Positions 1 to 64,000 of a DNA stretch of 64,000 nt are shown one piece after another. The position numbers and the translations under genes were made by a program. The first letter of the stretch is position 1; each line of letters starts with the position of its first letter. Source of the stretch: Oscillospiraceae bacterium (lineage in GTDB: Bacteria; Bacillota; Clostridia; Oscillospirales; Oscillospiraceae); NCBI GenBank assembly GCA_031261745.1, contig JAISJC010000153.1:1-64000 (forward strand), in the 5' to 3' direction. The notes below the pieces were generated by a model. It was not told the DNA's origin. It worked only from the letters and a program-made list of their open reading frames with translations, and ran no database searches.

Positions 1-120
1 CACATAATAATCGGCGGAAATCCCGTCACGCAGGAGGCGTGCGAGTTCGTCGGCGCGGACGCCTGGGCAATCAACCCGCAGCTGACCGTAAGCACCTGCC
101 GCGACTGGGCGGCGAAATAG
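1..120 (+). CDS. C-terminal fragment of a cobalamin (corrinoid)-binding protein, truncated by window start
   Basis: Frame 1 reads HIIIGGNPVTQEACEFVGADAWAINPQLTVSTCRDWAAK*, typical of the end of B12-binding domains of MtaC/MtbC-like corrinoid proteins; lies directly upstream of a UroD-type methyltransferase. Confidence 0.65.
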   Translation, partial: HIIIGGNPVTQEACEFVGADAWAINPQLTVSTCRDWAAK

Positions 121-186
121 CGTATAGACAAAGAGCCGCTTATCCCGTATAATTAAAATAATAAGAACTATCAGGAGGGTAAAAAT

Positions 187-1266
187 ATGTCAGTGCCGAA
201 GTTTGATCCGAAAGAATTGAACATAGTATCTGAAATTTCCAGTTTTCCCGGCGCGCCGACCATTTCCGTATACAGTTTTCCGGTGACGCCGAGGGAGGCG
301 GTTATCGCGATGTACAAGCGCGAGGCCGTCTGGCAGATTACCGGTATGGAGCAGAAGATGTTTAACCCGCGGATTAATCCCGACAACATCGTCAAGGCTC
401 TCGTTTCCGACGGTCCCGGACGGCTGGCGGCCGCCGGCGGCAAGGATATTTTCGGAATCGAATGGGAATACGTCGCGCAGGTCGGCGGTTCGACCGTCCG
501 CCCCGGTACGCCGTTCCTCGCGGACGCCAACGAGTGGTACGACAAGGTCGTCTGGCCGGATATCGACTCGTGGGACTGGGCGGGAGCCGCGAAAGAAAAC
601 GAGCAGTACCTCGCCACGGACAATTATGTCATCAGCTACCTGTTTACGGGCTGGTATGAGCGGCTGATCTCCTTTATGGATTTTGAACCCGCCATTATGG
701 CGATGGTTGACGAGGATCAGACCGACGCTGTTAAGGCCCTGTTTGACAAGCTGTCCGACCTGTATATCAGGATTATCGACAAATACCTCGAATATTTCCC
801 GCAAATCGACGGCTTTTGCGTCCACGACGACTGGGGTTCGCAGAAGGACACGTTTTTCTCCCCCGCCATCGTCACCGAGATGATTGTACCATATATGAAA
901 AGGGTCACCGACCACCTGCATTCCAAGGGCAAGTTCTGCGATCTGCACAGCTGCGGCCAGCTTTTCAAGCAGATTCCGAACATAATCGCCGCCGGCTGGG
1001 ATTCTTGGAGCGGTCAGTTGGAGATAAATGATTTCACCAAACTTTATGATGCGTTCGGCGACAAGCTCATCATCGGCATCGCAACCGACCCGTCCGTTTC
1101 CCCCGCCGCGTCCGAGGACGAGCTGCGCGCCGCCGCCGTGGATTTCGCGGACAAATTCTGCGACGCGAAAAAGCCGTCGATGCTCAATTTTTACAGCAAT
1201 ATGTCGCTTCCGCGGGTGTTCCGCGAGGAGCTTTACATCCGTTCCCGCGAGCATTACAGTGCTTAG
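187..1266 (+). CDS. Uroporphyrinogen decarboxylase-family (MtaA/MtvB-like) corrinoid methyltransferase
   Basis: 359 aa; UroD-like fold signatures (FCVHDDWGSQKDTFFSPAIVTEMIVPYMKRVTDHLHSKGKFCDLHSCGQ); RBS aggaggg upstream; adjacent to corrinoid protein end. Confidence 0.8.
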   Translation: MSVPKFDPKELNIVSEISSFPGAPTISVYSFPVTPREAVIAMYKREAVWQITGMEQKMFNPRINPDNIVKALVSDGPGRLAAAGGKDIFGIEWEYVAQVGGSTVRPGTPFLADANEWYDKVVWPDIDSWDWAGAAKENEQYLATDNYVISYLFTGWYERLISFMDFEPAIMAMVDEDQTDAVKALFDKLSDLYIRIIDKYLEYFPQIDGFCVHDDWGSQKDTFFSPAIVTEMIVPYMKRVTDHLHSKGKFCDLHSCGQLFKQIPNIIAAGWDSWSGQLEINDFTKLYDAFGDKLIIGIATDPSVSPAASEDELRAAAVDFADKFCDAKKPSMLNFYSNMSLPRVFREELYIRSREHYSA

Positions 1267-1335
1267 GAACCACCTGAAAATAATTAAAACTGATTGATAA
1301 TTAAAAAAAATCACTTGATAATAAAAAAAACGCTC

Positions 1336-1364
1336 TTGTGTGGTCGATGAAAGTCTGGTATACT
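1336..1364 (+). promoter_or_regulatory. Putative sigma-A type promoter for the nuoE-like operon
   Basis: TTGTGT - 17 nt - TATACT, upstream of the ATG at 1413. Confidence 0.4.
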
Positions 1365-1412
1365 TATATACTATACGTATACGCAAATGATTGAATTATC
1401 GGGGGTGTCCAT

Positions 1413-1934
1413 ATGTGTGAAAATTGCGGCGCGCTGAAACAGCGCGCCGACTTCTCCGCACTCGATCCCGTTCTTGACGGGTATGTCGGCGTGCGCGGAA
1501 GTCTCATTACGATTTTACAAAAAGCGCAGGATATTTACGGGTATCTCGCAGAGGAGACGATAGATTATATCGCCTTGCGCACGGGTACGAAGCCGGCTAA
1601 GATTTTCGGCGTCGCGACGTTTTACGCGCAGTTCCGTTTGAATCCGATCGGCAAGAACCTGATTATGCTCTGTAAGGGTACGGCCTGTCACGTCAACGGC
1701 GCGGACGATATCGAGGAGAGCGTCATCGACCTTCTCGGCGTGCGCGACGGGGAGACGACGGAGGACGGTGTGTTTACGCTGAACAATGTCGCGTGCCTCG
1801 GCTGCTGTTCGCTCGCGCCCGTGATGATGATTCGCGGCACGGACGGCGAGGAGACATTCGGCAACCTCACAAAGGATAAAGTTCGCGCGATACTCAACGA
1901 CATACGCGCGCGGGAAACGGCGGTGGCGGTATGA
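1413..1934 (+). CDS. nuoE: NuoE/HndA-like thioredoxin-fold [2Fe-2S] NADH oxidoreductase subunit
   Basis: 173 aa; 'GTACHVNGADDIEES...NNVACLGCCSLAPVMMI' is a typical NuoE Cys pattern. Confidence 0.9.
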   Translation: MCENCGALKQRADFSALDPVLDGYVGVRGSLITILQKAQDIYGYLAEETIDYIALRTGTKPAKIFGVATFYAQFRLNPIGKNLIMLCKGTACHVNGADDIEESVIDLLGVRDGETTEDGVFTLNNVACLGCCSLAPVMMIRGTDGEETFGNLTKDKVRAILNDIRARETAVAV

Positions 1935-3688
1935 CAGCTACAAGAGTCGTGGTCGGACAGGGCAGCTGCGGCGTCGCCTCCGGCGCGAAAAAAACGACGG
2001 CGGCACTCGAACAGCTCATCGCGGACTTCGGGCTGAATATTCCCGTCGAAATCACGGGCTGCGTCGGCAACTGCTACCTTGAACCCATTGTGGATGTTTA
2101 CGGCGCGGACGGGCTGCAAGCGCGCTACGTTAAGGTTCAGGCGGAGAACGCCTCCGCGATTGTCGAGCGGCACCTGAAAGCCGGCGAGATAGCGGACGAG
2201 CTGTTAATTTCCGAAGTTGACGGTGAGTTTCTGTCGCATCAGAACCGCATCGTGCTGCGCAACGCGGGCATTATTAACCCTGAGAGCATTGACGCATATA
2301 TCGCCGTCGGCGGCTACAAACCCGCCGAAAAGGTGCTGACGTCAATGACGTCCGAGCAGGTCATCGACGAGATTAAGGTCTCCGGTCTGCGCGGCCGCGG
2401 CGGCGCGGGCTTCCCGACCTGGTTCAAGTGGGACGCGGCGGCGAAGAATGACGCCGACGAGAAATTTATGGTGTGCAACGCGGACGAGGGCGACCCCGGC
2501 GCGTTTATGGACCGCTCCGTTCTGGAAGGCGACCCGCATTCGTTATTAGAGGGTATGCTTATCGGCGGATACGCGATCGGCGCGACCGAGGGCGTGATTT
2601 ACGTCCGCGCGGAATATCCGCTGGCTATTAAGCGGCTGGAACTCGCGTTGGAGCAGGCGCGCGAGCGCGGCTACCTGGGCAAAGGCATATTCGGCACGGC
2701 GACGAACTTCGACATCCGCATTAAGGCGGGCGCGGGCGCGTTCGTCTGCGGCGAGGAGACGGCACTTATCGCGTCGCTTGAAGGCGAGCGCGGAATGCCG
2801 CGGTTAAAGCCGCCGTTCCCGGCGCAAAAAGGCTTTTGGCAAAAACCGACGAATATCAACAACGTCGAGACATTCGCGAATGTCCCGTGGATAATAGAGC
2901 GCGGCGGCGCGGCGTTTGCCGCGATAGGCACGGAGAAGAGCGCGGGTACAAAGGTTTTCGCACTCGCGGGGAAAATCAAAAAAGGCGGACTCGTCGAGGT
3001 TCCAATGGGTCAGCCGCTGCGCGACGTTATCTTCGGCATCGGCGGCGGAATTAAGAACGACAAGGAATTTAAGGCCGTGCAGATGGGCGGCCCGTCGGGC
3101 GGCTGTATCCCCGCGGAGCTTATCGACACGCCCGTGGACTACGAGAACATTACGAAAACAGGCGCAATCGTCGGCTCCGGCGGTATGATCGTTATGGACG
3201 AGACGACGTGTATGGTGGATATGGCGCGTTACTTCCTCGACTTCACGCGCAACGAGTCCTGCGGCAAGTGCAACTATTGCCGCGTAGGCACGAAGCGTAT
3301 GCTTGAAATCCTCGAACGCATTACCGCGGGCGAGGGTCGCGACGGCGACATTGAACTGTTGGAAGAGCTGGCGCAGAAAATCAAGGACGGCAGTATGTGC
3401 GGCCTCGGACAGACCGCGCCGAACCCCGTTCTGACGACGATTCGGTATTTCCGCAACGAATTTGAGGATCATATACACAACAAGCACTGCACGGCGCACT
3501 CCTGCCGCGCGCTGCTGACGTTTGAGATTACCGACAAGTGCGTCGGCTGTACGATGTGCGCCAAGAACTGTCCCGTGGAGGCAATCAGCGGCAAGCCGAA
3601 GGAACAGCACGTCATTGACGCCGAGAAGTGCATAAAATGCGGGAAGTGTGAATCCTCCTGCAAATTCAGCGCGATTACTCGCGATTAG
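1931..3688 (+). CDS. nuoF: NuoF/HndC (HydB)-like NADH-binding flavoprotein with N-terminal [2Fe-2S] and C-terminal 2x[4Fe-4S] domains
   Basis: 585 aa; 'GLRGRGGAGFPTWFKW', 'CNADEGDPGAFMDRSVLEGDPH', 'ESCGKCNYCRVGTKRMLEIL', C-terminal CVGCTMCAKNCPVEAI/CIKCGKCESSCKFSAI; 4-nt overlap with the preceding gene. Confidence 0.93.
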   Translation: MTATRVVVGQGSCGVASGAKKTTAALEQLIADFGLNIPVEITGCVGNCYLEPIVDVYGADGLQARYVKVQAENASAIVERHLKAGEIADELLISEVDGEFLSHQNRIVLRNAGIINPESIDAYIAVGGYKPAEKVLTSMTSEQVIDEIKVSGLRGRGGAGFPTWFKWDAAAKNDADEKFMVCNADEGDPGAFMDRSVLEGDPHSLLEGMLIGGYAIGATEGVIYVRAEYPLAIKRLELALEQARERGYLGKGIFGTATNFDIRIKAGAGAFVCGEETALIASLEGERGMPRLKPPFPAQKGFWQKPTNINNVETFANVPWIIERGGAAFAAIGTEKSAGTKVFALAGKIKKGGLVEVPMGQPLRDVIFGIGGGIKNDKEFKAVQMGGPSGGCIPAELIDTPVDYENITKTGAIVGSGGMIVMDETTCMVDMARYFLDFTRNESCGKCNYCRVGTKRMLEILERITAGEGRDGDIELLEELAQKIKDGSMCGLGQTAPNPVLTTIRYFRNEFEDHIHNKHCTAHSCRALLTFEITDKCVGCTMCAKNCPVEAISGKPKEQHVIDAEKCIKCGKCESSCKFSAITRD

Positions 3689-3694
3689 GAGGGT

Positions 3695-6600
3695 TTGCAT
3701 ATGAAAACATTTACTTTGAATATCGACGGGCGCGAGTTGACCGCGCAGCCCGGACAGACGATACTGAACGTGGCACGCGAGAACGGGATAAGAATCCCGA
3801 CGCTGTGCTACGACGACCGGACGGAGATTTACGGCGCGTGCGGACTGTGCGTCGTCGAGGTTGAGGGCAACGCAAAGCTCGTCAAGGCCTGCGCCACGGA
3901 AATTTCCGACAATATGACGGTCCATACGGACACGCCGCGTGTGCGCGAGTCCCGCCGCACCAATTTAGAGCTGTTGCTGTCGAACCACACCGGCGACTGC
4001 CGCGGTCCCTGCGCGCTCAACTGCCCCGCCGGCACGGACTGTCAGGGGTACGTCGGACTCATCGCCAACGGCGAGAACGAGGCCGCAATCCGCCTGATAA
4101 AGGACAAAATACCGCTTCCGGCGTCCATCGGGCGCGTGTGTCCGCACCTGTGCGAGGCGGCGTGCCGCCGCGGTTTAGTCGAGGACCCCATATCTATCGC
4201 GCAGTTAAAGCGATTCGCGGGCGATCTCGACCTCGCGGGCGACGCCCCGTATACTCCCGATGTCGCGGCGGACACGGGCAAGCGCGTCGCCGTCATCGGC
4301 GGCGGCCCCTACGGAATTTCCGTCGCGTACTTCCTGCGCCGTCTCGGTCACGCGGTTACGATTATCGACGCTATGCCGAAGCTCGGCGGTATGCTGCGCT
4401 ACGGTATTCCCGAATATCGCCTGCCCAAGGCGGTTTTGGATGCGGAGATTGACCTCATTGCGAAGATGGGCGTGACGGTCGTCACGGACACGCGCGTCGG
4501 TACGGACATCGCGTTTGACGATATCCGCAAAAAGTTTGACGCGGTGTGCCTCGGCATAGGCGCGTGGGTGTCTACGGGTACGGGTGCCGCAGGTGAGGAC
4601 TTGCCCGGCGTCCTCGGCGGCATCGACTTTCTGCGCTCTGTCGTGCGCGGCGAACCGGAAAAAATCGGCCGTCGCGTCGCCGTCGTCGGCGGCGGCAACA
4701 CGGCTATGGACGCGTGCCGCACCGCCGTCCGCCTCGGTGCGGATACGGTATACAACATCTACCGCCGCACAAAGGACGAAATGCCCGCCGACGCTATCGA
4801 AATCGAGGAAGCGGAGGAGGAGGGCGTCGTATTCAAGAACCTCACAAACCCGTTGGAGATTCTCGCCGGTGCGGACGGACGCGCCGCGCGCGTAGTTTTA
4901 CAGGTTATGCGTTTGGGCGAGCCGGACAAATCGGGCCGCCGCGCGCCCGTACCGATAGAGGGCGAGACCGAGACGCTGGAAATAGACACCGTAATCCTCG
5001 CGACGGGTCAGTCCGTGAATGCCGACGGCATTGACGGCATCGACCTCACCCGCAAAAAAGGCGTCGCCTACGACGCGTCGACGTTTATGACCGCGATTCC
5101 CGGCGTTTTCGCCGGCGGAGACTGCGGCAACGATAAGATTTCAATCGCCATTGAGGCGATAGCCGACGCGGAGAAATCCTCGTCGGTGATAGACTCATAT
5201 CTGCGCGGCGAGACTGTCGGTTACAAAAAGCCGTACGTCCACGAGCGCGACGACGTGACCGAAAAGACGATTGAGGACCGCGAGCGGCAGTTCCGCGCCG
5301 CGCAGGTGACCGTTCCCACCGAGATTCGCCGCGGGAATTTCCTCGAAATTTACGAGTCTCTCACGCCCGAAGCGGCGCAGAGCGAGGCCTCGCGCTGCCT
5401 CGAATGCGGCTGCGGCGACTATTTTGACTGCACGCTTGTCAGCTGCGCGCGTGAATATTCCGTCCTGCCGGAGCGTTTCGCGGGCGAGAAGAACGCGCCG
5501 GAGTATTACGACGACCACCCGTTTATTACGCGCGACCCGAACAAGTGCATACTGTGCGGACTGTGCGTGCGCGTGTGCGACGAGGTCATCGGTGTCGGCG
5601 CGCTCGGACTCACGGAGCGCGGATTTGACGCCGTTGTGCGCCCCGCACTCGGCAGACCGTTGCAGGACGCGGGTTGCGTCTCCTGCGGTATGTGCGTCTC
5701 CGTCTGCCCGACGGGCGCGTTGCAGGAAAAACTTCCGATGAAAAAATCCGTCCCGTTGGAGACGGTTTCCACCAAGACAACGTGCGCGTACTGCTCCGTC
5801 GGCTGCTCAATTTCCGTGGAATCCCACGGCAAGCTGCTCGTCAGGGCTTTGCCGGACAACGACGGCATTGTGAACGGCGGCTTGCTGTGCCACCGCGGCC
5901 GCTTCGGGTTTAACGAGGCGACGGGCGAGGACAGGCTCACCGCTCCCCGCATACTGAACAACGGTACGCCGGTCGAGACGGATTTCAACGACGCGATTAA
6001 GCGCGCGGCTGAGGGTTTGCGGTCGGGCGCGGCGGCAATCGCCGTCTCACCGCGCTTCACGAATGAAGAGATTTACGCCGTGCGGTCCCTCGCGGACGCC
6101 GTCGGCGCGAAGCTGTTCTCGTTCGACAACGTGCCGGACGGCATCGAAACCGTTCTCGGCGGCGCGCGCTCTCCGAACAAGATTGAAGAACTGCTCGGCA
6201 CGGAACTTATCATCGCCGTCGGCTTTGACCCCGCCGAGAACCCCGTCGTCGGGCTGAAACTGCGCCACGCGGCGAAAGCCGGCGCGGAGGTCGTGCTGAT
6301 CAACCCGTTTGAGGGTTACGGCGACTTCGGCTACGCAAGCGAAATCATCAACACGGAGGACAGTACGGAGCTTCTGCGCGGAACACTCGCCGCGCTGATA
6401 AGTTCCGGCAAAACCTCACCCGCCGCAGGCTTCGACGCGCTGAAAGCGGGTCTTGCGGACGCAATTCCGTCCGATACGGCAAAGAATCTCGCGGCGCGGT
6501 ATTCCGCGGTGAAAAATGCGATGCTCGTGTTCCAGCGCAGCGTCGTGTCGCCGGAGTGCGCGGCGACGCTCGCGCAGCTCGCGCTCGTGTCGGGTCACAT

Positions 6601-7096
6601 CGACTCACCGAGCGACGGGATTTTACAGGTTTTCGCGAAGAACAACAGCCGCGGTCTGCTCGACCTCGGCATAACCTCCGGCGCGGAAGCCCTCGCGGGC
6701 GTCAAGTCGCTTCTGATATTCGGCGAGGACCCGGAGACTTTGCCGGAGCTGGATTTCCTCGCGGTCTGCGACACGCACCTGACAAAAACTGCTCTGACCG
6801 CCGATGTGGTTATCCCCGGCACGGGCGCGCAGCAGACGAACGGCACGTTCACGAACACCGAGGGTCGGATTCTTCCCGTGCGCGGCAGTTTGCTCGACGA
6901 CAAGGTTCCGACGAACCGTCAAATCGCGCAGGAGCTTGCGCGCATATTCGGGCGCGACATCGCCCCCGAAGTAACCGGCGAACCTGTCCCGACGTTGACG
7001 GCGGCGTTGCTGAAACCCATTGCGTCGGCAAAGCTGACAGACAGGCACGCGACCTCCGACTACCTCCAAAACAAAATCGACGCCAAGCGCGTTTAG
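3695..7096 (+). CDS. Fusion protein: [2Fe-2S] domain + GltD/NfnB-like FAD/NAD(P) oxidoreductase + [4Fe-4S] ferredoxin + NuoG-like molybdopterin-fold domain
   Basis: 1133 aa; CYDDRTEIYGACGLC (2Fe-2S), CPAGTDCQGYVGL...VAVIGGGPYGISVAYFLRRLGHAVTIID (GltD), CILCGLCVRVCDEV/CVSCGMCVSVCPTGAL, then CAYCSVGCSISVES...LLCHRGRFGFN. Confidence 0.88.
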   Translation: MHMKTFTLNIDGRELTAQPGQTILNVARENGIRIPTLCYDDRTEIYGACGLCVVEVEGNAKLVKACATEISDNMTVHTDTPRVRESRRTNLELLLSNHTGDCRGPCALNCPAGTDCQGYVGLIANGENEAAIRLIKDKIPLPASIGRVCPHLCEAACRRGLVEDPISIAQLKRFAGDLDLAGDAPYTPDVAADTGKRVAVIGGGPYGISVAYFLRRLGHAVTIIDAMPKLGGMLRYGIPEYRLPKAVLDAEIDLIAKMGVTVVTDTRVGTDIAFDDIRKKFDAVCLGIGAWVSTGTGAAGEDLPGVLGGIDFLRSVVRGEPEKIGRRVAVVGGGNTAMDACRTAVRLGADTVYNIYRRTKDEMPADAIEIEEAEEEGVVFKNLTNPLEILAGADGRAARVVLQVMRLGEPDKSGRRAPVPIEGETETLEIDTVILATGQSVNADGIDGIDLTRKKGVAYDASTFMTAIPGVFAGGDCGNDKISIAIEAIADAEKSSSVIDSYLRGETVGYKKPYVHERDDVTEKTIEDRERQFRAAQVTVPTEIRRGNFLEIYESLTPEAAQSEASRCLECGCGDYFDCTLVSCAREYSVLPERFAGEKNAPEYYDDHPFITRDPNKCILCGLCVRVCDEVIGVGALGLTERGFDAVVRPALGRPLQDAGCVSCGMCVSVCPTGALQEKLPMKKSVPLETVSTKTTCAYCSVGCSISVESHGKLLVRALPDNDGIVNGGLLCHRGRFGFNEATGEDRLTAPRILNNGTPVETDFNDAIKRAAEGLRSGAAAIAVSPRFTNEEIYAVRSLADAVGAKLFSFDNVPDGIETVLGGARSPNKIEELLGTELIIAVGFDPAENPVVGLKLRHAAKAGAEVVLINPFEGYGDFGYASEIINTEDSTELLRGTLAALISSGKTSPAAGFDALKAGLADAIPSDTAKNLAARYSAVKNAMLVFQRSVVSPECAATLAQLALVSGHIDSPSDGILQVFAKNNSRGLLDLGITSGAEALAGVKSLLIFGEDPETLPELDFLAVCDTHLTKTALTADVVIPGTGAQQTNGTFTNTEGRILPVRGSLLDDKVPTNRQIAQELARIFGRDIAPEVTGEPVPTLTAALLKPIASAKLTDRHATSDYLQNKIDAKRV

Positions 7097-7136
7097 TGAA
7101 AATACCCGCCCAAGTTAATATTAAGGAGGTATCGCA

Positions 7137-7553
7137 ATGAATATCGCAGTACGTTATCAGTCGAAAACCGGCCACACGGCAAAGGTCGCCGACGCAATCG
7201 CAAATGCACTTGGGGTCAAGGCGGAGCCGATTACCGTTCCGGTTTCGCCGGACACGGATTTGCTCTTCCTCGGCGGCGCGCTGTATATGATTTACGGCTG
7301 CAACATTGACCCCGACCTCGTGAAGTACATTGCGGAGCTTCCGCCGACCGTCAAGCGCGCCGCGCTTTTCGGGACGTCCGCGCTTATGACTTTCGGAAAC
7401 AAGCGGATGCTGAAACATTTCCGGACAAAAGCGATTGAGGTCTGCGCCGAGAATTTCCACTGCTACGGCGAGTTCAAGGGCCTGCAAAAAGGTCATCCTG
7501 ACCAAAAGGATCTGGACGACGCGGCGGCGTGGGCGAAGCGAATCGGCAACTAA
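7137..7553 (+). CDS. Flavodoxin-like protein
   Basis: 138 aa; N-term 'MNIAVRYQSKTGHTAKVADAIANALG' flavodoxin FMN-loop pattern. Confidence 0.8.
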   Translation: MNIAVRYQSKTGHTAKVADAIANALGVKAEPITVPVSPDTDLLFLGGALYMIYGCNIDPDLVKYIAELPPTVKRAALFGTSALMTFGNKRMLKHFRTKAIEVCAENFHCYGEFKGLQKGHPDQKDLDDAAAWAKRIGN

Positions 7554-7582
7554 CAGATATACTCCCACCGACATAATTAAAA

Positions 7583-7630
7583 CCTCCGTTTGATTTGACA
7601 GCCTGATTAGGGCATCAAATCAAACGGAGG
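7583..7630. terminator. Hairpin terminator between convergent genes
   Basis: CCTCCGTTTGATTT...AAATCAAACGGAGG perfect inverted repeat. Confidence 0.7.
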
Positions 7631-7653
7631 TAAAATTATAATGTAAACGCAAC

Positions 7654-8550
7654 TTAAACGGGTAAAAAAACTCTGAACGCCGTCCCTTTTCCGACCTCGG
7701 ATTCAAGCTCGATATTCCCGCCGTGAAGCTCGGTGATTTTCTTCACGAGCGACAGACCGAGACCGTTGCCGCCGAGCGCGCGGTCGCGCGACTTGTCCGC
7801 CTTGTAGAAGCGTTCAAACAGGTGGATTCTATCCTCTTCCGCAATGCCGATTCCCGAATCCGCAACGGTAACGCGGACGCGCCCGCCGTCCCGCGTGAGC
7901 GAAATGTCGATTTTGCCGCCCTCAGGCGTGAACTTTATCGCGTTGTGCAGCAGGTTGACCCAGACCTGCGTCAGCAGCTCCTCGTCGCCGCTGATCTCGA
8001 CCTTTTCGAGCGCGAGCGACAGTTCAATCTTCTTCGCCGTCCACTGCGGCTCCGACATCAGAACGGCGTTTTCAAGTTGCTTGTCCAATCGGAACACCGC
8101 TTTTTTCAGCGGCTCCGCGTCCGCGTCAAGCGAGGACAGTTTCAGCAGATTGTCGCTGAGTTTTGACAGCCGCCTGCTCTCGCTTTCGATTATTTCGAGG
8201 TAGTGCGTCCGCAGCTCCGGCGACAGGTCGCCGTTTCTCAGCAGCGCGGCGAAGCCGGTAATCGACGTCAGCGGCGACTGAATCTCGTGCGACACGTTTG
8301 ACACGAAATCCTGCCGCAGTTGCTCCACGGTGCCGAGCTCGCGCGCCATTTTATTCAGTCGTTCCGTCAGCTCCGAAAGGGGGTGATGTTCGCCGCCGTC
8401 TATTCGCACGTTGAAGTCCCCGTGCGCGATTCTGTCAATCGCGTTGTTAATGTTGTCAAACAGCGCGAACTTGCCGTGCTGCCTCGCGCAGGAGACCGCC
8501 AAAACCCACACCGCCGCCGCAAGCGGAATCAGCAAGTAGCGTTTTTTCAT
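7654..8550 (-). CDS. Sensor histidine kinase
   Basis: HisKA 'FVSNVSHEIQSPLTSITGFAALL', HATPase 'DSGIGIAEEDRIHLFERFYKADKSRDRALGGNGLGLSLVKKI'. Probable start at MKKRYLLIP. Confidence 0.92.
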   Translation of the reverse strand: MKKRYLLIPLAAAVWVLAVSCARQHGKFALFDNINNAIDRIAHGDFNVRIDGGEHHPLSELTERLNKMARELGTVEQLRQDFVSNVSHEIQSPLTSITGFAALLRNGDLSPELRTHYLEIIESESRRLSKLSDNLLKLSSLDADAEPLKKAVFRLDKQLENAVLMSEPQWTAKKIELSLALEKVEISGDEELLTQVWVNLLHNAIKFTPEGGKIDISLTRDGGRVRVTVADSGIGIAEEDRIHLFERFYKADKSRDRALGGNGLGLSLVKKITELHGGNIELESEVGKGTAFRVFLPV

Positions 8551-9224
8551 TCCGGCACCTCCAAACGGTATCCCAAGCCGCGGATTGTCGTGATTTTGAA
8601 CCCGCATTTATTCGCGGGGAACCGCTCGCGCAGCCGGTTTATATGCACGTCAAGCGTCCGCTCGTTCCCCTCGAAATCATAGCCCCAGACGTCCTCGATT
8701 ATCGCGTCACGCGCGAGCGTCCTGCCGGCGGAGGCCGCGAGCTTCCAGAGAAGCTCGAACTCTTTCATCGGAATATCGGTTTTTTCACCGCCGGTGGTGA
8801 CGCTGTAACTCTCCCTGTCTATGATTGCGGCTCCCACGGAAATCACCTGCGCCGACTCGATTTTGTACCGCCGCAGAAGTGCCTTAACGCGCATAATCAG
8901 CTCCGCGCTCTCAAACGGCTTAGTGAGGTAGTCGTCCGTGCCGCGCTCAAACCCGATGGCTTTCTGCGATATATCCGACTTCGCGGTCAGCATCAGAATC
9001 GGCCTGTCGCCGTAGTACTGCCGCAGGAGCTTACACAGCTCGAACCCGTCGAGCTGCGGCATCATCACGTCGATGATGTACAGGTCGGGGTTTTCGGCGT
9101 CCGCTTTGGTGAGGGCGTCGCGCCCGTTTACCGCGTCAACGACGGAGAAACGCTCATTTTTCAGCAGCGTCGCCACAAGTTCGCGGATATATTCGTCATC
9201 GTCAACGACCATTATCTTCGGCAT
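8547..9224 (-). CDS. OmpR/PhoB-family response regulator
   Basis: MPKIMVVDDDEYIRELV..., winged-helix C-terminus 'DVHINRLRERFPANKCGFKITTIRGLGYRLE'; 4-nt overlap with kinase. Confidence 0.93.
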   Translation of the reverse strand: MPKIMVVDDDEYIRELVATLLKNERFSVVDAVNGRDALTKADAENPDLYIIDVMMPQLDGFELCKLLRQYYGDRPILMLTAKSDISQKAIGFERGTDDYLTKPFESAELIMRVKALLRRYKIESAQVISVGAAIIDRESYSVTTGGEKTDIPMKEFELLWKLAASAGRTLARDAIIEDVWGYDFEGNERTLDVHINRLRERFPANKCGFKITTIRGLGYRLEVPE

Positions 9225-9292
9225 CCCACACACCTCCGTTACCCTTGATTATAGCATAATACCACGCGAATGTAAACGGAGGATAAACCGCT

Positions 9293-9628
9293 TTATGCGT
9301 GCGTGCCGCGCACCACCGCTATCCCGCGGGTCTCGATTATGCCCGCGATTTGCGTAATTATCTCGCACTCTACGCCCGGCGAAGGCTCGGAACAGATGCC
9401 GATATGCACGCAGTCCGCCCCGTCTTTTTCAAGGCGCGCGATTTTCTTCGCCATATTTTCGTCGGTCGGGTCGCTGCCGCAGCCGTTGCACTGCATAAAC
9501 GCGACAAGCCGCGCCGGCTCCCCGTATGCGGAAAAGCTACCGGTTTTTTCGTTGAACGCCTTCATACACGCCGCGCCCGTACAGACGTCGGCGGCCTTGC
9601 GGCAAGTGAGAATTGCAATATTTTTCAT
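9293..9628 (-). CDS. CGGC domain-containing protein (predicted metal-binding)
   Basis: MKNIAILTCRKAADVCTGAACMKAFNEKTGSFSAY...LVAFMQCNGCGSDP; overlaps the ABC ATPase gene start region. Confidence 0.75.
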   Translation of the reverse strand: MKNIAILTCRKAADVCTGAACMKAFNEKTGSFSAYGEPARLVAFMQCNGCGSDPTDENMAKKIARLEKDGADCVHIGICSEPSPGVECEIITQIAGIIETRGIAVVRGTHA

Positions 9629-10398
9629 AGTGTCTCCTTTAACGGATAGAATGAGATTTGTAATCTGTTGTCGCCGGTGCGCAGCAGCTCCGCGCCGACG
9701 CCGTATATCTCGCGGATAATTTCGGGCGTTAAGACCTCCTCCGGCGACCCGTGCGCGACGACGCTTCCGCACGACAGCGCGTACAGCTCGTCGCAGTACG
9801 CCGCCGCGATATTCAGGTCGTGAATCGCCGCGACAACCGTGCGTTCGGCCGCCTTTACAATGCCCATCAGCTGCAATTGCCGGTTGATGTCGAGGTGGTT
9901 CGTCGGCTCGTCGAGGATCAGGCACGGCGTCTGCTGCGCGAGAGCGCGCGCGAGCAGGACGAGCTGACGCTCCCCGCCGGACAGTGTGCCGAATTCCCGC
10001 GCCGCAAGGCTTGCCAGCCCTACCGCGTTCAGCGCGCCGAACGCGATTTCGTTGTCCCGCGCACTGTCGCGTTCAAGCGCGCGCTTGTGCGGAGCGCGGC
10101 CGAGCATCACCATTTCCAGAACGGTGAACTCAAATCCGCCGTCGCTGTGCTGCGCGACGACGCCGCTCTTTCGCGCGGATTCTTTGACGGAATACGCGCT
10201 CAACGCCTTTCCGTCGAGGAAAACCGCGCCGCCCGACGGTTTCAGCGCACGGTATATGCATTTTAACAGCGTGGTTTTCCCGCTGCCGTTCGGACCGATA
10301 AGTCCGACGAACCGCCCCTCCCCGACCGTAATTGACGTGCCGTTCAGAATCTGCGTTCCGTCGAGCCGCACGCGGATTTCACGGGCTTCAATTTCCAT
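9625..10398 (-). CDS. btuD: Iron/cobalamin-type ABC transporter ATP-binding protein
   Basis: GPNGSGKTTLLKCIYRALKPSGG, LSGGERQLVLLARALAQQTPCLILDEPTNHLD; start at MEIEAREI. Confidence 0.85.
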   Translation of the reverse strand: MEIEAREIRVRLDGTQILNGTSITVGEGRFVGLIGPNGSGKTTLLKCIYRALKPSGGAVFLDGKALSAYSVKESARKSGVVAQHSDGGFEFTVLEMVMLGRAPHKRALERDSARDNEIAFGALNAVGLASLAAREFGTLSGGERQLVLLARALAQQTPCLILDEPTNHLDINRQLQLMGIVKAAERTVVAAIHDLNIAAAYCDELYALSCGSVVAHGSPEEVLTPEIIREIYGVGAELLRTGDNRLQISFYPLKETL

Positions 10399-11438
10399 CA
10401 CGACTGTCCTCCGAAGCTGTATTTGCGGCTCGCCATAAGATAGACGAAGAACGGCGCGCCTATCATCGCGGTGAGGATTCCGATCGGCAGCTCCGCGCCG
10501 GGGATTACGACGCGGCAGAGTACGTCCGCCCAGACGAGGAATATCGCGCCGCCAAGCGCGCATAGCGGGAGCAGCCTGCGGTGGTCACTGCCGAAAAGCA
10601 TCCGCATTACGTGCGGAACCAGCAACCCGACGAAGCCTATCATACCCGCCGAAAACACCGCGAAACCGACCATAAGTGAGCTGACGAGCATATAGACTAT
10701 CCGGCGGCGGCGCGAGTCCGTACCCAGCGCGACCGCCGTTTCGTCGCCCAGAAGCATCAGATTCAGGCTGCGGAACCGGCTCCAAAAGAACAGAAAGCAC
10801 AGCAGCACGACGGCGATCGTAACGGCGTTTGTCTCCCATTTCGCCGCACCGAGGCCGCCCATCATCCAGTGCGTCACGGACTGAACCCTCTCCGCGCTGC
10901 GCGTCCGGTAGATGATGAAGTTTGAGAACGCGGAGCATACCGCGCTGACCGCCATTCCGGCGAGCAGCAGGCGCACCGTGTTGGCGCGCCCGCCTATGCC
11001 CGCAATCATCGCGACGACGACCGAAACGGCAAACGCGCCCGCAAAGGCCATAATCCCCGCGGCGTTCCCGCCGAGCGCGGTCCCGAACCCCATCAGCAGT
11101 GCCAGCGACGCGCCGAGATACGCACCGGACGACACGCCGAGCGCGTACGGCTCCGCCAGCGGGTTTCTGACTACCGCCTGCATTACCGCTCCGCTGACCG
11201 ACAGTGCCGCGCCGACGGCGATCGCGAGGACGAGCCGCGGCAGACGAATCAGCCACACCACGTCGCGGATTGCGCGTTCCGGTTCAGCGTCCGACAGACC
11301 GAGTTTGTGCGCGATTACGCCGTAGACCTGCGCGACGGGAATGTGCGTCGAGCCGACGGTAACGGCGAGCAAAAGCGACACGCAGAGCGCGGCGATAAGC
11401 ACGAGTATCACTATGCGTCCGAAGAGCTTCCTATTCAT
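10398..11438 (-). CDS. btuC: FecCD/BtuC-family ABC transporter permease
   Basis: Multi-TM; 'NPLAEPYALGVSSGAYLGASLALL', 'GFVGLLVPHVMRMLFGSDHRRLLPLCALGGAIFLVWADVLCRV'. Start MNRKLFGRI. Confidence 0.88.
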   Translation of the reverse strand: MNRKLFGRIVILVLIAALCVSLLLAVTVGSTHIPVAQVYGVIAHKLGLSDAEPERAIRDVVWLIRLPRLVLAIAVGAALSVSGAVMQAVVRNPLAEPYALGVSSGAYLGASLALLMGFGTALGGNAAGIMAFAGAFAVSVVVAMIAGIGGRANTVRLLLAGMAVSAVCSAFSNFIIYRTRSAERVQSVTHWMMGGLGAAKWETNAVTIAVVLLCFLFFWSRFRSLNLMLLGDETAVALGTDSRRRRIVYMLVSSLMVGFAVFSAGMIGFVGLLVPHVMRMLFGSDHRRLLPLCALGGAIFLVWADVLCRVVIPGAELPIGILTAMIGAPFFVYLMASRKYSFGGQS

Positions 11439-11442
11439 ATGT

Positions 11443-12489
11443 TTAGCCGAAAATGCCGGGGAACAGCCCCTCGGCAATCGTGCGTATGCCGTCGCCGGTT
11501 CGCACCGCGGGCGCGTAGATATCGCCGAGCATAATCGCGTACACCTTGCCGTTCTGCACCGCCGACAGGCTCGCGAGGGCCGGATCGTCAAGCAGCTTCG
11601 CGAGCTGCTCGTCGCGCACGGCGTCGCCGCCGCCGTCCGGACGCGGCATATATTCGACGAAAATCACGTCGGGATTCGCGGCGACCAAATCCTCCTTGCC
11701 GATATAGCGTTCGGCGGATTGCATCACTTCAACGCCGAGGCTGCCCGCGATGTCTCCCGCAAGCTCCAAGCCGAAGTTGCGGATTCCGTCGGTATAGAAG
11801 CCCAGAATCGCGACGGTCGGAACGGTCGGCTCCGCCGCGACGGCGGCGCGTGTCGTTTCAATATCCGCGCGCATTTGGTTCAAGAACGCCTCCGCGCGGT
11901 CTTCAACGTCAAAAATCTTTCCGATGTTCAGAATGTCTGTGAATTCGTTTTCCAGAATACGCGCGCCGCCCGCGCGGGTGTTGCTGTTTATGTAGGTGTT
12001 GGTGCCGTTGGCGTGCCAGTAATCGACGTCGCCGAGAGTTTTCTCGCCGAACAGCGAACCCCAGCTGAGAATCAGGTCGGGCTGCATTGTCATAACGGTT
12101 TCGCGGTCCGGCGCAAACACGGACTCGTCATAATTCATCCGTGAAAAGGCGTCTTTCCACTCGTCCTTGACCTCGTTGTCGAGGCCGTACGACGCGAAAA
12201 CACTGTCCTCCAAGCCGAGTACAATCAGCGTTTCAATGCTGCCCTGATAGACCGCGAGAACGCGTTCCGGTGCCTTTTCGTAGGTCGTGGCGACCTCCTC
12301 GCCGGCGTAGTTGTAGGTGATGATGTCCACGGGATAGTGCGATTTCGGGGTTTCTGCGGGTTCTGCCGTTTCGTTTTGCGCCGGAGTCGGGGACGGCGAC
12401 GGTGTTTCCGCCGGCGCGGCGGTGTTGCAGCCGGCTGCGGACAGCAGCAGGCAGAGCGCGAGGGCTGCGAAGAGTGATTTGCGTTTCAT
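11443..12489 (-). CDS. btuF: ABC transporter substrate-binding lipoprotein (BtuF/FecB family)
   Basis: Lipobox 'LLLSAAGCNTAAP'; PBP2_8-like body; first gene downstream of the cobalamin riboswitch. Confidence 0.85.
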   Translation of the reverse strand: MKRKSLFAALALCLLLSAAGCNTAAPAETPSPSPTPAQNETAEPAETPKSHYPVDIITYNYAGEEVATTYEKAPERVLAVYQGSIETLIVLGLEDSVFASYGLDNEVKDEWKDAFSRMNYDESVFAPDRETVMTMQPDLILSWGSLFGEKTLGDVDYWHANGTNTYINSNTRAGGARILENEFTDILNIGKIFDVEDRAEAFLNQMRADIETTRAAVAAEPTVPTVAILGFYTDGIRNFGLELAGDIAGSLGVEVMQSAERYIGKEDLVAANPDVIFVEYMPRPDGGGDAVRDEQLAKLLDDPALASLSAVQNGKVYAIMLGDIYAPAVRTGDGIRTIAEGLFPGIFG

Positions 12490-12520
12490 TGAGTTACCTC
12501 CAAAATTTTATTTGCACGCA

Positions 12521-12549
12521 AAAACGGGGCGGCAAAGCTGCCACCCCGT
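12521..12549 (-). terminator. Rho-independent terminator, probable expression platform of the cobalamin riboswitch
   Basis: On the minus strand ACGGGGTGGCAGCTTTGCCGCCCCGTTTTT, between riboswitch and btuF-like start. Confidence 0.7.
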
Positions 12550-12659
12550 ACATACGTACATTCAAGTTCGCCGCATACCTGTCCCGCGCTCAAACACGGG
12601 AAAATACGCAAACAAACAAGAACTCATCCGGGTGCCGCAGACGATTCATAACCTTACAA

Positions 12660-12825
12660 GCACAAGCAGGTCTCCTGACTTCGTTCAACGCCTCGCGTCC
12701 CTTCCCAAAAGCGATTGCTTTCAGTGGTTTGACGCAGGCTCCCGTTCACAGTGACGGCCTCGTTCCGGACTTGCACCGGATTCCCTGTTAGTCCCTTGCG
12801 GGAACTTATGCTCAATATTAACTTG
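12660..12825 (-). ncRNA. Cobalamin riboswitch (AdoCbl/B12 box)
   Basis: Minus strand reads GGGAATCCGGTGCAAGTCCGGAACGAGGCCGTCACTGTGAACGGGAG...GAAGTCAGGAGACCTGC, matching the B12 riboswitch consensus. Confidence 0.93.
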
Positions 12826-12969
12826 TCGAAATTACACTTCTAATATAACAAGCGGACGCGCGTTTGTCAAGTGTGTTTTTGCCGCCCGACGCGCCTGCTG
12901 TTCATAACAGTGATTGACAATCGCCGCGCCACAGTGTAAAATAATCCTAAAAACATCGGAGGTAACGCT

Positions 12970-13959
12970 ATGTCAACAGCAGAATTTTTTACCATAAAAA
13001 GCCCGTCGGGGCTTGAAGCCGTGCTGTCGAGCCTCGGCGCGTGCATTATGTCCGTCAAGACGCGCGACCGCGCCGGAACGCTCGGCGAGATTACGCTGGG
13101 CTTCGACACGCCGGAGGAATCCGCGAACAACCCGATGTCGTTCGGCGTGACCATCGGCCGCGTCGCGAACCGCATCGGCGGCTCGCGCTTCACGCTCGGC
13201 GGCAAGGTCTTTGAGCTACCCGCGAACGAGGGGCCGAACCACATTCACGGCGGCCCCAACGGCCTCAGCACCCGCGTCTGGGACGTGGTTTCGCACACGG
13301 ACGACCGCGTCGAGTTCGCGATTGACAGCGCGGACGGCGAAATGGGCTATCCCGGAAACCTGCACACCACGGCGGAATTTACGCTCGACGACGGCGGTTT
13401 ACAGCTCGCAATCCGCGCCGTGACCGACGCTGAAACCGTCGTCAATATGACGAACCACGCGTACTGGAACCTGTCGGGCTTCACGCGCGATATCCTCGCG
13501 CACGAGCTTCAAATCGACGCGGACGAGTACACGCCCTGCGGCTTTAATCTGATTCCGACCGGCGAGTTTCTGCCCGTCGCGGGTACGCCGCTCGACTTCC
13601 GCGAGGCTCACGAACTCGGCGAGCGAATCGCCGAAACCGCTTACGGCGGCTACGACAACAACCTCGTCCTGCGGGACAAATCCCGCGCGCTCCGCCGCGC
13701 GGCGACGCTCTCCGACGCGTCAACGGGCCGCACGCTCACGCTCCACACGAACGCGCATTCTCTGCAAATTTACACGGGCAACGGCATACCGCCGACGCGC
13801 GGTCACGGCGGCGTCGAATATTCGCGCTATTGGGGAATCGCCTTAGAGCCGCAATCCCCGCCCGACGCGCCGAACCGCCCCGAATTTCCGAGTATCGCGC
13901 TCCGCCCCGGCGAAACCTACGAGCAAATCACGCGCTATGAGTTCGGATTACTCGGATAA
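12970..13959 (+). CDS. galM: Aldose 1-epimerase
   Basis: 329 aa; 'VGRVANRIGGSRFTLGGKVFELPANEGPNHIHGG', 'NMTNHAYWNLSG', 'YTGNGIPPTRGHGGVEYSRYWGIALEPQSPPDAPNRPEFPSIALRPGETY'. Confidence 0.93.
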   Translation: MSTAEFFTIKSPSGLEAVLSSLGACIMSVKTRDRAGTLGEITLGFDTPEESANNPMSFGVTIGRVANRIGGSRFTLGGKVFELPANEGPNHIHGGPNGLSTRVWDVVSHTDDRVEFAIDSADGEMGYPGNLHTTAEFTLDDGGLQLAIRAVTDAETVVNMTNHAYWNLSGFTRDILAHELQIDADEYTPCGFNLIPTGEFLPVAGTPLDFREAHELGERIAETAYGGYDNNLVLRDKSRALRRAATLSDASTGRTLTLHTNAHSLQIYTGNGIPPTRGHGGVEYSRYWGIALEPQSPPDAPNRPEFPSIALRPGETYEQITRYEFGLLG

Positions 13960-13982
13960 ATTTTTCGACAACTGAATACAAC

Positions 13983-14028
13983 AATCCTCCCGGGGAAATA
14001 CTGACAGAAGTATTTTCACAGGAGGATT
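13983..14028 (+). promoter_or_regulatory. Hairpin that pairs an upstream CCTCC with the sigG Shine-Dalgarno (may also terminate galM)
   Basis: AATCCTCC (13983-13990) complementary to GGAGGATT (14021-14028); inner stem AAATACT/AGTATTT; followed by a short T-run and ATG at 14034. Confidence 0.6.
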
Positions 14029-14033
14029 TTTGT

Positions 14034-14807
14034 ATGATAAGCGGCAAGGTAGAAATCTGCGGCGTAAACACGGCGAAGCTGAAAGTCCTCAAAAACGATG
14101 AGACGAACGCGCTCTTGGAGCGCGTAAAGACCGGCGATATGGCGGCGCGCGAGGAGCTTATTAACGGCAACCTGCGCCTCGTGCTGTCGGTGATTCAGAG
14201 GTTCACGAACCGCGGCGAGAACGCGGACGACCTCTTTCAGGTCGGTTGCATCGGATTAATGAAAGCGATCGACAATTTTGACACGTCGCTCGGTCTGCGG
14301 TTTTCGACCTACGGCGTGCCGATGATAATCGGCGAGATTCGCCGCTATCTGCGCGACAATTCGTCGATTCGCGTCTCGCGCGGAATGCGCGACACGGCAT
14401 ATAAGGCGTTGCAGATGAAAGAGCGGCTGCAAGCGGAGACCCAGCGCGAGCCGACGGTGGAGGAGCTTTCCGCCGCGCTCGGAATCCCGCGCGAGGAGGT
14501 CGTGATGGCCCTCGACGCTATTGTTGAGCCTGTCTCGTTGTACGAGCCGCTGTATTCCGACGGCGGCGACACGGTTTACGTCGTTGATTCCGTGCGCGAC
14601 ACCAACAATACGGACGAGTATTGGCTTGAACAAATCGCCCTCGGCGACGCAATCGACAACCTCACCGACCGCGAACGGCATATCCTCGCCCTGCGTTTCT
14701 ACTACGGCAAGACGCAGATGGAGGTCGCGAACGAAATCGGCATATCGCAGGCGCAGGTGTCGCGGCTGGAAAAGAACGCAATCGGCTCGATAAAACGGAA
14801 TATATAA
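14034..14807 (+). CDS. sigG: RNA polymerase sporulation sigma factor SigG
   Basis: KVEICGVNTAKLKVLKNDE...NGNLRLVLSVIQRFTNRGENADDLFQVGCIGLMKAIDNFD...FSTYGVPMIIGEIRRYLRDNSSIRVSR, diagnostic of SigG. Confidence 0.93.
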   Translation: MISGKVEICGVNTAKLKVLKNDETNALLERVKTGDMAAREELINGNLRLVLSVIQRFTNRGENADDLFQVGCIGLMKAIDNFDTSLGLRFSTYGVPMIIGEIRRYLRDNSSIRVSRGMRDTAYKALQMKERLQAETQREPTVEELSAALGIPREEVVMALDAIVEPVSLYEPLYSDGGDTVYVVDSVRDTNNTDEYWLEQIALGDAIDNLTDRERHILALRFYYGKTQMEVANEIGISQAQVSRLEKNAIGSIKRNI

Positions 14808-14810
14808 GGC

Positions 14811-14853
14811 AAAAGCTCCCGTGACCGGCCTTTCGGCTGTCACGGGAGCTTTT
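14811..14853. terminator. Bidirectional rho-independent terminator
   Basis: AAAAGCTCCCGTGACCGGCCTTTCGGCTGTCACGGGAGCTTTT. Confidence 0.85.
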
Positions 14854-14864
14854 CAATGTGCGAA

Positions 14865-15680
14865 TTATACTGCCGGAGTTACCGCTGTGATGTGCGGGTT
14901 GACGCCGTTGTACCAGTACAGGAAACCCTCTAAATCGACTACATCGCCGACATTCAGGGCCTTGACCGCTTCGTAAACGTCGGTACCCGCGCCGGTCAGA
15001 TACGACTCAACCGTGAAGGTGTAGGTCGCGCCGTTGAGGGAGACATTGAAGTACAGGTCGTTGCCGTCCGTACCCGAACCGTCCCAGTTGTACAGGAACG
15101 CAACCTCCGCGCCGTCAAGCTCCTGCGCTTCAACGGTAAGACCCTTGAAGGACACGAACTCGTTCTGATGCTCAATAAGAGCGTCATCGTTACCGAGAAG
15201 AGCGGTGACGTCCGTCGCGGGTGCGATGTAGCTGCCGTCGAGGATTTCAAACGTCGCGCCGGAAGCGATTTCAATCTCGCCGGACCAGGCCGTCTTGAAG
15301 CCGGTGACTCTGATTTTCGTTCCGGGGACGAGCAGCGCGCTGTCGGCCTCGGAGCAGGTCAGCTCGTAGATGAAGTACGCGCCGTCCTCGTCCTGGGTGT
15401 AGACGGTGATTTTGTTGTCCCACCAGGACTGCGTCGCCTGAACATACGCTTCGATTACGACGGCTGATTCAAGCTCCGCCGCGACGTATTCGGCGTAGGT
15501 CAGAACGCCCTCGGACTTCGCGTCCGTTTCGTCCGCGGTTTCGGCGGGTGGTGCCTCTTCGGTGACGGCGGGGGGCGTCGGATCGGCGGTTCCCTCGTCA
15601 ACAGGCTCTTCTTTTGCGGCGCAGGCGGCGAATGCGAATACACACGCGAGCGCGAGCAGGATTGCAATTAGCTTTTTCAT
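14865..15680 (-). CDS. Predicted lipoprotein with OB-fold-like domains
   Basis: Lipobox 'LACVFAFAACAAKEE'; body with repeated 'PGTKIRVTGFKTAWSGEIEIASGATFEILDG' type OB-like segments. Confidence 0.6.
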   Translation of the reverse strand: MKKLIAILLALACVFAFAACAAKEEPVDEGTADPTPPAVTEEAPPAETADETDAKSEGVLTYAEYVAAELESAVVIEAYVQATQSWWDNKITVYTQDEDGAYFIYELTCSEADSALLVPGTKIRVTGFKTAWSGEIEIASGATFEILDGSYIAPATDVTALLGNDDALIEHQNEFVSFKGLTVEAQELDGAEVAFLYNWDGSGTDGNDLYFNVSLNGATYTFTVESYLTGAGTDVYEAVKALNVGDVVDLEGFLYWYNGVNPHITAVTPAV

Positions 15681-15746
15681 TACTATTCCCCTTGTTATAT
15701 GTTTATTTTAGTGCGCTTATTTATTATACCTGTTTATGGCAATAAG

Positions 15747-17378
15747 TCAATAGGGATTACGACGCTTTTTTTGATATTTTCTTTTTACAGCCGCCGCTAA
15801 CGCATACAGCGCAATCAATATCCACACGCCGCCCAAAGATAACAGCAGAATCCGCGCGGTTTCGGGCAGTTCGCCCAAATCGTCTCCGCCGGCCGCGCGG
15901 TCGCTCTGCGCACCGACCTGGTCCAGCCGGTACAGCGCGCTCACGTCGTCATATAACTTCTCGATGTATGCCGCGTCGATGCTCTCTTTCCGCTTGACGG
16001 ATTTCACCGTGTTTTCGATGAGCTGACCGGCGGCGTCGCGCAGAGACATTGAGCCGTTGAACGGCGGCGTGATAAACGTATTGTCGATATTATTCAACAA
16101 CAATTCAGACGCTTTTATCTTTACGTAATAATACGTTGTGTTGTTTTCGCCGATTCGGGACAGGTAGTCGCGGTACGCGTCCGAGTTGCGCGCCTTTGTC
16201 GTGACCGGCACATACCCCTCTGTCTCGGAATACGCAATCTGAACCTCGTCGGTCAGCAGATACTGGGCAAACAGCCACGACGCCAGAACCTCCTGCGGAT
16301 TATCCTTGTTGAAAATGCAGACGGACGGTCCCTGCGAAATCATTTGCAGATTCCCTGTATCGTATTGCGGAACCGGCATTACGACGGTCTCAAACCTTAC
16401 GAGTTTATCGGCGGCAATATCGGTGAGCGGCGCGTCTGTCCCCATCCACGTCGCGCCGGCTGTGGAGTCAATCGCGAATATGCACTGACCGGCGTTCAGG
16501 AAATTGCCGGGGTAGCTCGAAATCTTAAACGTCGAGAACGCGCCGTTTTTCACGTGTTCGGCAATCGTGTAGAGCGTCTCCGTCGTCGTGTCATTGAACA
16601 TCTGTATTTCGCCCGCCGCGGTCGCATATCCCGCGCCCTTTTGCCGCAGCTGCTGAATCATCATATTGTCCGTTGACTTGTAAATAAACGGTATCATTAC
16701 GTTTTGACCGTTTACAAGGAACGTGCCGTCCTCGGCTTTTGCCATCGCCGCATCCGAAACCTCCCAGATGAAATCCCACGTGAGCGCGTCGGGCAGCGTG
16801 TAGCCCAACGCCTCGACAAAAGTCTTGTTCACGTAGCACGCCTCTGTCGAACGCATAAAGGGTATCGCGTAGTAGCGTCCGTCAAGTATACTCTCGTCCA
16901 AAAACCGCGGGACAATTTCCGCACGGGTGGGCGCGTCGAATTTGACCTCGCTTCCGCCGAGGCCGTACTTATCATCGGAAAATAAATTATCCAGCGGGAC
17001 AACCGCGTTTGTCCCCGTCTTATACGTCGCGATATGGTCGGGATACGTTATGCAGACATTCGGCGTCGTACCCGTCGAGAGGTTCGTGATAACGTCGTTA
17101 TATATCTTGCCGTAGTCCGTGTACAGGCGCAGGACTACCTTTATGTTCGGATAAAGTGCCTCAAAATCCGCAATCGCTCTCTTGTATATATCCGTCTGCG
17201 CCTTGTTCGTATCGTTCTTCGCCCAGAACGTAATCTCATAATCTTTTGACGTGTCAAAGCTCTCCGGCAGCTCAAACTCGCGCTGTCCGCGGGAGCCGTG
17301 ACACCCCGAAGTCACAAATAACGCCGCGACAAAAACAACAGCGAGGAGTACTGACGCCGCCTTTCGCATTCTGCTCAT
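15747..17378 (-). CDS. Extracellular solute-binding protein family 1 (sugar) with lipobox and additional C-terminal TM segment
   Basis: VTSGCHGSRG lipobox; SBP family 1 body; C-terminus 'RILLLSLGGVWILIALYALAAAVKRKYQKKRRNPY'. Confidence 0.85.
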   Translation of the reverse strand: MSRMRKAASVLLAVVFVAALFVTSGCHGSRGQREFELPESFDTSKDYEITFWAKNDTNKAQTDIYKRAIADFEALYPNIKVVLRLYTDYGKIYNDVITNLSTGTTPNVCITYPDHIATYKTGTNAVVPLDNLFSDDKYGLGGSEVKFDAPTRAEIVPRFLDESILDGRYYAIPFMRSTEACYVNKTFVEALGYTLPDALTWDFIWEVSDAAMAKAEDGTFLVNGQNVMIPFIYKSTDNMMIQQLRQKGAGYATAAGEIQMFNDTTTETLYTIAEHVKNGAFSTFKISSYPGNFLNAGQCIFAIDSTAGATWMGTDAPLTDIAADKLVRFETVVMPVPQYDTGNLQMISQGPSVCIFNKDNPQEVLASWLFAQYLLTDEVQIAYSETEGYVPVTTKARNSDAYRDYLSRIGENNTTYYYVKIKASELLLNNIDNTFITPPFNGSMSLRDAAGQLIENTVKSVKRKESIDAAYIEKLYDDVSALYRLDQVGAQSDRAAGGDDLGELPETARILLLSLGGVWILIALYALAAAVKRKYQKKRRNPY

Positions 17379-18250
17379 CCCTTAGTTCCCCCGCGCGACA
17401 CGCCCGCCATTACCTTCTTGCGGAAAATCAAAAACAGCACGATCAGCGGGACGGAAATCACCACGACCGCCGCCATCATCGCCGGAATATTCTCGCGTCC
17501 GAATCCACTTTCGCGTATCTCCTGAATGCCGTTTGAGACGAGGAAATAATTCGCGTCGTCGGTGATGAGCCGCGGCCACACAAACGAGTTCCAGCACTCA
17601 ATGACTTTCAAAATCACAATCGTAATTATCGTGGGCTTGCATATCGGCAGCATAACCTTGAACAGGTACTTCAAATCAGAGGTGCCGTCAACCTTGGCGG
17701 CGTAATACAGCTCGTCCGGTATCTGCGCAAGGTTCTCTTTCAGCAGATAGATGTAAAAAACCGACGTGACGGACGGCAGAATCAGCCCAAGGAAGGTGTT
17801 CCGCATATCGAGCGTCGTAATCGTCACAAAGTTGGTGACGATTACAAGCTCATTCGGTATCATCATAAGCGCGAGAAAAAGCATAAACGCGACGTTCTTC
17901 CCCTTGAAATTCAGCCGCGCGAACGCAAAGGCCGCAAAAACCGTCACAACCAGCATTATCGCCGTGGTTGAGACCGTGAAGATGAGCGTATTCACAAAAT
18001 ATCCGGCGAGAGGCACGGCTGTAAACGCGGATATGTAGTTCTCCATAGTCGGTGACAGCGTGAAAAACGCCGGTATAAATTCCGAAGTGTAGGAGCCGTA
18101 GCTTTTCACTGAGGACAGCAGCATCCAGTAAAAGGGGAACAGCACCATAACAGCCCAAAGCGTCAGCAACGTGTAGATAACAACGTTTCCGACCGTTTTG
18201 CGGGCTTTCGCGGACTTTTTTATTTTAGAGTAGCCGGTGTGTTTTGTCAT
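17375..18250 (-). CDS. Carbohydrate ABC transporter permease (MalG-like)
   Basis: 'YAAKVDGTSDLKYLFKVMLPICKPTIITIVILKVIECWNSFVWPRLI' EAA loop; start MTKHTGYSK. Confidence 0.9.
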   Translation of the reverse strand: MTKHTGYSKIKKSAKARKTVGNVVIYTLLTLWAVMVLFPFYWMLLSSVKSYGSYTSEFIPAFFTLSPTMENYISAFTAVPLAGYFVNTLIFTVSTTAIMLVVTVFAAFAFARLNFKGKNVAFMLFLALMMIPNELVIVTNFVTITTLDMRNTFLGLILPSVTSVFYIYLLKENLAQIPDELYYAAKVDGTSDLKYLFKVMLPICKPTIITIVILKVIECWNSFVWPRLITDDANYFLVSNGIQEIRESGFGRENIPAMMAAVVVISVPLIVLFLIFRKKVMAGVSRGGTKG

Positions 18251-18261
18251 TTTTTTGACCT

Positions 18262-19152
18262 TTAATAATAAATATGCTTCTTGCTTATCAGCGAATTGAT
18301 ACACGTTATCGTCAGCACGATGACGAGCAGCACGATTGCCGCAGCCGATGCGTAGGACGGGTAGCCGCCGCTGTTGCCGTAGAGCATATCGTAGATATAG
18401 CCGACGATTGTATTCATCTCCGCCGCGTTCAGGTCGGTGCCGAATAATGCGACAGCGTCGCTGTACGCCTTGAACGCGCCGATAAAGGCGGTGATAATCA
18501 AATAGAAAATCATCGGGGAAATCATCGGAAGCGTGATTTTCCCGAAGGTGCGGAGCTTTGAGGTGCCGTCCACCTTTGCCGCGTCGTAGTATTGCGGATT
18601 CACGGACGCGAGCGCGCTCGTCAGGATTAAGACCTTAAACGGCAGTACAATCCATATCGTATAAAAGCACAGGACGAACATTTTCGCCCAGTACGGCCCG
18701 TCGATAAAATCAACGGACGCACCGCCGAACCAGTTAATGAGCAGGTTAATCAGCCCGTCGGAATACGCGGTCTTTTTGAACAGAATCATAAATACCAGAC
18801 CGACGGCGAGCGTGTTCGTCACATACGGCAGAAAATATACCGTCTGGAACAGTTTCTTTAACGCTTTAATCGAGTTCAGTCCCGCGGAGATCAGCAGCGC
18901 AAGCCCCGTGGAAACGGGAACGGTGATAATAACCAGGATGAAAGTGTTCTTTACGGCCTGCAAAAAATACGGGTCGTGCAGAACATAGGAGTAGTTATAC
19001 GAGCCGACGCCGAAAAACGTCTGCGACGCGGAATTATACCCCTCCTCAAAGGAATATATAAAGACATCCACGAGGGGATATACCATAAAGAACCCCAGAA
19101 AGAGAACCGCCGGTAAAAGGTACAGCCAGCCCTTGTTATTTCTCCTGTCCAT
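18262..19152 (-). CDS. Carbohydrate ABC transporter permease (MalF/UgpA-like)
   Basis: 'YYDAAKVDGTSKLRTFGKITLPMISPMIFYLII' EAA loop. Confidence 0.9.
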   Translation of the reverse strand: MDRRNNKGWLYLLPAVLFLGFFMVYPLVDVFIYSFEEGYNSASQTFFGVGSYNYSYVLHDPYFLQAVKNTFILVIITVPVSTGLALLISAGLNSIKALKKLFQTVYFLPYVTNTLAVGLVFMILFKKTAYSDGLINLLINWFGGASVDFIDGPYWAKMFVLCFYTIWIVLPFKVLILTSALASVNPQYYDAAKVDGTSKLRTFGKITLPMISPMIFYLIITAFIGAFKAYSDAVALFGTDLNAAEMNTIVGYIYDMLYGNSGGYPSYASAAAIVLLVIVLTITCINSLISKKHIYY

Positions 19153-19155
19153 CAG

Positions 19156-20256
19156 CTACACCTCAAAAAAGATGCGGTCTTCGGTTTCTCTGCTGAATAA
19201 GAACACCTTGTCGGGTTTCACGGTGAATCTGACGTTCGCCGACGTAAAATCCACCGCGCTTTCCGCGTTAATAATGGAACGTATTGTCGGATTCGCGGAG
19301 GCGTCGTGGGAGGAGACTATACTCACGTCGCGCCCCATAACCTCCACGCGGCTGAGATTACAGCACAGCGGACCGCCGCTGTCAAGCACGAAACCCTCCG
19401 GACGGATGCCGACGTAAACCTCGCGGTCCGAAATGCCTTTTATATCGAGTACCGCGTCCTCGCCGATAAAGAGCGTACCGCCGTCGACTTTTCCGATGAA
19501 CACGTTTATGGGCGGCGTGCCGAGGAACTTGGCGACGAAGAGATTCACCGGACTGTCATAGACGTCCTGCGGCTTTCCGATTTGTTCAACAACGCCGCTC
19601 CGCATAACGACGATTATGTCGGAAATACTCATCGCCTCCTCCTGGTCGTGGGTCACAAAGACGGTGGTAATCTGCGTCTGCCGCTGTATGCGCCTTATTT
19701 CCTCCCGCGTTTGAAGTCTCAAACGCGCGTCGAGGTTGGAGAGCGGCTCGTCGAGCAGGAGAATCCGCGGCATCTTAACCAAGGCGCGCGCAATCGCGAC
19801 GCGCTGCTGCTGACCGCCGGAAAGTTCGCTCGGCCTGCGGTCCATCAGCTCGCCGATTTGGACAAGTCCCGCGACTTCGTGCGCCCGTGCGAGCATATCG
19901 GCCTTGGACAGCCTGTCCTCGCCTTTCAGGTTTTGCAGCGGAAAAAGTATGTTTTGCCGTACGGTCAAATGCGGATAGAGCGCGTAATTCTGAAACACGA
20001 GACCCACGCCCCTGTTCTCCGGCGGTAAATCGGTAACGTCGTCGTCACCGAAAAATATTCTGCCGCCGGTGGGCGTCAGCAGACCGCATATAAGGTTGAG
20101 TGCCGTGCTTTTACCGCAGCCGGAGGGACCGAGCAACCCGATAAGTTTGCCGTCGGGAATTTCAAAATTGAAATCCCTGACCGCAATGACGTCGGCGTTA
20201 ACTCTCTTATTGCGGCTCGGAAAAGCCTTCGATAGATTCTGTAATACAACTTTCAT
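19156..20256 (-). CDS. Sugar ABC transporter ATP-binding protein (MsmX/UgpC-like)
   Basis: GPSGCGKSTALNLICGL, LSGGQQQRVAIARALVKMPRILLLDEPLSNLDARLR, C-terminal TOBE region. Confidence 0.92.
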   Translation of the reverse strand: MKVVLQNLSKAFPSRNKRVNADVIAVRDFNFEIPDGKLIGLLGPSGCGKSTALNLICGLLTPTGGRIFFGDDDVTDLPPENRGVGLVFQNYALYPHLTVRQNILFPLQNLKGEDRLSKADMLARAHEVAGLVQIGELMDRRPSELSGGQQQRVAIARALVKMPRILLLDEPLSNLDARLRLQTREEIRRIQRQTQITTVFVTHDQEEAMSISDIIVVMRSGVVEQIGKPQDVYDSPVNLFVAKFLGTPPINVFIGKVDGGTLFIGEDAVLDIKGISDREVYVGIRPEGFVLDSGGPLCCNLSRVEVMGRDVSIVSSHDASANPTIRSIINAESAVDFTSANVRFTVKPDKVFLFSRETEDRIFFEV

Positions 20257-20410
20257 TGTGTTTTCCCTATACGTAGATTCGCCTGTAAAATTCTGATATT
20301 TCGCATATTATATTAGCTTATATATTAGCACTTTGCGGTGTTACTGTCAAGTGAAAAACTGCGCAAACGCTCTTGCAAAGCCGCCGCAAATAATATATAA
20401 TGCCTACACT

Positions 20411-21949
20411 ATGAGTATTTTACAAATCAAAAACCTGACCGTGACCCTCAAAAAGGATCTGCGGACAATCATCGACGGCTTCAACTTCACGCTGGGCGAC
20501 GGCGACCGCGCCGTCGTCATCGGCGAGGAGGGCAACGGCAAATCCACGCTGCTGAAACTGATTTTCGCGCCCGAACTCGCGGAGCAATACTGCGAATATT
20601 CCGGCGAAATCATCACGCGCGGAACGCGCCTCGGCTATCTGCCGCAGGAACTGACGGAGGACGCAAAAACAATCGCCGTCGCGGATTTCTGCGCCGCAAT
20701 CCCTGAGTTCTACGACGTTTCGCCGAAGGAACTCGCGAAGCTGTGCCGCGACCTCGATTTATCCGCTGAATTTCCGTTTTCGGAGCAGATTATCGGCACG
20801 CTCTCCGGCGGGGAGCGCGTCAAGCTCCAGCTGCTGAAAATCCTGATTGCGGAGCCGGACATTCTCCTGCTGGACGAGCCGTCGAACGACATCGACATCG
20901 AAACGCTTGAATGGCTCGAACGCTTTATCAACACCTGCGGCAAGCCCGTTCTCTACGTTTCGCACGACGAAACGCTCATCGAGAACACCGCTAACGTGAT
21001 AATCCACCTCGAACAGGTGCGCCGCAAGACACTCCCGCGCGCGACCGTCGCGAAATCCGGCTACGGGGATTACATCGAGTCTCGCTCCCGCGCGATTGAC
21101 AGGCAGGAGCGCGACGCGCGCCGTGAAAAGGCGGAGCTGGACGCGAAAATGGAGAAATTCCGCCAAATCGAGCAAAAGGTCGAGCATCGGCAGGAAACCA
21201 TCACGCGGCAGGACCCCCACAGCGGCCAGCTGCTTAAAAAGAAGATGAAAGCCGTCAAATCCCTCGAAAAACGCATCGACCGCGAGAGCGAGGATATGAC
21301 GCAGTTTCCCGACCTTGAGGACGCGATTTTCCTGCGCTTCGACGCGGGGACAATGGTGCCGAACGGCAAAACCGTCATCGAATTTGAGCTTGCGGAGCTG
21401 ACTAACGGCGGCGCGGTTCTCGCGCGCGATATCAAGCTCACGGTGACGGGCGCGGAAAAGGTCTGCATAACCGGCCGCAACGGCGCGGGCAAGACGACGC
21501 TGCTCAAAGCGATTGCGGCGCAGCTCCTCCCGCGCGCGGATATCAGGTGCGGCTATATGCCGCAGGACTATTTCGACCTGCTGCCAATGGATAAAACGCC
21601 CGTCGAATTTCTCGCGCCGTCGGGCAAAAAGGACGAGGTTACGCGGGCAATGACGATGCTCGGCAGCGTAAAATACACGGCGGACGAGATGGCACACACG
21701 ATTTTCGCGCTCTCCGGCGGCCAAAAGGCAAAGCTGATGTTCTTAAAACTCATTTCGGACGGCTGCAACGTCCTGCTTCTCGACGAGCCGACGCGTAATT
21801 TCAGCCCGATGTCGAACCCCGTAATCCGCGGGATTCTCCGCGAGTACGGCGGCTCGATTATCAGCGTTTCGCACGACCGGCGGTACATCGCCGAGGTCTG
21901 CGACACCGTTTACGAATTGACAGAGAGCGGATTAAAACCCCGACCGTGA
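20411..21949 (+). CDS. ABC-F family ATPase
   Basis: Two ABC domains (GEEGNGKSTLLKL / GRNGAGKTTLLKA), LSGGERVKLQLLKIL and LSGGQKAKLMFLKL; no TM. Start at MSILQIKNLTV. Confidence 0.88.
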   Translation: MSILQIKNLTVTLKKDLRTIIDGFNFTLGDGDRAVVIGEEGNGKSTLLKLIFAPELAEQYCEYSGEIITRGTRLGYLPQELTEDAKTIAVADFCAAIPEFYDVSPKELAKLCRDLDLSAEFPFSEQIIGTLSGGERVKLQLLKILIAEPDILLLDEPSNDIDIETLEWLERFINTCGKPVLYVSHDETLIENTANVIIHLEQVRRKTLPRATVAKSGYGDYIESRSRAIDRQERDARREKAELDAKMEKFRQIEQKVEHRQETITRQDPHSGQLLKKKMKAVKSLEKRIDRESEDMTQFPDLEDAIFLRFDAGTMVPNGKTVIEFELAELTNGGAVLARDIKLTVTGAEKVCITGRNGAGKTTLLKAIAAQLLPRADIRCGYMPQDYFDLLPMDKTPVEFLAPSGKKDEVTRAMTMLGSVKYTADEMAHTIFALSGGQKAKLMFLKLISDGCNVLLLDEPTRNFSPMSNPVIRGILREYGGSIISVSHDRRYIAEVCDTVYELTESGLKPRP

Positions 21950-21961
21950 GGTCGGGGTTTT
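21934..21961. terminator. Terminator overlapping end of ABC-F gene
   Basis: AAAACCCCGACCGTGAGGTCGGGGTTTT. Confidence 0.85.
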
Positions 21962-21977
21962 ATGCAGGCTGTTGTGT

Positions 21978-22781
21978 TTAGCCGATTGCGGTCAGTCCGC
22001 CGTCGGGATAGAGGATGTTGCCCGTCATAAAGTCGGACGCGGGAGCCGCGAGGAAAACGGCGGTGCCTACGATGTCCACGGGGTCGCCCATCTTGCGCAT
22101 CGGATTGCCCTCGCCCTGCTGTTTCAGGTACTGCTCAATTGATACGCCGGCGTCGGCGGCGCGCTTCTCGAACACGGAAACCATCATCGGCGTCGCCGTG
22201 ATGTTCGGGCCGATTGCGTTGACGGTCACGCCGAACGGACCGAACTCTGACGCGATTTGCTTCGTGAGCATATCGACCGCGCCCTTAGTCGCGCAGTAGC
22301 CGGCGTTGCCGGTACCTTTCGTCGCGATTTTGCCGCGGACGGAGGACAGATTGATGATTTTTCCGTAGCCGGTCTCCTTGAAGTGGCGGCCGAAGTGCTT
22401 CGCGGAAATCATAAAGCTCGTGATATTCGCGTCGAGCATCTGACGGAACACGTCGATATCAAAATCAAGCGCGTCCTGCTTCTTGTTGAAGCCCTGCGCG
22501 TTGACAAGAATCGTCACGTCGCCGAGCTTTGCGAGGGCGGTCTTGACGAGGGCTTCGACGTCCGCCTCGACGGAGGCGTCGCCCGCCGCGTACTCGACGG
22601 ACTTGCCCGTCGCGGCTTTAAGCTCCTCCTGCGCCTTTTTCAGCGCGTCCTCTTTGCGGGAGGAAATGAGGACCTTCGCGCCCGCCTCGATGAGACCCTG
22701 CGCGATTGCCTGTCCGAGGCCGCCCGCGCCGCCGATGACGACCGCGCCCTTGCCGGTTAAATCGAATAACTTGTTAGACAT
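21978..22781 (-). CDS. SDR-family oxidoreductase
   Basis: GGAGGLGQAIAQGL, ...SSVRG...YCATKGAVDMLTKQIASE (YxxxK). Confidence 0.9.
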   Translation of the reverse strand: MSNKLFDLTGKGAVVIGGAGGLGQAIAQGLIEAGAKVLISSRKEDALKKAQEELKAATGKSVEYAAGDASVEADVEALVKTALAKLGDVTILVNAQGFNKKQDALDFDIDVFRQMLDANITSFMISAKHFGRHFKETGYGKIINLSSVRGKIATKGTGNAGYCATKGAVDMLTKQIASEFGPFGVTVNAIGPNITATPMMVSVFEKRAADAGVSIEQYLKQQGEGNPMRKMGDPVDIVGTAVFLAAPASDFMTGNILYPDGGLTAIG

Positions 22782-22814
22782 TATATAAACTCCTTTTCAA
22801 AATAGAATACAAAA

Positions 22815-24014
22815 TTAAAGTGCCTCTATAATCGTCGCCTGGCCCATTCCCCCCGCTATGCAGAGAGCCGCAAGGCCGTATTTGTTGCCGCGCTTGCGCA
22901 TCTCGTGCAGCAGCGTGACGATTATGCGGCAGCCGCTCGACCCGACGGGGTGACCGAGCGCGATTGCGCCGCCGTTGACATTCGTAATTTCCTTGTTGAT
23001 GCCCAGCTCGTGAATGACCGCGAGCGACTGCGCCGCAAAGGCCTCGTTCAGCTCAAACAGCTCAATGTCGCCGAGCGTCATATCCGCGCGGGCGAGGGCT
23101 TTTTTAATCGCGGGAACCGGTCCGATACCCATAATGCGCGGGTCAACGCCCGCGACGGCGTAGGAGACGAACCGCGCGAGCGGCTTCAAGCCCAGCTCCT
23201 TCGCCTTGTCCGCGGACATAATAAGCAGCGCGGACGCGCCGTCGTTGCGGCCGGAGCTGTTGCCCGCCGTGACGCTGCCGTCCTTTTTGAACGCGGCGGC
23301 GAGCTTCGCGAGCTTTTCCGGCGAGGTTTCGCGCGGGTATTCGTCGGTGTCGAAAACAATCGGGTCGCCCTTTTTCTGCGGAATAATAACAGGGACGATT
23401 TCGTCCTTGAATTTCCCCTCTTTTATCGCGTTCGCGGCGCGGACCTGCGACTCATACGAGAACGCGTCCATCTCCTCGCGCGTGACGTGGAATTCCTCGA
23501 CGATATGCTCGCCGCCGGCCATTCCCATATTGAACACGCCGTATTTCTCCTGCGGCTGGGACTGAAACTGCCCCTCGGTCAGGGAATCGAGCAGCGTCGT
23601 GTTGCCCGTGCCGAGGCCGTAGCGCGCCCCGCGCAGATAGAACGGCGCGGTGGACATACTCTCCGTACCGCCCGCGATGACTATATCCGTGTCTCCGACC
23701 TGAATGCTCATAATGCCGTTGACGACGGCCGTCATCGCCGACGCGCACTGGCGCATAACGGTGTACGCGGGGACGGTTTCGGGAATCGCGGTGCGCAGCG
23801 CGGCGATTCGCGCGATGTTAGGGTTGTCTGACGACTGGCGGCAGTGGCCCATAATTACCTCGTCGATCTTCGCGGGGTCAATGCCGCTGCGGTCGAGAAT
23901 CCCCTGAATTACGACGCGCGCAAGCTCCTCCGGACCGACATTTTTCAGCGTTCCGCCGATTGTTCCGACGGCGGTGCGGCACGCCTCAACGATTACTACT
24001 TCTCTTGTCTGCAT
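22815..24014 (-). CDS. Acetyl-CoA acetyltransferase (thiolase)
   Basis: MQTREVVIVEACRTAVGTIGG..., 'MRQCASAMTAVVNGI', 'NVNGGAIALGHPVGSSGCRI', 'ALCIAGGMGQA'. Confidence 0.93.
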   Translation of the reverse strand: MQTREVVIVEACRTAVGTIGGTLKNVGPEELARVVIQGILDRSGIDPAKIDEVIMGHCRQSSDNPNIARIAALRTAIPETVPAYTVMRQCASAMTAVVNGIMSIQVGDTDIVIAGGTESMSTAPFYLRGARYGLGTGNTTLLDSLTEGQFQSQPQEKYGVFNMGMAGGEHIVEEFHVTREEMDAFSYESQVRAANAIKEGKFKDEIVPVIIPQKKGDPIVFDTDEYPRETSPEKLAKLAAAFKKDGSVTAGNSSGRNDGASALLIMSADKAKELGLKPLARFVSYAVAGVDPRIMGIGPVPAIKKALARADMTLGDIELFELNEAFAAQSLAVIHELGINKEITNVNGGAIALGHPVGSSGCRIIVTLLHEMRKRGNKYGLAALCIAGGMGQATIIEAL

Positions 24015-24040
24015 TGAAAAAACCTTCTTAATGTTTGATT

Positions 24041-24063
24041 TGGGGCGGGGTGACCCCGCCCCA
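24041..24063. repeat. Perfect GC-rich hairpin between thiolase and ferredoxin-subunit genes
   Basis: TGGGGCGGGGTGACCCCGCCCCA. Confidence 0.6.
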
Positions 24064-24070
24064 TATTTCA

Positions 24071-24931
24071 CTATTTGCTCAAAAACGTCCTGTCAACGTA
24101 ATGGTCCCTGTCCGTCTTTGCCGTGTAGCTTACGGGTTTGTAGCCCTTGGCTTCGATCGTAATCTTCGCGTCCTTGTTCTTCGGCAGCCACTCAATTTCC
24201 CAGTCGCCGAAGTAGTTCGTTTCGGTTTCAAACGTCTGTCCGTCCACCTCAACCCTGACCTTCGCGCCGATAAAGACCTCTTCCAGCTCCGCGGGATGAT
24301 AGACCGTCCCCGCGAGGTATACGGTCGGCACATTCAGCCACTTGACGTTGGTCTCCTGTCCCGCGAGCGGCTCCAACTGCGTCTGACGCTCACGCGCGAC
24401 GAGCTTTGAAATCTCGCTGTTCGGGTCGTCAAGGTCGCCGAAGATGAGTGCCTGATTCGGGCAGGATTCGACGCAGCGCGGGGTTTTCAGCTTCGGGTCA
24501 CCGAGGTACGCGAGGTATTCGGGATCGTCGAGCAGCTCCGCGCACATCGTGCATTTCTGCGGGATTTCCAGCTCCTCATTCCAGTACACCGCGTCAATCG
24601 GACACGCGTCAACAATCGCCCTCTGCCCCTTGGACTTCACGGGGTCGATGATGACAATCCCGTCGTCGCGCTTGTAGACCGCGCCGTTTTTCGCCGCTTT
24701 CGCGCAGGCGGGGTCCGCGCAGTGCGCGCAGAGGGTCGGCACCGTCGCGGTCTTGATCTTCCGCGAGTCGTCGCCGCGCTCCCATTCGCGCACATCAATC
24801 CATTTCTGTCCCATCATCGGCTGCGCCGCCGTCAGCTTCGACGCAAAGCCGCAATGCTCGTCCTTGCACGCCGTAAAGCAGCAGTAGCAAGCCATACACA
24901 TACGGGAATCAACTGCAATACCTAAACGCAT
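24071..24931 (-). CDS. 4Fe-4S small subunit of a pyrogallol-phloroglucinol transhydroxylase-like molybdoenzyme, with C-terminal Cna-B/carboxypeptidase-regulatory-like domain
   Basis: MRLGIAVDSRMCMACYCCFTACKDEHCGF...CAHCADPACAKAAKNGAVYKRDDGIVIIDP...CPIDAVYWNEELEIPQKCTMCAELLDDPE; C-terminal 'FIGAKVRVEVDGQTFETETNYFGDWEIEWLPKNKDAKITIEAKG'. Resembles AthS from memory. Confidence 0.82.
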   Translation of the reverse strand: MRLGIAVDSRMCMACYCCFTACKDEHCGFASKLTAAQPMMGQKWIDVREWERGDDSRKIKTATVPTLCAHCADPACAKAAKNGAVYKRDDGIVIIDPVKSKGQRAIVDACPIDAVYWNEELEIPQKCTMCAELLDDPEYLAYLGDPKLKTPRCVESCPNQALIFGDLDDPNSEISKLVARERQTQLEPLAGQETNVKWLNVPTVYLAGTVYHPAELEEVFIGAKVRVEVDGQTFETETNYFGDWEIEWLPKNKDAKITIEAKGYKPVSYTAKTDRDHYVDRTFLSK

Positions 24932-27606
24932 TATTTTGCCGCCTTTCCTGCATACGCAAGTTTTACTTTCGCCTGAATCTTCTCGAAGCCGTGACCCTCG
25001 ATAATCTCGACGCAGGTCTCCGCGTCGGGGTCGGCCTCTTTTGCCACCTTGTCGAGCTTGTACTCGAAGTATTGCCCCTCCGGAATCTCGCCCTCGTACT
25101 TGCACACGTCAAGCAGCGTCGAGTTCGGTGCCATACCCGGAACCATCGAGCCCATCAGCTTGCCGGGGGAGAGGATATTCACGCAGCCGCCGATGTCCAT
25201 CGACGTCTCGCCCGGCTTGACGGGGTTGTAGATACCCGAAGAACCGTAGGCGTGAATCGTGTTCTCCTCCACGCGGTAGGTGACGCGCGCGACGCACAGC
25301 ACGGAGCCGCGCTCGTTGAACAGCAGCATCAAATCGCCGTCCTTTATGCCCTTTTCCGCCGCCTTTGTCGGATGAATACGCGCGATGAGGTACGGGTTGC
25401 CCTTGATATACACGCGGTTTTCCGGAATCTCCCAGAACCACGGCGTCGAAGAGTTGTGCTGCGTGTGATAGTCGAACCTTGGGTGCGGCGTAATCAGGTG
25501 GAACGGGTACTTCTTCGCCTTGATGGAGTGGTGACCCTCCCACGAGTGCTTGTACGACGCAATCGGGGTGCGCGCCTCGTCGTTCGGCGCGTAATACAGC
25601 AGTGATTCGGAGACGAACTCGAACTTGCCCGTAAAGGTGCCGAGCTTGCCCTCCTCCTGGAAAGCCTTGTGGTTCGGGGTGTCGCACGGATAACCCTCGG
25701 CGAACCAGCGGAATCCGGGGTGACGCTCCCAGTTTTCGGGGACGGGCGCGATGTAATAGCCCTTTTTCGTGAAGTCCTCCCACGAAATGCGCTCGCACAG
25801 GTCGGATTTCTCCCACATACGCTTACACCAGTCAATCTCTGTGCGTCCCTCGTTGAAGTCCGCGCCCCAGCCGAGACGCTCGGCGACGGCGTTGAAAATC
25901 CAGTAGTCGGAGCGGGAATCCCACAGCGGCTCAATGGCTTTATCCTGGAAAACCACGACCTGCCACGAGTTGCCCGTCTGCGAATGCGACTGATAGCCGC
26001 CGTTGCCGGAATTGCACAGCTCGCCGATGTCGTAACGTTCGAGGTTCGTACACGCGGGCAATATTACGTCGGCAAAGCGCGCCTCGCCGTGGAAGTGAAT
26101 ATCCTGATTGATGACGAATTCAAGCTCCGGCGACTTGTACATCTTGACCCACTTGTTCGTGTCAAGCATAGTCCCCATAAAGCAGCCGCCGTAACGCCAG
26201 AACATATGGACCTTGTTATAGCCCGGCTTCGGGTAGATGTTCTCCGTGAATTCGAGGTCGATGCCGCCGCCGCAGAAACCCTCTCCGTACCACTCATAGT
26301 GGCCGTCGAGAATCGCGTCGGGTACGTTCGGGCGATAGAGCTTCTGCGTGACGGAATTGACCGCCGTCACGTCCGCAATCGGCTGATTCGCAATCTGCGA
26401 GAGCGGGTCGGAATATCCGCCGAACCAGAAGTTGTAGTCCATCGGCGCGCCCGTGGTCGCGACCCAGATGTTCTGTCCCGGCTTGCCCATTCCCTGCATT
26501 GCGAAGAGCTGAACCATAAGACGCGCGAATTCCGTGCCGTTTGCCGTGCGGCATACGCCGCCGAAACCGCCGCGCAGACCCGAACCGCCCATTGTCTTTG
26601 TGGTCGCCCAACGCCGCGCGAGGGCCTTGATGTCCGCCGCGGGAATGCCGGTTTCGCGCTCCGCCCAAAGCGGGGTTTTCGGCGTCTTGTCAACGCCGTT
26701 TCCGAGGATATAGTCGGCCCACTCGTCAAAGCGGTGAGCGTGCTTCGCGATGTACTCCTTGTCGTAGCTGCCCTCGGTGAGCCAGACGTGCGCAATCCCC
26801 TCACAGAGAGCCGCGTCCGTACCGGGGCGGGGACCGAACCACTTGTCCGCCTGCTTGACGGACGAGAAGTTGTTGTACGGGTCAATGTAGATGAATTGCA
26901 CGCCGAGGTCGTCGAGCCAGTGACGCCACATCGTGGACTCGTTGCCGGCATAGCCGCCGCGCGTCGTGTCCGGATCGTGCGACCACATAATCATCGTCTC
27001 TACGTTTTGAAGCGCGTCCTCCAAGAGGTCGAACGCTTCCGTGCCGCCGAGCCGCCAGTAATAGCCGTAGGTGTGCGGCGCGCCCCAGGTGAAGCCCTCC
27101 CACGAGTCGGGGTTGTCCTTAATCTCGGTGTAGCCGAGCATACGGAAGAAGCGCGCGAACGCGGACAGCTTGTACCCTACAAGACCCCACGAGTGGTGCG
27201 AGCCGGTACAGGCCGTGATGGTTTCCTTGCCGTACTTCGCCTGCAAACGCTTGATTTCGCGCGCGATTAAATCCAGAACCTCGTCCCAGCTCGCGCGGCG
27301 GTAGCCGGATTTGCCGCGGTTCTCCGCGTTGCGGTTCTGCCCGTCGGGCGTCTCCACAAAGTCCTCGCGAATCATCGGGTAACGGATACGGTCGTACGAA
27401 TACGCGCGGTTCTTTTCGGTCAGCGCGATAAACGCGGGCTGCGCCTTGCGGTTCGGCGTGAATTCCTTGCCGCGGGCTTTAATGACCCAGCCCTTCGGGT
27501 CGTTATTGTCGAAAATAATGGGGCGGACGCGGCGTATAACGCCGTCCTCCGTGTGTATGGCGATGGGGCCGCCGACACATACGCTGTGAGTTATTTTTTC
27601 AGCCAT
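24931..27606 (-). CDS. Large molybdopterin subunit, transhydroxylase/catechol-dehydroxylase-like (AthL-like)
   Basis: 891 aa; 'SHHSWGLVGYKLSAFARFFRMLGYTEIKDNPDSWEGFTWGAPHTYGYYWRLG', 'GKPGQNIWVATTGAPMDYNFWFGGY', 'ADVILPACTNLERYDIGE', closely reminiscent of Pelobacter AthL from memory. Confidence 0.82.
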   Translation of the reverse strand: MAEKITHSVCVGGPIAIHTEDGVIRRVRPIIFDNNDPKGWVIKARGKEFTPNRKAQPAFIALTEKNRAYSYDRIRYPMIREDFVETPDGQNRNAENRGKSGYRRASWDEVLDLIAREIKRLQAKYGKETITACTGSHHSWGLVGYKLSAFARFFRMLGYTEIKDNPDSWEGFTWGAPHTYGYYWRLGGTEAFDLLEDALQNVETMIMWSHDPDTTRGGYAGNESTMWRHWLDDLGVQFIYIDPYNNFSSVKQADKWFGPRPGTDAALCEGIAHVWLTEGSYDKEYIAKHAHRFDEWADYILGNGVDKTPKTPLWAERETGIPAADIKALARRWATTKTMGGSGLRGGFGGVCRTANGTEFARLMVQLFAMQGMGKPGQNIWVATTGAPMDYNFWFGGYSDPLSQIANQPIADVTAVNSVTQKLYRPNVPDAILDGHYEWYGEGFCGGGIDLEFTENIYPKPGYNKVHMFWRYGGCFMGTMLDTNKWVKMYKSPELEFVINQDIHFHGEARFADVILPACTNLERYDIGELCNSGNGGYQSHSQTGNSWQVVVFQDKAIEPLWDSRSDYWIFNAVAERLGWGADFNEGRTEIDWCKRMWEKSDLCERISWEDFTKKGYYIAPVPENWERHPGFRWFAEGYPCDTPNHKAFQEEGKLGTFTGKFEFVSESLLYYAPNDEARTPIASYKHSWEGHHSIKAKKYPFHLITPHPRFDYHTQHNSSTPWFWEIPENRVYIKGNPYLIARIHPTKAAEKGIKDGDLMLLFNERGSVLCVARVTYRVEENTIHAYGSSGIYNPVKPGETSMDIGGCVNILSPGKLMGSMVPGMAPNSTLLDVCKYEGEIPEGQYFEYKLDKVAKEADPDAETCVEIIEGHGFEKIQAKVKLAYAGKAAK

Positions 27607-27639
27607 CTAAAAGTAAACCTCCTGTTCCTAATTTTTTAA

Positions 27640-27837
27640 TTACACCTCAACGAGTGCGTTTGCGAGGTCGGATTCCGGATGAATCTTAATCATCGGTCCG
27701 ACGAGCTTTCCGTCCACGCTTTCAAAGCAGCGGAGGTTGTAAACCTCGGAAAGTACGACTTTAAGAATCTTGCCCTCCGGCGTTTTGTAAAGTCCGTTCA
27801 GCTTGAATTTGTGCTGAACCATCAGCTTGTTTGCCAT
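27640..27837 (-). CDS. Small conserved-looking protein of unknown function (65 aa) in the transhydroxylase operon
   Basis: MANKLMVQHKFKLNGLYKTPEGKILKVVLSEVYNLRCFESVDGKLVGPMIKIHPESDLANALVEV; collinear with the operon, short gap. Confidence 0.65.
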   Translation of the reverse strand: MANKLMVQHKFKLNGLYKTPEGKILKVVLSEVYNLRCFESVDGKLVGPMIKIHPESDLANALVEV

Positions 27838-27855
27838 AACCTCAACTCCTTAGTT

Positions 27856-28083
27856 TTACTTTGTGAGCTTCCAGCTGTTCTGGGCTCCGAACTTTTCGTA
27901 GCGGACGTCACCGACGTTTTTCCAGTCGGGAACCGCGTCAATCGCGGCTTCAATCTCCGCGACGGTTTCGGGGTTCGCAACTCCGTGACCGTTCAGACCC
28001 TCGTACCAGATTTGACGGGCGCAGATAAGGTCGCCCGGAAATTCCGCGAGATATTTGGCGACGGACGCTTTGTCGATTGCCAT
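27856..28083 (-). CDS. Small protein of unknown function (75 aa) in the transhydroxylase operon
   Basis: MAIDKASVAKYLAEFPGDLICARQIWYEGLNGHGVANPETVAEIEAAIDAVPDWKNVGDVRYEKFGAQNSWKLTK; first gene of the operon. Confidence 0.65.
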   Translation of the reverse strand: MAIDKASVAKYLAEFPGDLICARQIWYEGLNGHGVANPETVAEIEAAIDAVPDWKNVGDVRYEKFGAQNSWKLTK

Positions 28084-28256
28084 ACGGTGATACACTTCCT
28101 CCCTAATAATTAGTAGATAATTACATACATCTCTATATTAAACCTTAGAACCGTCCCAATGTCAAGTGCTTTTGCGTATTATTTTCGTCAAACGCCTGTT
28201 GTATTTTTCACGCGGGTGTGCTACAATGGGCGCAACAAAACAAACGAGGTGCGGTT

Positions 28257-29630
28257 ATGGCACAGAGTAAAAAGCGCGGCGTCAAGAGAAAACCGCAGGC
28301 GGCGAAGCCGCCGCGTCCGGCGGGTGTGCGCCTGTCGCAGTGTATGATTGTCAAAAACGAGGAGAAAAACATCGAAAAGGCCCTGTCCTGGGCAAAGGAC
28401 ATCGCCTTTGAGCAGATTGTCGTCGATACCGGCAGCACCGACCGCACGGTCGAAATCGCCGAGGCGATGGGCGCGAAAGTCGTGCATTTCACGTGGATTA
28501 ACGACTTCTCCGCCGCGAAGAACTTCGCGATTGAACAGTGCCGCGGCAACTGGATTGCGCTGCTTGACGCCGACGAGTATTTTGACGACACGGACGCCAA
28601 ACTCTTAAAGGGCTATCTCGACCGCGTTGAGGCGGACGCGGCGCAAAGAAAAGAAATCCGTATGATCAGGTGCCGCTGGATTAATATCAACGACAAAGGC
28701 GAAGCGTTCAACATAGGCGAGCAGGAGCGCGTTTTCCGCAATCAGCCCGAAATCCGTTACATCGGCGCGATTCACGAGTATTTGCCGCCGCTGCCCGGCA
28801 GGATTTTCCTCTCGGACATTAAAATGTACCACACGGGCTACACGGAAGAGGCGAAGAAAGACAAGAACACCTACGAGCGCAACCGCGCGATTATTGAAAA
28901 AGAGCTTGCAAAAGACCCCGACAACATCATTATGAAGGGTTATCTCGCGGACGTTCTGCGCCAGGACGCCGTGAAAAACGAAAAGGAAATAACCGCGATT
29001 TACGAAGAAATTCTCGCGCGCAAACACGAAAAAAATCCTCTGATGTTGTTTATGGTTAATAACGCGTATGCGTACCTGACAAATCACTATATCACCAAGG
29101 GTGCCGAAAACTACGACAGAGCGATGGAAATGTGTCTTGAAGCGACTGCGGCTTCGCCCGAAAATCCCGATTATGATTTTTATATCGGCCGCATTCATCA
29201 GCGGCGGCGTGAATTTGCGGAGGCGTGGGAATGGTACAAACGCTGCGAGAGCAAGGCGTTCCACGAAAATATGCCGCGTTCGTATTACGTCCTCGCGCGG
29301 CTCGATGATTTTATGATTGCAATGATGGAGACCGCGAGCGAACTCGGCGATAAAGAGAGCATCGTCAAATACGCGTCCGTCCTGATCAAGGCGGAACACG
29401 GCAGCATCGCCGTTATCGGCTCCATTATCAAGGTGCTGATTGCGATTGAGCCGGACCGCGCGCAGGCGATTGAGCTGCTCGGTCGGTTCTACGACTATAA
29501 CAGCATTTCCGACAAGGTTTTCCTCTCCCGCGCAGCCGTTTCGGCGAAGCTGCCGGACATCGCGGAGACGTTTATGAATATGATTTCCCAGTCGGAAGAG
29601 GACTGGATTTACAACAGCGACGAACAATAA
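28257..29630 (+). CDS. Family 2 glycosyltransferase with TPR-like C-terminal region
   Basis: LSQCMIVKNEEKNIEKALSWAKDIAFEQIVVDTGSTDRTVEIAEAMGAKVVHFTWINDFSAAKNFAIEQCRGNWIALLDADEYF. Confidence 0.88.
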   Translation: MAQSKKRGVKRKPQAAKPPRPAGVRLSQCMIVKNEEKNIEKALSWAKDIAFEQIVVDTGSTDRTVEIAEAMGAKVVHFTWINDFSAAKNFAIEQCRGNWIALLDADEYFDDTDAKLLKGYLDRVEADAAQRKEIRMIRCRWININDKGEAFNIGEQERVFRNQPEIRYIGAIHEYLPPLPGRIFLSDIKMYHTGYTEEAKKDKNTYERNRAIIEKELAKDPDNIIMKGYLADVLRQDAVKNEKEITAIYEEILARKHEKNPLMLFMVNNAYAYLTNHYITKGAENYDRAMEMCLEATAASPENPDYDFYIGRIHQRRREFAEAWEWYKRCESKAFHENMPRSYYVLARLDDFMIAMMETASELGDKESIVKYASVLIKAEHGSIAVIGSIIKVLIAIEPDRAQAIELLGRFYDYNSISDKVFLSRAAVSAKLPDIAETFMNMISQSEEDWIYNSDEQ

Positions 29631-29647
29631 CAAGAGAGGGTCAAACT

Positions 29648-30397
29648 ATGACAGCGGACACAACCGACATTCAGCGTCTCGCGGAGATTCTGCGGCGCGG
29701 CAACACCGTTTTCTTCGGCGGAGCGGGCGTTTCCACCGAGAGCGGAATACCCGATTTCCGCTCGGAGAGCGGACTTTACGCAGCGCGGCAGGTCTACGGC
29801 TACCCGCCGGAGGAGCTTCTGAGCCACACATTTTTCGTCAAACAGCCGGAGCTTTTCTACCGCTATTACCGTGAAAATCTCGTCTCCCTGACCGCGAAGC
29901 CGAACCCCGCGCACCTCGCCCTTGCGGAGCTTGAAGCGCGCGGACTCTTACGCGCCGTGATTACGCAGAACATCGACGGGCTGCATCAGGCCGCCGGCAG
30001 CCGCGAGGTTTTGGAGCTGCACGGCTCCAATCTGCGTCAGTATTGCTCCGAATGCGGCGTGAAATACTCGCTTGAATACGTGATGAACAGCGAATCGGTA
30101 ATCCCGAAATGCGCGAAGTGCGGCGGCTCCGTCCGCCCGGATGTCGTGCTGTACGAGGAGGGACTGGACGACGCCGTAATGTCCCGCGCGATTGACTTTA
30201 TCGTGGGCGCGGAGACGCTGATTGTCGGCGGAACCTCGCTCGTCGTGTACCCCGCAGCGGGTCTGCTGCGGTATTTCCGCGGAAAGAACCTCGTGCTGAT
30301 TAACAAGAGCGAGACGCGGTACGATTACGACGCAACGCTCACGCTTCACGCGCCGATCGGCGAAACGCTGGGCGCGGTTATGGAACTGCTCGCGTAA
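29648..30397 (+). CDS. Sir2-family NAD-dependent protein deacetylase
   Basis: FFGGAGVSTESGIPDFRSESGLY, ITQNIDGLHQAAGS, zinc CSECGVKY...CAKCGG. Confidence 0.94.
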   Translation: MTADTTDIQRLAEILRRGNTVFFGGAGVSTESGIPDFRSESGLYAARQVYGYPPEELLSHTFFVKQPELFYRYYRENLVSLTAKPNPAHLALAELEARGLLRAVITQNIDGLHQAAGSREVLELHGSNLRQYCSECGVKYSLEYVMNSESVIPKCAKCGGSVRPDVVLYEEGLDDAVMSRAIDFIVGAETLIVGGTSLVVYPAAGLLRYFRGKNLVLINKSETRYDYDATLTLHAPIGETLGAVMELLA

Positions 30398-30401
30398 AAA
30401 C

Positions 30402-30424
30402 AGCTCCCGCCTCACGGCGGGAGC
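30402..30424. terminator. Hairpin between convergent genes
   Basis: GCTCCCGCCTCACGGCGGGAGC. Confidence 0.55.
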
Positions 30425-30441
30425 CGTCCCGTTTCTTCGCG

Positions 30442-30807
30442 CTATCTCTCCGGCACAATCTCCGTCCAGTACCCGTCCGGGTCCTCGATGAAATAGAGGC
30501 CGCCCATCGCCTCGTTCACCATAGAAACGATGCCCATCGCCTTGTGCTTTTCGAGTGACGCCGCAATATCCGGCGTCGTGACCGCGAGGTGAATCTCGTT
30601 ATCCGAGAGGTCGTACTTCTGCGGATGGGATTTGAGGTACGTCAGCTCGACTTGAAATCCCGTCGCGTCGTCGCCGAGAAACGCAATCTCAAAATCCGGT
30701 CCGGGGAAGCGGAACGCGAGTTTCAGACCGAGCGCGTCCTCATAGAATTTTATGCTCGCGTTGAGGTCGGTTACGTTGAGGTTCACGTGCGCTAATTTGT
30801 ATGACAT
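30442..30807 (-). CDS. gloA: Lactoylglutathione lyase / VOC family protein
   Basis: MSYKLAHVNLNVTDLNASIKFYEDALGLKLAFRF...YFIEDPDGYWTEIVPER. Confidence 0.88.
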   Translation of the reverse strand: MSYKLAHVNLNVTDLNASIKFYEDALGLKLAFRFPGPDFEIAFLGDDATGFQVELTYLKSHPQKYDLSDNEIHLAVTTPDIAASLEKHKAMGIVSMVNEAMGGLYFIEDPDGYWTEIVPER

Positions 30808-31047
30808 TTGGTTAGCCCCCTTGTTTTTTGCTTACATTATAATATATTCGCGCGAAATGCGCAAGAATAATTATTAACTCTTTGTTAATTTGCGCGCAAA
30901 ATGCGTAAACGAGAGCAATTCGCTAAATTTCAAAGTATTCGTTAGATAACATTACATAACGTCGCCAAATCCACTGAATTTGCTTTAATTCAGTGATAAA
31001 TTCACTTCGCGTCTGTTGCGCAAAGACAATTCTTGGGCTATTATACA

Positions 31048-31074
31048 TTAGCACTCACATCTTGTGAGTGCTAA
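31048..31074. promoter_or_regulatory. CIRCE element (HrcA operator)
   Basis: TTAGCACTC-ACATCTTGT-GAGTGCTAA, perfect consensus, upstream of groES. Confidence 0.97.
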
Positions 31075-31114
31075 ACCAACCAACTGATTAACTAATTTCA
31101 ATGGAGGTAAAATA

Positions 31115-31399
31115 ATGAAGCTGAAACCCTTATCCGACCGCGTAATCGTAAAGCAGGTCGAGGCCGAGGAAAAGACTAAGAGCGGCATAATCCTCACGGC
31201 GGCGGCACAGGAAAAGCCGTCGGTTTTCGAGGTCATCGAAGTCGGTCCCGGCGGACTCGTTGACGGCAACGAGGTTAAGATGGTCGTGAAAAAAGGCGAC
31301 CGCGTAATCACAGGCAAATATTCCGGCACAGAGGTCAAGATTGACGACGAAGAATTTGTCATCGTCCGCCAGTCCGACATTCTGGCTATTGTAGGTTAA
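31115..31399 (+). CDS. groES: Co-chaperonin GroES
   Basis: MKLKPLSDRVIVKQVEAEEKTKSGIILTAAAQEKP; RBS ggaggt. Confidence 0.97.
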   Translation: MKLKPLSDRVIVKQVEAEEKTKSGIILTAAAQEKPSVFEVIEVGPGGLVDGNEVKMVVKKGDRVITGKYSGTEVKIDDEEFVIVRQSDILAIVG

Positions 31400-31410
31400 G
31401 GAGGAAATAA

Positions 31411-33042
<1,632 letters not shown>

Positions 33043-33054
33043 AACTTAATAAGC

Positions 33055-33090
33055 GACCGCCCCCGAATTCTCGTTCGGGGGCGGCTTTTT
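33055..33090 (+). terminator. Terminator after groEL
   Basis: GACCGCCCCCGAATTCTCGTTCGGGGGCGGCTTTTTG. Confidence 0.85.
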
Positions 33091-33100
33091 GTTGCAATAG

Positions 33101-34210
33101 TTACTTCCGCGTTCCGGCGTATTCGCGGTATCGCTCGAACAACGACAAAATCCGCTCGTCAGTAACGCCGTACTGTTTCGTGTATTCAAGCTCGGAGCCG
33201 ACGCGATTGAGCTGGTCGCTCGTGTTGATTCTCTGCGGCTGCCACTCCACGCCCGCGACGAGCGCGGAGGTGTGCGTGAAAACCCCGACGCTCCAAAGCT
33301 CATCATAATACCGCGACAGCTCAAATCCCCGTTCAAAATAGTTGAGCGCGTTTTCCGTATCGCCGAGCCTGTAATAATGCAGTCCGATATCGCAGGCAAT
33401 GGTCCCCAAATCCCACGCCGCGCTGCCATAGTCGCCGTCGTCCCAAAAGATTTCGGCGAATTGCAACGCCTTGTCAAGCAGTCTAATTCTCGCAAGCCCC
33501 TTTTCGCTGTCTGCGCGGTGACGGATTCGCCAGATGATTTCGTAGGCGTGGTCGTTGTGAATTGTGCGTTTGAGCTTGACCTGCTCCGGCGAACCGCTCT
33601 CCAAAACCCAATTCGCCAGCGTTTCGGCCTGCGTGCAGCGGGGATTTTCGGGCAAGTGCTTGCGGACGACCGCAATCGCGTCCTCCCGTCGGTCGGTGGC
33701 GGAATAGCAAATCGCCAGGGATTGCGCGAATTCAAGCCGCATTCCGATGTCGGGGCATTCTTCAATTCCGCGCTTGCAAAGCGCGATGATTTTGTCCTGA
33801 TTGTCGCGCAGACATTGCCAGCCGTCCTCGTCGCCGGGCAGCAGCTCCCACATCAGCCGCCCGCTGTACAGGTCGATTACCCGCCAGTCGTTCGGGAATT
33901 CGTCGTACAGCGCGTCGATTAACGCCCATTTTTCCGTGTCCCGCCCGATAGACGATAATCGGTGATATTCCGCCAAATACGCCTCAATTCTCGCCTCGTC
34001 GCGCGCCTTATCCACGCCGAGCAGTTCGTCCGTCGTCACGCCGAAATAGCCAGCGAGCGGCAAAATCAGCCCGATGTCGGGGTACGCCTCGCCCCGCTCC
34101 CACTTCGACACGGCGGAGGTCGTCACGCCGAGGTGCTCCGCGAGCCTTTCCTGCGTGAGGTCGCGCTCGCGCCGCAACCGGCGTATGTTTTCCGAGATGT
34201 AGATGTTCAT
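33101..34210 (-). CDS. XRE-family transcriptional regulator with TPR-like C-terminal region
   Basis: MNIYISENIRRLRRERDLTQERLAEHLGVTTSAVSKWERGEAYPDIGLILPLAGYFGVTTDELLG. Confidence 0.88.
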   Translation of the reverse strand: MNIYISENIRRLRRERDLTQERLAEHLGVTTSAVSKWERGEAYPDIGLILPLAGYFGVTTDELLGVDKARDEARIEAYLAEYHRLSSIGRDTEKWALIDALYDEFPNDWRVIDLYSGRLMWELLPGDEDGWQCLRDNQDKIIALCKRGIEECPDIGMRLEFAQSLAICYSATDRREDAIAVVRKHLPENPRCTQAETLANWVLESGSPEQVKLKRTIHNDHAYEIIWRIRHRADSEKGLARIRLLDKALQFAEIFWDDGDYGSAAWDLGTIACDIGLHYYRLGDTENALNYFERGFELSRYYDELWSVGVFTHTSALVAGVEWQPQRINTSDQLNRVGSELEYTKQYGVTDERILSLFERYREYAGTRK

Positions 34211-34313
34211 TTTACGCTCCAATCGTTTTTTCAGGCCCGTGCTTTGATTATAGCAGATTTTCCGCCGTAATCAAGAGCGCGGTCCGCCACGCGATTGGAG
34301 CGTTGGTTGAATT

Positions 34314-34508
34314 TTATTCCTTGTTTTCTTCCTCATCAGTCGTCACGGGAATTTCTCCGTTTTTCTCTTCAAAAGCGGCAACGCGCCGCTTTATATATTG
34401 CTCCAGCTCGCGGTTCGCGGAACGCCCCTCGGAATCCGCGATATACTTGAATTTTTCAAGCAGTCTGCGGTTTATCCTCATCGTGTATCTAACCATATAA
34501 TTAGCCAT
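34314..34508 (-). CDS. Small Arc/ribbon-helix-helix-like protein
   Basis: MANYMVRYTMRINRRLLEKFKYIADSEGRSANRELEQYIKRRVAAFEEKNGEIPVTTDEEENKE. Confidence 0.7.
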   Translation of the reverse strand: MANYMVRYTMRINRRLLEKFKYIADSEGRSANRELEQYIKRRVAAFEEKNGEIPVTTDEEENKE

Positions 34509-34621
34509 AATTTCACCTCTATGATGTTATTATGACATTATTTTAATGTTTTTATTGCGTCACAATTTCACTTGTGATATAATGACGCACAAATGACGAA
34601 CAAAATCAGGAGGTAAATCAA

Positions 34622-34774
34622 ATGCCGGACTACAAGGCGATGTATCTCGCGCTGTTTAATAGCGTCACGGACGCGATTAACGCGATGCTCGAAACAAGCG
34701 AGGCACTGGCGCAGGCTCAGCGCAATGCGGAGGATATGTACATAGACGAAGAGGAGGACGCGGAGGACAATTAG
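34622..34774 (+). CDS. Small 50-aa acidic protein of unknown function (below the ORF-track cutoff)
   Basis: MPDYKAMYLALFNSVTDAINAMLETSEALAQAQRNAEDMYIDEEEDAEDN*; RBS AGGAGGTAAATCAA, and an AT-rich TGATATAAT upstream. Confidence 0.6.
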   Translation: MPDYKAMYLALFNSVTDAINAMLETSEALAQAQRNAEDMYIDEEEDAEDN

Positions 34775-34860
34775 CCTCCCGTTTTCCAAATATTTCTCGG
34801 CATTTACCCGCCGTTTCTCCGAATACTAATGCCAAATCCCTACATCAAAGGAGAAACACA

Positions 34861-35988
34861 ATGAAACACCTTCTCGCGATTCTGTTCGCGGTCGTCATAG
34901 TCGCGGCCCTCGCGGTTCCCGCCCTCGCGGCGGAAACTAAGACCGTTGACACCGCCGACAATCAATTCGCCGTCGGCTCCGACGCGCGTCAGGAGGCTCG
35001 CGTTGACGGCGACTTCGCCGCCCTCGGCGCGGATACGGAGGTTTCGCGCGGCGTCGGCGGCGACGTCTTTACGGCCGGTCAGAACGTCACCGTCACCGAC
35101 TCTGACAAGCTCCAGAACGTCCTCGCCGCGGGTGCGAACGTGAATATCCGCGTGAAGTCCGCGCGCAACATCTACGCCGCCGCGCTCGACCTCGACGTCC
35201 GCGCCGACGGCGAGGCTCAGGGCGTGTATCTCGTCGGCGCGTCCGTGACACTCTCCGGCAAGGCGCGCGACGCATTTATCATCGCGCGCAGTGCAAATAT
35301 CTCCGGCGAGATTGCCGAAAACCTCAACATTCGCAGCGACAATATCGTTTTTAACGCCGACACGGCAATCGGCGGCAACATCACAATTTACTCGAAGAAC
35401 CACCCGACGCTCCCGTCGTCGATTGACCCCGCCAAGGTCACATTTAAGGCTCCGGGCGCGTTCGGCCGGGCGCAGAACGCCGCCGGTGAGGCCGCGCGAC
35501 AATCCGTCCTGCGCCGAATCGCCGTGATTATCGGCGTGTCCGGCGTCGTCGCGGCCGTCGCGGTTTCGCTGATCGTCAACGCGCTGCGCGGCGGTTTCTT
35601 CGGCGAAAAAGCATCAACGCTCCGCCGCCGCTTCTGGTCCGACGCGCTGTTCGGACTTGCCGCCGTAATCGTCGTCCCCGTCGCGGCCGTCGGACTGATG
35701 TTCACTGTCGTCGGCGTACCCGTCGGCGCACTGCTCCTCGGCGTTTACGCCGTCGCGATGTACCTCGCGCCGATTGCGGCGGGTCTCGTCGCGGGTCGCG
35801 CCGCAATGCCTCGGCTGAACCGCTACGCCTCCGGCGCAATCTGCGTCGGCGCGCTCTATGCGCTTATGCTTGTGCCGTATCTGCGCGTTCCCGTCGCGGT
35901 CGTCGCGACGCTCTACGGCTTCGGCGCGCTGCTCTCCGGCGCGCGACGCCGCGAAAAACGCCGCGTCAACAACCTCGCGGAGGTCTGA
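34861..35988 (+). CDS. Secreted/membrane protein with bactofilin-like (polymer-forming) N-terminal domain and C-terminal TM helices
   Basis: Signal peptide, repetitive 'VDGDFAALGADTEVSRGVGGDVFTAGQNVTVTDSDKLQNVLAAGANVNIR', then several TM helices. Confidence 0.7.
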   Translation: MKHLLAILFAVVIVAALAVPALAAETKTVDTADNQFAVGSDARQEARVDGDFAALGADTEVSRGVGGDVFTAGQNVTVTDSDKLQNVLAAGANVNIRVKSARNIYAAALDLDVRADGEAQGVYLVGASVTLSGKARDAFIIARSANISGEIAENLNIRSDNIVFNADTAIGGNITIYSKNHPTLPSSIDPAKVTFKAPGAFGRAQNAAGEAARQSVLRRIAVIIGVSGVVAAVAVSLIVNALRGGFFGEKASTLRRRFWSDALFGLAAVIVVPVAAVGLMFTVVGVPVGALLLGVYAVAMYLAPIAAGLVAGRAAMPRLNRYASGAICVGALYALMLVPYLRVPVAVVATLYGFGALLSGARRREKRRVNNLAEV

Positions 35989-35995
35989 GCAAAAT

Positions 35996-36021
35996 CAGGG
36001 GGCAGCGTAACGCTGCCCCCT
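35996..36021. terminator. Bidirectional hairpin between convergent genes
   Basis: CAGGGGGCAGCGTAACGCTGCCCCCTG. Confidence 0.75.
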
Positions 36022-36025
36022 GTTC

Positions 36026-37183
36026 TTATTCACTCGTCTGCACGATATGGAGGATACTCGATTCGAGAATGTCGTAATACGCCCACATCGTCTCTGAAAC
36101 GTCCTTGTACTTAGTCGGATTTCTTTTCAGATAGTCCTTGTCGCAGTTGCGCCCCAGCATTCTGTTGATTATTGTCGCAATCTCCATACGCGTCATTTTC
36201 CCGTCGGGGAAAATCGCGGTCCCCGTCGCGCGGTAGTATTCCAGCCAGCCCCACTTTGCCGCGCGGTTCACGGCATCCGCCGCCCAGTGCTTATCGTCGG
36301 CGCGGACCCAGCTCGAACTGCCCGTCACAGGACGCTTCGCGCCCGCCTTTTCGTCGGTGTAGTCCACCATACGCACGCAAATACTGATAAATTCAAGGCG
36401 CGAAATCTGCTCCTCCGGTCGGAACGTGTTGTCCTCAAACCCGGAGACGATTCCGAGTTTCCGCATCTTGTTAAGCACGACGCGGTACTGCCCGATGTCC
36501 TCCGGCGAGTCCGAAAATGTCGATTCGCCGATGTCCTCCTCCGTGTAATCAACCATCAGCGAGAACATCACGAGAATATCGCGGCGCGTCACGCCGTCCG
36601 ACGGGTGAAAATATCCGTCACTGTCCGCGACGAGGTACGGCGCGTGCATCGGTTTGTTCGACTTCGGAATCCACGCGGCGTAGACCGTCTTGTCCGCGTC
36701 CATTTTGACCTCGGTCACCCGGTGTGTGTGCGCACCGTCCGCGAACCAACCGGAAAACACGCTGTTCTCCCTTTCCGGCGGCATCGGCAGCACATACAGC
36801 TCGCCCGCGTTAACATAAATCGGTTGCAGACCGCCCGTTCCTCCGCCCGCAAAGGTCAGCAGATACTGCGATTTCGCGCCGCTTTTCCCGCTCGTAACAA
36901 AGGTCGGCGGAAGCGTCGGAATCGGTTTTTTTTCGCGTCCGACGTCATAGTACGTTCCGCCACTCGACGCGGTCAGCTTCGCACCGTCTTCAAGCAGCTT
37001 TTGAAACGCGAAATAACAAGTCATCGCGACCACAGTAAGCACAATGACAGCCCAAATCGTCCAAGGGATGATGTTGCGCCAGCCTATGCGTGAGTGGCCG
37101 CGAATGGTTTTGTATATGAAAATACTCCCGCGAATGAACAGAAACATAATCGCGGCGGCGGCGATAATATAAAACAGAAACAT
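36026..37183 (-). CDS. Membrane-anchored protein with InlB-type repeat and S-layer homology (SLH) domains
   Basis: N-term TM helices; 'LPMPPERENSVFSGWFADGAHTHRVTEVKMDADKTVYAAW'; SLH 'YRVVLNKMRKLGIVSGFEDNTFRPEEQISRLEFISICVRMVDY', 'HWAADAVNRAAKWGWLEYY...FPDGKMTRMEIATIINRML'. Confidence 0.82.
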   Translation of the reverse strand: MFLFYIIAAAAIMFLFIRGSIFIYKTIRGHSRIGWRNIIPWTIWAVIVLTVVAMTCYFAFQKLLEDGAKLTASSGGTYYDVGREKKPIPTLPPTFVTSGKSGAKSQYLLTFAGGGTGGLQPIYVNAGELYVLPMPPERENSVFSGWFADGAHTHRVTEVKMDADKTVYAAWIPKSNKPMHAPYLVADSDGYFHPSDGVTRRDILVMFSLMVDYTEEDIGESTFSDSPEDIGQYRVVLNKMRKLGIVSGFEDNTFRPEEQISRLEFISICVRMVDYTDEKAGAKRPVTGSSSWVRADDKHWAADAVNRAAKWGWLEYYRATGTAIFPDGKMTRMEIATIINRMLGRNCDKDYLKRNPTKYKDVSETMWAYYDILESSILHIVQTSE

Positions 37184-37234
37184 AGGACTTTCCCACCTTT
37201 CCGAACCGCCGTATCGTTCCCGTACCCGCGTTCC

Positions 37235-38302
37235 TTATTCGACGATTTTACGAACCTTTGTCTTCGCGAAAGTCGGATCCTTCGCCAGATCAATGTACTG
37301 TCCCGCCCCTTCATCAACACGCAGCAGTCTCGGACGGCGCAGTGATTCCGCATAATTGTGGAACACTATGGCTTTCTCGCCCGACGACAGCACAACGGGA
37401 ACACCGCACGGATACGGCGCGACAAACTTGACAAACGTGTTCACGATGTCCGGATCAAACTTTCTGTCCGAGCCCTGTTCAAGGATGTCAAGCCCCTCGC
37501 CGGCGAACTTCGCCGCGCGGTACGGTCTGCGTGACACGAGCGCGTCATACACGTCCGCGACCGCCACAATGCGTCCGACAAGCGATATTTGCTTGCGTTT
37601 GAGCTTATTCGGGTACCCCGTGCCGTCATAGTTTTCGTGGTGTTCCAGCGCGCCCATCGAAGCCTCCGGCGAAAGCTCGTGATACTCGTGCAGATAGTCG
37701 TAGCCGCTCTGCACGTGCTTTTTGACTATCTCGTACTCCTCGTCCGACAGCTCGCCCGGTCTGTTCAGGATTTCCGCCGGCAGGAACGCGTTACCGATGT
37801 CGTGCAACAGCGACGCGACGCCCAGCTCATATAATTTCTTCCCATCCAGACCGATTTCTATACCTGCCAGAATGGACATAATCATAACGCTGACGGCGTG
37901 GAAGTTGTCGTACTCCTTGAACGGCTTCGCCTCTATGTAGTCGATGATGCGCCGTTTCTTTTGAATCAGAAGTTCGATAATCGGCATAACCACGTCGTGC
38001 TGACGCTCCAGGTCGCGCACGCGGTCCTTTGCGTTCGTCTGGCTCCGCGCCAGATCCATAAAGTACTTCAACGCAGCGGTCGCGTTCATATACAGTTCGT
38101 ACGGCACCAGCGGCTCCGGCACCAGGTCTTTTGACAGGTCGTCCTCAATGTACGCTCCCGGATATCCGAGCTTGTTGATAACGTCTATCTCCCTTTGGGA
38201 TATTTTTCTCCCGTCGTCATATACCTTTTCGCCGCGCTCTCCGAAAATGTTCTGCGCGAAAACCATACCTTTTTTCAAATTGTCTATGGTGACGTAACGC
38301 AT
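37235..38302 (-). CDS. HD-GYP domain protein
   Basis: LGVASLLHDIGNAFLPAEILNRPGELSDEEYEIVKKHVQSGYDYL...EHHENYDGTGYPNKLKRKQISLVGRIVAVADVYDALVSRRPYR. Confidence 0.9.
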   Translation of the reverse strand: MRYVTIDNLKKGMVFAQNIFGERGEKVYDDGRKISQREIDVINKLGYPGAYIEDDLSKDLVPEPLVPYELYMNATAALKYFMDLARSQTNAKDRVRDLERQHDVVMPIIELLIQKKRRIIDYIEAKPFKEYDNFHAVSVMIMSILAGIEIGLDGKKLYELGVASLLHDIGNAFLPAEILNRPGELSDEEYEIVKKHVQSGYDYLHEYHELSPEASMGALEHHENYDGTGYPNKLKRKQISLVGRIVAVADVYDALVSRRPYRAAKFAGEGLDILEQGSDRKFDPDIVNTFVKFVAPYPCGVPVVLSSGEKAIVFHNYAESLRRPRLLRVDEGAGQYIDLAKDPTFAKTKVRKIVE

Positions 38303-38316
38303 AGTACCTCATTTCC

Positions 38317-38344
38317 CTCAGGCGGTTCCGAGAAACCGCCTGAG
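38317..38344. terminator. Strong hairpin after the giant surface-protein gene (no clear U-run)
   Basis: CTCAGGCGGTT-CCGAG-AAACCGCCTGAG. Confidence 0.45.
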
Positions 38345-38371
38345 ACTTAATCCTGCCGTTTTATCGGTATT

Positions 38372-41300
38372 TTACCACGTCTTACGGCGTTTGTCAAAGA
38401 TTACTACAAGCAGAACCACGATCGTCAGCGACACCGCTCCGATAGCGTAGATGCCGCTCTTCGGAAGCACTCTGTTCGTCCCCGCCTCAGCGCGGATGTA
38501 GTTGTCGAGCAGTTGCGCCGCAAGGGCTGTGTTCTCTTCCGTCGCTTCAATCGCGGGCAGCGTGTCGCCTGCAAGCAATCTCGCAACGTCGTAGAATTCG
38601 TACTTCCCTGTCTCATTGTTGTACGCCATCGTGTAGGTCGGTGATGCCTTTGTTTCGGGCTTGTCGAGACCCGCGCCCTTCGGCCCGCCTTCTTCACCGG
38701 ATTCCGCGCCGTCCTCCGGCCCGGACTTGTCGGTGTCAACCGCGACGCTCTCACCCGGCTCCGGCTTTTCGCCGTTCGGATTCGCCAGGTCGGCATCTCC
38801 GCCGCCCTCGCCCGCGCCGTTTTCACCCTCGGCACCCGATTCCGGCTTCTTGTCGTCCTTGTCCGCGTCGTCGGGCTTCACGCCCTTGTCGGTGTCGGTG
38901 TCTGGTTTCTCCGCATTTGCATTCGTCCCGTCCGGATTCGCCGTTCCGTTTCCGGCACCCTTGCCCTCGCTGTCGGTACCGGTTCCGTCGGCTCCGCTCG
39001 GTTTTTCAGCCGTAGAACCGCCGGCTCCGCTATCGGACAGCTGACCTTTTTCCGGTGCCGTGCCGTTCTTATCGTCTTTGCCGCTTCCGGTGGCGTCATC
39101 CGTATTGATGTTCGTGCCTCCGGGCAGGTTGGAGGAACCTTTTATGTTGCCGCCCGCGCCGTCATTGCCTCCGGTACCGTCGTTCGCACCTGCTGCATCC
39201 TTGTCAACCTCGGCTCCGCCGTCCGGCAGACCATCCTCGTTGGTACCCTTAATCTCGGCGGTGCCGGCTTCGCTCTTCGCGGCTTCCAGCATCTCCTCTT
39301 CCAGCGGGTAAACCATCAGGACTTCGCGCATCGGCTTCATTTCCAGATATCCGTCCGCGAGCGAATTCATCACGCTGCTCGGCGAACCGAAGAAGCCCTT
39401 TGCGTATTTCAGTAGCGACATATCGCCGTCGATGACGTTCAGATTCACCCTCTCACCCGTGAGGTAATTGAAGCAAACCACCACGCCCGTGTCATAACGC
39501 ACCATCACGTACGGCAGGTCTGTGTTCAGGGTGTTCGTCATCTCCACGATGTCATAGTTGCGGAAATCTTTCGGCAGCGCAATCGGATTCCCGACCGCGT
39601 CGCTTACGCGTCCGCTCTCTTCGAGGAAGGTCAGATACTCTTCCCCGCCCACAATGTCGTACACAAGCTCGTCATAGTTCACCGGCAGTGACGCGTCGAG
39701 GGGTTTGAGGTAGCCGTTCTTAACGAGCATCAGCATACCCTCAATCTCGCTCGGCTCTCCGCCGTTAAGCGGCGTGGACAGCGTGTAGGTGCCGAACACA
39801 TCCAGCTTGTAACCCGCGTACTCGAAGCTGTACCGCGGCGAAACCTCCTGGCGCAAGCCGGAAATCACGCGCTCTTCGAGCAGTTTGCCCGTCACGATGT
39901 CGTACAGCGAGCCTTCCTTGGTTATGCCCTGGCCGTCGCGCAGGTTCGCGAACGCACCTGAGAGCAGCCGGCCGTCTTTTTCGTGAACGCCAAACTCGTT
40001 GCCGTAGTAATAGTTGTCGCCCCAGACCATAATCGTGTGTTGAACGTCCTCCGGATCCACACGGTACTTCTGTTCCTTTTTGCCGTCCGTCACGGTGATT
40101 ACAAGTGCCTTGTTGAACTTGTAGTCGAGCGTGAACGTCCGCTGGTCAACATTCCACTCCGCAAACGGTGCTTCGCCGTCGTACTTCACGCTGAATCCCG
40201 TGTCAGGATTCACGTAGTCGAAGTCGATGTTCAGACCCGACGCGCCGCCCGCGGCATAGAACGTCGGAACCGGCAGCGGAAGCTCGGTCGGCATCAGCGA
40301 CATCATACGAATCTGAATCGTCGGCGCGCCGACAGTCCCGGTCGGAATCGGGATTCCGCCGCTATATGTGCTGTCACTGACACTGTGATACGTTAGCACA
40401 CCAGCTGTTGCATAGGTCTCTACGGAGCCGCTTTGCGGACGTCCCTCAACGTGCTGCATTACGAACGCACCCGTCGAATGACCGGAAGTACCATACTTCG
40501 TCAGATACGGCATATAACCGTTATTGATCGGAAGTGCACCGGCTGACGGGACTGTATAGCGGAAGTACTGGTACGCCTGTGTTCCCGTCGCTGCGTCATT
40601 GCTTCTGTTATAGTAGTTATAGAACGCCGTGCTGTCCGCTGTCGTCCACGTTGCGCTTCCATTCCACCATTTCGGATCTTTCAAGTTATCCGTGCTTACA
40701 GTCTTCGGAATGGTGTAACCGTCCGCTGACGGTCCTGCTACGGTCTGTGTCGCGCCGCCGCCGCTGTAGATGAGCCGGCTGCCGACATAGACGTACTGAT
40801 CTTTGCCCGGAATGGCCGCGGTGTCGCTGCTGTCGCCGTTCGCCCTCTGGTAGAGGAACGCCGCGTGACCGCCGCTGTTCGGCACCGTGACCGTAGCCGC
40901 CACGACGTTGGAGTTGGAGCGATAGGTCGCCGTACTTGACAGCTTATACGACCCCTGCGAGCCCGCGATTCCGCCCGCATAGAACTGACCTGTTTCAACG
41001 CTGGCCGCCTTGTTCATTATAAAGCCCTTCGCCTCTACGGTTCCCACAAAGTATGTTCCCTTGATGTAGCTTGTGCGCGTGCCGTAGTATGTCTGGTTCT
41101 GGTCGAAGTAGCCCGCCACGCCGCCGACGAAGTTGCGTCCGATTACGTCCGCGTTAATGGCGTTGATGTTTGTTCCGGCGTTCTCCATATATCCGACATA
41201 TCCGCCTACGTAGTCTCTTCCGCGGACAACCGTGTTGAGTACGGAGTGGCTCGTCGTCGCGTAGGTGTACGCGTGACCGATGATGCCGCCGACGCGGTCC

Positions 41301-44300
41301 GCCGAGGTGGACCCGACGAACGAGTTGACGATGCCGGAGTTCGTCGTGTGATAGCGCGCGACGATGCCGCCGATGCGCGTGTTCCACTCACTGTCCGTTT
41401 TTGTTGCTGTCACGGTCGCCTTAATGTAGTCTGAATAGAGTTTCCCATCGGCCATTGCACCGCCCGGATCACCGTTATAGTACTTGATCTTGGTGCCGTA
41501 GCCTGTTCCCGCCGGACCGGCCTTAGTTGTCCAGTACAGTAGGTATTCCGCTCTCCACTTTACGTAGCCCGCAATACCGTAATCAGCAGTACTGTCTAAG
41601 CCGTCTCTTTGTTCGCAGTAGATTGTGGAGATTACGCTATCGCGCACGTTCGCGTCATAGACCGCCTCGGACAGACCCGTGATTCCGCCGATGTACGCGC
41701 CGCCGAGGATAAAGCTGTTTGAAACGCTTATGCTGCGCGTGTGGTGCGAGTTACTCGGCTGACCGGTCATACCGCCGACGGCCTGCCCGCCGCGCACAAA
41801 CACGTGGTCGATTACCGTCAGGTTCGCCGGATTCGTCATCGTGAACTGTGCGTAAGGATATACCGGTCTCACGGTTATGCTCGCCGCCTGCTGACCCGCG
41901 CCGACTCCGTAAGCGGGTATTCCGGTGTTGCCGGCCGCTATCGGCGCGACGGCTTCGTTCGAGGCGCGCGGTTTCTCTGTTATGTTACCGCGCCCGAACA
42001 TACCGCCGGTACGCGCCATCGTGTCGGACGTTCCGACGACAATCGCATCCTGGATGTCGTTGCCGTACTGAACCTCCGTCGCCCACGGGAGACCCGTGTG
42101 CAGATATCCGGCGAGGCCGCCGATGTCCTCGCTGCCCTGCACGAGTATCTGGTGTCCGTGCGAGTTGAGCAGCAGCGTGTTGTTCGCGTAGCCGAGCATA
42201 CCGCCCGCCATTACGTAGTTCGATATTACGGTTACGTTGTTCGCCTCGATATTCGTGAAGTTCGAGTTGCGCGAGTAACCTGCGAGGCCGCCCGTGTAGG
42301 CGTAGCCCTCAACATAGATGTCATTCAGCCAGATTTTGTTCATCGACCCGTTTACCGCGCCGAATATACCGCTCTGTTGGACGTTTGTCGCGGTGAGTGC
42401 GGTCTTTTTGATCGAAATCTTATCGAATTGCAGCTCTTTTGCAGAACCCATCAGCTTGCCGACTACGCCGACAGACCGGCCCGACGTCGCGAACGCCATC
42501 TGCTCGAAGTGCAGTTTGCTGATCTCCGCCGTGATAACGCTCACAAGGCTTCCGCCGATGTTACCGGAGCCGTCTTTATTCCCTGCGGTGGTGAGCTTAG
42601 TCCACGTACCGATCACGGTTATGCCGGAACCGAGGAAGTCCGCCGTCGTCGCTGTAATGTTCCCGCACTTGTACAGGTCTCCCTCTAAACTGACGATTGT
42701 TGCGGTCGTCAGCTGGTCCGGATTCTCCGTAAAGAAGTCGTTCAAGTCCTCCACGCTCGCGAACGATTGCTGCGCGACGTTCTGGAACGATATGAAGTTC
42801 CGGATTGTCTGCCTCACGCCCGGCGTCGATTCAAGTCCTTCAAGTCTGTTCAGCTTCAGGTCACGTCTCGGCAGTGCGCCGTCAGTGAGCTTATAGCTGC
42901 CGCCCGGCTCCGCGCCGTAACGGCTGTCATACGCGCTGCCGTAAAGTTCACTGAAATCAATGGTACCGGTGATCCTGATGTTCTCGAAGTCGTCACCGTG
43001 TCCGCCCTCCGCGACAGTCGAGAGCTTCTGCTGCCAAACGTACGCGTTGGGGATATCCAGATACGCGGGTATATCGAGGATCAGTTGTCCCTCAACATCC
43101 ACGTCCTGCACAACATTGGTAGCGACCGTGAGGTTTACGGAAGTGATTTCGTACTGGTCAAAGTACCGCTCATACGCGGTCACGTAGACCTTGATTGAGC
43201 TTATCGTCATTCCGGCTTCCGCCTGACCCGGCCTTTCGTTCGGGACAACTGCGTTTGTGGGCATAAGGGCTGTCGTAAGTCCGCTTATGGTCACGTTGTT
43301 GAGCGTCGTTCCGGTCGGGTGCTGCACCCAGATAACCGCACCTCTGTATTCGGTGACGTTGTCCGGTCGCATCGGAACGCCTTCCGTCGCAATGATTTTC
43401 GCGCTTATGCCGTCGGTCGTGCCCGGATACGGGATTTCCGCCTGTACCGGCCACCACACGCCGTTGGAGTTTTTCAGCAGCGGCATCTTCGACTCGCTGA
43501 TCTTCGTGTAGTCAAATTCGCTGCCCATCTTAATGGCGCGGTCATACGTGTTGAAGTTACGCAGGTCTGTCAGATCCAGCGGATCCGCACCTGTTCCGAT
43601 TCGGAGCATAATGGTGTCGTCAAGAAGCGTATGCTCTTTGCCGTTAATCTTCTGCCCGACCCACGCGTAGGCGTTCGATCTCGCCGTACCCTGAGTTCTG
43701 TACAGTCCGTCGCCCGCGCCTCTGTGCAGCTTCGCGTCTGGATCCAGCGGATCCGGACTGTATTCCACCCACGCCGAGGTCACGTTGCCCCACGCGAGCG
43801 AGTTCGTCGTAGGCATCGCGCCCGTACTCGTATATCCGCCGACGATTCCGCCCACGCTGTCCGCCATTGAGGTTATGTGTACGAGGTTCCACGTGTTCTG
43901 CATCGTCTGGTTTACGGCCAGTCGTCCGGCAATACCGCCGACGAGCTGATCCGAGGTGTCGATTCTGCCCTCAGCGTACATATTCAGCGACGAACCCGTG
44001 TCGGCATATCCGATAATGCCTCCGATTCCGTTGCCCTGCTTGGCACTTTGCGCAGTGATGTCAAGTCCCGTTATGTAGCTGTTGCGCAGTATGCCGGTTC
44101 TGATGTCGCCCACGAGTCCGCCGATAAAGGTGAACGCGCTCTGCGAATTTATGTTCAGTCCGACAATGGAGCTGTTCCAAATCTCGCCGTACGTCGCGTA
44201 CGACGCAAGGCCGCCCATACGCGTATCACTTGTGTACGCGCTGTTTGTGAAGGTATACGCCGTGTCGCCGCGCAGATGCACGTTATCCAGCTTGCCGCCG

Positions 44301-47300
44301 TACAGAATCTGTACGAAGCCCGTGTAAACGCTGCCGCGCGCGTCAATATGCATATCCTTCGTCATCAGGTTCGTGATTTTACCCGTGACGTAGGCGAACA
44401 GTCCGCCGCCGTGCGTCTGCGCGACTTTATTCCTGATGTTGATGTTGTCGAGCGAGTGCATTCCGATGAGTTCCATATTCGAGTTGAATATACTGCCGTC
44501 AACGTGTCCCGTGAACACGTGATAGGACGCTCCGGCGTAATGCCCGACGCGGTATTCCGGAATGTACATATTATTATTATTACTAACGCCATAGTTATCC
44601 CACGTTATATCCTCCGGCGCAGTGGGCGCAGTCGCATTCAAAACCGTTCCCGTAGAACCCGTGGTGTTGTTGCCCGCGCTTCCCGTGGTGCTGAATTTGT
44701 ATATCTGCTCATTTATGAGGTCCTCGTAATCCGTGGAATTGAGCAGCAGCGTCCGGAACGAATCCAGCGAGAAGTCAATATCCGCTTTTATGCGGTAGTT
44801 TCTGCTCGTGCGCGCCGTCGTGCCGTAGTCCGTGGCGACATAACGCACCCAGTCTTTCAGCGTGGAGATAGGCTGATAGAACTCAGCGTCCACAGGGAAG
44901 TGCTGGTTGCCGACCGGGATTTCCACAGAGCCGAGCGAACTGGCTTTCCAGCCTATGTCGTCGATGTAGTAGCGCGAGAGGAATGCGCCTCTGTCGAGGT
45001 CGTTGTCGGCAAGTCTCCGGTTGGCATTGGTCGGAATCGGCTGCGGTTCCAGCGGCTTAAACACGACTATCCAAATACGCGTCGTGCCGTCCGAGCTGTT
45101 TATCTGGCGTCGGTTGGTTCCGAAGTCCGCCGACGTCTTTCCGATAGCGGTGTACATTGCCGCCTGTTGCGCCGGGTCTCCGTTGATGCCGAGTACCGCG
45201 CTGTTGAGCGTGCGGAGTTGGGTAGGCCCACCCGCGGTTGTCTTTGCATACTCAAAGTTAATCTGCGTAATCAGTCGCGTCGAGGGGTTCTTCAACGTGA
45301 GTGCCACGACGGCGTAATCCTCCGTCTGCTGCTCAACGATTGACGACGTAACCTTAATATCCGCGCCAGGCGTCGAGTTCATCGGCAGCTGAATAAACTC
45401 CTGCGGCGGCATTGAGGTATCCATTATGACCTGCGGATAGTAACCCAATATTACCGTGTTCGCAGTGTTGAAGCCGCCTCCGAGCAGATTTTTCTGCCAG
45501 TTCTCGGTGCGCAGGGATTCGACGCCGACCTTCGTGTTATACGCGGCGTTGTAGGTGCGCGCTTCATCCGGCGAGTAGTACGAAACCTGCGTACTCATTT
45601 TACCCGCCTGCGAACCGACGCCCGGTCCGTACGCGACATTATTCTGCTTGTTCAAGTTTGTCAGATCCGCCGCATTCACCGGAAACACCGTATTCGGCAA
45701 CGACGGGTAAACAGCAGAACCGGCGTAAGCCGTCTGCAAATAAGTCGGTTCCACATCGTCACCTGAGAATCTCACGACGGGATTCGCGTACCAGACTCCG
45801 GGATAGTACCAGGCTTTGTTATAGCCGGCGTCAGCTTCCGAGGTAATCCACTCGGAGCGCAGCGGCCCTGCGGTCGTGCCGTCCGTTGTGTACTGTTGAC
45901 GCGCGTTCGCGTCAGTGAAAATCCACTGCGACTTCGACTGGCGATACGCGACCTGTCCCGTGGTGTAGCTGTCGCGCGCTATACCGTTGTTGCGACCCAC
46001 CAATGTGCCGAACTGTGTGAAGTCCGGATGAAGGGTATTGTCATAAAGCCCCAGAATGTTGATGGAGCTGTAAACCCGTTCGAGTACGCCGTTTGTGTCG
46101 TTCGTTCCTGTGATTCCGCCGACTGCGGCACCGCCTGCGGCGGCACCGCCGACCTGATACTTTGTCACCATCTGAATCGCGTAACGGCGGCCGTCCTCTT
46201 TCGGTATCATCGTCGGCGCGGCGTATACGTATCCGTCGCGTATCGTGCCGGAGCTTGTTGACGCGATAAAGCCGAAGCGATCACGCGCGTAAACCGGCTG
46301 ATTCACGCGGACGACGAAGCGTTCGATAACACCCGAATTTGCGCGAACCATTCCGCCGTAATTGTTCCATTCCTGCGTCTCCGGCGGCAGGTGCATCACC
46401 ATACCCAGATCTTCCCAATACACGCTGTCAAGCGGCGGGTGGAAGTTCACCAGATTCGAGACTGATCCCAAATCTTTTGCCGGCGGCAATGTAAATCCGT
46501 CTTTGAGTTTATATAATCTGCCCTCATAGTAAACTTTATCGCCGGCGTTGTACGTCTTAGCCGCGCTGTACCGCACGCTGTCGGCATTCGTCGGTATTGC
46601 CAGCGCGTTGGTCGCGGAAACATACGCGCGTTCAGCCATAACATCCGGATCGGTCGAGTCCTCCTGGCCTACGTTGAGCTGAATGTCGTGTATCCAGCCC
46701 AGGTTGGACCACGCAAGGCGCGACTGCTCCGTCGCGACGCCCGGATAGGCGAACATCGACGTGTTCATAACCATATTGCGGATTTCGCCGTACTGTCCGA
46801 TTACATAGATCAGATAGCCGCGTTCCGTATTGTTTGTGAAGGAGAAGCCCTGGAAATCCAACAGTCCCTGGAAGCGGTTTGCGTCACTGAATCCGCTGAT
46901 GAATTGATTTCGATCATTTGTAGACAGGAAAGCTCCGATACCGCCGGTTATGTACTTACCGTGCAGGTTTACGCTCTGCGAATTTGTGATGAATCCGAGT
47001 TCTCTGTACGTCTCGGTCAGTGCCGCGTCCGCCAGATTGTAGTTCAGCGGGTCAAGCACGAGGTCGCGCGTAATCACGAAGCGCGCGTCAAGCCCCTGAT
47101 ACGGGATTTCCGTCTTAACGCCGTTCGTAATTGTAAGCCCCACATAGCTCGGCTGAGTAATCAGCGCAAAGTCCTCAATGTCACGGATTTCGAGAACCGC
47201 CGTGTCCGTGTCAAACTCACGCGAGGACAGAATCTTCTCGTGACCGTCGATAACTACGGAGAGGTCAACCCTGTACTGGAACTTCGACGCGAGAGCCGGC

Positions 47301-50300
47301 ACAAACACCGCAAAAGCGTCTATGTACTGGTTCTTATGGTCAACGGTTTCGCGCGACGGGTTGTAGCTGTTCAGCGCGTTCAGCCAATTGTTCGATCCGG
47401 GGCTGTTCACCAGCACCATATTCGTCTGTCCGTCCGCCGTGTTCTCGTAACGCCAGACTTTTACATAGAAGACTCCGCCGCCCTCGGTATCGATCTCGTT
47501 GCGCACGTCCTCTAAGTCCACGTAGAACTTCGCCGTACTCTGCGTGGCACTCGTTACGGTTATTCCGCCGAGGTAGATGCGCCCCGAAAGACCCGCACGC
47601 GTTGCGATTGCAAACGGCGCAGCCTTCAAGTGGTTCGTTGTGTCGTCGGGAATCTGCACCAGTTCCTCGGTTGCCGTGTTATACGTATAGTTGATCAGCC
47701 CGTAGTTCGAGAAATACGTCAGCGTGTCGTAGCCCTGGTTATAGCTCGACGCGGTAAAGCTGAAATCGTAATATTGCGGTGCCAGATCAGTACTCTCTTC
47801 GAGGTTCGCGAGCGCGATGTCCCTCTTGACTACCGTGTAGCCGTTATCCTGTCTCTGCGGATAGAGCGTCTCACCGTATACGACCTTGTTGGAACTGCGG
47901 TTCGTCACCGTAAGCTGCACTTTATCCGTGCAGACCTCGTCCGGGTCGTACACGTACAGATCGTACACGTCAATGGAGTCGGACGCAACGAATTCACCCG
48001 AACGCCGCACCTCAGGAAGCCGCCGAAGCGTCTTGAAGTTGTAGCGCGACGCCTGCGTCGTCGGTGTGTATCTGTACGGAGTCGGGGTCGCGTTAATCTT
48101 GACCATCGCCGTGTAGGTGATGTCGTAATCCGTCATACTTAGGAGCTTTTCGCTCAGGTCAACGTGGAACAGTGTGTGGTCAAACGTTTTCTGCTCGTTT
48201 GCGTCTACCGCTTCGTGCGACTCATACACGCTGCCCGCATAATTCACGCGCGTGCCTGTGGGATACGCCTGACCGGAAACCCACTCAGGAATCAGCGTCC
48301 AGCCTGAACCGCCGATATCCGGTGACGAACTATTCGCCGTGCCCGTTAACACATAAATCTTACCGCTACGCGTAGTGAATTCGCCATAGGTATTGGTGAT
48401 GGTGGTAGGCCACTCAGGCAGAGCGGAAGCCACTGCCACTGTGTTAAAATTCGGGTTGATGATCGGGTACCCCGTACCTGTCATTGTCCCCAGCTTATTC
48501 CACTTCCACGCGTCGAAATACGCCTCGTCAATTATGACAAACTCACCGGGCGTCAGCGTTCCGCCGACACCGTCGTCGTTGTCGCGTGAGAATATGTACG
48601 TATAGGTCGCCGCGGGCGATTCGCCCTCACGCGGCGCGCGCGGGTCGCGCGGCGTGAAGGTTATCTTCACCTGCGAGAGCAGGTTCTGCAACAAATCGTC
48701 CGTGCGTCCGTCGTTGATCTTGAAGTCCATTATCGCGCCGTAGCCGTCCTGCGTAAGACGGAAATTCGCGTCGTCAAACACCACATCGCCCAGCGAAGAG
48801 AGCGGCGCGGTTATGAACGGGAACTCGCCGATAACCTGATTCACGTGGACAAACGGAGAGTTGTCGAGCGTGTCCGCAATGTCGTAATCCGCGTAGACTA
48901 CCGCCTTCAACGCTTTGCCTATCGGCAGGTCAAGGTAGGTGAGCGAATCGCTGAACACGCCTGTTATCGCGGTTACGGGATTACCCGAATCAGTGCCTCC
49001 GGGCGACGGCATCACCAGCGGGAACTGGTTTGCGTTCGTCCCCAAGCCCACGCTTCCGCGGCGCATCGTCGTAAAGATAACCGGATTGCCGGCTGTGGAC
49101 ATATCGACGATCTCGATGCGGTATACCCACGATTTTGCCGCGTTCGGGTTGGTTATGTTGACGTTCAGCGTGAATTCCGCGACCTTGTTCACCGCCATAT
49201 TCATATCCGCTTTCGGCGGTGATTTACACGTGGCAATGGTTCCGGCAATCGGGAATGACCCGCCCGGATTGGTGTACTTATGGTTTGACGAATCTTCGCC
49301 TATTATCTCCGTGCCGTGGACGTCGAAGAATCGCAGCGTGTATTTATAAGTCGTACTCGCGTCAAAAATTGCAGCGGACAAAAAGCTCAGCGGATGCGTC
49401 GCATCGCCGTTGAGGACCGCGGTCCTGTCCGCGTCATTGAGCGTGACGGATCGTTTCCACGTCGGATCCGAGGCTTTTTCAAAGTCGATCTGTATGCGTC
49501 TCGTGTACAGAACCGTGTAGTCCACATCCGCTTTCGTGAATCCGTTGGTCGGCGTCAGATCGGCGACAAAATTCTCAAAGCGAACCTTGTCGGGATACAG
49601 TTGACCGTTAGCCAAGCTGACCACTACGGGCGCAAGGACTTCACGTTTTTCAGTCGTTATCTTCTGCGTCGCGAAATATGAGTGTTCAATGGCTTTGCGG
49701 CCGTCCGGATATTGCGTAGTAGGCTCGTTCATATAAATGAAGTGCGACGTAACCCAGTATGTCGTATCCGGAACCAGCGGGTCGAGGCGCACCTCGCCCG
49801 AACCGTAAATATACACACGGCGGACAACCCTCGCTATGGGATCCGTGGTGGGCGTCGGATGAATGTCGGGGTCCGTGCTGTCGTGCCAGTTGCTGTCGTT
49901 TGCATACTGACCGTCGGTGCCTGAAACGTATTCGCCGGGGTCGTGATCCCAGATGACGTATGTAATGCCCTTGGTTATTCTGCCCGCAGGGTCATTGATC
50001 GTGATGTTCCCGTGGAGCGAATATGTTTTTGCCGTGAGTGCCGTCGCCGTAACCGTCGGTTTCACGTAATTCGGGTCAACCGGATCGGACGGAGGTGACG
50101 GAGGCGGCGTCGCCGGTTCCGGCAGAATCGGCAGCGTAACCGTAAATTCCTGCTCGCTGAACTGACGCGTCTGCACAACGCCCTTGTCGTCGGTGAACTT
50201 GTATTCGCCGTAGACCTTGTAGGTCCCGCCGACATACAGTCCGTTGACGGTTATTGTCTCATATACGTATGCCAAGTCGCGCCCTGCCGGCAGGCTCACT

Positions 50301-51454
50301 GTAATCGTTTGCAGGAGTGAACCCGAAGAGTTGAGCAAATAAATCTTAATATCGCCCGTCAGAAGCAGCTTTTTGTCGATTACGGACAGGCGCGCACTCG
50401 CCTTGTAGAGTCCGCCCTCCGGCTCGTTGTAGTTGACGCGCATCTTTGACAGGCGCAGCGTCGGCTCTCTGTACCCAAGCTCCGGCTCTTCGTCGGACGC
50501 CGGCAAAGCCGGCGCGCCCGGCTTCGGATCATTATTGCCCGCGGCACCCGGAATCTTCGTTCCGCTGCTGCTGCCCGGTTCGTCCTCGATAGGCGCAACT
50601 CCGCCGCCGTCAACTGTTGACGGCGTCTTTGAGGGCGGCACCGGCGTCGGAATAATCGGCACGACGCTGTTGCCGTCAAGGTTGTCGTAATCGCCCTTTA
50701 AGTCGTCGTCTATTTTATCGTCTTCATCGACATACGGAAGCTCCACCGGAGGATTTCCCAGAAGTCCGAGCCGGCGCAGATAGTCATAATAGTTATAGGA
50801 TTTGCCTTCAAAAGATACGGTCGATTCCTCGTCGAGTCCGGTTATGCGGTGGAATACAAACACTCCGCCCGTGCGTCCCGTCTCGACCTCGTATGCGTAG
50901 TAGCTGAGGCTCTCCGGCGTGTGGTACAGCATACTGTTAAGCGGGATTTCAATCGTTCCGGTGTCTCCGCCGCGCACAACCATATCCTTGACGTTGGAGA
51001 AGATATTCGCTTTCATACGCACAAGGATGAAGTCGTCGGGGTCCGCCTGCGTCATATTGTCGTAGTTAAATGAGTGACCCGCACTGACAAGAAGTCCGTA
51101 GTAACTGTCAAGTCTCTGGAACTCATCGTTTATCAGCTTTGCCGAGTCGCTGATGTTCATAAGCGCGGTCGCGCCGTTGACGTACATAGGAATATCCGCG
51201 TCAATCCGGTACTTCTTCTCGCCGGCATACAGTTTTCCGGCGCGCTCATACAGCATATCGACAGCGTTGAAATGCAGCGGCACGAGAACCTCGTCCTTTT
51301 CACGTGGGTTCTCGCTTTTCAGGTTTGAAATCCAGTCTTCATCTTCAAACGTAAGTGCCTCGAACCCAATTTCACCAATGGCAATGAGCCGGTAAAATTG
51401 GGCAAAAAGCAGCACCGCTATAATAACTGCGATAATTGCGACGATCTTTTTCAT
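38372..51454 (-). CDS. Giant (~4360 aa) cell-surface protein: N-terminal TM anchor/signal, FN3/Ig-like region, chitin-binding (ChtBD3)-like modules, GLUG repeats, acidic Gly/Asp-rich linker, C-terminal LPKSG-TM-KRRK sorting-like signal
   Basis: Single uninterrupted ORF; GGIIGYAD.., VGGIAGRL.., VGGYVGYM.. GLUG-like repeats; 'WVSGQAYPTGTRVNYAGSVYES', 'AAKTYNAGDKVYYEGRLYKLKDG...VYWEDLG'; C-terminus RVLPKSGIYAIGAVSLTIVVLLVVIFDKRRKTW. Confidence 0.85.
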   Translation of the reverse strand: MKKIVAIIAVIIAVLLFAQFYRLIAIGEIGFEALTFEDEDWISNLKSENPREKDEVLVPLHFNAVDMLYERAGKLYAGEKKYRIDADIPMYVNGATALMNISDSAKLINDEFQRLDSYYGLLVSAGHSFNYDNMTQADPDDFILVRMKANIFSNVKDMVVRGGDTGTIEIPLNSMLYHTPESLSYYAYEVETGRTGGVFVFHRITGLDEESTVSFEGKSYNYYDYLRRLGLLGNPPVELPYVDEDDKIDDDLKGDYDNLDGNSVVPIIPTPVPPSKTPSTVDGGGVAPIEDEPGSSSGTKIPGAAGNNDPKPGAPALPASDEEPELGYREPTLRLSKMRVNYNEPEGGLYKASARLSVIDKKLLLTGDIKIYLLNSSGSLLQTITVSLPAGRDLAYVYETITVNGLYVGGTYKVYGEYKFTDDKGVVQTRQFSEQEFTVTLPILPEPATPPPSPPSDPVDPNYVKPTVTATALTAKTYSLHGNITINDPAGRITKGITYVIWDHDPGEYVSGTDGQYANDSNWHDSTDPDIHPTPTTDPIARVVRRVYIYGSGEVRLDPLVPDTTYWVTSHFIYMNEPTTQYPDGRKAIEHSYFATQKITTEKREVLAPVVVSLANGQLYPDKVRFENFVADLTPTNGFTKADVDYTVLYTRRIQIDFEKASDPTWKRSVTLNDADRTAVLNGDATHPLSFLSAAIFDASTTYKYTLRFFDVHGTEIIGEDSSNHKYTNPGGSFPIAGTIATCKSPPKADMNMAVNKVAEFTLNVNITNPNAAKSWVYRIEIVDMSTAGNPVIFTTMRRGSVGLGTNANQFPLVMPSPGGTDSGNPVTAITGVFSDSLTYLDLPIGKALKAVVYADYDIADTLDNSPFVHVNQVIGEFPFITAPLSSLGDVVFDDANFRLTQDGYGAIMDFKINDGRTDDLLQNLLSQVKITFTPRDPRAPREGESPAATYTYIFSRDNDDGVGGTLTPGEFVIIDEAYFDAWKWNKLGTMTGTGYPIINPNFNTVAVASALPEWPTTITNTYGEFTTRSGKIYVLTGTANSSSPDIGGSGWTLIPEWVSGQAYPTGTRVNYAGSVYESHEAVDANEQKTFDHTLFHVDLSEKLLSMTDYDITYTAMVKINATPTPYRYTPTTQASRYNFKTLRRLPEVRRSGEFVASDSIDVYDLYVYDPDEVCTDKVQLTVTNRSSNKVVYGETLYPQRQDNGYTVVKRDIALANLEESTDLAPQYYDFSFTASSYNQGYDTLTYFSNYGLINYTYNTATEELVQIPDDTTNHLKAAPFAIATRAGLSGRIYLGGITVTSATQSTAKFYVDLEDVRNEIDTEGGGVFYVKVWRYENTADGQTNMVLVNSPGSNNWLNALNSYNPSRETVDHKNQYIDAFAVFVPALASKFQYRVDLSVVIDGHEKILSSREFDTDTAVLEIRDIEDFALITQPSYVGLTITNGVKTEIPYQGLDARFVITRDLVLDPLNYNLADAALTETYRELGFITNSQSVNLHGKYITGGIGAFLSTNDRNQFISGFSDANRFQGLLDFQGFSFTNNTERGYLIYVIGQYGEIRNMVMNTSMFAYPGVATEQSRLAWSNLGWIHDIQLNVGQEDSTDPDVMAERAYVSATNALAIPTNADSVRYSAAKTYNAGDKVYYEGRLYKLKDGFTLPPAKDLGSVSNLVNFHPPLDSVYWEDLGMVMHLPPETQEWNNYGGMVRANSGVIERFVVRVNQPVYARDRFGFIASTSSGTIRDGYVYAAPTMIPKEDGRRYAIQMVTKYQVGGAAAGGAAVGGITGTNDTNGVLERVYSSINILGLYDNTLHPDFTQFGTLVGRNNGIARDSYTTGQVAYRQSKSQWIFTDANARQQYTTDGTTAGPLRSEWITSEADAGYNKAWYYPGVWYANPVVRFSGDDVEPTYLQTAYAGSAVYPSLPNTVFPVNAADLTNLNKQNNVAYGPGVGSQAGKMSTQVSYYSPDEARTYNAAYNTKVGVESLRTENWQKNLLGGGFNTANTVILGYYPQVIMDTSMPPQEFIQLPMNSTPGADIKVTSSIVEQQTEDYAVVALTLKNPSTRLITQINFEYAKTTAGGPTQLRTLNSAVLGINGDPAQQAAMYTAIGKTSADFGTNRRQINSSDGTTRIWIVVFKPLEPQPIPTNANRRLADNDLDRGAFLSRYYIDDIGWKASSLGSVEIPVGNQHFPVDAEFYQPISTLKDWVRYVATDYGTTARTSRNYRIKADIDFSLDSFRTLLLNSTDYEDLINEQIYKFSTTGSAGNNTTGSTGTVLNATAPTAPEDITWDNYGVSNNNNMYIPEYRVGHYAGASYHVFTGHVDGSIFNSNMELIGMHSLDNINIRNKVAQTHGGGLFAYVTGKITNLMTKDMHIDARGSVYTGFVQILYGGKLDNVHLRGDTAYTFTNSAYTSDTRMGGLASYATYGEIWNSSIVGLNINSQSAFTFIGGLVGDIRTGILRNSYITGLDITAQSAKQGNGIGGIIGYADTGSSLNMYAEGRIDTSDQLVGGIAGRLAVNQTMQNTWNLVHITSMADSVGGIVGGYTSTGAMPTTNSLAWGNVTSAWVEYSPDPLDPDAKLHRGAGDGLYRTQGTARSNAYAWVGQKINGKEHTLLDDTIMLRIGTGADPLDLTDLRNFNTYDRAIKMGSEFDYTKISESKMPLLKNSNGVWWPVQAEIPYPGTTDGISAKIIATEGVPMRPDNVTEYRGAVIWVQHPTGTTLNNVTISGLTTALMPTNAVVPNERPGQAEAGMTISSIKVYVTAYERYFDQYEITSVNLTVATNVVQDVDVEGQLILDIPAYLDIPNAYVWQQKLSTVAEGGHGDDFENIRITGTIDFSELYGSAYDSRYGAEPGGSYKLTDGALPRRDLKLNRLEGLESTPGVRQTIRNFISFQNVAQQSFASVEDLNDFFTENPDQLTTATIVSLEGDLYKCGNITATTADFLGSGITVIGTWTKLTTAGNKDGSGNIGGSLVSVITAEISKLHFEQMAFATSGRSVGVVGKLMGSAKELQFDKISIKKTALTATNVQQSGIFGAVNGSMNKIWLNDIYVEGYAYTGGLAGYSRNSNFTNIEANNVTVISNYVMAGGMLGYANNTLLLNSHGHQILVQGSEDIGGLAGYLHTGLPWATEVQYGNDIQDAIVVGTSDTMARTGGMFGRGNITEKPRASNEAVAPIAAGNTGIPAYGVGAGQQAASITVRPVYPYAQFTMTNPANLTVIDHVFVRGGQAVGGMTGQPSNSHHTRSISVSNSFILGGAYIGGITGLSEAVYDANVRDSVISTIYCEQRDGLDSTADYGIAGYVKWRAEYLLYWTTKAGPAGTGYGTKIKYYNGDPGGAMADGKLYSDYIKATVTATKTDSEWNTRIGGIVARYHTTNSGIVNSFVGSTSADRVGGIIGHAYTYATTSHSVLNTVVRGRDYVGGYVGYMENAGTNINAINADVIGRNFVGGVAGYFDQNQTYYGTRTSYIKGTYFVGTVEAKGFIMNKAASVETGQFYAGGIAGSQGSYKLSSTATYRSNSNVVAATVTVPNSGGHAAFLYQRANGDSSDTAAIPGKDQYVYVGSRLIYSGGGATQTVAGPSADGYTIPKTVSTDNLKDPKWWNGSATWTTADSTAFYNYYNRSNDAATGTQAYQYFRYTVPSAGALPINNGYMPYLTKYGTSGHSTGAFVMQHVEGRPQSGSVETYATAGVLTYHSVSDSTYSGGIPIPTGTVGAPTIQIRMMSLMPTELPLPVPTFYAAGGASGLNIDFDYVNPDTGFSVKYDGEAPFAEWNVDQRTFTLDYKFNKALVITVTDGKKEQKYRVDPEDVQHTIMVWGDNYYYGNEFGVHEKDGRLLSGAFANLRDGQGITKEGSLYDIVTGKLLEERVISGLRQEVSPRYSFEYAGYKLDVFGTYTLSTPLNGGEPSEIEGMLMLVKNGYLKPLDASLPVNYDELVYDIVGGEEYLTFLEESGRVSDAVGNPIALPKDFRNYDIVEMTNTLNTDLPYVMVRYDTGVVVCFNYLTGERVNLNVIDGDMSLLKYAKGFFGSPSSVMNSLADGYLEMKPMREVLMVYPLEEEMLEAAKSEAGTAEIKGTNEDGLPDGGAEVDKDAAGANDGTGGNDGAGGNIKGSSNLPGGTNINTDDATGSGKDDKNGTAPEKGQLSDSGAGGSTAEKPSGADGTGTDSEGKGAGNGTANPDGTNANAEKPDTDTDKGVKPDDADKDDKKPESGAEGENGAGEGGGDADLANPNGEKPEPGESVAVDTDKSGPEDGAESGEEGGPKGAGLDKPETKASPTYTMAYNNETGKYEFYDVARLLAGDTLPAIEATEENTALAAQLLDNYIRAEAGTNRVLPKSGIYAIGAVSLTIVVLLVVIFDKRRKTW

Positions 51455-51510
51455 AGTATCCCCCAAATAATTCTGTCAAGCTACTTCTCTGACGGCGCAC
51501 CGCCCGATGT

Positions 51511-52278
51511 TCAGCCCGCTTTAAGCAGGCTGCCCTTTTCGAGCGAGTTGAGTACCGCAGGATTCGTAAACAGCAACATTTCCTGACCGTTCCAGTACAG
51601 GATATCCTTCGACAGGTCAATGCTGTATCCGTCCATATGCGCCATAACACGCGCCATATCGGTGTCGAGAAGCATTCCCTCTTCCGCGTCCCTTGGGTAA
51701 ACCTCTATGCGGACGTTGTAGATAACCACCATATAAGACATAGCCTCAATATGGATCTGCTCATTCGCTCCGTCACCCCACACAATATCGGCAGGCTCTA
51801 AGAAAATATATGTATCTCTGCCGTCAAAGAGGAATCCGCTGTCCATCATTGTCTCTTCTTTACCTGCGCGAACAGTGTACTCTCCCGCGTCGGTCTCTGT
51901 GACTGTCGAGAAGTACTCCACGCGTCCGGTCTTGGAAAACGCCGGTATAATTGCCGACATATTCTCCGGCAAAATGAACTTATGCACGTTCTCACAGACC
52001 ACGGGCAGCGCGTCGATCGGGAACGGATTCTCCGGCGTCGTAACCTGGTCTTCGAGTATGTTCCGTGTCTTTCCGCGCACAATCCGCGTCTTGCCGGCCT
52101 CGTGGTTGAATTTAATGCCCACGTCGTAGTGATACGTGTTCACGTCAAACTCGTGAATACCGAGGCTCCGTATGTACAACAAAACTAACGCCACGCCTAT
52201 CAGGGCGACGACGACAATCAGCACTATAAGAAAAATTCTGCGCTTGCGCTTATTGATATTTCCGCTCAAACAAATCAC
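51511..52278 (-). CDS. Single-pass membrane protein of unknown function, 255 aa, in the F1-like locus
   Basis: NINKRKRRIFLIVLIVVVALIGVALVLLYIRSLG TM followed by a beta-rich ectodomain; overlaps the preceding gene by 29 nt. Confidence 0.75.
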   Translation of the reverse strand: MICLSGNINKRKRRIFLIVLIVVVALIGVALVLLYIRSLGIHEFDVNTYHYDVGIKFNHEAGKTRIVRGKTRNILEDQVTTPENPFPIDALPVVCENVHKFILPENMSAIIPAFSKTGRVEYFSTVTETDAGEYTVRAGKEETMMDSGFLFDGRDTYIFLEPADIVWGDGANEQIHIEAMSYMVVIYNVRIEVYPRDAEEGMLLDTDMARVMAHMDGYSIDLSKDILYWNGQEMLLFTNPAVLNSLEKGSLLKAG

Positions 52279-52780
52279 CCAGATCTTTTATGATAAAATA
52301 CAGGCTGTATACAGAGACGAAAATCGACAACAGAATATAAATCAGTAAAATCGACTTGTCACTGCGAACCTCATTTAGGAATCCCCACATTACGTTTGTT
52401 GCAAGCAACGCCGCGCCCATCGCCGCGCCGTTAATGACGTCAAACAGGATCTTCATCGGCTGCCCGCGATACGCCAGCGCACCGATGATGACAAAACCCG
52501 CAAAACACGTGATGAATGCCACATCCATCCGCAGATGGAATACGGCGACTGAGACGATAAGCGTCTCTCTTAAAATCGACTGTGTAAGCCACAGCACATC
52601 CCTGTTCCGCATTCCGAACAGCATTCCCAGAACTTTCATTCGCTTCTGTCCCCAGTTCACATTGCCGGTCAACAGGATTATGAACGCGAAAATAATCACG
52701 CCGACACCCACTGCAAACCACAGGAACCAGGACATATCGAACACCGTGGAAATCATTTGACTTCCGATTTCATCTATCAC
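52250..52780 (-). CDS. Polytopic membrane protein of unknown function, 176 aa, in the F1-like locus
   Basis: About 4-5 hydrophobic helices (FLWFAVGVGVIIFAFIILLTG, VAFITCFAGFVIIGALAY, ILLIYILLSIFVSVYSLYFII). Confidence 0.75.
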   Translation of the reverse strand: MIDEIGSQMISTVFDMSWFLWFAVGVGVIIFAFIILLTGNVNWGQKRMKVLGMLFGMRNRDVLWLTQSILRETLIVSVAVFHLRMDVAFITCFAGFVIIGALAYRGQPMKILFDVINGAAMGAALLATNVMWGFLNEVRSDKSILLIYILLSIFVSVYSLYFIIKDLGDLFERKYQ

Positions 52781-52810
52781 GGCTGCCTCCTTGATAATTC
52801 CGCGTCGCCG

Positions 52811-53203
52811 TCATCGTGCGGCGGCGCGCTTCTCGGCCTCTTCCTCTTCCTCAGGCGTCACAAGCCCCTGCTCGTTCTGAATCAGGAAGAACACGTTATG
52901 CACGTGGCACAAAAAGCCTTTAACACCCTTTATCGAGTAGTAAACGTCGCGTCCGATAAATTCCACGTCTCCGTCCACCATACCCACGACGGGCGTATAG
53001 TCTTCAAGAATGGTGAGGCTGCTCTTTCTGTTCTTCACGCGCACCATACTTATGTTCTTGAAGATTTCAAGCCCGTTTTCAAAGCTCGACACCTGTGCCT
53101 GTATGCGTCCTACTCTCGCACGCGCGTACGCCTCAAGCTCCTTTTCGGACTGAGAGGTTTCGACGCTGACGGCCATAGTGCTTTTTATTTCTTTCCTGGC
53201 CAT
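52811..53203 (-). CDS. F1 epsilon-subunit-like protein (beta-sandwich only), 130 aa
   Basis: 'MVRVKNRKSSLTILEDYTPVVGMVDGDVEFIGRDVYYSIKGVKGFLCHVHNVFFLI' follows the AtpC N-terminal pattern (GxLxILxxHxPxVxxLxxGxVxI); located just after beta. Confidence 0.55.
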   Translation of the reverse strand: MARKEIKSTMAVSVETSQSEKELEAYARARVGRIQAQVSSFENGLEIFKNISMVRVKNRKSSLTILEDYTPVVGMVDGDVEFIGRDVYYSIKGVKGFLCHVHNVFFLIQNEQGLVTPEEEEEAEKRAAAR

Positions 53204-53220
53204 AGTCTCTCACTCTCCAA

Positions 53221-55395
<2,175 letters not shown>

Positions 55396-55399
<4 letters not shown>

Positions 55400-56721
55400 A
55401 TCTCGTTCTCCGCAAATTCCTTAAACCGCTCCACCATTCCGTCCGGATCAAGCGGCGAGAAACGGTATTGCTTCATACGTTCAAGCATTTCCTTGCCCAT
55501 AAGCAGCTTTGTGCGCATCTCAACGCTCATCTCGTCGATATTGGCAAGCTCGAATATCTCCTTTGTTTCGAGGTAGGAGAGCAGCTCGCGCCGCACAGAG
55601 GTTCCGAGCTTCTTCATACTCGGAATCTGAACCTGTCCGCCGAGACGCGACACCGAAAGTCCGAAGTTGATTGCGGGCTTCTGCCCTTTTTCAAAGAACT
55701 TCGTCGAGGTGACGATCTGTCCGTCCGTGATGGATATGATGTTTGTAACGACGTAATCCGTGATGTCTCCGCCGCGCGTCTCAACAATCGGCAGAATGGT
55801 GATGGAACCGCCGTCCTTGTGCTGGCATCCGAGTTCAAGCATACTCGCGTGCGCGAAGAAGATGTCCGGCGGGAACGCGTCGCGCCCCGGAACCTTTCCG
55901 GCGAGAAGGCTGATTTCGCGGTACACGTTCGCGTGCTGCGTCAGGTCGTCGATTACGACGAGGACGTCGCTTCCGCGCGCCATAAACTGCGTCGCGAGTG
56001 ACAGCGCGACCTGCGGGGTTATGTACATCATCGGCGCGCAGTCCTCCTGGAACGCCGCGTAGATGATTGTGTATTCCATCGCGCCGCGGTTGAGAAGCTC
56101 GTTGTAAACTTCTTTTACCGTCTTTTTCGTCTTGCCGAGCGCGACATAGATGCAGACTACATCCTGTCCGCGCTGGTTGGCGATCGCGTCCAGTCCCATT
56201 TGCGTTTTGCCGGTTTTCTTGTCGCCGAGGATCAGCTGGCGTTGTCCGCGTCCGATCGGATACATCAGGTCGATGCCGCTGATGCCCGTGTACAGCGGAC
56301 GGTTGACCGTCGTGCGGTCCATAATCGGAATATTCGTCGGAACGGCGGGAATCTCCACCAGATCCTTGAATTTGTTACCCGTGAATTTGTCCTCGCCGAA
56401 GATATCGACGATATGCCCGACGAAATCCGTGGAAACCATCGCGGAAAACAGCTTTCCGCTCGACGTCACCTCGTCCCCCACGAAAACCGCGGCGACGCGC
56501 TTGACAAGCTCGATTGTTACGGAGCTTTTTCCAATGTGGGTGATGTACCCTTCCGCCTTGTCACCGATGTAGACGCGCTCGAAATAGAATCCGTCTTCGA
56601 GTCCGGCAACTTCGAGAATGTAGTTCGATACGCGGACAACCTTACCCACCGCATACACATTCTGGCCAGACTTTATCGCGTCAATCTTTGAACTTATTAC
56701 GTCCTGTATTTTATCGCTCAT
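55396..56721 (-). CDS. F1 ATPase alpha-subunit-like protein (shortened C-terminus, 441 aa)
   Basis: PIGRGQRQLILGDKKTGKTQMGLDAI, VLVVIDDLTQHANVYREISLLAGKVPGRDAFPPDIFFAHASMLE, INFGLSVSRLGGQVQ. Confidence 0.92.
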
Positions 56722-57494
56722 CCGCTTATCTCCCTACTCCTTATTGAAAAGTCGTGCATCCTTCCGCCGGCAATCACATATACGCCCTCGCAAACGCTTG
56801 GGTCAAACTGCGTTACAACATTGCCGCCGTATACACTCGCTAAATCGCTGGGGTTTCCCGTCCGGACAACGACATCCGGAGAATCGGTAAAACTTCTGAC
56901 GTTCAGCCAGTCGAAGAACGCGATGATATCGCCCGTCGGTTCCTCTTCGAGGTAGCTGTCCACCAGTTTTGCAGGTTTGCCTTTGAAGCTCCCTTTGATA
57001 ATGGCAAACGCTTCGTCCCTGTCGAGCAGAGAGAGTTGGTAGCGCAGTTCAATCGAAATCGCTTCCAAAATATCCTGCGCGGCATTCCCGCTCGCTTTGG
57101 CTGCGTCCGTCAGCGCGACCACGGACTTAACGCACGCGCCCTTGTCAACGGTAAATTGGTTTCTCAGTGCCTGGTAGCCCGCCGTGAAATCCTTGTCCAA
57201 GTACCGCCCCTTCAACAGCGTGAAGAAGTTTGACGTACCCGCCTTAGTCTCACCGGGCGATTGTGCGGCCCATTGCGCCTCCTCGGCGACCTTTGCCTGC
57301 TCCGTCTCAATCTGCTTTAAGAGTGCTTTAAGTTCAAGCTCTTTGTTTTCCAACAGCTCGTCATAGACATTTGCTTCGTGTATCATATTGAGCTTTGAGA
57401 ACCTGCCGAGCCGCCTTATCGCGCCTTTAAGCATATAGAAGAACAGGGTGCTCATAAGAATCAGTATCAACGCAACCGCGATAAATACTCCCAT
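56718..57494 (-). CDS. b/delta-like peripheral stalk protein (N-terminal TM, helical stalk, delta-like C-terminus), 258 aa
   Basis: MGVFIAVALILILMSTLFFYML then Glu/Lys-rich helix; C-terminus 'GVYVIAGGRMHDFSIRSREI' resembles the AtpH C-terminus. Confidence 0.62.
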   Translation of the reverse strand: MGVFIAVALILILMSTLFFYMLKGAIRRLGRFSKLNMIHEANVYDELLENKELELKALLKQIETEQAKVAEEAQWAAQSPGETKAGTSNFFTLLKGRYLDKDFTAGYQALRNQFTVDKGACVKSVVALTDAAKASGNAAQDILEAISIELRYQLSLLDRDEAFAIIKGSFKGKPAKLVDSYLEEEPTGDIIAFFDWLNVRSFTDSPDVVVRTGNPSDLASVYGGNVVTQFDPSVCEGVYVIAGGRMHDFSIRSREISG

Positions 57495-57517
57495 ATATCT
57501 TCTCCTTCAATCTTGCG

Positions 57518-57826
<309 letters not shown>

Positions 57827-57834
57827 TTATTGCG

Positions 57835-60000
57835 TTAGGCTTTCAGTCTGTCTTTGATTTTGCCGAGTATTCCCGCGGTGCCCGAACTTCCGAGGCCTTC
57901 TCCGCCGCCGCCGCTTCCGTCACCCGTAGGTGTCGGGTCCGGATCTGTCGTCGGGGTCGGGGTCGGGTCCGGCGTAGGCGTGGGCGTCGGATCCGGTGTC
58001 GGGGTCGGTGTTTCCGTCGGTGTCGCCGTAGGTGTCGGTGTCGCGGTCGGCGTCTCCGTAGGTGTTGTTGTCGGCGTCGCTGACGGCGTTTCCGTCGGCG
58101 TCGGGGTCGGTGTAGCAGTCGGCGTCTCCGTCGGCGTCGGGGTCGGTGTTTCTGTCGGCGTAGGCGTGGGTGTCGGCGTCGTAGATGTTCCGCCGCCGCT
58201 GCCTCCGCTGCCGCCCTCAACCTGCACATCGTCAAGCGAATTTCCGGAGGTTATTGCGTCCATAACGCTGAACGGTGTAACAGCGAGTGCGCCTCTCGAT
58301 GATGTGACGTTTGAATACTCAATGTACGCATATTCCAAAGTAACCGGTTTCGTCGTCTGTGTTTCTCCGTCATAATATGTGCAGTTTATCAAGCTAAGTC
58401 TGTGTACTAAACCGCCCTTAAGGTTCGGAGTTTCAACACCGCCAGGGTTCGGATAATAGAACATTCCAGAAAAACCCTGCGACGATGTGGCGTTTGAGAT
58501 GTTAATTTGCTCACTGAGACGCGGGAATCCAGTAGCCGGATTAGTAGCAAGCGCACTATGCTGTCCGTCAATCGTAAGCTCAATCCTCGCACCGTCGAGT
58601 TTGTACTCCGGATCCAGCTTTACGTTGTAGTAAACCTGATTCGCCGTCAGTAACTCGACCGAAATGCTGACCGCAATCGCGTTCGTGCGCACGTGTACGA
58701 AGTCTTCAAGCTCGATAGCATCCGACGCGCCCTCTTCAAGCGAGTTGGTCATCATCTTGATCGTATATTCCGCCGCGGGATCCAAATCCGGAATTCTTAT
58801 GTAGTGTCCGTCCGGATTCAGGTCGATGCGTCCGGGTGTACCCGGTGTGGCTCCGAACTTCTCGTACTCAACGTAAATCTCGGCGTATCCGTAGCCGGGG
58901 TCAACGATTGTGTACTCAACATCAATATAGTTCACGCCCGGTTTGAGCGTAAGGAACATCGCGTTGCGGCGCATCGTAATCTTCGGGACTTTCGCGGTGC
59001 TGCCCGCGGCTCCGTCGCCGCCGGGTCCGCCGTTACCGCCCGAACCGCCCGAACCGCCGTCTCCGCCGGCTCCGCCGGCTCCGCCTTCGCCGCCGACGCC
59101 GCCGTTACCGCCGATGCCGCCGATGCCGCCAAGTCCGCCCTTGCCGCCGAGTCCGCCTTCGCCGCCGTTACCGCCGTTGCCGCCGGTTCCGCCGGTTCCG
59201 CCGAGTCCGCCGTTACCGCCGCGGATTATGATCGTCTCGTCAGAGCCGACAGAATCCGGGGTCTCACCGTCCGTACCGGTTCCGGTGGCCCGGCTGTCTC
59301 CGCTTGTGGTTCCGCCGGCCTGCTGCTCCAACAGCGACATACCCATCGACGTTGTGCCGAGGATTTTTGTCAGGTCAATAGACTTGCCGCCCGTCTCAAT
59401 CTTCTCGCCGGAGATGTAGAACTTTACATCGCCGGTTTGAAGCGTCATCGGCTGCAACGTCTTTAAGTTCACCTGGTCGTTGAGCAGCTGTGCGTTGCCG
59501 AGGCGGTCAAGCACGATATACAGGAAGTTGTGAGCCGAAAACAGCCCCGTCTCATCCGTAATCGTACCGCCGACCATAACGTAGCGTCTGTCCGCGAGCT
59601 TATAGAACGCGGGCGTCTCATAGCTCGTAATCTCGGTCTCGCCGCGCAGCGAGTCCACGCCGCCGTTGTCGAACACGCGGTAGCCGCCGCCGAACAGTTT
59701 CAGCACGCTCGCGCCCGTCTCATACGCGACCGGCTTGCTGCCGAGCGGGTATTCGCTCCCGCCCTCCGCGAAGTACAGGTAATAGCCCCCGTCGTCGCCC
59801 TCGCGGATCAGGCCGTCCGCCGCCGTTGTTATCGGCTGATTGTCCTGATCGTACACGATGCTGTTTGCCGCGAGCTGATAGATCATCCGTTTCTGTTCTC
59901 CGACCTGGATAACCATCATCAACAGCATAACAAGGTTCAACAGCACCGTACCGCCGAAGACGGCGAAGCCTACAACTGCCTTTTTGTTAAACTTTCTCAT
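57835..60000 (-). CDS. 721-aa N-terminally anchored surface protein with Gly-Gly-X and Thr-Pro repeats
   Basis: N-term TM '[23 protein letters not shown]'; [14 protein letters not shown]... ; [22 protein letters not shown]... near the C-terminus. Confidence 0.85.
57925..58190 (-). repeat. Coding Thr-Pro-rich degenerate short tandem repeat
   Basis: Repeated gtcggcgt/gtcggggt units on + strand, translating to TPTPTETPT on the minus strand. Confidence 0.85.
59015..59222 (-). repeat. Coding Gly-Gly-X tandem triplet repeat
   Basis: ccgccg... array translating on the minus strand to [26 protein letters not shown]...GGPGGDG. Confidence 0.88.
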
Positions 60001-60052
60001 CTTTGCCCTACTTTCTCAGTCTCTGAATCGGTACTTATACACGTTATCCGCG

Positions 60053-63000
60053 TCAAGTTACGACGAAGTTCGTTGATACACTGCCCACAAGCACGCCTCC
60101 GGTATAGAATCGTGCGGATATGATATACACGCCTGGGTTACTGATACTTGCGGGTACTTGCAGCGAGTAACTGTCTCCCGCCCCCGGTATCAGGTTGGCC
60201 GTGGTGAGCGGCATTGTGCCGGAACCGACCGACCCAAGACTTGCCTGACTCTGGACGTCGTACTGGATTTCGGTAACGCCGGTAATATTCGCGCTGTCAG
60301 TGAACGTCAGCAATACGTTACCGCTGATGTTCGACTGGCTCGCCGTGACCGTTCCTACCGAGATACCGGACTCGTTCGTGGTCGTCGCGCGTTGCTCGTG
60401 AACCACGTAGGTGTTGTTACTGTATTCGAATGCGGTTGGAGGAAGTTCCGTCACGTCCGCCGGCGATGTCGGATCAATGTTCGCCGTGTTTGTGATGGCG
60501 TAGAATCGGATGGTGTACTCCGTACTCTTTTCGAGTCCGCTGAACTTCGGCTCGATAAAGTTCCCGTACAGTTCCGTAAACACGTGGTCCGCAATGCCGC
60601 CGCCGCTTCCGGTGTAATTAACACCGGAGAGTGACATCGTCAGATTCGGATCATTTGTTACGTCGCTGATGTTACCGATGCTGTCTTTCTTAAAGACACG
60701 GATTTTGTACGCGCCGATATTGCCGGTGTTGGGATTGCTTTCAACATCAACAACCGTGCGGTCCCTGTCAACCGTCGAAACCTTGAAGTCAAGGTGGTAA
60801 TTAAAGACATATGGATCGCCACCGGTTCCGGCACCGGTTCTGGTTACGCTTGGGACATACGTCGTGGTGTAGTTCGGTCCGATGAGTGCCGGCATCGTGA
60901 ACATAAAGTCTCTCGTTCCGAGTGGCGTTCCGGTTCCGGCGGCATTCGCGTAACCCGTAACAGTAATCTTGTACTGTGTTCCGGATTTCCAGAAGTCTTT
61001 GCTGTCATTCATAAAGTTGTTGCCGGGCTTAAAGTCGAAGTACGTGAATTTAGTGCCTGCCGGTGTTTTATGGTCTCCGACAAACAAGTTCGCATCTTCA
61101 AGAGCCTGATTGGGTATTACCGTACCGACGGAAGGTCCGCCCGGAATAGAAGTGCCGTTTGCACCCGGTCCCACTACCGTTATCTCGTAAAACAGGTAGT
61201 AGTTCATAATCGAACTGAGTTCGATCTCCATTTGGATAACTCTGTCGCGGTAGTTCGTCGGGATATACGTCACCTTATTCAGAACCGGATCATTGTTACC
61301 GACGGGTCCGATCGTGAGTTCTTTCAGCGTCGTGAAGAGGTACTTGTTTTCGTTCTGTCCGCCTTCCGGATTAGTACTCGGCACCTTGTCTATTGACGGG
61401 TTGTAGAGCGACAGTGGTCTATACTGCATAACCGGCGATGCAGTAGCGTAACCGCCCCAGAACGACACCCAGTACTGTTTTCCGCCCGACTGCAGTCCGG
61501 TACCGCCGTTTAATTCGAGGTTGTAAGCACCGTTTGCACCGGTACTGTCCAGAACTATTTGGTATGACCTCGTTTTTGTGTCGGTGTTGTTGCCATCGGG
61601 GAGGACATACGAATCAAGGTCGATTGCAATCGTATACCACTCGTTAAGCGCATTTCCGTATGCTTTATAGCCATTGTGGTACACCCACCCGGCACCGGCA
61701 ATCGGCCCACCGACCTGCGTGTTGCTGCTGCCGCCGGAATTGCCGCCCCACAGTTTGAGGTAGAGGTATCTCTTGCTGTCGCTGGATGGCGTGGTGCTGC
61801 CGGTGCCTGATCCCGGAGCCGACTCCGTGTCCAGCTGCTGCCAGTTTTTCAGGTCGAAGTTGATTGTAACGTCCGTGTATCCGGGGGTGATACCCGTGAT
61901 CGTGATCTCCGGCGCGGAGCCGCTGTGGGTCACCTGATTGGTAGTGTCGTACGTCAACGGTATTACCGACAGCTTCTTGAACGCGACGTAATCGTTTGTG
62001 CCTTGTAATTTCAGACCGTGTTGGTCGATGCCCTCAATTTTCAGCGTGGTCGTGCGTTGATTCTCTACGGTGATCTGCTGGTACGTCGTCAGCATATTTT
62101 CAAAAGTTATCTCGCTGTTTGTTGCTGAAAGCGTTTTCAGCGAGTTGTCTTGCTCTAATCCCGATATCTTGAACACGCCTCCGGCAAGCCAGTTGGTTCT
62201 GTTCAGCGTACCAAGTTGCGACGCGTTCTGTATCACCGTCGGTGTGCGGTAGAAGTTATTGACATCAGTACCGTTATGTGAAATAAGATCATCGTAATTG
62301 GGGGCAGTGACATTGGCGGTGCGGATCGCGAAGTAACCGCTCGGCGCGCCTACGGCATTTTCAATACCGACGTCGCCCTCGTCGTAAATGATTTCAACAG
62401 TAACGGAGTAGTTAGTGCTGTCCTCCGCCTTACCTCCCGGCAACTGGGCGTACGGCAGATAGTACGGTATAATAGTTCCTGCACTCGGCATCGGTACCGC
62501 AAGGATATACTTTGCCGTACTCGCGCCCTCGTAAATCGGATTCGTGTCAGTCCAGTTTGCGTCTGTAAAGGTTCCTCCCACTTTCGTCACGTGGAGAACA
62601 ATCGCGGCGACCCTCGCCATTTGCGCCCTTGCCCCGATCTCGCCGTAAGTGGCGTCAAAGCCGCTCAGTGCCACCTTGAAGCGGTTTGCGCTGAACTCGT
62701 CCGTGAACGTGTATCTGACGCCGGGGTTTGAGGTCGGGTCACCGACTGGCAAAGCCAGCAGCTTTGTCCTGGTGAATGCCGGCGCGACGGGGCTTCCCGT
62801 ATTACCGGATCCCCACGACTGATACGCTTCAAAGCCCTTGTGGAACAGCGGTATTGACGGCTCTGTCGTTTCCGGCGGATTCAGCTTGTTATAGACTGAA
62901 TACTTAATTCCGGCTTCTAAGTCAAAACCGTTATTGATCATAAATTCGTTTCCCGCAGTTGTCGGGTTTGTCGCGATCGCTAACTCCTTCGTGAAGTCAT

Positions 63001-64000
63001 TCGCTCTGTCTGACCGTTCGAGCGTCGCACCCGGAATGGGAATGTCTACATTGTAGAGTTGCAGGTCATCACCGCCGCCGACCAATACCATCGTCTTGTC
63101 GATGTCGAGGAGGTTATAGCGGATATACGGCGTGTAGCCTTTGTTAGCACCCGCGTCGTTTTCGGTTCTGCTCTGATAGAAGCGGAACTTCGGACTCTGC
63201 TTCGGCGTGTCTAAGCGCAGGCTGCGCGCAAGCTGATTGGCGTGCGTCGGCTCAGGGTCGCTCGACGGGAAGTGGTATAAACCGCCGCCCGCTTGCGTGA
63301 CCTCGGAGTTCATCGTAAAGAAGTACTGCTCGCCGCGGCTGTGCCTGATATACACGTTAAAGTTTCCCGCCTCCGTACTCGGCACGATCTTTGCGGGGCC
63401 GCTTGTACCGGTGGCGCTCGCTGTATCGTAGTAGCTAATTCCGTCTGTGTCCGCGCCTATTGCGTCCGCCCCTGTGGCATAGTAGGCATCGGGATCCGGC
63501 GTAAAGAACACGTTCAGTTCCTGCATTTTTCCGCTATTGCTTAGGAAATAGTTTGTGTTTTTGAAATTGAAATCCGCAATGTGCTCCAATTTAGGATGAG
63601 TATTTATGTTCGTTGCGTCCAATTCAGCGTCGCCGAGGGGTTTATATACGTATTTTGCGGCAGGCGGCATCGGCGACACCGAGAACGGGAACGCAATGGG
63701 TCCCGAACTGTCGTAGCCCGTGTATTCGTACATTCCGAACGTCATCGATTCCGTCTTCAACACGGCATCCGCACTGTAATTCGCCGCCGGCACCGTGATA
63801 TGATAGCCGAGAATCGTGTCAGGTTCAAGGGTCGCCACGTAATCGTTTATTTTTTGCTGGTCCACACTTGTCGGAGCTTCTTTTATAATCTTCTTGTACA
63901 CATCGGTCGAGTTTGCATACTTAGAGAGGTTGGCTTTTGTGATCGGAGTCACATTGAAGAAGTTATATTCCATCGTTTTGGTGGGTATCGTCGGGTTCGG
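60053..64000 (-). CDS. Large repetitive extracellular protein (over 1300 aa in window), N-terminus beyond window edge
   Basis: ORF remains open to position 64000 (PNPTIPTKT precedes the annotated M); beta-sandwich/FN3-like segments such as 'FSGLEKSTEYTIRFYAITNTANIDP'. Confidence 0.8.
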   Translation of the reverse strand, partial: PNPTIPTKTMEYNFFNVTPITKANLSKYANSTDVYKKIIKEAPTSVDQQKINDYVATLEPDTILGYHITVPAANYSADAVLKTESMTFGMYEYTGYDSSGPIAFPFSVSPMPPAAKYVYKPLGDAELDATNINTHPKLEHIADFNFKNTNYFLSNSGKMQELNVFFTPDPDAYYATGADAIGADTDGISYYDTASATGTSGPAKIVPSTEAGNFNVYIRHSRGEQYFFTMNSEVTQAGGGLYHFPSSDPEPTHANQLARSLRLDTPKQSPKFRFYQSRTENDAGANKGYTPYIRYNLLDIDKTMVLVGGGDDLQLYNVDIPIPGATLERSDRANDFTKELAIATNPTTAGNEFMINNGFDLEAGIKYSVYNKLNPPETTEPSIPLFHKGFEAYQSWGSGNTGSPVAPAFTRTKLLALPVGDPTSNPGVRYTFTDEFSANRFKVALSGFDATYGEIGARAQMARVAAIVLHVTKVGGTFTDANWTDTNPIYEGASTAKYILAVPMPSAGTIIPYYLPYAQLPGGKAEDSTNYSVTVEIIYDEGDVGIENAVGAPSGYFAIRTANVTAPNYDDLISHNGTDVNNFYRTPTVIQNASQLGTLNRTNWLAGGVFKISGLEQDNSLKTLSATNSEITFENMLTTYQQITVENQRTTTLKIEGIDQHGLKLQGTNDYVAFKKLSVIPLTYDTTNQVTHSGSAPEITITGITPGYTDVTINFDLKNWQQLDTESAPGSGTGSTTPSSDSKRYLYLKLWGGNSGGSSNTQVGGPIAGAGWVYHNGYKAYGNALNEWYTIAIDLDSYVLPDGNNTDTKTRSYQIVLDSTGANGAYNLELNGGTGLQSGGKQYWVSFWGGYATASPVMQYRPLSLYNPSIDKVPSTNPEGGQNENKYLFTTLKELTIGPVGNNDPVLNKVTYIPTNYRDRVIQMEIELSSIMNYYLFYEITVVGPGANGTSIPGGPSVGTVIPNQALEDANLFVGDHKTPAGTKFTYFDFKPGNNFMNDSKDFWKSGTQYKITVTGYANAAGTGTPLGTRDFMFTMPALIGPNYTTTYVPSVTRTGAGTGGDPYVFNYHLDFKVSTVDRDRTVVDVESNPNTGNIGAYKIRVFKKDSIGNISDVTNDPNLTMSLSGVNYTGSGGGIADHVFTELYGNFIEPKFSGLEKSTEYTIRFYAITNTANIDPTSPADVTELPPTAFEYSNNTYVVHEQRATTTNESGISVGTVTASQSNISGNVLLTFTDSANITGVTEIQYDVQSQASLGSVGSGTMPLTTANLIPGAGDSYSLQVPASISNPGVYIISARFYTGGVLVGSVSTNFVVT

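What the first reader, a model, noticed from the sequence alone, without database searches (positions are those of the whole stretch)
52250..52780. No subunit a; a 176-aa polytopic membrane protein as candidate stator or force-transmission component
Seen: no ORF in the cluster resembles AtpB (no long multi-TM protein with the conserved Arg helix). Instead an unfamiliar protein with several hydrophobic helices follows epsilon. Inference: a new membrane 'X0' part replaces the proton-channel subunit and connects the ring or stalk to the surface proteins.
Basis: partly seen in the sequence, partly recalled or inferred. Interest (0 to 1): 0.72.

Follow-up and report, generated by a model that had tools for sequence, protein, structure and literature searches.

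The report
Rotary ATPase with deleted ion path
Gut and environmental Firmicutes carry an undescribed cousin of ATP synthase that keeps the rotating parts but has lost the ion-carrying residues, and this small membrane protein stands where the proton-channel subunit should be and is physically tied to surface proteins, so the machine probably uses ATP to move something on the cell surface instead of pumping ions.

Summary
Confirmed: a real 176-aa, five-helix membrane protein (X, 52250-52780, minus strand) follows epsilon, and there is no subunit a in the window, on the rest of the contig (to 70690), or in any related locus. X is not a stray ORF: 45 loci were found, 43 of them in Clostridia, Bacilli and Coriobacteriales, with the order giant / p721-like / c / b-delta-like / alpha / gamma / beta / epsilon / X / p255 / giant (order varies in Bacilli); X follows epsilon in 41 of 42 testable loci. 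The decisive extra fact: the co-encoded c subunit is highly conserved yet has no ion-binding carboxylate in any of 41 copies; eight cluster-bearing MAGs have no detectable subunit a at all. In nine loci X is fused to p255, a one-TM protein with an all-beta domain. X has no sequence match to AtpB; its confident model has the subunit-a helix order and its best PDB hit is Bacillus subunit a, but not significantly, and the essential Arg is absent. Best reading: an F-type rotary ATPase with the ion path deleted from rotor and stator, X in the place of subunit a, coupling ATP-driven rotation to giant surface proteins. Closest known: mycoplasma F1-like X0 ATPases. Mechanism is inferred.

The parts
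52250..52780 (-). X: 176-aa five-TM membrane protein in the place of subunit a
   Evidence: ORF; SD; family of 32 unfused members; AF2 model
51511..52278 (-). p255: one N-terminal TM plus all-beta domain outside the membrane; fused to X in nine relatives
52811..53203 (-). epsilon-like (beta-domain only, no C-terminal helices)
   Evidence: position and length; collinear but weak profile match E 0.013
53221..54612 (-). beta subunit, catalytic motifs intact
   Evidence: NCBIfam atpD 3.8e-146; motifs
54605..55399 (-). gamma subunit (divergent)
   Evidence: Pfam PF00231 2e-16
55396..56721 (-). alpha subunit, short C-terminus, Arg finger kept
   Evidence: Pfam PF00006 1.9e-69; motifs; tree
56718..57494 (-). 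b-delta-like peripheral stalk: N-terminal TM, likely coiled coil, weak OSCP C-terminal motif
57518..57763 (-). c-like rotor subunit without the ion-binding carboxylate
   Evidence: PF00137 3.6e-9 and all 24 members; carboxylate missing
57835..60000 (-). p721: one N-terminal TM, Gly-rich and Thr-Pro-rich surface protein
60053..64000 (-). part of a 2482-aa surface protein (runs to contig position 67501), N-terminal TM, collagen-like stretch
38372..51466 (-). 4364-aa surface protein, N-terminal TM and C-terminal LPKSG plus TM, two CBM5/12 stretches

Best explanation
X is the membrane part of the stator of an F-type rotary ATPase from which the ion path has been removed. Shown: alpha, beta and gamma with intact catalytic motifs; a c subunit that keeps the ring-packing glycines and the conserved polar loop but has no carboxylate; no subunit a; X in a fixed place and sometimes one chain with the surface protein p255. 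Inferred: ATP hydrolysis turns gamma-epsilon and the c ring; X with the b-delta-like stalk holds the stator beside the ring, as subunit a does; since no ion can be carried, the rotation does mechanical work, passed through X-p255 and the single-TM neighbours (p721-like, giants) to very large extracellular proteins. Origin (about even odds): X is either a stripped descendant of subunit a or an unrelated replacement.
For: Conserved operon with X after epsilon in 41 of 42 loci. No carboxylate in 41 of 41 c proteins; the aligned column holds T, A, S or M, and 40 of 41 have no charged residue or His anywhere in TM2 (HMMER alignment to Acetobacterium c subunits agrees). No subunit a in the loci; 8 of 30 cluster-bearing genomes have none at all, so it is not borrowed there. 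X-p255 fusion in nine loci. X topology by positive-inside rule N-out/C-in; helix order TM1, short amphipathic, hairpin, two long helices, as in subunit a (PS3 structure PMC6377231); best PDB hit is PS3 subunit a and a second F-o entry is fifth. ATPase motifs kept: GER(S/T)REG 43/43, alpha SVSR 42/42.
Against: No significant sequence or fold match of X to subunit a; the fused-form model does not hit it either. X is poorly conserved, no invariant residue. One locus (L048) lacks X after epsilon. Epsilon and b-delta assignments are weak. No experiment shows rotation, assembly or surface location. The eight genomes without subunit a are draft MAGs, so absence could be partly incompleteness.
Confidence: 0.6

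Rival explanations
1. X is an unrelated new membrane protein that took over the stator or transmission role; the likeness to subunit a is helical-bundle coincidence. (This differs from the best explanation in the origin of X, not in its role.)
For: No profile similarity to AtpB while a split-AtpB control scores 99.9%; Foldseek E above 1; no conserved Arg, subunit-a motif absent.
Against: Same helix order and topology, same slot in an otherwise subunit-for-subunit F-type set, subunit a is the top PDB hit out of 350,542 chains.
Confidence: 0.35
2. X is an AtpI-like helper that assembles the c ring and is not a lasting part of the machine.
For: Small polytopic protein in an atp-type operon; AtpI proteins are short multi-TM proteins of such operons (own knowledge).
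Against: No AtpI Pfam match in any of 32 members; fusion to the surface protein p255 in nine loci argues for a permanent structural part.
Confidence: 0.12
3. X is a fast-evolving but working proton-channel subunit a, and the complex is an ion pump.
For: Subunit-a-like topology; Arg or Lys at position 71 in 18 of 32 members.
Against: Position 71 is Asn, Ser or other in the rest and lies in helix 3, not helix 5; no Arg in the helix-5 core in the Clostridia; the c subunit has no carboxylate in any member.
Confidence: 0.04
4. X is an ion-driven stator of the MotA/ExbB/TolQ/GldL kind that adds ion-driven torque.
Against: No Pfam match to these families, none in the listed Foldseek matches, no conserved acidic residue deep inside a membrane helix.
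Confidence: 0.03

Closest known systems
Mycoplasma Type 3 F1-like X0 ATPase (partner of MIB-MIP; PMC12994834, PMC3369863)
   Same: F1-like alpha, beta, gamma, epsilon next to surface proteins; no subunit a; membrane sector of unknown proteins; proposed to push on surface proteins with ATP
   Different: Mycoplasma clusters have a 12-TM protein, a small soluble protein and a large signal-peptide/2-TM protein, and no c subunit is described; here there is a true c homologue, a b-delta-like protein and the 5-TM X. X does not match the 12-TM protein. Both papers treat the system as mycoplasma-specific or mycoplasma-born.
Mycoplasma mobile Type 2 G1-ATPase gliding motor (PMC11864180)
   Same: F1-derived motor proposed to drive surface legs; its alpha is among the PDB matches of the window alpha
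   Different: Twin dimeric motor with a beta N-terminal extension and phosphoglycerate kinase; no c subunit is described for it
Bacterial F1Fo ATP synthase, Bacillus PS3 (PMC6377231)
   Same: Same subunit set apart from a; c with the glycine motif and polar loop; X with the subunit-a helix order
   Different: No carboxylate in c, no Arg or subunit-a motif in X, giant surface proteins in the operon
N-type ATPase (alternate F1F0)
   Same: A second F-type operon beside the housekeeping one
   Different: N-ATPases keep a working ion ring (own knowledge); the window proteins score far below the NCBIfam cut-offs for the alternate family

Membership tests
F1Fo ATP synthase subunit a (AtpB) | Match to PF00119 or an AtpB profile | tested here: not met
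F1Fo ATP synthase subunit a (AtpB) | Essential Arg in helix 5 with R-L-x-G-N motif | tested here: not met
   canonical AtpB has it invariant
F1Fo ATP synthase subunit a (AtpB) | Helix order TM1, amphipathic, hairpin, two long c-ring helices, N-out/C-in | tested here: inconclusive
   predicted order agrees; fold match not significant
F1Fo ATP synthase (whole complex) | c subunit with membrane carboxylate | tested here: not met
   0 of 41
F1Fo ATP synthase (whole complex) | Catalytic alpha3-beta3-gamma head with intact motifs | tested here: met
   (motifs; assembly itself not testable)
Mycoplasma F1-like X0 (Type 2/3) | Seven-gene set with 12-TM protein, small soluble protein and 2-TM surface protein | tested here: not met
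Mycoplasma F1-like X0 (Type 2/3) | Alpha/beta outside the F1Fo clade, in one clade with types 2/3 | tested here: inconclusive
   cluster alphas and M. agassizii type 2/3 alphas lie on one side of the F1Fo group (98/99), but the tree is unrooted and the branches are long
MotA/ExbB/TolQ/GldL stators | Fold or profile match | tested here: not met
AtpI | Profile match to ATP-synt_I | tested here: not met

The most novel reading that the evidence does not exclude
A third use of the rotary ATPase: an ATP-driven rotor with its own c ring, in which both the ring carboxylate and the channel subunit's Arg have been lost, that turns or pulls giant extracellular proteins of walled Firmicutes; it would be a transmembrane mechanical motor powered by ATP with no ion flow, and possibly kin to the mycoplasma gliding and antibody-release ATPases.
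Probability: 0.35. Interest if true: 0.95.

Novelty: new variant of a known kind. Interest (0 to 1): 0.84.

Why it matters
F1-derived machines that do not pump ions were described only from mycoplasmas, where the membrane sector is unrecognisable. Here is a spread-out Firmicute version in which the parts can still be named (c ring, stalk, a stand-in for subunit a), in walled bacteria including one cultured isolate, Kineothrix alysoides. It makes two open questions testable: can a c ring turn and transmit force without carrying ions, and where did the mycoplasma gliding and MIB-MIP ATPases come from.

Tried and rejected
Family search with X alone and order search with gamma found only the window's own genome: X and gamma diverge too fast; the alpha fragment found the relatives. 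Short second alphas looked like relatives but lie in ordinary F1Fo operons. Genetic code 4, used in the first listing, was wrong here; table 11 fits. X against the mycoplasma 12-TM protein: nothing. Fold of the X-p255 fusion: confident model, no significant PDB relative. Alignment A6, mixing X, p255 and fused rows, misaligned X onto p255 and was not used. Profile search of X in a 388-genome sample of the class: two more convincing members and three fragmentary weak hits not counted. Rooting the alpha tree to test kinship with mycoplasma types 2/3 was not attempted because of long branches.

Full report
OBSERVATION. The ORF is real: 176 codons at 52250-52780, minus strand, table 11, GTG start with AAGGAGG upstream, 30 nt after the epsilon-like gene and overlapping the next ORF. 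The operon reads, in transcription order, 177-aa lipoprotein-like (67536-68069 of the contig), 2482-aa surface protein, p721, c-like, b-delta-like, alpha, gamma, beta, epsilon-like, X, p255, 4364-aa surface protein. Genes overlap or lie within 75 nt. The contig ends at 70690 with FeoB (named by eye from its sequence); nothing like subunit a lies beyond the window. The genome's only AtpB is on contig C73 beside a canonical alpha.

RELATIVES. X and gamma searched alone found nothing. A 162-residue piece of alpha, chosen to avoid words shared with canonical alpha, found 45 loci: Oscillospiraceae, Family XIII, Peptococcaceae, Lachnospiraceae, Bacilli, Erysipelotrichaceae and Coriobacteriales MAGs, the cultured Kineothrix alysoides, and two Mycoplasmopsis agassizii loci at 47%. 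Gene order is kept over this range; in several Bacilli gamma comes after X. X, or an X-p255 fusion, directly follows epsilon in 41 of 42 loci where that spot is covered; L048 is the exception. Two of the relatives, L044 and L045, lie in genomes of the window's own genus (same AtpB positions), so the cluster is not a binning accident. In a 388-genome sample of the class only three genomes have a convincing X: widespread but rare.

THE ION PATH IS GONE. All c proteins keep the GxGxGxG stretch and an almost invariant A-E-x-x-G-R-N-P-E-x-K loop, and are c homologues by Pfam (24 of 24) and by PDB profile search. The membrane carboxylate is missing in every one: in the column of the E. coli Asp (E. 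coli sequence recalled from memory for this alignment) the residues are T 18, A 14, S 8, M 1, and 40 of 41 have no D, E, K, R or H anywhere in TM2 (the exception is a C-terminal Asp); an independent HMMER alignment to Acetobacterium c subunits shifts the register by one and gives the same answer. Subunit a is absent from all loci. In 22 of 30 genomes checked a canonical subunit a exists elsewhere, but eight MAGs of the Bacilli side have none, so X0 does not depend on borrowing it, with the caveat that these are draft genomes. The head is intact: GER(S/T)REG in 43/43 beta, GGAGVGKT in 40/43, SVSR in 42/42 alpha.

WHAT X IS. Thirty-two unfused X proteins align over their length at 14-54% identity to the window protein with no invariant residue. 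None has a consistent Pfam match and a profile search of PDB sequences finds nothing. AlphaFold2 gives a confident model (pLDDT 87.8, pTM 0.79): helices 2-37, 43-54, 59-81, 87-103, 108-137, 142-175. With positive charges at 45-60, 103-110 and the C-terminus, the topology is N-out, C-in. This is the helix order of subunit a: TM1, an amphipathic helix, a hairpin, and two long helices that in F1Fo lie against the c ring (PMC6377231, and own knowledge). The best of 350,542 PDB chains is subunit a of Bacillus PS3, and another F-o entry is fifth, but E is 1.1 and TM-score 0.36-0.44. Profile comparison with AtpB is negative (prob 0.2-0.4% against 99.9% for a split-AtpB control). Position 71 (Arg in the window) is Arg or Lys in 18 of 32 and Asn in most Bacilli, and it lies in helix 3, not helix 5. 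So membership in the AtpB family fails on sequence and on the Arg; common descent stays possible.

LINK TO THE SURFACE. In nine Lachnospiraceae-type loci X (without TM1) and p255 are one protein of about 400 aa (hhalign X to fused N-part 93%, E 3e-7). The model of the fusion has the X helices, one further TM and an all-beta domain with no significant PDB relative. p255, p721 and the upstream giant have related N-terminal domains (hhalign 78% for p255-p721, 93% for p255-giant, 96% for p721-giant), so several one-TM proteins of the operon probably present the same kind of domain just outside the membrane. Both complete downstream giants (window 4364 aa, Kineothrix 3663 aa) have a TM at each end; the window one ends in an LPKSG-TM-KRRK signal and carries CBM5/12 stretches.

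MECHANISM. Shown: the parts list, the missing carboxylate, the missing subunit a, the fusion. Inferred: ATP hydrolysis rotates gamma-epsilon-c; X and the b-delta-like protein are the stator; rotation or torsion is passed to the outside, either through X-p255 on the stator side or through one of the single-TM proteins on the rotor side, and acts on the giant surface proteins. Which side moves is not decided by any evidence here.

COMPARISON. The nearest described machines are the mycoplasma type 2 (gliding) and type 3 (MIB-MIP) F1-like ATPases (PMC3369863, PMC11864180, PMC12994834). Those papers place the origin inside mycoplasmas; no paper found here mentions Firmicute relatives (the library holds open-licence papers only). 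In the alpha tree the Firmicute cluster is one clade (100/100) with a long stem; M. agassizii type 2/3 alphas fall outside F1Fo with it, while its type 1 alpha groups with F1Fo. Because the tree is unrooted and these branches are long, sisterhood is a lead, not a result. Their membrane sectors differ: no c subunit and a 12-TM protein in mycoplasmas.

LIMITS. Epsilon-like and b-delta-like labels are supported by position, size, topology and weak matches. No expression, localisation or biochemical data exist. The prevalence figure is from one sample of one class.

Noticed in passing
57518-57763: The c-like subunit lacks the ion-binding carboxylate in every member of the family while its loop and glycine motif are almost invariant.
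   Followed up: yes
L064-L070, L076, L081: X and p255 are fused into one protein of about 400 aa that lacks the first TM of X.
   Followed up: yes
38372-51466: 4364-aa protein with N-terminal TM, C-terminal LPKSG-TM-KRRK sorting-like signal, GG(I/L/V)(A/T)G repeats and CBM5/12 stretches.
   Followed up: partly
60053-64000 (to contig 67501): 2482-aa protein with a collagen-like Gly-rich stretch near residue 284-337; p721 beside it also has long Gly-rich and Thr-Pro-rich runs.
   Followed up: partly
L067, L069, L070: One rumen Lachnospiraceae MAG (Tb.RUG.141) carries three separate copies of the cluster.
   Followed up: no
L048: A Coriobacteriales locus where the cluster stops after epsilon, with no X or p255 there.
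   Followed up: partly
L085, L117, L118: Mycoplasmopsis agassizii has three F1-like clusters besides F1Fo; each has a 12-13 TM protein of 521-568 aa, and L085 is followed by MIB-like and MIP-like genes.
   Followed up: partly
56718-57494 and relatives: Nine of 27 b-delta-like proteins match DUF4446 weakly (best 6.4e-5).
   Followed up: no
L071, L073, L075, L087: In several Bacilli the cluster is followed by small one-TM proteins of 190-270 aa where the downstream giant would be expected.
   Followed up: no
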